Part shown: piece after piece, positions 1 to 64,000 of the stretch | Layout: the number at the start of each line of letters is the position of its first letter | Position numbering within the stretch: position 1 is the stretch's first letter | Assembly (NCBI GenBank): GCA_027577595.1 | Contig: JANBRJ010000023.1 | Location: forward strand, 124,001-188,000 | Direction: 5' to 3' | DNA length: 64,000 bases | DNA from: Coemansia sp. RSA 487 | Lineage: Eukaryota > Kickxellomycota > Kickxellomycetes > Kickxellales > Kickxellaceae | The notes under the pieces: model-generated | Told to the model about the DNA's origin: nothing | The model's input: the letters and a program-made list of their open reading frames with translations, nothing else | The model's database searches: none | Translations under genes and position numbers: made by a program

Positions 1-3000
1 AGGATCAGACTCTCGTGCGACTTTTGCCACGCGTGGCTCCTAAACAAGCTCACATACGAGATCTTGAGCGTTGGTAGCTTTCCGTGCATGAATATGCCCG
101 TAAGGTCTAGCTGCACCTGGAAGCCAATGTACACATTCGCACGGTTGATAGTAGGCGACCACCACATTGTGAAACGGCGATTAGGGATCTGGTTAAGCCC
201 CGAACGCTGTGCGTTGGTAAGCTGGCGCTGCCCCATGGCGCCTGCGAGGGAAGTCGAGTTGTGTGAAACCAGGCCGCTGGCAAGAACAAACCGATGGTTA
301 GGCCCGTCTACCTGGAAGCCAAAGTAAGGTTCAGGAGGGACCTTGCGCACGGAGAATGGCACGCAGACACGCTTCTCTGTAATTCCGTCAGCAAGATAGT
401 CACACCACCAGCGAATCGAGTCGTTCTGGCTTAGCTTGTCCAGGCCGCCGTGCCCGGTGCTGTCCTTGGCATGGCAGGTAACAGTATGAATTTCGTATCC
501 GTTTTCCTCGTGGCGCACAATGTGAGCAGCTTCACGACCGCACATAACCAAAAGACAACGCAAAGCATGTGCAAATTCACCCGAGGTCGTGCGCGATGTC
601 AAGCAATTTCCATCCACACACTCTGTACTGATGCTCGGATGAATAATTTGCTGTGCAAGAGCCGCTCCAACAAACACAAGCGCCCGCACAAGGTGGTTCG
701 AATGTGTTCTGTATTCTGCCGGAAGCGCGAACTCTTCGGCAGCCTTGCCATCCAGACGCGGCATAAGCCGCTCGAGAGTATCGAGATCCTCTATCGGCTT
801 GCCGATAACAGCACCGTCCTGCAGATTCACCGATACGGCTGGCATGGTAGTATAGCCGGCTAGGATGTTTAACAAAGCGTTGTCGTGGAGCGGAGAGACA
901 CCTTCAACTGCGTAGGCAAGGTGAATACCTAACAGCAGCGGATCATACTCAAGTTGCTGCTGCTGGCTAAGCGCTAGGTAGTGGATAGGCACACCGAACA
1001 TCGAATACTTGGCCTTATCCATCGCGGTTAGGCTGTTGAACTCAGAAACAGTCATTTCAACAACGTCCTGGCTGGCGCAGGAGCTCAAAACCAAAACGTG
1101 GTTGCTTGTGACCACGACCTCCGAGTGCGCCCAAGCCGGGATTTCTAGCGCATACATATCTCCATTCGGGCCACGGACAAGCTTCTCGACTTTGCGCGGA
1201 ACAGAATCGTCGCCCATCAGAAGATCGCCCTCAGAAATGTCCTGCACACGCCGTGAGGATCCATCGCTCATCAAAACAAGCGTGTCGCATGCAAAGCACT
1301 GCTGCTGCCAGAACAAGCCCTCCCATGTCGGATAGTACGTCCCGCGGAAAAGCGAGTGTTCAAGAATACATTCGACACCTCCAAGAGCCTGAATCATGTC
1401 CGTGCGATAGTTGTTCAGCTGCCAGAGCTTGCCGTCATGCTTGGCATGGGTCCACCACATCGGATTTGCTTTTGCGATCTGGTACTGCTTCCACTCGGTT
1501 CTGATACGCCACCCCTTGTCATAGGCAAGTGTGTGCCTGTCCTTGGAGAACAGCGTATTAATGCGCGGTATTCCCCTGTCCCAAGAGTCCTCTAGGTCCT
1601 CAAGCGTCAGCCGACGGTTCTGCGCGTTCGCCTCTTGGCGCTTCAGCGCATACTCGGCCCAAACGCGCTGTGAATCGACAAACTCGCTCTCCCACGGCAG
1701 TATATAGCGGAACAGGTTAGGAATAAGCTGGCCCTCCTCGTGCGACATACCTGAGCGGAAATGAGATATGCCTGTCTCGGTCTGCTTCGACCACCGCAGG
1801 TCGGACTGCGGAATAAGGACATGGCCCATGGAAAGCATACCAAGCCCACCAAGCTCCTTGGGGCAGTTCGACCCAACGACAAAGTCGGCGTGGCAGAACA
1901 GCGGCGACTGGCCGTCAGCAACCTCGAATCCAAAGTACCTTTCGGTAGCGATCGGCTGTGTAGACACGTCAAACACATCATAGTGCATGCTATCGTTCTG
2001 ATCCTGAGATATGTTCGCTTGGTTGCCATCGCAGCATCTGGATGAACAAACAGAAGAGACGCTTGGAATTCCTGAGAGATCCCCACGAATGAAAATATAT
2101 CCAAGCGAAGAATCCTTGCGAGAGCTTGTCTGAAGCCCAAGCGAGCGCGCAACCTCGTAAGCCAGGCGTAGCAACGATATGTTTTCTAGCGGCTGTGAAA
2201 TGACCACCCTGAACTCGCCCGCTGACTTGCCACACACGTCTAGCATTCCCGCAAGAAGAGACAGTCGGACCTTTGGACTTTCCGAGACAAGAATATCCTG
2301 CGCTTCAGTGCTAACCTCTCTTGTTTTGAGAATGCCAAGTGCTTCCAAGCCCCGGACAAATGTCGAGCAGCCTTGCTCATTTGAGTGACTAGCAACTAGC
2401 TTCGACCAGTGACGCAATACCGAATCAGCAATATGTGTTGCTTCTGCTGGCTCCGAGCCGACATATGCTAAGCTCGGGTTCGTACCTGAAACAGATGCTC
2501 TGGTGGTGATATCAAGCGCATTGCCACCACAAAGCCAGCATCCAAGTGCCCAGCTGAATTCCGAGACCTCCGTATCCAACTCATAGCCAATGCTTGCGGG
2601 TGCTGAAACCATGGAACAATGCAGTTCGGATATAAGCCTGGTAAGCCCTCCCTCGTGCAGACCACCCGAGAATGACCATTCACAGACCCTGTTGTTGTAT
2701 AGCATGGCACACGGAACAGGAGTCTCGCCGTGTAGATCCATGTGTTTGGCGTAAGCGAGGTAGTCGCAAACACTAATCGACCAGACATAATAGTTCATCT
2801 TTGGCATCGATTCCATTGCTGCCCGGTGCGCCTCTTCTTTCGAGTTGAATATGAGGTTTGATGACGAAGCCGGAACACAGCCATAGTAGATGGATCGGCA
2901 AGGAGGCGGCAAGTGTGTAGGATATGCCTTTGACATGATACGATAGGCAGCCTTTTGCTTGTCATGCCAGATGTACACGCAGTCGGGGGAAGCGCCTTCC

Positions 3001-6000
3001 TCGACAGCAAGCCTGCGAACACGATCTGTGTGCAAGGTAGCTTCCTTCAGGGCCATCGCTTTGCCATTGTCGGCAAGGCCAAAGAAGTTCGAATTGTACT
3101 CAAACACGCGCGAAATAAAATGTGGTCGTTCAAACCCAAGTTGCTTGTCGAACCTATTCTCGGTGAATTCTGCAATAAATGAACCGGCATCAGACCAGTG
3201 TGACTGCCCAGCACGACAAGCCCTCTCGCGAACGTTGCGCCTTGTACCAACACGAACAACCAGCCTATGCTTTTCGTTGCAAAGGAACGAGTCGTCAAAA
3301 AGCAGCTGATCGGCCTCGGCTGCATTGTTACTGGAATCAACACTAGCCTGAGAGGTGTTTGAGCATATGCTCTGCACTGAAATGCTGCTTGCTGTCCTCA
3401 CAACAGGCGCAGCATAGTTTTGAGGTACATTGCCATCGCCACACAGAGGCTTGGGCTTAGCCAGGGCAACCCTAAACAAGGGCGCAGTGCCTGACATGGT
3501 CCGAGCAACACCACGGGGCTGTCCATCGACGCCAAGAACCCTATCGCCAACACATATATCTTCAATGCACTTTGTCGAGCCGTCGGCCATACGCACCCGG
3601 AATCCGGCACCGTAGCAATAGAAGATGACTGGCGGCATGCGGTTGCTATCTTTGGAGTTGAGACCAAGCATGATGCGCGACTGGATCTTCGTCTCCGCCT
3701 TGACAAGAAGATCTAGCATCTCTCGGGTGTGCACAACAGCTTCGCGGAAATAGGTCATTAGCCCAATTAGCGCGGTGTTGAATTTGTTGGCAATCTTGGT
3801 AAACGTGGTGCTTCCCGAAGACATGAGAATCTGGCGGATCCGATTGTTAAAGCGCTGGATTGACTGCTCGTCCACGCGCAAAAATGCTGTTGCCGTTCGC
3901 TCCTTTGAGCGGTCATCAACCAAGGCCCAGGTCCCATCCTGAGCAGTTACTCCGTCGGTCAGCTGGCGGCACTTTGGCAAGATCCGCACCTCAAACCCGC
4001 ACATGTCAAACAGCAGATTCGGATTGTCGCGCGAATAGACACTAACAAATGACGCCTCGTCGTCCCACTCGATCGTCGTCAGCGAGCGCGGGAGACGGTT
4101 CTTGATGTCCCAGAAGACAGCACGGCCGAGGTTGACGTCGTGCTTCATAAGGCGCATACGACTATCGCGAGGCCAGCAGCGCTTATTGTTATAACCAACG
4201 ACGTTCTCGTTATTTGGGTCGGGGATCTCGGTCAGGTACCGCTGGATCAGCTCGCGCGAATCCTCTTCCTCATCGAAACGAAGGAGTATGTATACGCGGT
4301 CCATGTAACGCATGTACATCCTGATGGGGTGCCGGCGCTCGGTTTCGATATCCTTGAATTGCAAAAAGTCATTGGGCATGGCAGGCGAACCAGCCATGTC
4401 ACTTGCTCGCTGTAGGCCGAGGATCAGCAGATCAATGACCATTCCGTAGTATTGGAATATGAACGGCGCAAACTGAAGCCCGCGAATGAGACCATACGAG
4501 TTGACATGGTCCATGTCCTTGAAGCTTATGACAACGTTGTTCTTTGCAGTCATATAGTCGGCGAGGTTGTGGTCAAGAATCAGGCGCAGAAGGCGATTCA
4601 ACAGAGTCAGGTCGATCTTCTCAAACACACGCGCTAGCCTAGCCTCAAGCATAACCACGCATTCGCCGCTGCCCGTCTCCCAGGCCCCATCCAGGTTGTT
4701 CACGCCTTGGCACCACTTGTACACAAGAAGCGGCGATGGCTCAGAATCTGCCGGCTTGATCCACGGTGCCCAAAGCCGGCGCTTGTCAGCCTCATACCAC
4801 AGGTACTGGTCAAGGTATGCGTCTGTGATCTTCTCCAGGGGCTCGACGTCAAATACCGGAATAAGATGCGAGTACATGTCCATAAACTCGATCCCCACCT
4901 CCTTAAAGGCGCGCTGAGTAAGTAGTAGCCGCTTGATGCGATTTAGGCAATTGCGCACCACGGTGAAGTCCTCGAGCAGGAATCGGTGGTTGCCATCTAC
5001 CTCGCAGCCGTACCACTCGCCTTTGCCTACGGCCTCCACGCTGAATGCGTGGCCAGTAATCTTCGCCGCTTGCGGCGCCAGTTTTTTGTGTGGAAGCAAC
5101 ACAGGCACCAGCTCCTGGCCGACGCCGCTAAAGCGGATGGTGAGCTGGCCCTCCGGGTAGGCCACTGAGCTGGAGGGCTTTGCCGGATAGTTTGTGACTA
5201 AGTGGTTGCCCAGTGCCAAAGAGCGAGCCAGAACAACAGCGTCGTCGAACAATCGGCGGTTAGCGACTGGTTGGCAGAATGTCCAGGCCTGCTGGTTAGG
5301 CAACGGGCTGCAGCCGTCCCCATCGATCAGCCCCGCTAGCACCTTGCGCCGAGTTTCCACATCGCCGTACAAGTAAGCATTGGGAATAAACTTTTCTGTG
5401 GTGTTGAGCAGTCCATAGACCTGCAGTGCATTGCGGATCGGGTTGTGGCAGTGTTCATTGGCAGTGCGGAGGACGATCTTGACCACCGCCGTTTGAATGT
5501 GGGATGCAGGGTGACGCGGAGTGATAACAGTGCGAGTGATACCAGTTACAGAGTCCATGTAAGTGACGGTGGACTGTGGAATGATGGGATCAGCGTCCAC
5601 TTGGAAGTTTAGGTCATCATTTTCAGAAATGGTGTCGTGAACCACCTTCATGCCGATACCGTCGCCTGACACAGCGTTTAGCGGCGCCTGTAATGATGGC
5701 TCAGCAATAGGCGGATCTGCGGCTGCAGCAGTGGCAGCGCAGGCCATGAGCGACGGAGGAGGCGTGAATACATGATACTCGACACAGACAAGGCCCAGCT
5801 GAGTGGCCAGGTTGTAGAGACGACCGATGACCTCGTACGCATGCAGACCAACGTAGATACCAGTATCTACTTTATCGCCGTCTGCGAGCCACAGACCCAA
5901 ATAATACGGGTCAATCAGTGATGACTGTATAGCGGGGTAGGAGACACCAGCGCGGATAAGCATGCAGTGCGCCTTCATCTCGTCGCTCAGGCGCACGTAT

Positions 6001-9000
6001 TCGTCGATACGCACATCCAATATGTCACCCGCCTTAAGTCGAACACCATCGATGGTAGCGAGATAGCTACGAGCTGCCTGCTCGGCAGCAGCGCTGGTGA
6101 GACGCGCTTGCTCAGCAACTAAGAAGTGTGGTGTCCCGCTATCACCAGCTATGAGAGTTTTGCTTGCAAAAAAGTCGGGCTTGTATGATGCGCCAATGTT
6201 GCAATGCCGATCATTCGTTTCGTCTTTGCTATTGTAGACTGCCCAGCTGGGTTCATGCTTCACGAGGTTGCGATCGTAGTAGCGGCAGACCCAGTGGGTA
6301 GTGCCATGGAGCTTTTGCTGGTACACAACAGCGTCCACATCCAATACCTGCACAGTCAAAAAATGGCCAGTCGTGGCGGTAAAGCTTTCCGTCTTCTGAC
6401 GATACTCCAGTGCATCGTTCGGCGTGTAAGTGACACTGAACATTTCGGCGTCAGCACCATGCAGCACGCGCTTCACGCGACGTGGCTGATAGCTTTCATT
6501 GATGGATCCATCAGCGAGGAAGCAGTCGTCACCCATTAGCATGTCGCCCACCACCAATGCCTCAATCGGCTTCGATTGCCCAGAGGCGAGCTTCACCAGC
6601 GTCCCTGGCGCGAAGCACTCGTGTGGGTTGTCAAAGGCCTGCTCGATTAGCCCAAGCTCCTCGCGCTGCGACGAGTTGAGGTGGCCCTGAACAGAGTATG
6701 ACTCGCGCAACCGCTCCAGCGCAAGAATAAGGAGCTTTGGATCGTGTTTGTATGACAGCGGCGGGAATGGGATTGGCGAGAACCGACGGGATTCAAGCCA
6801 GTGCACAGTAGTCGTGTAAATAGCCACGGCTTCTTCTGCGCTAACATATGGCCCGTCCTTCAGATAGCTTCTCTGTCGTTCTTGCTCAGCCTTGAGCCAT
6901 AGACGTGTGAGCCTCCCGCAGTTGCGTCTAGCAATGGCCTTGTCGACCGTAGCCCCGCGACGGATGCGCTCGCGGTTATAGTGGGCAACTGATGTCCACC
7001 AGTCCGCCTTGGACTTTACATAGCGCAAAATCATGTTCTCGATAGGCTTGGGCATGCCTGGCACCTGCCATGGAATGTTAGCCTTGTAGCAATTGTGGAC
7101 CACAAGCCAATTCGCCAAAAGGAAAAGCGGAGAGCCCTCAAGTTCAAACCCTACATATGGAGCCTGTTCGCTGATCTGTTTCACTGTAAACTGCACATGG
7201 TCGATATTTGCAGATATCGAAGGCAAATCCCCAAGTGAAGGAGCAACAGCCCTTCTGGGTTGCTCCGATATATCCGCACTCTCGGGATGATGCTCGGAAC
7301 CCAAAAACTCAATGCTCTTGGCGCGCATCATCCGGTATTCGGAAGCCTGTTCAGCATGCACAAGGGCATAATCTACAAATAAAGCCGCGCTGACAGTCCA
7401 CAGAACTGGGGACACTGCCTCTCTCTCCAGCATAAACGCCGTGGCAGCATCGCGGGCAGCGTCCTCGGAAGCAAACTGGCGTGTGTCTTCTGAATAAGAA
7501 AAGAAACGTTTGGTCTGCTGCAGAACATCAGGTACAATAGACTTCCCCTTGTACGGCACAACATCAGCATAAACCACTTCAAAGAGACGCATCGCTGGAT
7601 CGTGAGACAGGCGCACGCAGTTATACTTTGGACATGCCAAGACCAAGTCATGGCGAGAGTTGCAGACAAAGCCAGGCTCAGTAGGCATCTGATCATCGTC
7701 AATGCCTGCGATCGCAGCTTCCGGCAAAATAATTCTAACCTCGTACATCGCATCGGAGCCACGCATAGTGGTTTTGACTGGCAGGGCCTGGCCTTTGTAA
7801 CCAAGCACCCTATCGCCAACAGCAATGTCATCTGCAGTCTTGACACCACCGTCAGCCATACGGACCAGCGTCGTTGGGGCAAAACAGCGCCACGCGTTTG
7901 ACAGGTGCTGTAGGATGACTTTGCTCTTGTTGCCACGAATTCCCTCAGGCATCATATCAAGAATATCGTGCATGACGGCCGCCCGTAGCTCCAAGTCGTA
8001 GTGGGAATCGACACGCTGCTTTGTAAGCGACTTGACGACGCCTTTTGAATTGCGCCCCTCAAACTGACGTGCAAGAAGGTTTCCAAGCCAGCGCTCAAGA
8101 AGAGGAACAATGCCACGCAGGAAAAACAGCCAAACACGCCACCCTGGCGCCCAAAACCCAACACCTGGCCCTTTGCCGACTGGCCCAGTGTTAAAGCGAT
8201 AATAGATTAGGTGCTTTAGGTCTTTGCAGGCACGGATCTGACGCATAAGGCGGTACTTGTAGCGATACATTCCTGTGAGCTGGCCAACGTGTGCAAAAAG
8301 GTACTGCAGTCCGTCGGCAAGCTGGAAAGCATCGACGTTCCCAAGACGGTATTGCACATGCGAGTCGACAACTAGCTTTGTCAGGCGCAGTATTTCGCGG
8401 CAATTATGAACAACAACGCCTCCTGCAATAAAGTTCTCGTGCTCAGGAACAGAAATGTCGTAAACCATTCTCTTGGTAGGCTCAGCAGTCACCGACACAA
8501 TGGGCACCAGAACTGCCGTTTCCAGGTAGCTAGTACCATGGTAGCGATCATTGTTAAGCTGCGACGGCAATCTAATCTTGCGATAGAAGTTGTCTATATT
8601 TGCGCTTCTGCAAGTTAGGGCTTGTGGATGATAGTCAGCCAGTTTCAAATGGCCATGCCAGCGACGCAGTATGTCAAAGCGTCTTGCTACACTACACGAA
8701 TAGCGGACACCGACGTGTTTGGAAAACGACAATAGCGACTCGTTAGGCAAACGAAGCCCAACAGATAGTAGCCTCTTGCTGCCAGAAGTACCAAGCTGTT
8801 TCTCAAAGGGCTGGGCGCTGATTCCAAACTGCTGCGCTAGAACACCCTCAACCCACTTTGTCAATCTCCTCAAAGAGTCCACAGCCACCTCGCGGTCGTA
8901 GATTGCAAGGTTTGACGCGCTGCCTCCACTGGAATTGATAGGACTCTTTGATGAGATCAGGCGTGTGCAGGCTTCTCGAATAGATCCAGCGCCCCACCAA

Positions 9001-11480
9001 GCGGCAATGAACTCGCGCTGGACGGAAGCTGGCGCTGTACTAAGGCTTCCAAACCCGTCATTTGAAAGACCAAAGCGGCCATGACGGGCGCATCCCAAGC
9101 CCATCACAGCTGCGTAAAGAATGTTAGGTAGATCCAGCTCAAATATCTTTTCGTGCTCCAACCAGATCAAACGACCATACTCACCAGTCAATAGCTCGAT
9201 GTCGGCCTGTGCTTGTTGTGCATCCAGACTATGGAGCAAGCATAAACGTAAGCATGAATCGCGGACAACACCGCCAGATACCAATGCGCCTAGAATACGT
9301 GCAAGAGCAAGCACTTGCGCACGACTCTCTGTCATACTCAGTCCGAGCAGTTGGTAGTCCGAGCCCTCGTCAGCAGAGGGATAGTCAACAACGCTGTGCA
9401 GCATAGAACCAACAACCGAGTGATCCGGGGTTAGGTCACCAGCTGCAATGTACTCGGCATTGTCAATAGTAACAGCACCGGCGCACCTTAGCATCGCAAG
9501 TACTGGGTGAGTTGGCGTAACAACCAGAGCAGTTCCATCGAGGCAGGTTATGCGCACGCAATTCTGGGGCGACTCATGAACCTGGAATGCAGAACTACTC
9601 GCTCGCCCATCAAATCCAATCGATTTTGTGGTGGTGCCTGAAAGCGGTGCCACGCACTGTAAAACATCGGCTCGGCAAATAAGCTCAATAGGCAATGCCA
9701 GTCCACACCCAAGGCTGACAGGCGTTCCAGCAGCTACACACAGGTGGAATGCATTTCCGAAACGACTCTTCTTGCGCTCCTTAGTCGTGAGCGTCTTGAT
9801 GGGCTTTAGATTAAAGTTGTAGTCCAGATGCAAGTAGTTCAGCCTCTTTCGATGGATCAACAGATTCAGCATATTGTGGCCCTGGCGGCACACCTGAAGT
9901 CCAGCTTCGACCCAGTCAATCTCTGTGGACTGAAAGAACTTTGTCGCCTTAAACTGGCGGAGGAGATACTTTTTACGCTGCGCGCGGGGCTTGGCTGTGT
10001 GTATCGCATTCAGAACATAATTCTTCAGCAATTTCTGATACGACACGCGGACTTTGACAGGCATTCCGGATGGGCAGTGTTCCATGTACCAATCCTTGAC
10101 AAGTGGGATATCCATAGCACGCCGCGTAGTGCCGGAGCGCATGTTAAACGGATGCGGTGCCCAATAAAGCGCAATGCCGCTCGATGTGCTGTCGGCTTCC
10201 AAGGGCGACTCCTGCAAAAAGGCCGACGCACACTCAGGCAAAACAAAATCGCTGTCCTCATCGCCATCGCCAAAAACCTCATCCTCAACCGAACGCGCAT
10301 CGTCCTTGAACTGCGAAACAAGACTGCGCATAGATATTGGGTTGATGACAGGGTCAAAATAAAACGCAGGGAGGTCGGGATCGTCAGGACGGATGTACTG
10401 CACCGCCGGCGTATGGTATGGCGAGACGCGCACCTTTCGAGGAAGCGAGTTGTATAGATGCGGAAAAGCAACCTTATATTCGGTACGGATAGGCTGACGA
10501 ATAATTATCTTGTTGATGTCGTTGAACTCGTTCCAATCCTCGTCTGCAGGGTTAATATCTCTGTGCATCGGCTCGAACCGCGGGCCGCCTGGAATAGCCA
10601 TGTTCATGCACTTTGCAGTGATAAACGAGTTAAGATCAAACAGATAAAAATAGTTTGGGTCGACCATATCCGACAGAAGCTGGCGTGCCAGATGATGCAG
10701 GTTGGCCATCGCCGGTAGATCCAGTCGCCATCTGCGGTAAGTTGGGCCGTTAACACGACGGCCAACGGCACTCTCCTCAGAGTCGCCTTCATCCTCCTCG
10801 GCAAGCGGCTTGCTGTCGTAGAGCCAGTCAAAGACAGGTGCATCCTCATCTTCATCCAGCTCCATCTGGATTGCCTCTAGTGGTTCCACATCAAGCAGAT
10901 TGTCACCGTAGTCAAGTGGAGGCTCCTCGTCATCAAATGGTGGGAAACGCATGCGCTTGAAGTGCTTACGATCGCGCTTCTCGCGGCGCATCATGATCCA
11001 CATGGTGCCCCACTGGGCCATATACACGGGCTCGATGACCCAGGGCACCTCGTTGACAAAGGTAATCGCGCCAGTGACATGGTATAGAACAGGAACCTCG
11101 CGCACCTGCTCCCACGGCATAGGCATGTTTTCTAGTAGCTTCAGCATCGCGTGTGGAACGTACTTGAGAGCGCCAAGATACACACGCTTGTCATGGCGGT
11201 ACTTGCGGGCGCTCATGTCGCCATGATCTTTGATGATCTTGCGTAAGTGTTCGGGAGGCATATCGCTCTTTTCCTGTTCAGCAAAGCCCATGCGTCGCTT
11301 CGTATCGTAGCGCGTGGAGTTGAGCTTTCGCCACTCCTGCGCCTTCCTGTCAATCTCGCTATGTGGGAGCTCGCAAGGAACAAACTGCGGATCCATAGGA
11401 GCTGCACTCGCCTGTGCTTTCTGCGTCTGACCGCCTTTCTTGTGGTCGCTGCGGTCCTTGGGACGAGAAGGACCCGCCAT
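1..11480 (-). CDS. PRP8: Pre-mRNA-splicing factor Prp8 carrying five inteins (C-terminus beyond window)
   Basis: Prp8 is the U5 snRNP scaffold at the catalytic core of the spliceosome. The frame starts at the ATG at 11480 (MAGPSRPKD) and stays open to base 1, 3826 codons with no stop and no intron. Host segments match Prp8 almost word for word: [97 protein letters not shown]. Five in-frame blocks with Cys at the start and Asn followed by Cys or Ser at the end interrupt it after host residues 580, 752, 910, 1354 and 1543; all five boundaries are in the same frame. Host sequence in the window totals 1628 residues, against about 2300-2400 for complete Prp8, so the RNaseH-like and Jab1/MPN domains lie to the left of base 1. 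An acidic insert at about host residues 420-450 is lineage-specific. Identity is certain. Confidence 0.98.
   Translation of the reverse strand, partial: [3826 protein letters not shown]
258..1298 (-). other. Prp8 intein 5 (347 aa) at the classic fungal Prp8 site
   Basis: Inserted three residues after the Trp of TWEGLFW, as QQQ|STSLAG, with Ser as +1. From established knowledge this matches the common Prp8 intein site of ascomycetes and Cryptococcus (EKA|SGF). Starts [25 protein letters not shown]; block B [9 protein letters not shown]; block F [15 protein letters not shown]; ends GLVSHN. The endonuclease region is shortened: [15 protein letters not shown] resembles a first LAGLIDADG motif with Asp replaced, and the second is hardly recognisable. 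Probably splicing-only. Confidence 0.93.
1866..3617 (-). other. Prp8 intein 4 (584 aa), degenerate endonuclease
   Basis: Inserted in [17 protein letters not shown] after host residue 1354; human Prp8 has Thr at +1. Starts [23 protein letters not shown]; block B [12 protein letters not shown]; block F [15 protein letters not shown]; ends DFVVGSN before Cys+1. LAGLIDADG remnants are ALGCWLCGG and [12 protein letters not shown], with Asp replaced by Gly and Cys, so cleavage activity is probably lost. The penultimate residue is Ser, not His. It is the longest of the five and shares several blocks with intein 2. Confidence 0.93.
4950..6617 (-). other. Prp8 intein 3 (556 aa) with intact-looking LAGLIDADG homing endonuclease
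   Basis: Inserted in [16 protein letters not shown] after host residue 910. Starts [24 protein letters not shown]; block B [12 protein letters not shown]; block F [14 protein letters not shown]; ends DFTVVRN before Cys+1. The endonuclease motifs [11 protein letters not shown] and [13 protein letters not shown] both keep the metal-binding Asp, unlike those of the other four elements, so this is the one likely to be an active homing endonuclease. Two oddities: the penultimate residue is Arg rather than the usual His, and the +1 host residue is Cys where human Prp8 has Ala. Confidence 0.95.
7092..7886 (-). other. Prp8 intein 2 (265 aa), no endonuclease motifs
   Basis: Inserted in [18 protein letters not shown] after host residue 752, with the native Cys as +1. 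Begins [14 protein letters not shown], followed by VGDRVLG; block B reads [11 protein letters not shown] (His present, usual Thr replaced by Asn); ends [14 protein letters not shown]. No LAGLIDADG motif is visible, so this is a reduced intein, though longer than a minimal one because it keeps an extra segment ([14 protein letters not shown], then [14 protein letters not shown]). That segment has a counterpart in intein 4 ([15 protein letters not shown], then [15 protein letters not shown]). Confidence 0.92.
8403..9740 (-). other. Prp8 intein 1 (446 aa), degenerate endonuclease
   Basis: Protein-splicing element inserted between Leu and the native Cys of the conserved [12 protein letters not shown] stretch, after host residue 580. 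It starts with Cys1 ([13 protein letters not shown]), has block-B VTPTHPVL with its His, block-F [12 protein letters not shown] and ends GGVVVHN before Cys+1, so the standard splicing residues are all present. The middle keeps the shape of a LAGLIDADG endonuclease, but the two motifs read ILGALVSGG and [10 protein letters not shown]; the catalytic Asp is gone in both. It should splice but is unlikely to home. The +1 Cys is native to Prp8 in general. Confidence 0.93.
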
Positions 11481-11971
11481 TTTGATTATCGTGTCTAGAG
11501 ACAATATAAATCAAACGAAAATGAGGAAAGAAAAATAAGCACCCACTACGTAAAACAAATAGCCTACAAGTAACTTCAGACTGTTGGTAATTGCAGAGTA
11601 GTCCAATTCTGGATTTAGTAGAATAGAGAAATTGCAAAATAGTGGTGCACTTTTGGAATCAAAAGAAAAGCTCACAAAACGCGTAAAAAAACCCTCACTA
11701 TGAAGCTGCTTACAATTCGATTTTCTACAAAATATACCTGCGTGATTTAATCTACATGTCCACATTTCTATCATATTTGCTTTTCCTCTTCATTGAGTGA
11801 TGATTCTCTTCCGATCAGCGAATTTGATCACTCGTATGCACTTTTGTTTCCTGATACTCTGACATTTTGCACAAAATGTTTTCAGTTTGAAATTTTACAC
11901 AAAGGAATCAAATGAGTGAATACAACAGTAGATACAAGCAAGCTCTCAGAGTTAATATAATATATAGAGAG
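11481..11971. other. Intergenic: Prp8 5' flank
   Basis: About 490 bases between the Prp8 start and the 3' end of the arrestin gene, AT-rich, with no credible reading frame. It must hold the Prp8 promoter and the arrestin 3' end (AATATAATATATAG at about 11955). No motif is clear enough to name. Confidence 0.5.
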
Positions 11972-14606
11972 TCAGCGATCTTGACCAGAGCTGTTGTGCG
12001 CTGCTACAGACGAATGGTGCGATACCGATATGTGTGTGTTTGCGAGCGCAGCTGAAAACACATCTTCAGATGCCTTTGCAAACGGGGACTCCATGGGTGT
12101 TGCCGCCGGCGACATGAGTGGCGTTTGCAAAGGAGTTGCCTCTGCGGATGCTGGGAAAACAACAGGGCGGCGCAGGAAGTTGTGCAATGCAGTAGGATGG
12201 ACCAGAGGTCTGGTGGCATCTACAGACACACGAGAGTGGCCAATGCGTCTAACAGACCTGGTATTATCATTGTCGTCATCAATATGTACACTAGACGATG
12301 AAGCGGTGCTTGCAGCAGAGCCAACTGATCGAATGGCGTTTTCAGACAAAGGCATCGTCGCTACCGGATGTTGTGTAGGGTACTGCTGCAGTGATGTGCC
12401 TTCCTGGCAGTGTATAGATGCAGAGGTACTGTTAATACTAGCGCAGGACGATGTGTCGGAATTTGGGGCTGACGACGATACACACGAATGGTCCTGTGAG
12501 CTTATCGATGACAGTGTTTCCATCATCACGGTGTCGTATGCTGGAGGGCCTTGCTCGATGCTTGCCGTGGGGATTCTGGGATCAAGCGCTGCATTTGCAT
12601 AGCTTGGAAGCCCAGAGCCCATGCTGTCGGCGCCTCCAGCAATGGTAGGAACCACGGATACAGGCACACTAACCCAGAGTGTGTGCGGTCGGTGATCAGG
12701 ATCGTTGAAGTGTATAGAGAATTTGAGTTTGTGTGTCACCTCGATGTAGGAAGAGATATGGTCATACTGAAGCCGTCGCATTTCTTTGGGTATCTTTAGC
12801 CGAAGGTTTTCTTCGACGACATGTGTCAGATCAATTCCTGCACTGGCTGTGGTTGTTTGTGCGGGTGCGTTTGGTGTCTTTTCGGGCACAGCGGACGAAG
12901 AACCCAACGCAGCATTGTTTCGGGAAGCAGTGATCGCATGTGGTGAATCCGCTAGCTCCTGCGACGTCGGACAATTTGAAGGCAGTGAGGGTGATGGCAA
13001 GTGTGCTTCGATTGGCTGTCTTTGCAGGCATTCGTTTATCAGTGCATTCTCAAGGTTACTAGTATCAGTGCCACCACGGTCCTCAGGAACAAGCTCGGAA
13101 AAGGCAGCAACGCGTGAGACCGTCTTTTCGGCATTGCCCAAAGGAGTATGGCAACGCACGTACTCTTTCAATATAACACCGATTTTCGTAAGGTGCACCT
13201 GCTTTACCAAAGGCTGGAAAGTAAACCTTGCACGCATCTGGTCGCCGGGCTTGAATGTGTCGGCATCCGAGGCAATGCGGAACTCTAGCTTGTTGCGCCA
13301 GCAGTTCTCCACATCAATAGCACCAGTGCCAAAGGCGCCGTCCATTGTCAGGTCGCGCTTGACCTGGAGGTCGCGTTTGGCCACAATGTTCGACATTATC
13401 CCAGTGCGCCGCAAGGTTGCTTTCAGGCTGTATGCGACTTTGGCGTAAGGAATGTCGATTGACTCTGGGAGGTTTCCTGGGAAAACAAACGAAAATGGGA
13501 ACTCGTGACAGCCGGCTTCCCATGTCTCGATTCTTTTGCCGTTTGCCGTTGTGAAAAAGGTCCAGCTGTGGGTTATTGGGGTTGTTTCGCGATGGAACGT
13601 CGATATAGCACCATCGTTATCTACATTGTATGTGCTTGGCTTTCATTTTTCGATGTTGTTAGCTTAATTTTGCGTCATATGTGGGCATCATGACAGAGGA
13701 AGCTTGCTGGAAACAAGAGACAAGCTGGTGATCAGTGCTGACAGAAGCACGCATGCAAAGCTACTTGCAAGAAGCAGAATGGAGATAACGGGCCAATCAG
13801 CTACATGCATCAGGGAATTCCGGCTTTGATTGGAAATATGCATGTGGCATACAGGCTGTGCTTTGTCTCGTGGCAAGATCCACTACTACCACAGCACTCT
13901 TGAACTGGAAAACGGGTAAACCTTCGTCCCTCACCTGACAAAGGGAGTGTCCGCAAAACGTGAAATTGAACAGGTGTGCCAGCAAAACACGCAGGGGGGA
14001 GGGTAAAGGGGAATGACAAACAATGGATAGGGGGAGAGGAGAATTGGGCCATTAATGGTGATACATTTTTCATGTTCTCTGCAGACAAAATGTTGCTTTA
14101 TATGCAGGGGAAGGAAACACGGAAATGGTGTGTGCGTAGAGCATGGCCTGTGTCTGCTGCTGTTTCATATCAAAAAGCCAGGCCCCAAAAATAACAACGC
14201 CTTTCCATCCAGCTATCCCACCAACAAAACAAGAGAAGCCTAAAATAGGAAGGAGGCAAATCGGCAAACCCGCGTATGTGTTTGTGGGGGGGTAGATCAA
14301 AGGGGCAAAGTCCGAGCCCACACACCAACAAGTCGGATTTGACACAGGGGAGGGAAAGTCAGGTTTTCTCTTGCCAGCAGCAGCAAGGAGTAGGACCGGG
14401 TATCCACGTAAATTGTACTTACGGTACTCCCATTCAAGGTGCTCATGGCCCTCGAGAGCCATGCTTAGGCCCTTGACGCGAATGGATTCAGCAAGCCTGA
14501 CAACAAGTCGCCCTGAAAAGACTGTCCCTGGCGCATCATCGACCATGCCGCGCAGCACAATGTCTGGCTGGTCCAGCTCGAATTCCAGGCGGTTAGGCTT
14601 GGTCAT
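11972..14606 (-). CDS. Alpha-arrestin (arrestin-related trafficking adaptor), two exons
   Basis: Adaptors of this family recruit an Rsp5/NEDD4-type ubiquitin ligase to plasma-membrane transporters for endocytosis. Exon 1 is 14606-14423 (MTKPNRLEFELDQPDIVLRG...HEHLEWEY); exon 2 is 13620-11972. The best intron is 14422-13621, with a GTAAGT donor, a GCTAAC branch-like site and acceptor ACAATGTAG; the phase matches exactly and gives 610 residues. Arrestin-N hallmarks follow the junction: HSWTFF, then HEFPFSFVFPGNLPESI and VAYSLKATLRR. The C-arrestin part contains LKIPKEMRRLQYDHISSYIE and FSIHFNDPDHRPHTLWVSVP. After it come the PY motif GPPAYDTV (ligase WW-domain docking) and a long Ser/Thr-rich tail. 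The family is clear; which yeast ART it matches is not. The 802-base intron is long for this window and could hide a small exon. Confidence 0.85.
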
Positions 14607-15654
14607 GGCTCATGTGTAGCAAAACACAATGGTATTTGTGTAAAGATCTGGGCAGCGGCTGTAGGTGCGGTTTTGTAAAAAGATGTAGTATGGCGCAGAA
14701 TAGACGTAGAAATTGCTTTAACAAATAGAAGAAAGGAATGTCAAATGGAGGGGAGAGAGCAGAAGCACAAACCAGCTGGCAATGACTGCATATATAAATA
14801 AATGGCTGGCTCGATGGAAGCGTCTGTCTTTGGAGAACTGTAGCAAATGCAGTGCATGCAGTAAGGCCAAAGAAACACGATAAATGCAGGCAGGCAGCGT
14901 CAACAATTCAGGACATCAGAATGTGAGGCGAGAAGAGGAGCAATTGGGTTTTTTCACTCGATGAAAGGGTGCGCCCATTTCTGCCATTGGACAAAGCCCA
15001 CTTTGGCTAAAGCAGGGGCCAGTCCCTGCTCGCAACGCCAGCTGTTGGAGGGTGGGGTTGGCTAGCACCCCTCCCCCAGCTGGTGCTTCTCCCTCCTCCC
15101 ATCTCGCCTGTGCATCGACCATTGTGTGCAGCGCAGGCAAGGGCCGCGTAAAGCCTTCTGCTTGGTATATTCTCTGGTGGCTTGCCTCACCAAGCCAGGG
15201 GAAGAAGCCAAGGGGAAAATGCTGGTGGGATGGATCCTGTGTATTCCAAATCAACCACATGTTGTGAATGGCAGGTGCCAGTTCTGCTGGTAAGGCTCGT
15301 ATTGGCACTGCCGCAATGACCTTTTGCTTTTGTCTTTGGTTTAGGTGTGCGGTAGCCACCATTTGGCACGGAGACAACGTCTGTATCTAGAATTTTGCCA
15401 ATTTTATTTTTCATCTTTTGATAAAAGTGAATTTCGTAACCTGCGCCGTTTCAATTTTCATATTGCAAGACGAAAAATGAATTGCTTTTCGACCTAGCCT
15501 TTTCAAGATATTTCAAAAGCCAGCATCCCTGTCTAGCCACAGTGACGACACTTACGTGTACAGCCCTTTTTTTTACAACTGTATTGACAGGTGTGCGTGT
15601 GTGTGTGGCTATGGTCGTTGACTTTGCTGTGGCTTTCACTTTGCCAATGAACAT
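14607..15654. other. Intergenic with a GC-rich patch
   Basis: No supported gene. The arrestin promoter should lie near 14607-14900. About 14950-15330 is clearly more GC-rich than its surroundings. An open frame of about 150 codons on the minus strand there is rich in Pro, Ala, Gly and Gln and matches no family I know; it may be a non-coding transcript or an old insertion. Confidence 0.35.
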
Positions 15655-15797
15655 AATTCATATCATGTGGCCAATACAGTGTTTTGCAAAGCTAGTTGCG
15701 CCGAATAACAAGGATGTATACTCACCGAATAGTCAAAGGTTTGCGGTGGCAATAATGCATTTTGCGTTCCAAGAAAAAGTCGTTTGCGCAGGCATAG
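15655..15797 (+). repeat. Left arm of an imperfect inverted repeat
   Basis: This stretch reappears in inverted orientation at about 16684-16825. Shared blocks include GCGCCGAATAA, AAGGATGTATAC, AAAGGTTTG, AATAATGC and TTCCAAGAAAA; by eye identity is around 75-80% with small indels. The arms enclose about 0.9 kb that includes the TnpB/Fanzor-like remnant, so they could be decayed terminal repeats of the carrying element. Confidence 0.7.
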
Positions 15798-15989
15798 CAT
15801 ATACGTCAGTGCAAAGCAGGAAAACACAAGAGAAAGCACAAATGGTTAGTACCATTGTCAAAAAGCAGTCGCAGATGTTTATCTCTTCAGCTCTCATTCG
15901 AGCACTTACCTGCAAAAGGGACTACTCCATCCTATCCTAGAGCTAGGATTTGCCGCGGCTATAACATTGGATGAATTTCGTAGTGGTTG

Positions 15990-16545
15990 TTATTTGTTTG
16001 TCCTCGCCGTCTTTTTTGCCACAATCGTTTTCCCTTTCTTCTTGGGCTGCTGCTCATCAGTGGTGGCAGCGGCAGCAGGCCAACTGCAACAGAGGCGCTC
16101 TGGAGCTTCACCGTGGTCGCGAAAGCCATGGAAAATATGCCTGAAGTTGAGAACGGCAGCGAGATCTCGATTGTACATGCGTGAACGAGGAGTCAAAACA
16201 CCACCCTGTGGTGAGCTGGAGCGATACTTCCGTGATTCCTGATCTAAAGGAACCCGATGCACAAAGGCATAAAAATCGTGCCTGCCAAACAACCAAACCG
16301 TTTTCTTTTAGTTTTATTCTTTTTATCAAATCAATACATCACAATCCACTTCCACAGGCCCCATCCATGGTTCGTTGGTGCACTTAAGGAGACCGTGGCA
16401 GAGGACTTCTTTCATCTTCCTACGTTGGTAGGGACGGAGGTTGGGCACTTTCAGGAATTTCTTGAGAGTGCTGGTGAGGCAGTTGGGTTCTTGTTCAAGG
16501 TAGCGGTGGTATTTCTTCAGATTATTAGGTTTTGTTAGGATCAGT
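15990..16545 (-). mobile_element. Degraded TnpB/Fanzor-like transposon protein remnant (C-terminal part)
   Basis: Minus-strand translation in more than one frame gives a zinc-ribbon-like stretch (KVPNLRPYQRRKMKEVLCHG, then LLKC) followed by SRMYNRDLAAVLNFRHIFHG and GEAPERL. The NRD-x-AA-x-LNFR pattern after paired cysteines fits the last RuvC motif of TnpB/IS605 OrfB-type proteins and their eukaryotic Fanzor relatives. The frame is broken and only the C-terminal third is recognisable. The remnant at 52.5-54.2 kb shares the NR-x-x-AA and PERF signature. Family assignment rests on motif memory, not on a search. Confidence 0.5.
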
Positions 16546-16683
16546 GTTAACTAACCACATTGAAAGCACAGACAGAGATCAGAAAGCCAATCCATTTTAG
16601 TGTGAAATAATAGGCGTGTAGCAAACAGCTTTCTCCACAAAGCTCCGTTTGCGCTTCTTGCTTCCAAATGCAAATATAACGCT

Positions 16684-16825
16684 AACTGACGCAAACGACT
16701 TTTCTTGGAATGCAAGACGCATTATTTCCACCACAAACCTTTCGCCATTCGACACGTATACATCCTTTTTATTCGGCGCAATTAGTTTTGGACAGCACTT
16801 TATGTGGCGGAATTCCACAGATTCT
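16684..16825 (-). repeat. Right arm of an imperfect inverted repeat
   Basis: Reverse complement of the arm at 15655-15797. When both arms are translated they give similar peptides (KLIAPNKKDVYVSNGERF versus KLVAPNNKDVYSPNSQRF), which only reflects the DNA repeat; neither is a convincing gene. Confidence 0.7.
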
Positions 16826-17041
16826 CGATCTATGTGATCACAGTAGGTGGTTTATCTACGATATCCCTAGACTTGGATACCAGCCCCATGGTTCGCATCA
16901 AGCGGTATTGTATATCAAGCCAGCTTTATATTCTTAAAGAGTTTTCTTGGCCCGAAAGAACGAAGTGAGTGGAAAAAAAATAGAAACAAAGTAGATATAA
17001 AAAGAGGGCAAAATCTTGCGTGATCACCACATTTCCCTTTT

Positions 17042-18055
17042 TCAGTTGGAGGCAGGACGATAGACACCGATGACAATTGCGTGGTCGCGCTCGTAAGGCT
17101 CTAGCGTCAGCTGCTCCTGGGGCTTAATCTTCTCCTCCTGCATCTTGCCAACCTCGCGGGCAAAGACTTTGGAGGCCTCAACGGTGGAGTCGATGCAGTT
17201 TGCCTTGATGGAGATGACAATATGGCCGCTGTTCTTGAGGAACTGGTGGGCGTTGAGGGCAATGATGCGGGCCTGATCGGGCTGGGCAACATCGGCAAAG
17301 ATGACATCAACCATCGGCACAAGCATGCGGTACTTTTGCGGGTAGCGTGCATCCTCGACAATCGGCACGACGTTGGTCCGCTTCTTGGCCATGTTGATCA
17401 GATCGCGGCCAGACCGGTGCGAGAACTCGACGGCGTAGACAGCGCCTTCAGGGCCAACGACATCGGCCACATGCGACACGGTGGTTCCTGATGCAGCGCC
17501 AAGGTACAGAACCTTCTTTCCGGGCGCAATGTGGATGTGATCAATGCCACCAAGAATGCCTGCAGCGATCTTGGAGCGGAAGGGGTTCCACACACGGTAC
17601 TCAGTCTTGGTTCCATCGGGACCATCAACAGATATCCGCTTCTCGCCGTATACAGACTCGCCAGGCACAATGTTCTTGGTGACCAGGAGATCCTCCTTGC
17701 CGCGTGCAATGAATATACCCTCGTGTCTGTGTGGCTCGACAATTACCTTGGCGCCACCCCGCGCCCCACCGCGACCGCCACCACGCGCTCCACCGCGCCC
17801 TCCGCGACCGCCACCACGCGCTCCACCACGTCCTCCACGATCTCCGCCAAACCCACCGCGACCTCCGCTGAATCCGCCACGGCCTCCGCCACGGCCTCCT
17901 CCAAACCCACCGCGACCTCCACCACGGCCTCCACGGTCTCCTCCAAACCCACCGCGGCCTCCACCACGGCCTCCACGGTCTCCTCCAAACCCACCACGAC
18001 TACCGCCGCGACCTCCTCCAAATCCACCACGACCACCGCGCTGAGGCAAACCCAT
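17042..18055 (-). CDS. NOP1: Fibrillarin, box C/D snoRNP 2'-O-methyltransferase
   Basis: Nucleolar SAM-dependent enzyme that methylates ribose 2'-OH of pre-rRNA guided by box C/D snoRNAs. Intronless, 337 residues. Residues 1 to about 105 are a Gly/Arg-rich domain of [12 protein letters not shown]-type repeats. The catalytic domain follows: [30 protein letters not shown], then [18 protein letters not shown], the SAM-binding [58 protein letters not shown] and the C-terminal VIGVYRP. The length is normal and the start is the ATG before GLPQRGG. The repeat produces a spurious Thr/Ala-rich frame on the opposite strand. Confidence 0.98.
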
Positions 18056-19055
18056 TGTTTTGTTACTTAGCTATTCTTGTGATACAGAGACGTTCTGAAA
18101 TTTTAGGGGTTTGCTTGTCTTGTCTATACGGTTGAGACAGGCAAAGAAAAATGAAGTTGATCTCTTGTTACGTGTGAAGTTGCTGCTTTTGTATCAGCAC
18201 TTGGAACTAACAAGATGAAAAAACACTAGAGAAAATGTTATTAGAAAAATCCTTTTGATGCCAAATACAAGAAAATATGCTAAAGCAAGAAAGAACAACT
18301 GTATCGCGAAAAAAAAATATGCGAAGGAATGGGTGCTTCAAACAAAAAATTTTCGAGTGCCTGTAACTTCAAATACACTTTGTGCACCATTTTTTTATGG
18401 CTGGATCAATTTGATGTGGCCAAAAATTACAAAAAAATTTTCATGGCTAATTAATCGATCATGCAAACCTTGATTGATCAGATTACATTATATGATCTGC
18501 TGAGATCAATTGTCAGCTATTTATATATGAAAAGTGCATAAAACAGTGGCTTCCGAATATTGTGCCAAGTGTTTGTCATGCTTGCACAGCCTAGCCCGTA
18601 GCCTAGTGGATGTATGTGTGGTACTTGTGATACCTCTTGGCACAAGATGCAAGCAACCTTTATTCCTATGGCTAGAAATACGGATATCAAAAAGTATGCT
18701 AGGGATGAAAGTAGAAATCGAGCACTGTCGATACTGTAGCTAGCTGTTGCAGCATTTCTGCTTGCCCGTCTAACTTTCCTTCGTTTCCAAGTTAGAGTCC
18801 ACAACCTACTATTTTACTTTATACTTTAGAATACTCTCACTTGCACAAAAAACGGGCTATACACTAACACATACAGCAGCCGTCTTTTATATAATTTTTT
18901 TACATTTAACAATAGCGCAACAACGAAGACACTGAATAACATCGCGCCGCGGCGGCCAGCTAAATCTTTCCATATTATTTTCTTACTTGCTCCCCATACA
19001 ACATTTATCTATATATTTGTTCTAACGGCTAATTTGCTTGAGTGTCTACAAATAA
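18056..19055. other. AT-rich intergenic region
   Basis: About 1 kb between two divergently transcribed genes (fibrillarin and the DUF1769 gene), AT-rich with many A and T runs and short palindromes such as TTAATCGATC and TTGATCAGATT near 18450-18515. No gene or RNA is visible; it serves as the shared upstream region. Confidence 0.5.
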
Positions 19056-20102
19056 ATGATGCTAGGCGGGCTTTTTGGTGGAGGGCTCATTCCTTCACAA
19101 AACGTGTACGACCCAATGACATCGCAGAGGCTGGTTCTGGAGCGCAATGCCAACTATGTTCTGCGAGTACGCGCTGGTCCCGACACGGCCCATCTGGAGA
19201 CGATCGATGTCAACTACGAGCATACCCCACTCAAGATCGACTCGGATGACTTTACAGGCTATATCTCTGTGCGGGTATTTGGATTCAGCGGACTAATGGC
19301 CGATCCGTGCCATCCGCCACCGGCGAACGCCGAGTATTTCGCAAACGGGTTTAGCCGCAAGGCGTTGTACTCGATCCAGGTCGTCGGGCAGTTCAAGGGC
19401 CGCCATTTGACAGCTGACGACATTATGTTTGGCAACTACTTTGACAGGCGCCTGCCTCTGCCACCATTCTCAGGGCTGTTCGAGTGGTTTATGAGGCGAA
19501 TGGACCGAACGCTGGTGCTGGACATGAAGTCCGACACGCCTTCAGCCGTCAGCCCGCTGCTTGCCACAGTGCAAAAGCTGTCGTACTGGGACAGCTCGTT
19601 GCATGGCTGGGAGACAGACAGCATCCCGCACATCAACAACAAGATTTTGCGCGAGCTGCACCCAATCGACGGTGCGTTTGACAGAGAGGGTCGCGTGACA
19701 GAGTACTTTCCTATCAAAGATACGCTCAACAAGGATAGCAAGAAGCGCCGGCACCACTTTGAAAAGTCGTCGCATAGACAAAAGTGGAAAGTCAAGGAAA
19801 ACGAGACGTACGCCTTTGACTTTTACTCGCCATTCATCGATGTCAACCACCAATGCGTGCGCATGCCCAATGCCATGGTCGAGCCCATGCCCTTTTTTGA
19901 CAGCGACATGCCCCTGCGTTACGAGTGCCGCACACGCGATGGTAGACACACCTTTTTTGTTGTCCAATTCGAGCTGATCCCAGCGTCGCGTACCCGACCG
20001 CTCAGAACGGCGCAGAACGGCCGCCCACGCCGCCAGTATCGCGACAGCGGGTACGAGCGAGAGATCCTTGACCCGCCTCCACCATACACTGAAGAAGCGT
20101 AA
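19056..20102 (+). CDS. DUF1769 family protein (UPF0590-like)
   Basis: A fungal family of unknown molecular function; 348 residues, no intron. Family features: RLVLERNANYVLRVRAGPDT, then TGYISVRVFGFSG with YFANGFSRKALYSIQVVGQF and LTADDIMFGNYFDRRLPLPP, WFMRRMDRTLVLDMKSD near the middle, and FYSPFIDVNHQCVRMPN with an acidic/aromatic pattern near the end. The C-terminus reads DPPPPYTEEA, a PY motif that could bind WW domains of a NEDD4-type ligase. The start is the first of two adjacent ATGs. No signal peptide or membrane segment is evident. Confidence 0.85.
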   Translation: MMLGGLFGGGLIPSQNVYDPMTSQRLVLERNANYVLRVRAGPDTAHLETIDVNYEHTPLKIDSDDFTGYISVRVFGFSGLMADPCHPPPANAEYFANGFSRKALYSIQVVGQFKGRHLTADDIMFGNYFDRRLPLPPFSGLFEWFMRRMDRTLVLDMKSDTPSAVSPLLATVQKLSYWDSSLHGWETDSIPHINNKILRELHPIDGAFDREGRVTEYFPIKDTLNKDSKKRRHHFEKSSHRQKWKVKENETYAFDFYSPFIDVNHQCVRMPNAMVEPMPFFDSDMPLRYECRTRDGRHTFFVVQFELIPASRTRPLRTAQNGRPRRQYRDSGYEREILDPPPPYTEEA

Positions 20103-20634
20103 GCAGTTACGCTTTCATTTTTTTTTTAGTTTTTGAACCATTGTCCAAATCTCAGCCCTTCACGTGAAAATATACTGATCACCCGGCCACGGAAGCAACA
20201 AATCTTCTTTTGGCCGTGGCGGAACAGAGCCCATATGACACAATGTGTCCTCTGCGATACACCAATCGGACACCAGTGGCAACGAAAAGCACATGCTTTT
20301 TTCTTGCGGAGACACTGAAAAGGTCTGTGCCCATGGACGCTGCAAATGAAAAAAGCCAAAAGAGGTAGAACAAGTGGCCCGCGAGCTTGTGAATGCGCAA
20401 CAACCAATACAGCATATATTCATTTCCGCCTGATCCTGGACCACCTGGTGGGCATGAAGCAGGTAGAAGCGAAGTGCCAGATTCCTGCTCCTGATAAATA
20501 CGTGTAATGTGTTATTGTCATGTTTGTTTTCTCCTCCCTTTTGCCTTTGCACTCAACACCACTGCTATTATATACTGCTTTTGTGTTTCATTTTTTCTAA
20601 ATCATATTCTTGTATTTGCTGATAGTATCTCACC
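20103..20634. promoter_or_regulatory. Upstream region of the acyl-CoA synthetase gene
   Basis: About 530 bases. A perfect palindrome TTCACGTGAA (around 20159-20168) contains the CACGTG core used by bHLH factors. A GC hairpin (GGCCACGG ... CCGTGGC) lies at about 20183-20221. CT- and T-rich sequence precedes the start codon. Confidence 0.35.
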
Positions 20635-22716
20635 ATGCCATCTTCTGCCTCCGGTAACACCCCGAAAAAGTCCTACCGTGTGCCCAACTCGGAGGTGCCC
20701 GGCAGCACCTATATCATCCGCCATCCTGACGACAAAGATTCGCTCGAGATACCATTGCTCCGCGACTACTACGCCGACAATGTCTTTGGAATGTTCCAGG
20801 AGTCTGCCAGGAGGTTTTCCAGCGATGACTTTGTCGGCCGTCGTCCCTACAGCAAAGAAACCAATAAGTTCGGCGACTTTGAGTGGACCTCGTATGGCGA
20901 TGCCTATGACCGCGCAGTCGAGATTGGTAGCGGCCTGGTTCACCTGCTGAAGCGCCATGTGCGCCCGGATGCCGACATTGCCGCATTGACCAAGCTTCCC
21001 CTGGGCATGTATGCATCCAACCGCGTCGAGTGGATTCTAGCCGACTACGCGGGCCTGTCGCAAAACCTCTACACCGTCGCACTCTATGATACGCTGGGTG
21101 CTGACTCTATCGAGTACATTGTCAACCACGCAGAAATCGAAGTACTTGTCTGCTCTCTTGACAAAGTCCCTAAGCTCCTCAAGATGCGTGAGAAGTTGCC
21201 TCAGCTAAAAGTCATTGTGTCGATGGATAACTTTGGCGAGGACATACCGGATGAAGCATTGCCCAGCCCTTTCAACACCAGCAGCGTGACCGTGCTAAAG
21301 CAATGGGCCGAGGCAGCCGGCATTGCGCTCTACGATCTTGCGAGTGTAGCAGCTTTGGGCGCGAACGAGCCCGTCCCAATCCGCATGCCAAAGCCGGACG
21401 ATATCTTTTGCTTGTGCTACACGTCTGGCACCACCGGAACCCCAAAGGCCGCAAAGATCATGCATAATAACATGGACTATATCCAGAGGATTGTGCCCCT
21501 TGTTGTCAACATCTCCTCACGACCTGTGATATTGGCGTACCTACCCCTTGCACACATCTATGAGCGCTTCTGCGAAATCTACAATATGTCCATGGGCGGC
21601 AAAATTGGCGTGTATTCTGGTAACATTCTGAATGTTGTTGACGACATCCAGACCCTGCGCCCAAATGTGTTTAACAGCGTTCCACGCCTGCTAAACCGTA
21701 TCTACGACCGTCTTGTGGCTGGCACCATTCATGCCCCTGGGCTTACAGGTGTAATTGCACGGCGTGCTGTTGCCGACAAATTCGCGAATCTGGAGGCCGG
21801 AAAGGGTAATACGCATGCCTTTTGGGATCGCATCTTGTTCCGCAAAATCCGCGCACTGCTTGGCGGAAACATTGAGTTTGTGCTGACCGGCAGCGCCCCT
21901 ATCGACAAGAACGTTCTGCAGTTCTTGCGCATCTGCTTCTGCTGCCAGGTGTCTGAGGGCTGGGGCGCGACCGAGACGTGTGGCGTAGGAATCCTCAACA
22001 CAAAGACAGAAAACCAGGGAGGGCGCGTTGGAATTCCGTTGCAGGCCATGGAGGTTAAGCTTGTGGACGTACCCGATATGAACTATCTGGCTACTGACAA
22101 GCCCTGCCCGCGCGGCGAGCTAATGATCCGCGGGCCGTGCGTGTTTGGCGGGTACCACAAGGACCCCAAAAAAACCGTAGAGACCATTCTCGAGGACGGC
22201 TGGCTGGCCACAGGCGACGTTGGACGCATCAACGAGGACGGCACCATTTCGATCATTGACCGCAAGAAAAACATCTTCAAACTCTCGCAAGGCGAGTACG
22301 TTGCGCCCGAGGCTCTTGAGAACATCTACGGAAACGACAGCTGTGTGCAGCAGGTGTTTGTCCACGGCGACTCGCTGCAGAGCTGCCTTGTTGGCGTTGT
22401 CGTTCCCGACCCCGAAACGTTTGTTCCGTGGGCGCAGAAGCTAGCAGGCGACAAATCTGCCTCTTTGGAAAGCCTGTGTATAAGCAGTACGATCAACGCA
22501 GCGCTGTGCAAGAGGCTTGCTGCAGTGGGCCGGAAGGCAAAGCTGCAGGGCTACGAGATTCTTAAGGCTATCAAGATCGAACACCGGCCATTTGACGTCG
22601 AGACAAACGGCATCCTGACGCCAACAATGAAGCTCAAACGTAACATTGCCGCAGAATACTACCGCCCCGATATTGACGAGATGTACGCTGCAATCAATGC
22701 CGATGGAAGCAAGTAG
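20635..22716 (+). CDS. FAA1: Long-chain fatty acid-CoA ligase (Faa1/Faa4 type)
   Basis: Activates long-chain fatty acids to acyl-CoA in an ATP-dependent two-step reaction, feeding lipid synthesis and beta-oxidation. 693 residues, intronless, the usual length. AMP-binding motif CYTSGTTGTPKAAKIMH at about residue 262, AYLPLAHIYER, then FVLTGSAPIDKNVLQFLR, GWGATETCGVGI, and the fatty-acid signature TGDVGRINEDGTISIIDRKK followed by NIFKLSQGEYVAPEALEN. The catalytic Lys is expected in the LTPTMKLKRN segment near the C-terminus. No transmembrane segment or C-terminal peroxisomal SKL signal is seen (ends DGSK). The symbol marks the closest yeast group and does not choose between Faa1, Faa3 and Faa4. 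Confidence 0.95.
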   Translation: MPSSASGNTPKKSYRVPNSEVPGSTYIIRHPDDKDSLEIPLLRDYYADNVFGMFQESARRFSSDDFVGRRPYSKETNKFGDFEWTSYGDAYDRAVEIGSGLVHLLKRHVRPDADIAALTKLPLGMYASNRVEWILADYAGLSQNLYTVALYDTLGADSIEYIVNHAEIEVLVCSLDKVPKLLKMREKLPQLKVIVSMDNFGEDIPDEALPSPFNTSSVTVLKQWAEAAGIALYDLASVAALGANEPVPIRMPKPDDIFCLCYTSGTTGTPKAAKIMHNNMDYIQRIVPLVVNISSRPVILAYLPLAHIYERFCEIYNMSMGGKIGVYSGNILNVVDDIQTLRPNVFNSVPRLLNRIYDRLVAGTIHAPGLTGVIARRAVADKFANLEAGKGNTHAFWDRILFRKIRALLGGNIEFVLTGSAPIDKNVLQFLRICFCCQVSEGWGATETCGVGILNTKTENQGGRVGIPLQAMEVKLVDVPDMNYLATDKPCPRGELMIRGPCVFGGYHKDPKKTVETILEDGWLATGDVGRINEDGTISIIDRKKNIFKLSQGEYVAPEALENIYGNDSCVQQVFVHGDSLQSCLVGVVVPDPETFVPWAQKLAGDKSASLESLCISSTINAALCKRLAAVGRKAKLQGYEILKAIKIEHRPFDVETNGILTPTMKLKRNIAAEYYRPDIDEMYAAINADGSK

Positions 22717-23023
22717 ATACTACAAAGTTGTGTTATACCTGGCTCTTCCTTAATATTGACAAACCACAACTACAGTATATTTTACTCGGAATTTTGGAAA
22801 TACGAGACTATAATTTATTGGAAAAATCAGCAATTTCAGCTGTAGCCATAATTTGATGTCGCAGGCAGTAGTAATCACCCTTTGCCTCAAAAAAATGGAA
22901 TCGAATCCCAGAGCTTGATACATCATGCACCTTTCCTTGATTCACTCGTATACATTTACTAAGCTTATTGAGCAGTTTTGATAGGGAACGCTTATACTTC
23001 TCTGGCTGAACCTGGTGGCCAAA

Positions 23024-24373
23024 ATGAACTACTTGCCTGTAACTGTTTTGGAGGCCGACAGCCGCAATGGCGTTATCGTGCTGGCATTTGGCGCGGACTT
23101 TCATGTAGCAGATAGGTAGGCATCGCATTCTAGCTGTTGTAGTTTAGCACTATGTTGCATGTTTTGCTACTTAATCTGTAAACAAAGGCTTACTAACCAG
23201 TTGTTGTCTAAAAAACATGCATGCATACACATACTTGTGTCGGACACCGAGCGTAGAAAAGGTAATGTTATTGCAACAACAGCCGATACTGTATCAGACC
23301 CCACCGTTGTACGGGTGGATAGGGCGGGAAAGGGCGCGGCAATTAAGGCGGTGGCATTCAGCAGAGACGGCTCGCTGCTTGCGGTGTGCACCCTTGACAA
23401 GTGCGTACATATCTATGACACCGCAACCTGGGCATGTCTGCGCAAAACAGCCACGGAGAAGCGCACAAACTCCATATGCTTTGACCCAGCTGGAGACCAT
23501 CTGGTAACAGGGGACAAGTTTGGTGACTCGTACAGAATCAGCGTACATGGTAGCCAGGTAGACGATGCTGCTGAGAAAAACAAGCACGAGGTTCTTTTAG
23601 GACATGTCTCAAGCATCTGCGACGTCAAATTCTCGTTCGGCACTTCCCCGAACACGCAGCAGTACATTCTGACGTGCGACCGTGACGAGAAAATCAGGAT
23701 CAGCAAGTACCCGAACGCCTACAACATCCAGTCCTTCTGCCTCGGCCACACAGAGTTTGTCACGACAATAGCGACCGCACCGTTTGGTCCAGAAAACGCT
23801 GTGACCGGGTCTGGCGACGGGACGGTGCGACTGTGGGATGTGGCGAGCGGACAGCTCCTGCAGACGGTGACGCTTGAGCAGCACCTGTCCAAGTACTACG
23901 CGGATGGTAGGGCTGTTTGTGGCGAAAATACCAATGAAGATCGGACGGCTGCAATGGAGAGATATGGGGTTCTGCGCGTGCGCGCCTGCGACAGAATGCG
24001 CGCGTTTATTGTCATTGTTGAGAGAATCCCAGCCGTCGTCGTCATCCCGTTCGTAGTAGGAGACGGGGGCTCGGGTGAAGCACAGACAGCCGCTGGACTG
24101 GGCAGTCCTCAGATTGTCGACCTTGCACGGGCACCCATCGACGCAGCCGTGCTTGACGCCAGGATAGTTGTGTCACTTGTTCCGGCCGAGCAGAGCGCTG
24201 TACAGATCGCCGTGCTGAAGCCGGATGCAGATGGGTCGTTTGTGCACGACAGTGAGTGCGCTGAGGCACTGGCCAAGAACAGGACGCTTGAGACAGCCGA
24301 GGTGCCTGTTGTCGAGTCGGTTTTTGTTTGGGGCAACAAAATGTATCTGGAGCGGCCGCGAGGCGAGGAATAA
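23024..24373 (+). CDS. TRM82: tRNA (guanine-N7) methyltransferase WD40 subunit Trm82/WDR4, two exons
   Basis: Non-catalytic partner that stabilises Trm8 for m7G46 formation in tRNA. Exon 1 is 23024-23115 (MNYLPVTVLEADSRNGVIVL AFGADF in two pieces); the intron is 23116-23256 (GTAGGC donor, ACTAAC, acceptor GCGTAG); exon 2 is 23257-24373. The phase matches and gives 402 residues. Family signatures: KRTNSICFDPAGDHLVTGDK, FGDSY, VLLGHVSSICDVKFS, ILTCDRDEKIRISKYPNAYN, then SFCLGHTEFVTTIA and GSGDGTVRLWDVASGQLLQT. The WD blades fill the first two thirds; the C-terminus is less conserved. Translating exon 2 alone would give a false N-terminus starting inside the intron. Confidence 0.92.
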
Positions 24374-24528
24374 GGCGAGGGAGGTGTGCCTGGAGAAGCA
24401 GAACACAAAGAGTTTTCCCTTTTGTCGATTGGAAGTGCTGGTGCGAGCCCCAGGGCTTGGTCTGAACATTAGAAAAAGATTGATTATATGCTGAGTGTTA
24501 TATTTATATACTAGAAGAAATTGGAAAT

Positions 24529-26334
24529 CTAGGCGACGAAGCGGCGCTTCAGCAGCGTTGCTTCGCCCATGTTGAGCGAAAACTTGCCGCCAGTGGTGGT
24601 TGTGGACTGTGCCCCAGCAACGGCAGCGGCAGTAGGGCCTGAGGCACCAGAGTGACGTTGCTGCTGCTGCTTTGAGCGGTGCGTTGCGCGCTGCTTCTTG
24701 GATGGAAGATCAAGCACTCTGGAGATGAGGCTCATGTCGGTATCAGCGGCATAAATGTCAATGGGGCTGCCGAGCGTCCCCTGCCAGCAGTGGCGCTGCT
24801 GGATCGGAGTAGCCGCCGCCTGGATGTTGACCCAGCCGCTAGATATGTTCTGCGACCGCGGGCTCAGAACGTCGCGTGGTCTTGTGCGGCTTACAGAAAA
24901 GTCTGTGGTTTGCGGTGCGGGGCTCTTGATGCCGTACTGGCCAAACGCGGCATCCCAAGTCGGCGTGCTTGCATAGCGCTGGTGGGCCGACTCGTCGTCG
25001 CCAAGCCTGCGCATTGCGTATGCCAGATCGTATGCGTTCTTCATTGTGTTCCTGGGCGAAAACTGGCCCTGGCTCTCGGCAGGCTGCGTGTTGAGAATGT
25101 TGGTGAATGGCTGGCGGAGCGTCAGATGCTGTGTCAGGCGGTTGGTGTTGCGGCGCTTGTTGACAGACGAGCGGGCTGCCTCGGCAATGGTAGCGCCGTC
25201 GTACATCTCGTTCAGCCCCGCCACAATCCACGGGTGGCGCATAAAGTCCTGGATCGTGTAGCGGCGTGCCGGGTCCAGCTCAAGCAGCTTACTGACAAGG
25301 TGTTTGATCTGTGGGTTCACGCCGTCCCACCACGGCGATAGGAACTCGTACTGGCCCAGAGCCACCTTGCGTGTCAGCACCTTGACATCCTCGTCATAGA
25401 ATGGAGGGAACCCGCACACCATAGCATAGAGCATGCAGCCCAGGCCCCACATGTCAACCGACTTTGTGTACAGCTCGTCGCGAACTACCTCGGGCGCCGC
25501 GTAGCCTGTGGTTCCACACGGCGTGTGCGTGGCCTGATTCCACACCACCTTACTCAGCCCAAAGTCGATGAGCTTGACGCGCCCAATACCGCCGCCGCCC
25601 ACGCCTGGCACGAAGATGCCCTCCTCCATCTTCTCAGCTGTGTCTCCCTGCCGCTGCTTCTCCTTGACGCCCGAGGAGACCACAGGGATCGGCTCAAAGA
25701 CGACATTCTCAAGCTTGAGGTCGCGCTGCACAATGCCGTTTGCGTGGAGATATTGCACAGCCTCGGCCACCTGGATGATGACATGGCGCGCAAGGCGCTC
25801 GCTAAGATACGTGAGCTGCAGGACACGGTCAAACAGCTCGCCGCCAGCCGCATACTCCATGATCAGATAGTAGTAGTCGCGCGACTCGCAAAACCCAACC
25901 AGCTTGATTACGCGCGGGCTGTGCAGGCTCTCCATGATAGCAACCTCCTTGTGGATGTTGGCTATCTGCACTGCACTCAGCCCAGTTCTGCAGATCGCCT
26001 TGATTGCTACGCTTCTTCCGGTTGCGTCTTGCCGTGCGCTGTACACCTTGCTGAATGCACCTTCGCCTATTCTGTTGAGGACCGTGTAACCATCGATCGA
26101 GGGAAGACCGTTCCTTCCGGCATCTGCCCCGCTGATGATGCCCGAGTTGGAGTTTCTACGGCTGGGCTTATGTCCGCCGGACACTACTTCATCGTCGCTG
26201 CTTTCAAGCACGTATTTTGAGTTTTTGGCCCCATCGATCGAGCGCCGCCGGCGTCTGCTTGAGGTGTTGGCTGCGTACGAGCTGTTTGCCGAGCTGTTGG
26301 CTGCGATGGTGGTTCCGTTGTTGAAGAGACCCAT
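24529..26334 (-). CDS. Rck2/Srk1-type MAPK-activated protein kinase
   Basis: CAMK-group Ser/Thr kinase; yeast Rck2 and fission yeast Srk1 act below the Hog1/Sty1 stress MAPK. 601 residues from the ATG at 26334. The N-terminal 80 residues are Ser/Arg-rich. Kinase domain about 85-375: IGEGAFSKVYSA, VAIKAI (Lys), IMEYAAGGELFDRV, NGIVQRDLKLENVVFEP, LIDFGLSKVVWNQATHTPCG, TTGYAAPEVVRDELYTKSVD, MWGLGCMLYAMVCGFPPFYD. The insert after LENVVFEPIP and before the DFG is characteristic of the Rck/Srk group. Odd: the catalytic loop reads QRD instead of HRD. The C-terminal half is low-complexity with KKQRATHRSKQQQQRHSG. It is convergent with Trm82, 155 bases apart. Confidence 0.88.
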   Translation of the reverse strand: MGLFNNGTTIAANSSANSSYAANTSSRRRRRSIDGAKNSKYVLESSDDEVVSGGHKPSRRNSNSGIISGADAGRNGLPSIDGYTVLNRIGEGAFSKVYSARQDATGRSVAIKAICRTGLSAVQIANIHKEVAIMESLHSPRVIKLVGFCESRDYYYLIMEYAAGGELFDRVLQLTYLSERLARHVIIQVAEAVQYLHANGIVQRDLKLENVVFEPIPVVSSGVKEKQRQGDTAEKMEEGIFVPGVGGGGIGRVKLIDFGLSKVVWNQATHTPCGTTGYAAPEVVRDELYTKSVDMWGLGCMLYAMVCGFPPFYDEDVKVLTRKVALGQYEFLSPWWDGVNPQIKHLVSKLLELDPARRYTIQDFMRHPWIVAGLNEMYDGATIAEAARSSVNKRRNTNRLTQHLTLRQPFTNILNTQPAESQGQFSPRNTMKNAYDLAYAMRRLGDDESAHQRYASTPTWDAAFGQYGIKSPAPQTTDFSVSRTRPRDVLSPRSQNISSGWVNIQAAATPIQQRHCWQGTLGSPIDIYAADTDMSLISRVLDLPSKKQRATHRSKQQQQRHSGASGPTAAAVAGAQSTTTTGGKFSLNMGEATLLKRRFVA

Positions 26335-27427
26335 TGTCAAAGAGAAACGAGAAGAGAAATAAAAACAACAAACAATGTGATGCTATATATTAGGGATTAA
26401 AGAGCGAAGCTGTTGTAGTTGGCTTTCAAGTGGGCAATAATGATTTGGAGTTTGTGGAAGAATATAAACGATGTTTGTTTTGGGGAAGGAGGGGAGAGAG
26501 AGGGAGAGAGAGGGAGAGAGAAAGAGAAAGAGGAGAGTGAAAAAGGATGACAGAGAAAAAAAGATATGCAAAATGCGATGAAACGGTCTGTCGCTTGTTG
26601 GGCGAGATGAATGGTGAGATAAATGTAAGGAGTTTGGTGTGCAAAAGAAAACAAAAATGTAAGGTCGGTTGGAAAGAATAGGTTCGAGATTGGCCGTGGT
26701 CTTCGTGTCTGGATTAAATAGGCTGATGCTTGCCAGTTTATCCCACTCTCGTCTCTCTTAATGTTGTTAGGATTTGTCTGCCAAAGCCGCGATTTCCTCC
26801 TGTGTGCGCACAAAAGAAAGTGATTTACTCTATTCCTTTCGGCTGATGCTCAAGTACAAGCATACTTGGACATTGCTCCAATGTTATAAAGAAACACTCT
26901 ACAAAGAAAATGTAAATAATAATTTCTCTTTCTAACTACAATATTTATTTTTGGCAACAAGACAATTTGCCAGCAGCTTCTTTGTGCTTTTCTTTCTGGA
27001 GAGCTACACCATATCCAAAAAGACAACATGGATATCATGAGCTCTCTTTAAATTGCCGGGTGTTTGTTATTTGGATTTTAGAGTTCTAAAGCAGGGCCAG
27101 AGAGTCTCATGCGTTCATTCTATTTTTGGATGTCAGTTATGAGTTGCTTTGTAATGCCGATATGATCTCTTTACAGCCTTCATTTGCGTTTAATTGCTTT
27201 GATTTTAAGATATATACGCGAACTGTCCACATGTGCTGCAAAAGAAAGGACGATAAAGTATTTGAGAATTTTCAGTTACCGCCTGCTTGCTTTACTTTGC
27301 ATTCTACAAAGCGACTTGCGTGCATAACAAAATAAAAAATAAATAAAAGGGTATTATTTTTTTACATCCACACAACATTGTGGCGTTCTAAAAGAAACTA
27401 GTTACAATTGCTGCATCCTAATGACTG
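26335..27427. other. Intergenic: kinase 5' flank and forkhead 3' flank
   Basis: About 1.1 kb, AT-rich apart from a purine-rich simple repeat at about 26485-26545. Open frames across the repeat are low-complexity (Ser/Leu/Pro or Arg/Glu) and not credible genes. Nothing else is visible. Confidence 0.5.
26485..26545. repeat. GA-rich simple repeat
   Basis: Purine tract built of GAGAGAGG units drifting into GAAAGA, about 60 bases, 150 bases upstream of the kinase start. Likely a variable microsatellite in the promoter or 5' leader. Confidence 0.9.
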
Positions 27428-29437
27428 CTATGTTTCACTAAAAGTAAAATATGCCGACAAATCATTTCCGGTCATGTTGTTGTTTGTAATAGACGTGGTT
27501 TCATTTGCGTGATTCTGGGGTTGTGTTGTTTCATCCTGTGCCGATGCTTCTGCGCAAACAGTTTTATCCGATGCACCATCCATTTTGTTTGGCTGTCTAT
27601 AAGGCTTCTGGCCATGGATCTCACCCGGTATCGTGTTCTGTGATGTTAATAGGTAGTCTGGAAGTGATGGTGTTGCCTTCACCTGGGGATATGCTTGTGT
27701 TGGTAAGGCAGTTAGATTTGTGAATTCGGCTTCGCCACGAACAGATTCTTGTTGCTTGAGCCATGTATCATCTCTGAGCTTGTTGTTAAACTGGGTAGGT
27801 CCTTGCGACTTTGGATTTCCAGGCGCTGGTACAAATGGGTAGTTGTCTATATTGCTAGCAGCAACCTTGCTGTCTTGTCGCAAAATAGCAGCATTGGGCT
27901 TTCCCAGTTGTGTATCCACATCTGCAGAAGGGCCATGGATACTACTACTAGAGATGGCTGTGGTTATCATTGGAAACACTGACTGTGGGCCCATGTTTGC
28001 AGAAACGTCTGAAAGAGCTGCAGGGTTTCGAGCTTGAAGCCTTCCGTTAGTGCCGTTGTAGATGTTCGCGGTCATTGGTAAGGCAAACGGATTGAAGTTG
28101 CTAAGTATCTGCTGCGCGTAAGACGAGCTAGGGTCTATGCTGGGATACTGTGGACGGTTTCCGCTTAGTCCCATACTGGTGGGGGTCGGGTATGGCTGAT
28201 ATCTACCGTGTGTTGGCAGCGCCTGTAGCGATGCTCTGCGCAAGGCGAGGGAGCTCCCAGGAAGCGGTGCATTTTGCACTAGCCCCATCTCGCTTATACT
28301 TGATGTCATCCCCATTGCAAAGGACCCTGGGGCAAACGAACCAGATGACACACTCTGAGTAGACAGAGCTGAAATTCCGGGAGGTGCTAAGGGATAGCGC
28401 TGAATGCCGACGTTGTTTCCAGAAGCGCCATATAGCTGCTGCTCGCGTGTTGGAGGAAGCCGATGGGCCGGTGGTTTTAGTTGGTTGCTCATTGTTGCAT
28501 CAAGAACGGCTAGATCAACTGTCCAATATGCCCCCTTTCCAGGCTCGTTGATAGGCCGCGGAATTCGCACAAATGTTTTGCTTAGTGACAGGTTGTGACG
28601 AATCGAGTTTTTCCATCCCGAGCCAGCGGTTTTAAAGTAAGGGTAGCGTTCCATAACCCATGTGTATATTTCGTTTAGCGTCATCTGCTTCCGCGGATGC
28701 TTCATGATTGCATACGTTATCAACGTTGCATATGAATATGGTGGCTTCCCCGACGTGTGCGCCTTCAGCTTTATCGCTCCGCTAAGAAGCAGAGCAATGT
28801 CCGAAATGCCTGTGTTCCCAATCGACATTATGCTAGTAGATCCTCGGCTTGAATCCAGCGATGGCGACTCTCTGCTTTGCCGGGCACTTGTAGACGCCCT
28901 ATTACTTTGCTCGCTAGCTTGTGACAAGGACAAGTCGTGCTGTATTGGCTGTGGAATATGTGTGTCTTGTAAGCGAAAAGCTAGATTGGATCGTCCTTTC
29001 ATGGAGCTGTTGCTGAGCCCAATCGACGATGGCTTTGCAAACGTAATGTCATTCTGTTGGTCCAGCGATTGTCTTTGTGACGTTGTATGTGGTGGGAGCA
29101 TGGCTATGTCGAATGACTGTCGCTGTCGTGGGAGATTCAGCTGAGCTTGTACACGCTCTTGCGAAAACGGCTGAAGCGCCTGTATACTCATTGAGGCCGA
29201 TAGTGCGGTTGAGATCTCTGCAAGTCCAGGATGTGCCTCTACTGATGCCGAGGCACCCTCTGCAGCAGGAAGCAGCTGTGCATTTTGTGAGGCAAATGGG
29301 TTGATAAACCCGGCAGGTAGCGGCGACTCTGAACATACTATGCTATTTTGTGGAATTTGTGACTGTGGGTAGTGTGGGTCCATTGTGGAAATGGGAACAG
29401 CTGGCGGTGCCTTGTGCAATAGCTTTGCTGGAATCAT
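27428..29437 (-). CDS. Forkhead transcription factor
   Basis: Nuclear winged-helix DNA-binding regulator. From the ATG at 29437 ([15 protein letters not shown]) the product has 669 residues. Forkhead domain at about residues 230-325: [39 protein letters not shown], then the recognition-helix core [20 protein letters not shown] and [14 protein letters not shown]. No FHA domain is seen, so it is closer to fission yeast Sep1/Mei4 or yeast Hcm1 than to Fkh1/Fkh2. The rest is Ser/Gln/Pro-rich and probably disordered. A donor-like AAAAG/GTAAAC at about 29638 and an acceptor CACAG at about 29452 suggest an intron in the 5' leader. A longer reading upstream would need a non-ATG start. Confidence 0.9.
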
Positions 29438-31988
29438 CACAGCTGGGCGCTGTGTGAACAATAAACAAGCGCAATTTTAGTACGAAGAAGCCTACAACAG
29501 GAGCAGAGTGATCTCGAATCGAATTTATCCAGCTGGAATTAATGGTAAATATTACTATGCATGGGTTGACACTCCATTGAGTGGGACAAATGTTTGTGTA
29601 TTCCGGTGCAAGGACTTTAAAATAACAAACATGTTTACCTTTTAGTGATGACTGGGGAGCCGACAAGGTGGAGATACGCTGTAATCGGTTGACTGAGCGG
29701 AAATTGTCGCTATATATCCGATCAAGAAGCCAGCTCTAATCCCCTTCCAGGCGTGTAGTAGCGGTAAACCCAACCTATATACTTCAGGAGAAGGCTGTGC
29801 GGCCATATTATCAACGCGAAAGTTAGCAGAAAAATCCGTAGTGATGTATCTACCAGACACAGACCCAAAGTATGACTGCAATACAACAGCCAAGCCGCCG
29901 ATTCCTCTTTTTCTTGTTTCCCGAAACAGAATACAAAAAAGAATGCAAGGGTCTGCCTTTAATAAAGACAAAAAACTGGCTTTAATAATATAGTATAATA
30001 TAAATAACACAAATACAAAGGGCACAAGAGTAAAACGGGAAAAAGAGCCAGGGTATGAGGTTACTTGAGTGAAGAAGCGCACTGCAGATATAAATTTGCG
30101 ATGGAAAAATGGAGAGGACACATACAGAAGCAGGTCAAATGTCGACGTGCTTGAAAAAGACACCAAGGATGAGCTGCAAAAAAAGGGGAGGGTGTACTTT
30201 TATAGATGGACTGCCTGCATTAAGAGCAATCTTATTTTTTATTGGAACCGTTGAGTAAATCGTTCGGTTAGTGTGGGGAGGAGCATTTTTGGTTGACAGC
30301 AATAATGAGAGCAATACGACGCGATTACCATGCATGCGAGAAACTTGGATTGTATCTGTTTTGCACACGCATTGCTTGGACAGGTGCAAGCAATACTAAA
30401 TAACATTGGGGCGGGCTTACACAAACCAACGATACTGGCGTTCAGATAAGGTGCGACAAACGGGACGTTAGGATTGGAATACAGAGAAAAATAGCGAGGA
30501 AATAAAACAGCCATTCAATGTGCGCAGAAAACAACACCAGCATAAACTAATATATACAGTGAAACAACTGTAAGCAATAACGCACACTTGCTCGATATCA
30601 GATTTAGCAGTACTTGCGCAGTGCTAGACCCGGTCAAGCACGGCAATTTGTGTTTGTGAGTTCTCCGAGAGGGAGAGAGATACGTGCTATGTTGCTCTAT
30701 TAGACACGTTATATTGTCCTTGTGGACGATGGGTGGGCCATATATGGCATATGCGCAAGGCCGCAGACTTCGCTTTTTTTTCTGAGCGCAAGTGGAGATA
30801 AGAGATACGCAGGGCAAGCAGCTTGGGCGTATGATTTAACTTTGTAGGCCAAGCTGAATGATGACAGCAGCTGGAATACTATGTTTTTTATTTGACCTAC
30901 CTGTCGAAAATGTGCAGATGGTATCAGAGTTGGTGATATGCGAACTTACAATTGTACAAAAACAAAGTGATAATCCTTTTCCTTTTATGGCGATTGTACC
31001 ACTATAGCTATAATTCAGCGCGCGAATGGTCAAAGTGTGCGCAATAGCCAGAAATGTTAATTAACGGATGGATGTTTGTTTGTTGACAGGGCTCAGAATG
31101 GAATAGAACCACCGATTGCTTATTGTTGTTTGGGTGGTCACTCTTTCAGGAGTCCTAAACTGGGTGAGTATTCAGCAGGGCGTTAAACAGAATAGGACAT
31201 ATACGATAGTTTCAGTAGCGAAGCTGTTGGCAGAAATCAGATAATGGAAAAAGCAAGGAAAGCAATTGTCAATTTCGGTCCCCACTAGGCCTCTAAAAGA
31301 GATACGCTGCTGCTTTTCTTTTGGAATATCCCAGTAAACTACACTACATAATGTCTACCCGGGAAGAGGGGAATGACAGCGAAGAGGTTCAATAGAAAAT
31401 TGAGTGATTTCATGCCGAGATTTCTTGCTCTATCTCTGAATAGCAAGGGTGTGGTTGTGGTGGCTGCGATAGAAACCTTTCACTTGTTTCTTCCATATTC
31501 TGCATTATACTTTGCTGAAAGGGGGACCCGAGTGAGAACGTTCTGGCTACGCCTCTACCCAACGGTTGGCTTGTTTCTACTCTTGAAATGGACTAAAAGG
31601 CGCATTCAGCCATAGCCAGGCAAAAAGCTATCAGACTATGCAAATTGTTTGGTCGGGCTGGATGGGAGTCGTGTTTCCTGCGATCGCTACCAATAGGACT
31701 AGATCATCTTGATCTCGCAAGACAAGGTGGCTCCGCCACAAATTCATGCGCATACACTTGGGTTTAGCGATCGGAATTAGCCGAGCCGATTGTGTTAGCG
31801 GCTCTGCGGCTCGATAATCCTCTATCCATGTTGGAAAAAAAAACGCTTGGTGTTTTCATCAGGGCTTTTGCCCCACTACACACAAAGCTTTGTTTTTGGA
31901 ATTTCCCTTTCCTTTTTACTTTTGCTGGCTTGCAAACATTAGTTTTTTCTCACTCTTTCATATAATTTGCACTTTCCACAACATAGCA
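29438..31988. other. Long intergenic region between forkhead factor and RanBP1
   Basis: About 2.5 kb without a supported protein gene. Open frames on either strand are short, hydrophobic or low-complexity and match nothing. It should contain the promoters of both divergent neighbours. About 31640-31830 is a GC-richer, hairpin-forming patch, listed separately. Confidence 0.5.
31640..31830. ncRNA. Possible structured RNA or regulatory patch
   Basis: A GC-richer island in AT-rich sequence, about 160 bases upstream of the RanBP1 start. It forms small perfect hairpins (GTGGC TCC GCCAC near 31729-31741; GATCATCTTGATC near 31700; AGCCGAGCCGA pairing with TGCGGCTCG at 31785-31820). No known snRNA, tRNA, 5S, SRP or RNase P signature was recognised, and the strand is unknown. 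Confidence 0.2.
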
Positions 31989-32934
31989 ATGTCCGAGGTT
32001 GAAAACAAGCACACTCAGGTAAGAATGCCATAGCAGCTGTCCAGAATCCAGGTTGTCGGTCAGCTTAAGCTCCAAGCTGGGCTATTTGTTTATTTATTTT
32101 CAATGCATTTGATCGCATTTTCTTAAATACAGGCCTGCCGTTTCAAATCTATTGCTTTTTTTTTTAAAAAAAATCTGTAGGAGGAGGCTGTTGAGAGCCC
32201 TGACGTCCATTTTGATCCTATTGTCAAGCTCAAGGACGTTGTTGTCAAGACGCATGAGGAAGATGAAGATCCCATCTTTAAAATGTAAGTTTACAAACGC
32301 TGAATTGCACAGACCCAATTGCATTCCTCCGAATGAAGCTGTGTTTATGCAACGAGAATCGCAAGGCTGTGTTTACGTTTTATAGTTGTGCTTACTCAAA
32401 TTCATTCATTTTCCAACTGTCTTTCGTGGATATAGGCGCGCAAAGCTTTTCCGCTTTGATGGCGATGCCAAAGAGTGGAAGGAGCGCGGGACTGGAGATG
32501 TCAAGCTTCTGAAGCACAAGGAGACCGGCAAAGTGCGCGTGCTGATGCGTCGTGACAAAACCCTCAAGGTCTGCGCCAACCACTATATCACTGATGACAT
32601 GGTTCTATCACCCAATGTTGGATCTGACCGCTCGTGGGTGTGGAACGTCGCCGCAGATCTTGTTGATGACGAGGCTGAGCGCCAACTTCTTGCTATCCGA
32701 TTCGCCAACTCTGAGAATGCCAACAAGTTCAAAGATGCTTTCGAGGACGCGCGCGAGGCAAACAAGAAGATTGCCTCTGGATCAAAGAGCGAGAGCTCTG
32801 AAGAGAAGAAGGATCCGGCCAAGGAGGACGAGGAGAAAGAGAAGGAAGAGGCCACGAATGATGATCTCAAGGAGGATACCAAGAATGAGTCGCCAAAACC
32901 TGTTGAAGAGAAGAAGGACACTGAAAAGGACTAG
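31989..32934 (+). CDS. YRB1: Ran-binding protein 1, three exons
   Basis: Cytoplasmic co-activator of RanGAP that strips RanGTP from export complexes. Exons 31989-32018, 32181-32284 and 32436-32934; donors GTAAGA and GTAAGT, acceptors CTGTAG and GATATAG; phases agree, 210 residues. N-terminus [10 protein letters not shown], then the RanBD1 domain: [74 protein letters not shown], then [20 protein letters not shown] and [20 protein letters not shown]. The C-terminus is Lys/Glu-rich and acidic, as in yeast Yrb1. Convergent with APS kinase, 232 bases apart. Confidence 0.97.
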
Positions 32935-33166
32935 ATTTTCTATTTTCTTTGCTTTCTTGTCAAGGCGTCTTTTTCTTTGAAAATGAGACGAATGCTAGCT
33001 GCTTTTTCTTTCGAATAAATTACTAGTTAATTCTGGATTTAGCTTTGTAATCCTCATATGTACAAAGTGTGCATCGGCTATATAGAAAGATAATGACAGA
33101 ATTTGATACCTGCAAAGTGCCATGTTTTGTAATTCATCCATTGAATGCTGAGATATAAAACCTCCA

Positions 33167-33796
33167 CTAAAAAAGCTTGTTGTCTTCAAGATATTGTGTT
33201 ATCTGCTGTACTGCTTCGGCAATGGACGCCTGGTCAGTGCGGATGTGGATCTCTGGGTGCTCAGGCGCCTCGTATGGTGCACTGATACCAGTAAACTCCT
33301 TTATCTCACCCGCACGCGCCTTCTTGTAAAGACCCTTTGGATCGCGCTGTTCTGCTACACTTACAGGAACGTCTGCAAACACCTCTACAAAGGGTATTCC
33401 ATCCTCCTTGTGCAATGAACGTGCGCTATCTCTGTCTGCGCGATACGGGGATATAAAGCTGGTAATGGCAACAGCGGCTGAATCAGCAAATAGCTTGCTA
33501 ACTTCTGCAATACGCCGGATATTCTCTGTACGATCCTCAGGACTGAAGCCAAGGTTCTTGTTGAGACCAAAGCGAACGTTATCTCCGTCGAGACGGTAGG
33601 CATTGACTCCTCGATGAAGCAGGTGTTGTTCAAGCGCGCTAGCAACAGTGCTCTTTCCGGATGCAGACAAGCCAGTAAACCAGATAGTCAAGCCCTTTTG
33701 CTGAAGTAGCTTGCTACGCTCTTCGCGAGAGACATGGCCATCGTGCCATGTAATATTTGTAGCTGCAGATCCGTTATCGCTGCTATTTGACACCAT
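33167..33796 (-). CDS. MET14: Adenylylsulfate (APS) kinase
   Basis: Phosphorylates adenosine 5'-phosphosulfate to PAPS in sulfate assimilation. 209 residues, intronless, normal length for the stand-alone fungal enzyme. P-loop [73 protein letters not shown] (PAPS motif), [20 protein letters not shown] and [19 protein letters not shown]. The N-terminus carries [15 protein letters not shown], typical of the family. Confidence 0.98.
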
Positions 33797-34277
33797 TATT
33801 GCAAAATAAATGAAACAGCCGTGCTTGTTTATTCAAAGAGTAGGGGCAGAAAAGAAAAGCTGTGTAGCAAATGTTAAAGAAAAGGGTAATGGAGATAACG
33901 GGGAAAAAGAAGACAAGGGAGAGAACACTGCTTCCGACGAACAGTATTTGCGTTCCACATAATTGTTGGATAGCGATTGCGACATTTGTGAAATTGTAGC
34001 GCAATATCTAGACAAAATAATCAGATTCTTGGATGATATCAGCCACGATCTAATTAATACAGATCACCTAATTTTATAGTAAACAAATAACCAGCCATTT
34101 CCAGTGGAACACAAAAATTGTACGTGCTACTCTCTTTCGTTCGCTAAAAATAATAACCATTTTATTTCGATACTCTTCCATACCGTCTGCTGGAATTATA
34201 TTTATACTTTGTTTAGCTAAAACACCAAGCTCGTTTACGAATTCAAAAGCGCATAGATTACTTGTTGAATCTGCCAA
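33797..34277. promoter_or_regulatory. Shared divergent promoter of APS kinase and SMC2
   Basis: 480 AT-rich bases between two divergent start codons. No CACGTG or MluI-box sequence was found by eye. No RNA gene is visible. Confidence 0.5.
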
Positions 34278-37200
34278 ATGTACGTCGAGGAGCTAATTGT
34301 CGACGGCTTTAAATCCTACGCCGCACGTACGCATATTACTGGCTGGGACCAGGAGTTTAATGCTATCACTGGTTTGAATGGCTCGGGAAAGTCGAATATT
34401 CTCGATGCTATCTGTTTCGTGCTAGGAATCCGCAACTACAAGCTGGTATGTATCAGTGCTTTCACAAGCAGCTTATAAATATCACAATATTTGTATCCTT
34501 GAACTAAACAGAAACCTCTGGTGCAATATTCTCCTATTATTTCTATTACTATCAAACCATATAGCTACGTGCCAACAACATTCAAGATCTTATCTACAAG
34601 CGTGGTCAGGCCGGAATCGTTAAGGCATCAGTAACAGTTGTGTTTAGAAACAATGACAGAAAGACGAGTCCTCTCGGCTATGAGGACTACAAGCAAATAT
34701 CGCTTACACGCCAGGTAATCTAAACGCATTCATTTCAACACTCGTGTTTTGATATTCATTATGTGTTGTTGACCAAACAATCATCATGTGCTTTCAGTCC
34801 ATTCTACTAATGCCACTATCAATTTCTCTTTGATACCAGGGTGGATAGATCATGGTCGGCGGCAAAAACAAATACATGATCAACGGGCACACTGCACAAG
34901 AGCATGCGGTTGCCAACATGCTGCAGTCTGTGCAGCTCAGCATAAACAATCCGCACTTTTTGATCATGCAGGGAAAGATCACTCAAGTCCTGAATATGCA
35001 GCCCCCAGAGATCCTTGCTATGATAGAAGAGGCAGCTGGCACGCGTATGTTTGAGGAGCGCAAAGACAAGGCGCAAAAGACCATGTCAAAGAAGGACAAG
35101 AAGATGGAAGAGATCTCGTCGATCCTTGCAGAGGAGATAACCCCAAAGCTGGACAAACTTCGTCAAGAGAAGCAGGCGTACCTCGAGTATCAAAAGGTGG
35201 AAATTGAGCTTGACCGCCTGCGTCGCTTGGTGGTTGCCTATGACTATACAAAGTGCGAGGAGTCCATCAGCAATGGCAGCCAGTCTCTTTCGGAAAGTCA
35301 ATCGCACGTTGACCATTTGTCCATGCAAATTGAAATGCTTAAAGCAGAAATCTGTGATATTGCCAAGAACAGAGCAAAAATCGAGGAAACGCGTAAAAAC
35401 GAAATGTCAAAGAATGGCGAATTCAAGGCTTTGCAGGCCCAGGTGGACGAGCTTTCCAAGGAGCTTGTAAGGATAAAAACGCAGAGCGACCTTAAAGTTA
35501 CCTCAGCTAACGAAGAGCGAGACGCAAAAGCAAAAATACTCGAATCAAAGAGCAAGTACGAGAAGGAGCTCGCAAAGCGCAGCAAGGATTTTGACAAGCA
35601 GACGGCAAAATATGCTGAAGAGAAGCTCCAGTACGACGACAAGGTCAAAGATGTCAGTCAGCTGGAGGAGCTGCTTCAGTCTCTGACCACTGGCGTTGCC
35701 TCTGACGAAGGTCGTGAGGGTGGGTTTATGCAGCAGCTTCAAGAAGCTAAACGGGAGGCAAGTGACGCAGCGACTGCTATCGAACGGGCGAAGCTGCGAA
35801 TTGGTCTGCTGGATGATGAGACAGTGCAGATAAAAACCGGTCTTGACAAGGCTCTCAAAGACAACGACAGTTTGCTGAAGGAAAAGCACACGTTCGAAGC
35901 GCAAATCATGGATATCGAAGCGCGTCTAAAGAATCACGCGTATAAACCTGAAGCCAAGAGCAGCTTGGACCAGAAGCGCGCAGAGATAATCGACCAGCTG
36001 GAGGTCGTTGATGAGAATCGCCGAAGACTCGAAGCCCAAATGAGCAACTTTGAGTTCCAATACCAGGATCCTGTGCGCAACTTTGATCGTAGCAAAGTGA
36101 AGGGCCTTGTTGCTCATCTGATAAACATTGGCGATAAGAACAGATTCGCCACTGTTGCTCTGGAGATTACCGCTGGTGCAAAGATTTATAACGTCATTGT
36201 GGATGACGACACCACTGGTACTTTGCTGCTAAACAATGGCAAACTTCGCCGCCGCGTAACCATTATTCCTCTTAACAAGATTGCTGCACAGCAGTTGGAT
36301 CCAGGTATTGTCAACTTTGCTAAGGGCCTTGCTCCGGGAAAAGTTGACACTGCGCTGTCACTTGTTGGTTTCCCCGAGGAAGTGGAAACGGCCATGGCCT
36401 ACGTTTTTGGTTCGACGTTTATTTGCAAGGACCCACATACCGCAGAACAGGTTGCATTCCACAAAAACATCCGCCGCAAGGCAGTGACGCTAGAAGGCGA
36501 CGTCTACGATCCTGCTGGCACAATGCAGGGCGGTGCAAAGCCGTCGAATTCTGGCGTGCTCGGGCGCTTGCAAGAGCTGAAAAATGCCCGTCTAAAGCAT
36601 GCTGCACTCCATAGCGAGCTTGTGGCTGTAGAGTCACAGCTTTCAGCAATCGACGAACTGAAAGATAGCTATATGGAGCTCTCTCGCGAGCTCGATCTTT
36701 CCAAACATAGGCTATCCCTTATCCAACAGCAGCTTGCGTACAGCTCGCATGCGCAGCTCTCGTCGCGCGTTGAAGAGATCACAGTCGAACGTGCTGAGCA
36801 AGAGGCGGTTTTGCCCGAGGCGACCACAAAACACCAGCTTGCTACTGATCGTGCCAAGAAAATCGAAAAAGAGATGGGCGAATTCAGCCAGGACAAGGGC
36901 GGCAAGATCAAACAGCTGAAAAAGCGCCTGGACAAGCTAAAGGCAGCACTACCCAAGGCCGAGGAGAGGATCAAGGAGTGTCAGCGAGTCACACAGGAAG
37001 TCACGCTTGAAAAAGAGGAACTGGAAAGCGAGATAAGCGATCTTATTGCACAATCGGAAAACAGCGACAATGCGATAAAGGGACTGGAAGCCGAACATAG
37101 GGACATTGAGGAGACTCTTTCTCGTACAAAGGAGCAGCTTGACAAAAAACAGACCGCGGTTAGCCGGATGAGCAAGAAGCTGATTGTTTTTGACAAGGAG

Positions 37201-38061
37201 ATTGCAGAGATGGACCAGCTGCATAGAACAAAGCAATCGGACCTAACAACAGCGCAGCTAGAGAGCGAGCAGATATCACACGAGCTGGAACGCTTCGAAG
37301 CCTCACAGGGAAAAACACAGCGCACGCTGGATAACCTGCTCAAAGAACATCCGTGGATAGCCGACCAGAGTCAATCATTTGGACAGCCCGACTCTGTTTA
37401 CGACTTTGTTAAAAACGACCCAGTCCAGGCCAAACGCAATCTACGCAAGCTAGAGGACCAGTTTGCGTCTATGCGCAAGACAACAAACACCGCGGTTATG
37501 GCAAATATTGAGAATGTCACCAAGCGCGAAACGAGCCTAAAACAAATGCTAAAGACGGTCATTCGCGACAAGCGCAAGATTGAAGACACTATAGAATCGC
37601 TTGACAAGTACAAGGTTGAGACTCTCGAACGCACCTGGAAGCTTGTGGACAAAGATTTTGGTGCGATTTTTGGCGAGCTTCTCCCAGGAAACACCGCAAG
37701 ATTGGAAATCCTCGAAGGAAAGCAGCTCTCCGAGGGACTGGCCATCAAGGTAAATCTCGGGGGGGTGTGGAAGCAAAGTCTGGCCGAGCTTAGCGGCGGA
37801 CAAAGGTCGCTCATCGCACTCTCGTTGATTCTGTCACTGCTTCAGTTCAAGCCAGCACCAATGTACATCCTTGATGAGATTGACGCTGCACTCGATCTCT
37901 CGCACACGCAAAACATCGGCCAGCTATTTAGAACAAGGTTCAAAGGTTCGCAATTCATTGTCGTGTCGCTAAAGGAAGGTATGTTTAACAACGCTAATGT
38001 TGTTTTCCGTGCCCGTTTTAGAAATGGCATTTCCATGGTTGATCGGATCGCACAGAGCTAG
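34278..38061 (+). CDS. SMC2: Condensin ATPase subunit Smc2, three exons
   Basis: Core ATPase of condensin, partner of Smc4 in mitotic chromosome compaction. Exons 34278-34445, 34565-34714 and 34849-38061, all phase 0; 1176 residues, the family size. N-terminus [20 protein letters not shown], Walker [21 protein letters not shown], then [20 protein letters not shown], the Q-loop area [55 protein letters not shown]. Two long coiled coils flank the hinge (residues about 500-660, [20 protein letters not shown] at its end). The C-terminal head has the signature [20 protein letters not shown] and Walker [21 protein letters not shown]. The third exon uses acceptor GGATAG; the closer CCAG acceptor would give an immediate stop. 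Confidence 0.97.
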
Positions 38062-38149
38062 TGTGCTACTTCTCATCATTCGCGAGCAGTCCAGTTTGTT
38101 TACTCTTTTTCATCAGTTCACTATTTACATATATAACATCGTCCTACTT

Positions 38150-41100
38150 TCATTTATTTGTCAGCATCTGAAGATTCATCCATGCAGCAAGATATTTTTG
38201 AGTAGATTCTGGCATATTCTTAATGTGCACCCGATATGCGTTCCTTCGAGTTCTTCGAGTGCCTATTCGATAGCCGTGTTTATCCTCGTCGCATTGTAGC
38301 CCTTGGTTTAAAATTGTGGGAGATTCTACCTTCTTCAGATGAACCCAATCCCAGAACACCATCTTGGCCAGAAAAGAAGCCGTTTCTAATGCCAACCGAG
38401 GTAGCATGCGATGCCTAGCAGAAAGTCCAACGTATTCCAGTGCCTGGTGTAGCTCCCTCATTGTTTTACAATGACTTGTTCCTGCACTGTGCGAACCAAG
38501 TGGTCTGCTTGTTTCCTGTGCTTTTTGATAAGTTCCCATTTGATCTGCAAGCGGCTGCGACCCATCTGACAGACACAGACCTCTGAAGGCAGCTTGTCGC
38601 AAGTAATCGTCAATACATGTGCTTCCATATCTGTCATTGCCAAATCCATCGGCGAGGAGCTCCGCATTTTTACTGCCGAGTACATCCGCGTCTAAAGTTA
38701 TATAGCTCACGTTCAAACATCCATCGGTCATTGGCGCTTTGTGGGAGTACATGGGCTCGTAAAGACTTTCCGCATGGAATTCTGTCACACCTGTTGTTGC
38801 GTATGCGAATGACAACATGTCGAGTGCATAAGAAGTTAGTTCGATCTCTTCCAGGCTGGATAGCGACGATTGTGGTGGTTCACTGACGCAGTTGGCAGGG
38901 TACGTGTATTCGCAACTGGGCATCGCCATAGGTATTGATGTGCATACTTTGCACGGTCTTTTATCGTTCGATTGTTGCACGTCTGTCGTATTTCTTGCTA
39001 AAGAGCTGGTCAACAAAGGTACGCTTGAACCAAAAAATCGATTATGGCTGGCTGACAGAATATGTATGTTGTCATCGACATCCGCTGGTTGTTGCTGAGG
39101 GGGAGGATCCGGCCACTTTTTATACCAGAAGCCCGTCCTCTCTGCTGTTTGTGCTGAGGCCACTAACTCAATCCAAAAGTTGAATCGCGACTCGGGAGTC
39201 TCTTGAGATGAAAGAGGTTCAAGCAGCCAAGCTATTGCCCCTTCCAAGTTTATACCTGGATATTCAGTGCAAAGCAAAGCGTCTTTGTCAATCGAATCCA
39301 CGCTGCTGTTCGTCGATTGCACAGATGATTGAATTCTTGCGCATCGGATTGCTATCTCAAGTGAGCTAAGTATTTGGTTAATATCACATTCTACGGCCCT
39401 ACACGCGCTAGAAATATTAGATGGTGAGACGAGTGCTCCCTCGGCAAGACACATAAAGAAAATGTATGGAACAAGTGCATGCTCCTTTGGCCGATGGAAA
39501 TGGAACACATGCTGGAAGCACGCTTCGTCCCAGCGCATGCAAGACATGTCATTACATGTAAGCACTATTGGGCGCTTGCTCTTGAGCGCAAGCTGCTTTA
39601 ATGCTGGCCATAGACGATGGTCCTGTTCAAATAGAATGTCTATCTGCTCAACAAGTATTAGCATTTGGTTTGTGGTATTGTCTGGCTTTACGGATCCACA
39701 TTTAGACGTTGCTGCAATTGTATGGCTAAGAAGTGCATCTTCCAGCGCATCCAAAATATCTTTACCGCTACGTCTTTGGCCTGGGTGGATCTCGCAGATC
39801 TCAAAGTTACATTCCTCTGCACATGCGTACACTGCAGCCGTCTTGCAGGAACCCGATGGTCCCGTCAAAAGGACCATATTGGAGAAAGTCTCTATTTCGC
39901 TGCTGCTCGTATACCCGCTGCCACTTCGTCTGTGGCGAGTACCTCTATGCAAGTTATCGCGCACGCTGTCCAAAGTACCGTTACTTTTTGCCCATGCAAA
40001 AACACCATGCAGACCATCGAAATTTTGATGTTGCCGGCGCTTAGTCACCCGCAACGGTACAAAATCATCGCTGCTATCAGAGTTGTAATCGCCTGTGGTG
40101 TATGGATAGTTTCCGTCGTTGTCGCTACCAGAATTGTTGGAATTCCTATCTCTCTTAACATTGAACGCCGATATAAATCCATCCCTGCGGCTTTTGCTAG
40201 AGGCAGCCGTTTCGACGAAAAGATCAACGCTGTTTGCTGTATCCCCTAGCGTCTGGTTTGACCGTTTTACCCGCATTTCTACGATCCAAGAGCGAAACTG
40301 AAGGGCAGCCTGTTGATTAGCGAGAACGTGACATATCCTCTTAGGGCGATAGCGGGACGCAAGAAGCTGATCTTTTTGGGCTAGTGAATGGGGCTGGTTG
40401 CCGCAAATTGCGTCAACAACTGGCTTGAGAAACGACATGTGCTGTGGCAAAACGGATGAGATATCCCCAAGTGCGATTTTTATTGGGGCTGCGGACGCAT
40501 TGAGCGAGCAAACCCCAGACAATCCCGGGTTCGGGGCTGGCTTATCCGTAGTTCGACTGCGAAAGACAAAGCCATCCTCTTGTCCATTTGTGTGAAAGTG
40601 CTGAAGATAGTCAATCTCGCCATGACCACTAGCTAAATCGATATTTTGCGACGAGATACGCCTACAGCGTTCGGGAGAAGCTACACAGGGAGCTGAGTAA
40701 TAGCGCGTATGTCTTGGCTTTGGCACGTGCGTATCGCCATTAGGGTATGGCGCAGGAATCCCAGGAAGGCGAAAGCTTGTCCGTTGTCGTTGACTGCGAA
40801 TACCATGTGTATCCTCTGGTCTGGAACCGTTGGTAGGAGCTAACCCTACTTTTTCTTTGGTTCCCGGCTCAGTCACATTGCTCACAGCCGCACTTGTTTC
40901 GCATACCAGTTGTTCCATATCTTGAGTTAGTGACACACTATCTGCCCTGCTTGTATTAACCTTGAAGAACGACTGTATCTTTGCAGATTTGTGCTTGTGG
41001 CTACCATTCCTTTTCTTCTGGCGTTTTATCGAACAAGCAGAATCATGTGTCGCAGATACTCTGTTGTCGTGTCCCGGGGCAGCATTTGCACGTTTTGAGG

Positions 41101-41215
41101 CCAACGGCAAAAAGAACGGATGTATGTCTTGCACAGACTTTACAGCTTTCCAGTCAGCTTGGTCTGAATCCATGCTATTATCTGGCGCGGTGGCATACGC
41201 TTCGCCAGGTACCAT
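38150..41215 (-). CDS. ELG1: Elg1/ATAD5-type alternative clamp unloader large subunit
   Basis: Large subunit of the Elg1-RFC-like complex that removes PCNA from DNA after replication. From the ATG at 41215 (MVPGEAYATAP) it has 1021 residues; any longer version starts at a non-ATG codon. The N-terminal region contains QDIHPFFLPLASKR and KIQSFFKVNTSR, a possible PCNA- or SUMO-binding area. AAA+ core near residue 450: LLTGPSGSCKTAAVYACAEE, FEICEIHPGQRRSGKDILDA, then ILVEQIDILFEQDHRLW (Walker B with Glu-Gln in place of Asp-Glu) and RPIVLTCND. The GRRSGKD-like stretch and SCKT Walker A are typical of Elg1. Its 3' end is 88 bases from that of SMC2. Confidence 0.88.
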   Translation of the reverse strand: MVPGEAYATAPDNSMDSDQADWKAVKSVQDIHPFFLPLASKRANAAPGHDNRVSATHDSACSIKRQKKRNGSHKHKSAKIQSFFKVNTSRADSVSLTQDMEQLVCETSAAVSNVTEPGTKEKVGLAPTNGSRPEDTHGIRSQRQRTSFRLPGIPAPYPNGDTHVPKPRHTRYYSAPCVASPERCRRISSQNIDLASGHGEIDYLQHFHTNGQEDGFVFRSRTTDKPAPNPGLSGVCSLNASAAPIKIALGDISSVLPQHMSFLKPVVDAICGNQPHSLAQKDQLLASRYRPKRICHVLANQQAALQFRSWIVEMRVKRSNQTLGDTANSVDLFVETAASSKSRRDGFISAFNVKRDRNSNNSGSDNDGNYPYTTGDYNSDSSDDFVPLRVTKRRQHQNFDGLHGVFAWAKSNGTLDSVRDNLHRGTRHRRSGSGYTSSSEIETFSNMVLLTGPSGSCKTAAVYACAEECNFEICEIHPGQRRSGKDILDALEDALLSHTIAATSKCGSVKPDNTTNQMLILVEQIDILFEQDHRLWPALKQLALKSKRPIVLTCNDMSCMRWDEACFQHVFHFHRPKEHALVPYIFFMCLAEGALVSPSNISSACRAVECDINQILSSLEIAIRCARIQSSVQSTNSSVDSIDKDALLCTEYPGINLEGAIAWLLEPLSSQETPESRFNFWIELVASAQTAERTGFWYKKWPDPPPQQQPADVDDNIHILSASHNRFFGSSVPLLTSSLARNTTDVQQSNDKRPCKVCTSIPMAMPSCEYTYPANCVSEPPQSSLSSLEEIELTSYALDMLSFAYATTGVTEFHAESLYEPMYSHKAPMTDGCLNVSYITLDADVLGSKNAELLADGFGNDRYGSTCIDDYLRQAAFRGLCLSDGSQPLADQMGTYQKAQETSRPLGSHSAGTSHCKTMRELHQALEYVGLSARHRMLPRLALETASFLAKMVFWDWVHLKKVESPTILNQGLQCDEDKHGYRIGTRRTRRNAYRVHIKNMPESTQKYLAAWMNLQMLTNK

Positions 41216-41428
41216 GTCGGGCTGAGAAGACGGTCTGTCTGCTTTATGGTCTTTCCTTCGCTGCTCTGCGCCGAGGCACACTGCTATAACGACCCGCAAG
41301 CTGTGCTAAAAAATAATAATGGCACAAATTTTAAAAAAAAAAATAAAGGAAAAGGTGAAGCAATGCGCAAAAGTGAAAAGAAAAATAACAACGAAATGAA
41401 ACGCGAAACAACGCGACGACTATCGCTT

Positions 41429-41900
41429 TTAAAAATATATATTCATCATACTGCGGTTTACCAGTGCCACAATCACGACAGCAAAAAACCAAGCAGGGGA
41501 AACAGCAATTCCAAAGAACCACAGGCTCAACAACAGCGCATGGACATATGAGTGCATGTAGACCCACTCAGCCGCTCTTTAGTGTTGTAAGTGCTAATGT
41601 TTTACGATAAACCAAAAATCATTTGTATGATATTCAAGCTCTTACAATATAGCACCAGAGCATGACTGAACCATTTATAAGGAGCGTTTGCCATGGTAGC
41701 AGCCTTGTGCATGTGGCCAAATAGATCTTGTCTGCTTCCAATGAAGTTTGCTGAGGGGATGGTAAGTATTCTCTTTGACTGTGTAAAGTGTGCTGCTTTT
41801 ATAGCTGCTCCTAACCGTAAACCTGTTACTAACGCTTTATACTTACTCTTGTATATAAATATTTTCTTTCTATACGGTAATCCTTGTTTGGAACGACCAC
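41429..41900 (-). CDS. Unrecognised small spliced membrane protein
   Basis: Three exons with matching phases: exon 1 ends at 41847 (GLPYRKKIFIYK, donor GTAAGT), exon 2 is 41750-41646 (NFIGSRQDLFGHMHKAATMA, NAPYKWFSHALVLY, donor GTAAGA), exon 3 is 41574-41429 (SAEWVYMHSYVHALLLSLWF, FGIAVSPAWFFAVVIVALVN, RSMMNIYF then stop). Introns are 96 and 71 bases. Exon 3 encodes one or two hydrophobic segments. The true first codon was not found; exon 1 stays open upstream without an ATG, so a further 5' exon is likely. I do not recognise the family. It lies 214 bases upstream of the Elg1 start on the same strand and is divergent from Rim15. Confidence 0.5.
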
Positions 41901-42385
41901 TGCTTATTACGCCGGCATCCCTGTCGCCGCTGCTTGTGTAAAAAAGCTGACGTTTTCCCTCTTTCCAGAGCACGAATTTCCGCCAAAGTGTAAAAGCCCG
42001 CTTTAAATCATGCGACCAAGCCAGAGAGGATTGGGTTTTCTAACATATTCAAAAAATGAGAACCTGTGAATGGGCTAGGCACTTGAATACTCATGTCGAA
42101 GAATTGAGCAAGGGCCTCTTTCTGTATCACGAAAACACCCCTGCTCCACTTTTTTGCCTCTGAGGTTTTCAACTCTTTCCTTTCTTATATTTTGAACCAA
42201 ACTAAAGCACAACCATTCTACGCTTACTATTTATTTCTTGGCAGCCCTTACCTTTTCTCACATTAAACTACTTTCCTCTCTAAATACATCCGCCGAACAC
42301 CTTTTTATTTGAGTTCCAACCCCCATTCCGATACAACAGTTGCACTCTATATACCCTCTAGATACAAAAGCTTGCTGTGGTACTC

Positions 42386-45300
42386 ATGAGCGGCACAGCA
42401 CCTTCAGCTGATCCACGAAGCAGATCAAAACCCAAAAAGAGACGCTTTGGCTTTTTCAACCTGTTTGGCCTTAGTACTGACTCGGAAACCACCGACTCTG
42501 ACAATATTGATTTTGCCACTTCTTTGAAAAGTAACCAAGACACTGCCAAACGCATCCAAAGCCAACGAAGCGGTCTTGGAATTACAGATAACAGCAACGA
42601 CAACGGGGATGACAATGTTGCGAATACTCGCTGCGACCAGAGCAATCCAACAGATGTTTCATCATCAAAAGTCGTAAGGAAGACCACCACTCCAGGCAAG
42701 TATGCTTTTTTATGTCTTTTCTTTGCGACATGCTCTTATCCTCTAGTAAATGATGCTTGCCCTTCTTCGCTTTTATCTCGTGCCTACACATTCTTTTTTA
42801 TTTTTTTACTTGCATATGGCATCTTTTGTCGCATCACCTTTGCATTGAATTGGGAACGCGTGACCTCCATTTTACCATCTGTTCATACAATCGATGTGTT
42901 TTCTATTATTCAATTGCTGCATCGAGTCGTCTGTTGTCTGTGTGGTACCTTTGAATTTTTTGCATGCTCTCCGAGATTTGATTAAGGATATCCATACTCT
43001 AATATTCTGATATTCTGATATTCTGATATTGTATGCTACCGTATTCCTAATCTGGCTATAGATTCCCACGACACAGCCCTCGCCACGCCTGCATCTAGGC
43101 CGATAATTATCTCCAAAAACGCAACTGCGGCATCTAACCGTCCCGAGAAAGATGGTGCATGTGGTGCACAAATGCGTGGCGTGGCTTCTAGCGAGCATTA
43201 TGGATATCCTCGATCCATTTCCTTGGATATACGCGACGTCAGCAGCGACAGTAGCAGTAGCAGTAGTAGTAGTAGCAGAAGCAACATAAGCAGCAGGATA
43301 TCTCGTCAGTTCGAGCCCTCGCTGCCCCCCCTTTCGCTTGGTGACAGCCGAATCCTACATGGGCAAAATGCGAGCAAACCTATCGACAGAGACAGCGGCA
43401 ACATTGGTACCTCTGTTTCTATGATCCGCACATGTCCGATTCCTGAAAGACTACGGCTTCATAAAAAAGATATCCAAGACTATTCTGCTGAGAATAGCTC
43501 TCCTGGCCAAATAGTGTCCTCAGCGAACACACTCGCCGATTCTCCTCGAACCTTGCCCGACCATGGTGTTCATCGGCGTGCAACTGTAAGCACTAGCAGT
43601 ACTGGAGGTACCCTCGATGCTGATCGTCGCAATGCACCGCGCACGCCAGACCAGCCTTTATCTATGAAAAAGCCATCCGTAATCAGTGCATCTCCTCGCA
43701 ACGAAAAGCAACATCCTACCAAGACTTTGTCATCAGTTGCGCCTGGTTCTGCAGCACGACGTACAAGCTCAACCAACTCGTCATGGTCTGTGGCAACACC
43801 CACATCAGCCAGCGATATTGCAGGTGATAACGCTGTCGCACCTGGCACGATGCTATGCGGCGGATATAGTGCATTTTTGCCTGACTGGGAGCCTGTTAGT
43901 ACAGGCCAACAACAGATGCAGGCACCACTGACACCATATCCTTTGCGATCACGTACCAAGGGTCGGCGCTACAGCGTGTTTGACGTTTCGTTTGCAAATC
44001 AGCCAAGATCTGAAGGCAATGCAGGCAACTACAACTACAGTGGTGGCGTGCCAATGCCAATACCGCAAACCACACCCATACATGCTCGCCGGCTTCACAA
44101 AATGGATTCAAGCAAGGTCTTCACAGGAGAAGAAGATACACTATCCGCTCACGAGCTGTCGTCTTTTGGTCAAAGCAGCAACGCCTCCCCGCGTAGGTTG
44201 AGATCTCACTCACACGCTGCAAAGCCTTTTCTGCGGCCAAATGCCCAGCATGACTCTAAACCGAACATGTCAATCCACTCACATCCCCATGAAGATACCT
44301 CTTTTGTCCCTCTGCGACGATACTCCCAGCAGTCTCATGGAAGTCTATCTACGTTTTCTTCTCAGGGAAATATGCTTGACGAAACATCCCAAGAACCAGG
44401 AAAATGGCAGTCTGCTACTGATGAGAAGCAAGCAGGTAGCAATGGGAAGAATAGCAGCGTCAGCAGCCGGATGAACCTGCCACATAACAGACATTTCTTC
44501 ACAGAATACCATGAGCACTCTTCTGGCCAGTCGACACCCAGTCAGACGCCATTCACACCACCTCCTTTTGGCCGGTCTAGAGGCATCGTGCCTGCTAATG
44601 CGTTTGATGCTGTATCGAAAGCTCAATCTCCACAAGCATTAAGAGAAGCTGGTCGGTCAAGGGCTGGCTCTATTGCTATTATCACCTCGAACCATACCAG
44701 TGATCTTTGGAATTATCACGACATTCATGGAAGTGATCAAACGAATGAACTAGAAGATTCGGATAAAAAGGCACCGACTTTCTTACGTTGCTCCACTTCA
44801 ATGCCTGACTTTGTGGTTACGTCTGCTTTCTCGTGCTTTGAGGAATACGAAGGTTCATTAAAGCGCCCAGACTACTACTACGAACAAATACTAGATAGTT
44901 CTCGAAATGCCAAGGCAGGAAGATGGCGAGTTCATTCTGCAGAAATAGAGGATAATACAGCACACTCTCCACAGCCGTGTAACTATTCTTCTATGGGTGC
45001 TACACACGCTACTGCTATAGATCATGTTTCGGTCGATCATGCTACCAATATTGGAAAGCAAAGCGGTGACTATCTTGTGTCTGGGTCACGGATCCCTAAC
45101 GTAGAAGCAGCGACAGTACCCTTTCCTACTTTGAAAAATACATGTACTTCCCCGCACTGCGTCGATATCGATCCTGCTCGAAACATAAGATGGAATGGGT
45201 GGACTGACGAGCTCAACAACCGCCCAGAGACACCAGTAACTGCACAAGCCGTTTACATGTGGCAAAGGATCTTGCGCAACTGGAGATATAGGCACCGCGG

Positions 45301-48300
45301 TGGATCTGATTTGTTTGGCCATCGGTGCAATGGCTCAGCAAGTTACATCAGCAATTCGGACATGCAAAGGACGCCCAGGCATATAAAAGCTGCTGATTTT
45401 GGCCATGATACTATTGCCAGAGGCACAGATATTGGGGTAGGTTCACCTTTGACAAGCAATGCTCCTGCCATCTTGTCGCCATATATAATAGAGCCTACGT
45501 ATTTGCAGCGTGGTTCGTCTGAGACCGGAAGATATGATTCCCCAGTTGGTACATTGGCACCATTATATTCGCTGGGCAGCCACAGCCAAGCAAGTAGGGC
45601 AAGACATCCAGGTGTCTTTCTTGAGCACTCTGAAGGCAGTCCCTCTACCACGACAGCGTCTCAACAAGCGTGGGGCTCGGATGCGAGCTGCGCTGATGGT
45701 GGTAAACAGGATTTGTCCCCTTTTTCTGCGTCAGAACCAAAGCCGACTGCGTTTTTCAGTACCGTAGATGAAAACAGCCAAATGTTGCAACCAGCTCCGC
45801 ACAGAAGGCTTAGTGTTATAAAAAGCCAAGAACTAGGCATTCACCGAGCGCCTAACAGACTTGGTTATGCCAGTACTCAAGACCACAGCAGTGTAGCCAG
45901 TGACAAGACGTCAAGAAGCACAGCTAGAGCTTGTGCAGCTAGTGCTGCGAGCAGAGAAAGGCAGAGCACTGGTGACACAAATACACATGCTTTTTCTGGA
46001 GCCGCAGAGAAGCAACCTATCGTCATTGCGCAATTGGAACCCCCGGATCAGGTCGTGGACACACTATATTCGTTTTATACACGGCTACGGTTACGGCTTG
46101 AAAAGGCTAAAGCTGAGAGCGAAAGCGAGCTTTTGAGGATAATACAGGATCTCGGAGGATTTGTTGAAGACGGACTTAGATATGTAAACGAGGACTCAGA
46201 CCCTAGTGATCCGGAAAGCGTACATGGTGTTGCCCATTGTGCCACGGCTATCAGCGAGAAGGAGGCATCGTATATATCTGGCGACGATGAAGATGGCACG
46301 CACACACCTGGGCTCGTTATTGCAAGGAAATCGCTATCTGACCAACACTCCAAAAATTACTTCCAGGATGGCCCCACTGACAGTGGTAGCTACCTGTTGC
46401 CCTTCGAACCAGAAATGAGGGGCTACAGCCGAAGCTCTGCAAGGCTTGGGCTGGAATGCCTTAATGGCCGTTTGCACGACATGCTTGACCTTCATGACAG
46501 CCGTGTCGAGGAAAGCTCTGGTAGGGCATCATCTGCTGAGCCTGGTTCATACGCTACGCATGACGTTGCTACTTCACAGATAGAGCTCGACAGTAGTGAA
46601 CAGTCACGGCCTCATGGAAAGCTTGTAAAAGCCCCTTCAATCCGTAGACTTGCGGTTCTAAAGACACTGGCAGGCGGAGCGGATAATGCCTTTGTTCCTG
46701 GCGTAGACCAATCACGCCACCATGTTGACAAGAGACGCAGTCGTGTGGTGACTGCACAGTTGGCACAAGAAAGCAAATTCGAAGTTGGTGCGCTGGATGC
46801 ATCTCGGAGCGTGTCTCCAGATATCCCAGAGCTTGAGTCGCGCAGATACTCTTTGGATAGGTCCAGTGTCACCGAACGCAGGCCATCTCAAGCATCAGTA
46901 CACTCCATTGGTTCTCGCTCTTCGCTGGCCGCCTCTCCGCTGATTGAAGAAGATCGGTTTAAACCGACTCCTTTAATCGAGGCTATCATGGATCTTGTGA
47001 ATATTATTGGCTGTGTGATAAATCTGAGTGCCGACGATATGCTTCACCCGATTTCTAGTCAGCTTTTAGACGAGACACTAGAAAGTGCAAACGAGACTGC
47101 CGCATGCTTTAACGCTGAGGAAGAACGCGAACGTGTCCTATCTATGATGCCCACAGAGTATATTGTCCAGCAGCTTAATGCTCTGGGATCTATGTGGCAG
47201 CGGTCATCTCTGTTTCTTGGCAATATAGATACTGAGCAGCAGCAGCAGCAGCGACAGCAACCATGGCCATGTCGCGGCTTGTTTTTCCGTGCACTGCTTT
47301 CAATATCCTCGCTGAACCGGATTGTAATGTGGTATGTTGCTGTACGCTCAACATATAGCGAAGACGTTATTGAACAGCTTGACAAGCGGACACAAGTCGA
47401 CAGTTTTACCGGCAGTCCGGAGCAGGGTCCAGGACTTGTAAACGACAGCTTATCTGACAATCAAACGCAGAGTGATACGGCCAGCGTGCCCAGCTTGCCG
47501 TATATCTACACAGATTCCCCGAGTTCTCCAGGCATCTCCAGCTCAGCCATGACCTCTAAAGATGTAGTCCATAACACCCCACCCAAGCCAAGGGGGATAG
47601 TAAAAGCGAGTATTGCCAGCAGCTCCGGCCTATATCAAGATGAGTCGCAGCAAGCCTCCACAGATATCATTTCCAGCAACAACAGCACCGATTCACAGGT
47701 TTATGACGCCAGCCGTCCGCCTCAGTGGAACAAAGCTGCAAGCTCGATACTAGACACCGCAGTGTTTGACAAGGGTCTAAATATGCTTTTGGAGGTAGCT
47801 TTGGATGGTCGGATCCGATATATTAGCCCTACATGCCGACAACTGCTTGGAATAGATCCAGAATCCGTGGTTGATTTGCCAACAACAGCAATATTTGACA
47901 CTGAGGATGCTCAAGTGTGCCGCTCGGCGGTAGAACAACTTTTAGCTGACAGCACACGCACGGTCGAGATAGGCGTTAAAGTGCATGGCCCTGGAAGCTC
48001 GATAGTTGTTGATGTAGAGGCAAAGGGAATGCTGATGTACAGTCGGACAAGGAATGAACCAAGCCACGTGCTGTGGGTCCTTCGGTATGTGCCCTCAAAA
48101 TTGCTTGTGCGTAATGCACAGATGGACGCTAGCACTTACTCTCTAGACAGCAAAGCTGGCTTGGCCAATGATGGTCATGTATTACCGGTATTTGAGCTGA
48201 TCACCTGTCGCATCTGCGATATGTCTGTGCCTGTTACGTATTTTGAGGAACACACGTGGCTTTGTGCAAAATCGCATCGAGCAGCTATGGATGTTTGTCG

Positions 48301-51300
48301 GCAAAACGACCGATTAAGCGATTTGAAAACCGAGATCCAAGCGTGGTATCCTAGCTGTGATGTCAATGATTTGGAAGCGTTTGTTCATGGGGAAATCGAT
48401 AGTGAAGCGCTTCGTGAAAAGACAGAGAATAGGGCTGCTGAAATAGGTGGTCCTGCTTGGCAAAGCCTAGTAAAGGAGGCTACGACGGTTACCATATCTA
48501 TGCTAGATATTTGCTCGCAAGCAATAGCGGTCGATGAAAATGACGCTGTTCCTATTTGCGAACTACCTGGCCCTACTGACAGAGGAAGAGTTTCGAATTT
48601 ATCGAGCGATGGCATTAATAACAGCAAGGACTTTGTTCGATCCCGTTTGTGGACAAAAGTAGAATACTATCAGCCCCCGTCGCCAGAATATACCGACGAT
48701 AGTCTAATGGCTATTCAGATCTTGCTACTTGATGCTATTAAGGCAAAGCTCGATGCAGTTGACGCTCTTCAGTATGCTATTATTGATTCATCTGTTGCAC
48801 TGTCTAGATGGGTGCCGCCAGAATGTGAGCTTGTAGACAACAATGCGTGTTTGCACTCCGAGCGACCACTTGATGACCAGAATGTCGTTTCCACTGGCAG
48901 CCAAAATGACAACGATCTGAAAGGCACATCTGAAAATGTAGGTGTAGTTTTAGATACTGCAGATATTTGTGGATTGGGCGATGGTTCGGAATATCGACAA
49001 GCACTTCCAAAAGATACATCACATATTCAGAATACTCGGTCGACCTGTGCTTATTTGAAACCAGCCACTGTGCCACCTGCTACGCAGAGACCTTCAGGGA
49101 TATCGGATGCAGCTAGCAATGCTGGCCAGTTGCGTATCTTGACAAAGGACCTGCATCCGGCGCCAAGCCGCTCTCAGACACGATCGAGCATTAGCAGCAA
49201 CGCCCTCTTGGCTACCCCGACAATGCCTACAATCAGCGACTTTGCACTACTTAAACCCATCAGCAAAGGTGCTTACGGATCGGTGTATCTTGCTAAAAAG
49301 CGCACCACAGGCGAGTATTACGCTATAAAGGTGCTTAGAAAAGCGGATATGATTGCAAAGAACCAAATAAGCAATGTCAAGGCTGAGCGAGCTATAATGA
49401 TGGCCCAGACAGGATCTCCTTTTGTTGTTCGCCTTCTCTACACGTTCCAGTCACGAACCAATCTTTATCTTGTCATGGAGTACCTAAATGGTGGTGATTG
49501 TGCCTCATTACTCAAGGCGATAGGCACTTTACCTGAGGGCTGGGCACGTCAGTACCTCGCCGAAGTTGTGCTTGGTATCCAGGATTTGCATACTCGAAAT
49601 GTTGTACATCGCGACCTCAAGCCTGACAACCTTTTGATCGATTCCGAAGGACATTTGAAGCTGACTGACTTTGGCTTGTCTAAACTGGGGTTTCTTGGTC
49701 GTCGGGTGGACCAGCAAACAGCAAACAATCCGCTACAATCAGACGATACGCCGGCCCGCCAGCCTTGCACCCAAAAAGCAAAAGGCACATTTAGTTCCGG
49801 TGGCAGCTTGCTGCCTCTGTCCACAAGCAGCATTCCAGGTCTGACCCAGCCCCTTCCGTCTTCAATTCCATATAGCATCTACAGCCAAGGAACTGACACT
49901 TGCAGTATATCCTCGCATGATGAAAGGCATTTTGGAGACGTGCCGTTTGCTGTGCCTTCGATTGTAACGCCGCCGACCATCAAAAACGATACGTATCAAC
50001 ATCTCGATAGTGCACATAGTAGTCAGGTCAGCAGCGCTTCACGTCCAATTGCAGACATCATTCCGAGCAAACGTGTAGCAGCCTTAAAGCCTGCGTCAGA
50101 TAAGTCATCTCTATCCGACTCAAATGGAGGTTGTGAAGCACCCAGTACTAGCTCTAGTGCCAGCCTGCGGAGCGTTGGTTTTGACGCTGTAGCCCCACCG
50201 AGCCACCACAAACATGCCCTTGGAACCCCGGACTACATTGCACCAGAAAGCATACTGGGCTTGGAGGCTGGTAAGGATGTTGACTGGTGGGCTCTGGGGA
50301 TTATCTGCTACGAGTTCATATTTGGAATTCCGCCGTTTCATGACGAGACACCCGAAAAGGTTTTCAAAAACATCCTTTCTGCAGAGACCGACTTTTATGA
50401 CGACTTGCATGATCAACTGGAGGCAAAAAGAAAGCAGCCATCGAAATCAACAGATGATATATGTAGTAGTTTTGGCGAGGATGGATACGATGATGACGAA
50501 CCAGATGTACCGTCTATTTCGCCAGAAATTCGCGACTTTATCACAAAGCTACTTTGTCGGGATCCAAAGCAAAGACTTGGGCACAATGGTGCCGAAGAAG
50601 TGAAGGCGCATCCGATGTTTAGAGGTATTGATTGGAATACACTGCTGGAGACACAAGCTTCATTTATTCCAAACGTAGAAAACATCGAGGACACGGATTA
50701 TTTTGACTCTCGTGGTGCAACCATGAACGATAATGAGTCCATGGATCGCTTGGAAGGCAAACTAGATGAGCGCCACGTACGAGGCAAGCCAAGTATTTCT
50801 GGTGTTGTTGATACTCATGTGCAGGACACCCGTCTGCATGCTATAACAATTCCAGAGCTGGACACAAATTCGGAGAATAGGGTTTCCAAGTCACACGAGG
50901 TGCAATCTGATATTTCGAATCCTGTCTGCCGAGTTCCAATAAGTAGAGCTAAAACCCTTCCAGCAATATTAGACGACGACGACCTTTATAATGAAGCCAG
51001 TAGCGCCAATAGTGAGACCAACAACGACAGTAATGTGCCACAAGTACTGTCACCCGAACTCCCAACTTCGAAAGGCATAAAGGATTTAAAAGATATCCAT
51101 GGGCAGAAACATAGCCAGCATTTGCCACCAGTAGATGACACACCTGACTCAGATTTTGGCGTGTTTACATTTAAAAACCTCCACGCACTGGAACAAGCAA
51201 ATATGAACGAGCTTGTGAAGCTGCGTCGGCGCTCAACAATGCTAGATGTTTCTGGTGCTCCACCTGTTCAGTCATCATTTTCCTTTGGATCATCATCACC

Positions 51301-52204
51301 AACCAGCCCGTCCCCATTGGCCCGGACCACACATCGATACTCACATACGGGAATATCTTTCGGTGGTGACGTTGATAGTAGTGGTATTACCAGCAGCAGC
51401 AGCAACAGCAACATTGCTTTACAACCTTATCAGATGATACCAGCACGCAAGCTGCTGTCTACGCAAGTATTGCACAATACTGAACACCAAGCATCACGTC
51501 CCGAAAATGCTACGAGCCCTTATCAACAACGCTATAGCTATGACCACCAACTACCATTTACGACTGCTGCTCATAAGGATCACCACCTGCACATGAGCGA
51601 CCGGTTACCCTTATTTGGAGCATCTCCCGAAGCACCTTCGTCTGATGCGCCGGACTCTGGGCCTCCAGCAACACAGTATGGATACGGTCATCGCAAAAGC
51701 TTGCTTAACCCTGACGCTCGTCTGCCTTTTCATAGCTATAAACCTCCGGTAGCATCACACGGCAGCGATATCTATCGCCCGGCCACGACAAGTGATCTCG
51801 ATTCGGAAATACACATATCATACGACGAGCCTAAAGAGCCAGCATACACGCAGAGTAGTATCTGCTTGGTTGCAGATGACAACCCGGTGTGTTGCAAAGT
51901 TATGGAAGTTATGCTGCGGCGGCTGCATCTCCAGTGTGTAATTGTGCGGAATGGTGCCGAGGCACTGCGATGCGCAATGGGACGCACGGCTTTTCGGGCA
52001 ATATTTATGGATACTGGGATGCCTATTGTTGATGGCGATGAGGCTACACGGATGATAAAATCCACATACAACATCAACAAGAACACCCCAGTCATCGCAA
52101 TGACCACGTACGAAGGTGAAGCTGCTGATGCATTATATGATGGATCGATTGTCAAGCCGGCCACGCTACAGCACGTCAAAAAGAGCTTGGCGTACACGGA
52201 TTGA
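42386..52204 (+). CDS. RIM15: Rim15-type PAS/kinase/receiver protein kinase, two exons
   Basis: Nutrient-signalling kinase; yeast Rim15 acts below PKA, TORC1 and Pho85 in entry into quiescence, partly through the Igo1/2-PP2A module. Exon 1 is 42386-42695 (MSGTAPSADPRSRSKPKKRR), exon 2 is 43062-52204; the intron is 366 bases with a GC donor (CCAG/GCAAGT), the only donor that keeps phase. 3150 residues. Order: Ser-rich N-terminus; PAS-like domain about 1674-1790 (LEVALDGRIRYISPTCRQLL); C-x2-C motif ITCRICDMSVPV with a trailing Cys and His (about 1818-1845); kinase about 2164-2630 (ISKGAYGSVYLAKK, NVVHRDLKPDNLLID, LTDFGLSKLGFLGRR, then GTPDYIAPESILG) with a roughly 180-residue insert between DFG and APE; receiver domain 3037-3150 (LVADDNPVC, phosphoacceptor Asp3087 in FMDTGMP, AMTTY, IVKPA). 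AGC-related NDR/Greatwall branch. Confidence 0.96.
43003..43032 (+). repeat. 8-bp tandem repeat in the RIM15 intron
   Basis: About three to four copies of ATATTCTG in a row, about 30 bases before the 3' splice site. The branch-like TCCTAAT follows at about 43045. A small slippage repeat. Confidence 0.85.
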
Positions 52205-52549
52205 AATATCTTTAAAGGCTACTTTATATTAAACTGAGAATCCAAAAAATGGAAACACTATTTGGGCGAAAGAGTGTTTTGTGCACAGCATTTCACAATG
52301 TGTGAAAGGTTGCGAAAGCTTATACAAAAAACACTAGAAAATCAAAAGAATGTGTTAGTAGGATTCGAAACCCCCCAAAGGCCTATTTACACACCTTACT
52401 GCCCTAGAAACGGCCTCCTCACTAGAACAACTCGAAAAGGCTGCTGCAAAGAGCTCTCCTGAGAAGCGTCCATCACCAGGAATAAAGGCGCAAGGCCGCC
52501 TATGGCATCAATAATAGCTGATACGATACGATACAATACGCGAAGGTTT
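52205..52549. other. RIM15 3' flank
   Basis: AT-rich 3' region, with GATAC-type short repeats at about 52510-52535 (ATACGATACGATACAATACG). GGATTCGAAACC near 52371 looks like a tRNA B box on the minus strand, but no tRNA fold can be built. No gene seen. Confidence 0.4.
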
Positions 52550-54240
52550 ACTTTTGCTGTTGGTCAGCACGCTTACGTTTGGCAGTCTGCTCCTGCTCCT
52601 GTGCTGCTGCAGACGTTGAGGCCGTAGCAGCCTTGCGCTTGGGACAACGACTCAGCTGAGCGTTGTCAGTGGAGGGAACAAAGGAAGCAGCTGTGCGTCT
52701 GGCTTGACGGCGAGTTTAGTTTTGCGGTTGTTGCGGTTGCTGTGGTTGCTGCGATTGTTGTTGCTGCTGTTCGCGCTTTTGGCGCCGCTTCTGCTCGAGT
52801 TGATGATGGTGTTCTTTAAACTCTGCAACCTGCGCATTGAGCTTTCTCCTGCTATTTTTGTTTGTCCATACGTTTGTTGCGTTGCTCCCCACGTAGTTCC
52901 TCGAGTCGTTATTGGCGTTGCTGCTCCGGTGTCAGCTTCACGTTGCGATAGAAACGTTCTGGGACACGCCCGACTGTACGCAGGCTATCGATAATTATTT
53001 TAAAGGTCAGCGCAGCTGCTTTGTTGCGGTTCCAGTAGCGTCCCCCAACAGTCGTATCTGGATCGTCGTCGGAGCATACAAAGCATACCGATACCACGAA
53101 CTGGCTCCTTGAAACGCACCATTGCCGCCTTCCAATCCTCGATAATAAACACGAGATTGTTTCTTCCTGCCTTCTTTCGAATATAATTCGCGTGCTGGCC
53201 CACCGCCAGCTGATCCATGTAAGTAGAAAGTCTCAAACGACGATGTAGATATTGTCCGAATTCCTTGCAATTGGTGAGCGTTTCCGTGTAAAACTCGCTC
53301 AAAACGCTGTGCATAGCTGTTCTTGTTCGCAACTATCTTTTATATCCTGTAGGATTCGTCATTGTACACGATAACGATACTTGGAGGTGCTCCTCAGCTT
53401 CCAACACAATGCCACCGCGGTACGCAGCTTTTACAATAGTAAGTATATCTTGCCTATGTGTTTTCGTTTCCTGTGCGCGTTGGTCGCGAGTGTAGTGAAT
53501 ACACTTTGGGTCTTCTGCTGTGTTGCCAGGAAGGATGCCATGTTCGAGATCGTGGCGATTAGGATCCAAATATGCGCTTCTGTCCATGATTTCGTTGAGC
53601 CTTCTCTTGCCAAGATTGCTCACGTACTTCAATTCGCTACCATTTTTCGTTTGGGCTCCCAGCCGCCACCCTCTTTTTCTTTGATGATCGAAATAGAAAC
53701 GCCGTTCGTTTGTACCGTATGTGTAAGGTTATACCTGCTTTAAGAAATTATTGCTTTGGATTTAAGATCCAAAACCCGCCACCATATGTTCTCGTATTTT
53801 TCGCATGTTGCTCTGTCTGTTGTGTCTTGCAATATGTTTCTGCGCAGAATGTCGGTGGCTATAGCCATGTGCTGTGGCACCCACGTCATGTGCAGCGGCA
53901 TACTTTGGAACACACGTTCACCTTCTGTCTCAAATAACTGAGCGATCCTAAAAACGCCTTCGCATGCATTTCAGGGTGCGCCTTAACGTCATAATAAATA
54001 TTTTTTTTCGAATGCATAGCTTGTAGCATATGAATTGAGAATCGGCGTTAGACGATGGCTCGCGATAATAGCGGGAGAGAGGAGGCCACAGACGTCGTGG
54101 GATCCGGTATAAATGGCATTTTGGATCTGACGTTTCGGTCGTGATATCGCAGCTTGTACTCTTGTCTTTCGCGCATGGCTATGGGATTCTTGCTGGATGG
54201 CATGCTTGCACTACCGTGTTTGCAGCGCAACGTCAATGGA
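52550..54240 (-). mobile_element. Degraded TnpB/Fanzor-like transposon protein gene
   Basis: Minus-strand translation gives, in order but in shifting frames, VFQSMPLHMTWVPQHMAIAT, then RSAYLDPNRHDLEHG (possible first RuvC motif), CIHYTRDQRAQETKTHRQD, LRLSTYMDQLAVGQHANYIR, VFIIEDWKAAMVRFKEPVRG (possible second RuvC motif), RYWNRNKAAALTFKIIIDSL and GRVPERFYRNVKL. This order fits a TnpB/IS605 OrfB-like nuclease of the kind found in fungi. Several breaks, a lost zinc-ribbon segment and Asn in place of Asp in the last motif show it is dead. The C-terminal end is Gln-rich (CAA/CAG repeats at about 52720-52790). The N-terminal limit is uncertain and may reach about 54550. Not compared by search. Confidence 0.55.
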
Positions 54241-54716
54241 TTTGTGTAGGTAAATTAGCAAAACGCAACTTAACATTGTTGAGGTATGCATCTAGCATTT
54301 TTGCTTCCTCATAGTTAGCAATTTGGCCAAGGCTGCTAATGTCAAAATGAAGCATATTTGTCAAGTGCTGAAAATTGATGAAATGATTGCTGCCTATTAG
54401 TTGGCAAGCTGCGGCAGTCACAGTATTGGCTTTCTATGCCTGCCTTGCAGTCAAGTGGAGGAATGCCCCCACAAAAATCAAAAATTTCTATTTCATACTT
54501 ATTTGAAGCAGCTTTTATGAAGTTTTCCCAAAACAATTTACTGCATCTATGCGGATATTTAAACTATATCAACAACTTTGCCCCATACGTCTCACTATTT
54601 AGTAATATGGAGTTGGAAATTTAATTTACCTTTTTCAAGAACTGGTACTTTTTGTTAAGGGACGTTTATATTAAATATATCGACAAGTACCTACTGGATC
54701 TATATACTTTTTTATA

Positions 54717-55670
54717 ATGGAGGTCATGGAAAGCAATCGCCAACGTCAAAAGGACGAAATCACAGCCTTGCAAGCTATATTCGGCGAAGGAGCAGTTGAG
54801 ATAGCCGATAGCAACACATTCATACTTCATACACCTATTGACAGCATACAAGCACAGGCTGACATTCGCTTTCATCTTCCAAGCACTTACCCCAGCGACG
54901 ATTCTCCGATATTTGAGTGGATTGGTGCACGGGATACAGGTGCAAACTCTACAGATTCTGTTGCTCCAGGGTACATTTATATTGAACGAAATCTCACCCT
55001 TAGCAGTGATATGCATACGGATATTGAGCGTGAGATCCATCGTTTATGGGACCAGGATCTGGGCCGAGATGTGGTTATATTTTCATGGATATCATGGCTG
55101 ACGGAATATCTAGAACACCGTTGGCCGCAACCGCTAGACCCAATTCTTTTGCCTAGAGATAATTACGATGGACCAGGTGCTCAAGGATGCTGTGGCTCAG
55201 ACAGATGTAGCTGTAAAGATTCGCATACAACAAACAAGCAGCCGGTCGATACTGGTGATGATTCAAAAGCGTATCCAGCGATATATACAGGAATGCCTCT
55301 CGAGATGAAAAAGAGTGTTTTTTTAGGTCATGTTGCGCGTGTAAAATGTGCCAAAGATGTACGGAATGTACTAGATACGCTGATGCTGGACAAGAAAATT
55401 GCGCAAGCGACACACAACATATCAGCATACCGCATTTGTCTTGACAGCGGATCAATTAGTCAGGACAATGACGATGACGGCGAATATACTGCTGGAAAGC
55501 GGCTGGGCCATTTGTTACATCTGTTGGGAGTCGAAAACATAATGGTTGTCGTGACACGTTGGTATGGCGGCACACAGCTTGGCCCTGATCGCTTCAAACT
55601 TATCAACAATGCTGCAAGACAGGCTTTAGAGTCTGGCGGTTTCCTAGATAACATTCCTCGAAAAAAATAA
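54717..55670 (+). CDS. YIH1: Yih1/IMPACT homologue, Gcn2 regulator
   Basis: IMPACT-family proteins bind Gcn1 through an RWD domain and restrain activation of the eIF2alpha kinase Gcn2. 317 residues, intronless. RWD domain about 1-125: RQKDEITALQAIFGE, FRFHLPSTYP-type PSTYPSDDSPIFEW, LTLSSDMHTDIEREIHRLWD. Then a spacer with two Cys-rich bits (GCCGSDRCSC) and the ancient UPF0029 domain about 195-310: MKKSVFLGHVARVKCAKDVR, ATHNISAYRI, AGKRLGHLLHLLGVENIMVV and VTRWYGGTQLGPDRFKLINN. The start is the first ATG, preceded by AT-rich sequence. Its 3' end is 60 bases from that of the convergent gene. Confidence 0.95.
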   Translation: MEVMESNRQRQKDEITALQAIFGEGAVEIADSNTFILHTPIDSIQAQADIRFHLPSTYPSDDSPIFEWIGARDTGANSTDSVAPGYIYIERNLTLSSDMHTDIEREIHRLWDQDLGRDVVIFSWISWLTEYLEHRWPQPLDPILLPRDNYDGPGAQGCCGSDRCSCKDSHTTNKQPVDTGDDSKAYPAIYTGMPLEMKKSVFLGHVARVKCAKDVRNVLDTLMLDKKIAQATHNISAYRICLDSGSISQDNDDDGEYTAGKRLGHLLHLLGVENIMVVVTRWYGGTQLGPDRFKLINNAARQALESGGFLDNIPRKK

Positions 55671-55730
55671 AAATAAACAAATGTTAGCTGCAACGATCAA
55701 AAAAGAAAAAGAAAACCACTTTAGGTGTAT

Positions 55731-57998
55731 TTAGACTGTGATTAGTGCTGATTGCTTCTTTCCGCGCGGGTAAACGACAAAAGAGCTTGCAAATAAGCCA
55801 ACCATGATACTAAGGGAGGTTTGTATCATCTGGAAGACGAGTTGCATCGAATTAGCTCCATTTTGGGAGCCCTGAAACATGGTCATGATTCCACGGACGC
55901 CTACGCTGCCAGGAACAAGAATCATCATTCCAGGAAGCATCGTTGCGTAGGCATTGTGTTTGAAAACCTTGCTCCAAATGTTTGCCGCAACGCCAAGAAC
56001 AAATGCGGATACAACAGGACCCACAGTGCTAAGGCCGCGATGGATAACGAGATACCAAAACACAGAAAACATTATACCTGCAACGATGATACAGGCATGC
56101 CAGTGCTTCGGATGGACATTTATCAAAAGGCAAATGGTGGAGATTGAGACCGGAAAAGTCAACCACCACCACCATGGAGATGCAGCTGCACAGGTAGTCA
56201 TGTTTATGTCGGGTACACGACTCGGTACAGAGAATATCTCCACATATATGTTGTTTCCCAGGTTTATGCCAAAGGCGAGGATGAACGCGAGTGTCAGAGC
56301 ATACCCTACACGAACGGTTCCAGCATGCATGTTGCGTGATGTAAGTTCGATAATTCCTGTGGTGAGCAAAAGACCAGGCAAGAGAACAGCGGTTGCCGAT
56401 AGTGTCACGGCACCGAAGCAGACCCAGCGCTCGACTGCAGTGGCAAGAAACCCGCAGACAATGCTGACAGATGCCTCGAACAGGTTGGTGTATCCCTTGA
56501 GTCTGCTGGCCAAAAGGTTCAAGCAGCCTGCAGCCATCCCAAGCACAAGCGCTGCGACTGAGTCAAGCCATGACCCGTTGAAAGCCAAAATGCAAACAGA
56601 CCATGAAGTTACACCCCAGTCCAAGAGCTGCCAATACCAAGCAAAAAGCGGTTTTGCGTGCATGATTTCGCCTAAGCGCTGCGTGCCTTCCTCGGCGCTA
56701 ATCTCGCCCTTGCTGACAATCCGGAAAACTTTATCAGTTAGCTCTAGCCTATGCATATCGTAGCCGCTCGGACATCGGATTATTTTTGTTTCAGACGTAA
56801 ATGTCGCTTGATCCTCAAAGGATATAAGGACCAAACCTGGCATTGTAGTGAATGTTGCCTTGATACGCAAGTGGCAGGAAATACGTGAAAGATTATCTTC
56901 CAAATGGTGTAGCGGAGCGCCGTACTGCATCATCGCTTGGGCAAGCATACATATAAACTTTTGGTGTACAAGCAGTTGATGAATTCCGTTCAAAAGCTGT
57001 TCGCGGCGAACATTCAACGAGCTATTTTCTGTATTTGCCACATGTTGATTTGAGGTATCTGTAGAATCGCCAAACAAATTGGCTCTCTGTTTTACCCACT
57101 CGGAAATATTTTCAAAGCTGTTTTCCCTGTGCGAGAGTGAAGGCGATCCAATAGCAGTTTGAATTCCTGGCGTGGAAAGTGCGTAAGGCAAGAACTTTGT
57201 CAGATTTATTTCTGAAAATGCTTCTCGAAGAACTGGCTGTGTCACTTGTATATCCTGTAACGAACGACATACATTGTCTTTTGCCGATACTTGTGACTCT
57301 GTGATTCCTATGCTACTAATTCTCTTATTGTCGATATGGGCATCCAAATCACACATGCTTGCTGTCGACTGCCTGCCTTTGTCTTCCAAAAATGTACGCG
57401 ATCGAGACTGGGACTGGGAGCGTTTCCGTAGCGAAGTACGTGTTCTAGCTCTTTTTGGGCAGGTCACCAAGTGATATTCAAAACCAGTATCACTATTGCA
57501 GCGGCTAGAGCTGTGTTGCTGATGGTCTGCTTCAGATCGTTTTGGCTCTGTGGCGTTTCCGGTACCTCCTTGCTGATTCTTGAGTCTTCCACGCTGCTGG
57601 TCTACATCGGCAAGCTGTAAGTAGTGTGACAGCAGACCTGGACGATCCAGCTTATGTTGGTATCTGTCTGCATACGAGTCTTGATCGTGCTCAACAGCTG
57701 CTACATCTAGGTGGATCTGCAGTGGCCTTTGTGAATTTGAGGCTACAGATGGAGTACTATTGCTTTGAGTACTGTTCATTCTAGCGGCAAGTCGAGATAG
57801 GTCTTGATCAAGCTGGCCCTCGTGTTTGGATATTGATTCTGGAACTGACTGTGCATATGTTGTGTATACTCCGTTATCTGCATGCTGGTATTCACAGCGC
57901 GTATCGACAGTTTGCAACGATCGTCTTGGTGTGCAGTTAGAACTGTGATCATCTGATAGCTTCTGGCACTCACTTATGAATGTTCTTGTGCGTTTCAT
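55731..57998 (-). CDS. PRM10: ThrE-like multipass membrane protein (Prm10 family)
   Basis: Family of fungal multipass proteins with two ThrE-type halves (DUF1212 plus DUF3815); yeast Prm10 is pheromone-regulated, and a transporter role is suspected but not shown. 755 residues from the first ATG (MKRTRTFISECQKL); a longer reading would start at GTG. Residues 1 to about 320 are hydrophilic with an Arg/Ser run (RTRTSLRKRSQSQSRSRTF). The conserved part starts RREQLLNGIHQLLVHQKFIC and MMQYGAPLHHLEDNLSRIS, then ATFTTMPGLVLISFED, LASRLKGYTNLFEASVSIVC and about ten hydrophobic helices. The second half contains NAYATMLPGMMILVPGSVGV, RGIMTMFQGSQ, the DUF3815 hallmark. Confidence 0.92.
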   Translation of the reverse strand: MKRTRTFISECQKLSDDHSSNCTPRRSLQTVDTRCEYQHADNGVYTTYAQSVPESISKHEGQLDQDLSRLAARMNSTQSNSTPSVASNSQRPLQIHLDVAAVEHDQDSYADRYQHKLDRPGLLSHYLQLADVDQQRGRLKNQQGGTGNATEPKRSEADHQQHSSSRCNSDTGFEYHLVTCPKRARTRTSLRKRSQSQSRSRTFLEDKGRQSTASMCDLDAHIDNKRISSIGITESQVSAKDNVCRSLQDIQVTQPVLREAFSEINLTKFLPYALSTPGIQTAIGSPSLSHRENSFENISEWVKQRANLFGDSTDTSNQHVANTENSSLNVRREQLLNGIHQLLVHQKFICMLAQAMMQYGAPLHHLEDNLSRISCHLRIKATFTTMPGLVLISFEDQATFTSETKIIRCPSGYDMHRLELTDKVFRIVSKGEISAEEGTQRLGEIMHAKPLFAWYWQLLDWGVTSWSVCILAFNGSWLDSVAALVLGMAAGCLNLLASRLKGYTNLFEASVSIVCGFLATAVERWVCFGAVTLSATAVLLPGLLLTTGIIELTSRNMHAGTVRVGYALTLAFILAFGINLGNNIYVEIFSVPSRVPDINMTTCAAASPWWWWLTFPVSISTICLLINVHPKHWHACIIVAGIMFSVFWYLVIHRGLSTVGPVVSAFVLGVAANIWSKVFKHNAYATMLPGMMILVPGSVGVRGIMTMFQGSQNGANSMQLVFQMIQTSLSIMVGLFASSFVVYPRGKKQSALITV

Positions 57999-59847
57999 AT
58001 TAAATATCTCAAAGTTAAAAGCTAGCAGAAAGCAAATGGTTTTTTTGTCTTTTGATTTTTTTGCTTTGGCACACAAGAGATGTTTCAGAGTAGCTGTGAA
58101 AAACACTTTTGATTGAGAACGCGGGCTGGAATTTGCAATCCTTCAAACAGAAAATTACCACGGATCCTTTCACTGAGATTTTCTAGATTTGGCAACATCC
58201 CTTTCCACCCCCCCCCCACAACCAATAGCAGCAAATCGGGTTTCTATTTAGAATAAGACAGCCATTTTTTGGCAGCTCCACTACAAAAAAATTAAACAGG
58301 AAGGGGAAGCAACCGCGAGTGCACATTTTGGGTCATGTGAAAAAAGCGGTGATTTTGTGTGGGGAATCACTATGATCGAAGCGTTGGTGTTGTGTGGTCG
58401 GAGAATCGGCAGCAAAGTGCAAGCTAAAAATAATGGAAACAAGAGACAATTCGCAGAATTAGTGCTTTGTAAACACTGCATAAACCCAAGCAAAATACAG
58501 CATTAAATATCAACAAAGCTTACCTGAAGCGAACATCCAGCCATGCTCGCCCAGCGGCCATAGACAAAAGGGCTCCCACACCAGCTCTAAAGTCCCAATA
58601 GAGGATAGCGACGCCTGGCCTGGAAAAGTTGCAGGAGCTGACCGGATAAGGGCATGAGCACCATTAAAAAGGATTCAGCAGCACCCACTTCCAAGTGGCC
58701 AGGCAGGGGCTGGCTGCTCGATTTCCCCACCCTGCCGCGTCGCTGACAAATGAGTCTTGGTCCCATGGGCAAAGAAATTAAAGGTGCAACCAAAGCCTCT
58801 ACTTGGGGCTGCCAGACGCCGCCCTGCAAAATGTGTGTTTGGAGAAGGAACATTTCGCTTGAGCTGGGGCGTGCGTTTCTGCGCTTTTATACCATGTACA
58901 GCACAAAAACAATGGCTGCAAAAATTGGAAAACGGCAAATGTTTGTCTTTTTGCCCGTTTATTCTGCACTGAAAGAACATTGAAGTGTGGACAAAATAAA
59001 ATACCCAGGATGCTCTACCAATAAAAGAGCAACAACGGTGGGAAGAATGGCTTGGCAGCTAAACAAGCATATCCACCGCTGCATTTTACAAATACCAATC
59101 TTTGAATACCATGTGTGTAAACATATCCTTTACTTGTACACTGTAGACTTTGTCACACCCGAGTATCGTCAAAACAACAAGGTGAGCGACTGTCGCTTTA
59201 GAAAACTAGACATAAGTGTCAATCGGCACACAGGTTCACAAGCAAACATCATTTCCATCACATCCACTCTACAAGTAAAGTAACTTCAATCATTATCTGG
59301 TAGTTATGATGCTGGCTAGAAAACTGGTGTTGACCTAGTGCAACGCAAGCAATAGTATTTTTTGATATATAAATTTCCACTTCAATATATCCTAATAGAG
59401 AAAACAAAAAAGGAACCTAGAACTATCAAGGAAGCATCGTCGATTTTTGAAACAGATCACACTATGAGTATGGGTTGAAGTTATTGCACGTGATTAAAAC
59501 CACATGGGTTCCAAAAACCACAAATTTGGCTGTGGTTTTATGTGGTTTCAGGTAAAATATTTTTCGTAGTGCTCGGGATAAAACTTAACCCACGGACCAC
59601 AATGTAGGTACATATTTTCTTTATCGGGAATCTGTGGGCTGTAGCTTCAGCTATTCGAAGAAAGACATGCAAAAAGGCTAGAATACCAACACAACAGTGA
59701 AGAAAGCTAAGCGGGGGTAATATCAGTTCGAAAGGCTCTACGGCCAACAATCGCGCATAAAAATGGATACCACAGAGAAAAAAACAATTTTATACTTTGC
59801 TTTACTGCACTTGCGTTTTATTTGTATTTTTCCTTCTATTCAAGCCT
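57999..59847. other. Intergenic with GC-rich patch and STE14 promoter
   Basis: About 1.85 kb between divergent Prm10 and methyltransferase genes. A C run lies at about 58207-58216. About 58530-58830 is GC-rich relative to its flanks; it contains CTTACCTG (58519-58526) and several short inverted repeats, and small frames on both strands are unconvincing. 58840-59470 is AT-rich with nothing recognisable. Confidence 0.4.
59480..59552 (+). promoter_or_regulatory. Clustered CACGTG and TGTGGTTT elements upstream of STE14
   Basis: GCACGTGATT at about 59487 matches the ATCACGTG core of Cbf1-type factors on the opposite strand. Right after it, four copies of TGTGGTTT or its complement AAACCACA occur in about 55 bases and form nested inverted repeats around 59495-59550. 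One copy reads CTGTGG as in Met31/32 sites. The regulatory role is inferred from yeast sulfur-gene promoters. Confidence 0.35.
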
Positions 59848-60687
59848 ATGGATGAATATAGAAACGCTGCTGTCAACGCTAAATCTGCTTTTACACCGCA
59901 AGTCGGAGGGGGCAAAAGCAAGCAAAGCAATGCAGACAAATGGTGGGCACCAATCGTGTCGCTAGACTACTCATTGCACTCAGCACACAACATTGCACTA
60001 ACGTCCTTTGTGCTTGGAATCCTAGTAGCGGTAGGGCTTTCTACAACTCTTGTCGGCGGTTGGTCAGCGCTAGGGGTTCTTGGGATTTATACAGTGTTTG
60101 TTTCGCTTTACCACATGTGCGAGTATCTGAGCGTGGCAATGTACAACCCACTGCGTGTGTCAATGGAGTCATTTATGTTCCAGCCCGATGGCGAGGACGG
60201 CGGGTATGCTCTTGCTATGGGCGTCTCTCTTGTTGAATACGCTGTGGAATGGTGGTTTTATCCTGGACTCAAACACCCTGGATCAATGACGTTGTTAGGG
60301 CTTGCTATAGCTTTTATTGGGCAGATATTGCGAACACTGGCCATGATAACCGCCAAAGTTAGCTTTAACCATTATGTCGCCACACATCGTGTGATGGATC
60401 ACCAGCTTATTACACATGGGATATACAAGTACGAACGCCATCCATCCTATGTAGGCTTCTTTCTGTGGGCCGTCGGTTTACAGGTCATGATCAAGAACGT
60501 AGTTTCTGCTGTGCTTTTCGCTATAGCATTGGGATTCTTTTTCTGCTCGCGTACACTATATGAAGAAGGTATGCTTGTAAAATTCTTTGGTGTGCAGTAC
60601 CAGAACTACAAAAAAAGCACACCTTCGCTTGTTCCTGTCAACATTTGGGCATTTCTTACCAAAAAAAATCGCAAAGCAAGCGGGTAG
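59848..60687 (+). CDS. STE14: Protein-S-isoprenylcysteine O-methyltransferase
   Basis: ER membrane enzyme that uses SAM to methylate the C-terminal farnesyl- or geranylgeranyl-cysteine of CaaX proteins (Ras, Rho, mating pheromone). 279 residues from the ATG at 59848 (MDEYRNAAVNAKS); the frame is open upstream without an ATG. Several hydrophobic helices, VSLYHMCEYLSVAMYNPLRV, then the conserved C-terminal block: HYVATHRVMDHQLITHGIYK, YERHPSYVGFFLWAVGLQVM, FFFCSRTLYEEGMLVKFFGV and QYQNYKK, which form the SAM and active site. Convergent with muskelin, 143 bases apart. Confidence 0.95.
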   Translation: MDEYRNAAVNAKSAFTPQVGGGKSKQSNADKWWAPIVSLDYSLHSAHNIALTSFVLGILVAVGLSTTLVGGWSALGVLGIYTVFVSLYHMCEYLSVAMYNPLRVSMESFMFQPDGEDGGYALAMGVSLVEYAVEWWFYPGLKHPGSMTLLGLAIAFIGQILRTLAMITAKVSFNHYVATHRVMDHQLITHGIYKYERHPSYVGFFLWAVGLQVMIKNVVSAVLFAIALGFFFCSRTLYEEGMLVKFFGVQYQNYKKSTPSLVPVNIWAFLTKKNRKASG

Positions 60688-60830
60688 CTCTTTTGCATGC
60701 TCCACATACAAATAGATGTTTGGAGGGAAGGGTTTTTTTGTAACGAAGTGTGTGAATGTAAAAGAATACAAATATTGTACCAACATATGCCAATACAATA
60801 CTATCGTGGATAACATTTTGGCCTTCCTTT

Positions 60831-63958
<3,128 letters not shown>

Positions 63959-64000
63959 TTAAAAGCGGACAACATCGAAATACACATAATACAAGTGGCA

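Follow-up and report, generated by a model that had tools for sequence, protein, structure and literature searches.

A fungal prp8 gene with at least five predicted inteins, most likely from more than one family

Introduction

Prp8 is a known hot spot for inteins, and reports mostly describe one intein per gene. Across eukaryotes, more than 100 Prp8 inteins are recorded at seven sites, nearly all of them at site a (PMC5784728, PMC6805012). This Prp8-a site lies in the 1585 loop, between the thumb and the endonuclease-like domains (PMC6805012), and is the site of the structurally characterised inteins of Cryptococcus neoformans and C. gattii (PDB 6mx6, 6mwy). Cryptococcus has a single mini-intein of 171 residues there. 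More generally, a 2023 fungal genome paper describes eukaryotic species with two or more inteins as rare (PMC10849329), and three is the highest number mentioned for a fungal nuclear genome (PMC5784728). Archaeal multi-intein genes contain about two inteins on average (PMC10643990). The ribonucleotide reductase gene of Trichodesmium erythraeum is an essential gene with several inteins; it is bacterial and harbours four, according to PMC1635734, which cites Liu 2003.

This report examines a window of 64,000 nucleotides from Coemansia sp. RSA 487 (contig JANBRJ010000023.1, positions 124,001 to 188,000), one end of which is occupied by a prp8 gene. Its product probably contains at least five inteins that are protein-spliced from one precursor (estimated probability 0.88), compared with the four of the bacterial Trichodesmium gene. 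The elements are of known kind; their number and mixture in one eukaryotic spliceosome gene are unmatched in the accessible literature. Within this incomplete coverage of the literature, the largest number located for one gene is the Trichodesmium four, and five in a eukaryotic gene exceeds every count encountered. The view of the first-pass annotation that five inteins in one essential gene are exceptional agrees with survey maxima of three (fungal nuclear genome) and four (one bacterial gene).

The Prp8 reading frame

On the minus strand, the 5′ part of prp8 (1..11480) forms a stop-free frame of 3826 codons, which begins with an ATG at 11480 and is still open where the window ends at base 1. 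An in-frame stop lies just upstream of this ATG. From its sequence, the frame can be assigned to Prp8 with certainty. It contains the Pfam domains PRO8NT, PROCN, RRM_4, U5_2-snRNA_bdg and U6-snRNA_bdg, with strong scores of up to 718 bits, and its six host segments align end to end with human Prp8 (phmmer). Chance is excluded, because the Prp8 domains score this highly and every inserted block alone passes a Pfam intein/Hint cut-off (see below). The first-pass annotation had described an unbroken frame of 11.48 kb, with five in-frame blocks of 446, 265, 556, 584 and 347 residues, each starting with Cys and ending with Asn followed by Cys or Ser, and 2198 intein against 1628 host residues. Recomputation returns the same frame, blocks and totals; the residue that follows the block (+1) is Cys in the first four (I1 to I4, in gene order) and Ser in the fifth (I5).

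The window ends at about residue 1590 of human Prp8, and the 3′ end of the gene lies beyond it. Since the last ~745 C-terminal Prp8 residues fall outside the window, five is a minimum count. Third-position GC is 0.48-0.58 in the inteins versus 0.65 in the Prp8 exteins (window 258-9740); the exception is I3, at 0.63, the intein whose endonuclease active site is intact.

That this prp8 is a decaying or superfluous paralogue, its function being supplied by a second, intein-free copy, is very improbable. All 1628 host codons are intact, and near the junctions the encoded sequence is almost that of human Prp8. Moreover, all five inteins retain their splicing residues, which a dispensable copy would be expected to lose.

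The window also encodes a Duc1-domain protein, a Rim15-like kinase with a receiver domain, a forkhead factor, SMC2, fibrillarin and a muskelin-like protein. Together with the paucity of introns, this gene content points to a fungus, probably from an early-diverging lineage. The Rim15-like protein (43172-52204; 3010 residues) combines a split kinase domain with a C-terminal response-regulator domain, all within a single unbroken frame. A protein of 1049 residues (38150-41299) has no Pfam match and appears Elg1-like by eye, in its P-loop region. The SMC2 gene contains a GTATGT...TAG spliceosomal intron (34446-34564), from which it follows that the organism needs a working Prp8 and spliceosome. 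There seems to be a second SMC2 intron, with its end near 34848 and a TACTAAT branch-like motif before it.

Insertion sites

All five blocks are on the minus strand. I1 (446 residues; 8403..9740) precedes the equivalent of C547 in human Prp8, and I2, a mini-intein of 265 residues (7092..7886), precedes that of C719. I3 (556 residues; 4950..6617) and I4 (584 residues; 1866..3617) are inserted before the equivalents of human A877 and T1318, respectively. In yeast Prp8 numbering, the +1 residues of these four correspond to about 622, 793 (an estimate), 950 and 1390. I5 (347 residues; 258..1298) is inserted at yeast ~1579 and human ~1506, within the 1585 loop between the thumb and endonuclease-like domains, and by its position in the sequence it can be placed at the classic Prp8-a site. 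It shares both this loop and the Ser at +1 with the Cryptococcus inteins, and differs from the Cryptococcus mini-intein in its greater length and in being one of five.

When the blocks are removed, the host sequence rejoins without gaps to human and worm Prp8, both intein-free, at human positions 547, 719, 877 and 1318. The fifth joint differs by one residue from human Prp8, in a variable loop near 1506. In gene order, the rejoined host sequence reads AFHL-CREI, AWR-CYK, NPHE-CLNR, VIFY-CPKE and WQQQ-STSL. The first-pass annotation had proposed as a check an alignment with Prp8 from intein-free fungi; against the human protein, four joints out of five are seamless and the fifth is within one residue.

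At human positions 547 and 719, the Cys that serves as +1 residue is also found in the intein-free human and worm proteins. In the cases of I3 (+1 codon at 4947-4949) and I4 (1863-1865), the codon specifies Cys, which can act as a splicing nucleophile, where human and worm Prp8 have Ala877 and Thr1318. These Cys residues may be ancestral, or else they may have been acquired during homing, through co-conversion of the DNA next to the intein.

The organism has spliceosomal introns, and some blocks might in principle leave at the RNA level. This explanation is hardly credible, as all blocks are open in frame and carry intein domains and catalytic residues. GT-AG intron removal was also considered for each block; none yields the same host junction in that way, and the RNA reading was rejected. 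Removal at the RNA level is one of the outcomes that the earlier annotation had named as its refutation, and on the sequence no GT-AG pair gives the precise junctions.

Intein identity and families

Each of the five blocks separately exceeds the Pfam curated cut-off for an intein/Hint family, namely PF14890 for I1 and PF05203 for I2 to I5; a search of intein collections had been suggested at first pass. Profile matches, catalytic residues and the reconstruction of empty sites together support the assignment of all five as inteins, as originally proposed.

I2 to I5 can be placed by sequence in the fungal VMA1/Prp8 (Hom_end_hint) family, whose Saccharomyces cerevisiae VMA1 member, PI-SceI, has a Hint domain that is matched by I2, I3 and I4. 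I2 scores 78.6 bits against PF05203 over residues 1-264, matches PDB 1gpp (E 1.7e-11) and resembles domain I of PI-SceI. I3 matches PF05203 (47.1 bits) and PF05204 (23.4 bits), and aligns with PI-SceI (E 1.9e-08). For I4, the corresponding values are 50.5 bits (PF05203) and E 2.8e-08 (PI-SceI). I5 scores 62.9 bits with PF05203, and its best PDB matches are the Cryptococcus Prp8 inteins, which are thus its best solved relatives. A PDB fold search with an AlphaFold model of I4, predicted with three of its siblings, ranks PI-SceI and Prp8 inteins first. This model has a mean pLDDT of 37 and is confident only over its first ~45 residues and some of its C-terminal end, so that the fold match lends weak support, and the assignment of I4 is carried by the sequence matches.

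I1 falls into a different, prokaryote-like family. It scores 39.8 bits against PF14890 (Intein_splicing; cut-off 35.8) and 26.5 bits against TIGR01443 (cut-off 15.6); the match rests on block B and the C-terminus, with a weak match at the N-terminus. The C-terminus is closest to those of archaeal CDC21 (MCM) and RadA inteins, with which it has nearly the same motif (VYDISVPEHENFIAGGVVVHN versus VYDLQVPEHHNFIANGIFVHN). I1 differs from these archaeal inteins in residing in a nuclear gene of a eukaryote and in having an endonuclease region that is no longer recognisable. I1 has no match to the Hom_end_hint family of I2 to I5, and no significant similarity to any of these four in pairwise searches. 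As the family match of I1 differs from that of the other four and significant pairwise similarity is absent, at least two distinct intein families have most likely invaded this prp8 gene.

Viral contigs were scanned with three queries (I1, I3 and the N-terminus of Prp8) and genome contigs with two (Prp8 and I1), and no relatives were found in either set; among phage records, the single match to I1 is weak (E 0.05). The five inteins are too divergent for their joint alignment to serve as a search query. AlphaFold modelling of I1 alone gives a mean pLDDT of 33.

Within the array, I2 and I4 are the closest pair. They share 40.7% identity over the splicing blocks, group with an ultrafast bootstrap of 82 in a very small tree, and both carry a VMA-type CNxxH block B. 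It is conceivable, if rather doubtful, that the two are copies of one another and that the array arose partly by internal transposition between sites. The support is modest, the reference set is very small, and yeast VMA1 gives I2 a better score (42.4 bits) than I4 does (36.0 bits).

Splicing residues

All five inteins possess Cys1, the block B His, a terminal Asn, and Cys or Ser at +1. At the penultimate position, I1, I2 and I5 have His, I3 has Arg and I4 has Ser; the first-pass annotation had missed that I3 and I4 are without the usual penultimate His. Ending in Arg-Asn and Ser-Asn instead of His-Asn, these two inteins could splice more slowly. In a phage intein, the identity of the penultimate residue alters the splicing rate, whereas natural inteins without a penultimate His can splice fully (PMC5050341).

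These observations bear on an alternative in which protein splicing of one or two inteins, with I4 or I3 as the likeliest, is inefficient or conditional, such that mature Prp8 is limited or regulated. The penultimate Arg of I3, and the penultimate Ser of I4 together with its NxxH block B, are in keeping with this idea, as is the rate effect in the phage intein; conditional splicing also has a parallel in the Cryptococcus Prp8 intein, which is affected by copper and zinc (PMC6805012). Nevertheless, Prp8 is essential, so every intein must splice enough for growth, and full splicing without the penultimate His is on record. Poor or conditional splicing is therefore regarded as unlikely.

Endonuclease state

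The catalytic residues of the PI-SceI endonuclease, two Asp and two Lys, are taken here to be D218, K301, D326 and K403. I3 retains a match to all four (D246, K409, D434 and K512). Among the five, I3 alone keeps a complete LAGLIDADG homing-endonuclease active site, and it is probably still homing.

A full set of these PI-SceI-type residues is not present in I1, I2, I4 or I5. I4 has a recognisable LAGLIDADG-like region from which the aspartates are gone; its first motif, identified by eye, is CWLCGGN and contains no Asp, and Cys occupies the position of D326. Inspection of the sequences of I1 and I5 revealed no convincing LAGLIDADG motif pair. A long local alignment of I1 with the PI-SceI endonuclease was set aside as unreliable, since it contains many gaps and phmmer saw no similarity. 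I2 has no endonuclease. The endonucleases of I1, I4 and I5 thus look degenerate, and relative to PI-SceI in VMA1, these Prp8 inteins include one without an endonuclease (I2) and one with a degenerate endonuclease (I4).

Such a range of states agrees with the homing-cycle model, in which inteins that became fixed at different times should differ in this way. The apparently dead or absent endonucleases of four of the five, and the origin of I1 from another family, had both escaped notice at first pass.

Proposed mechanism

The gene would be transcribed into an mRNA that is translated into one precursor; its length would be about 4,570 residues, provided that the C-terminal part outside the window has the usual length and no intein. 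Each intein would fold as a Hint domain and start the reaction with an attack of its Cys1 on the upstream peptide bond. The chain would then be transferred to the Cys or Ser at +1, the terminal Asn would cyclise, and the host segments would be joined, to give a Prp8 of about 2,370 residues. Because the insertion sites lie in conserved Prp8, it is reasonable to expect that removal of all five is needed for pre-mRNA splicing.

As for the origin of the array, the inteins probably entered prp8 independently, with at least two families as sources, and spread through homing. Four would later have lost their endonuclease or retained it in degraded form. Inteins in this state would persist because they are seldom lost precisely, and because Prp8 would be inactivated if splicing failed.

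Significance

The locus adds new intein sequences, two of them with unusual C-termini. An ambitious interpretation, which we put forward tentatively and judge unlikely to hold in full, is that this essential eukaryotic gene has become an intein sink, which houses at least five inteins side by side, drawn from two or more unrelated families, with one still mobile and four fixed, and that the five splicing events may form a combined, stress-sensitive gate on spliceosome supply. With five inteins of mixed ancestry at different stages of the homing cycle, this prp8 gene is a natural locus in which to study why some genes collect inteins. The array lets one ask whether inteins that lie close together impede or promote one another's homing, and it poses the question of how a cell copes with this number of obligatory protein-splicing steps in the core of its RNA-splicing machinery.
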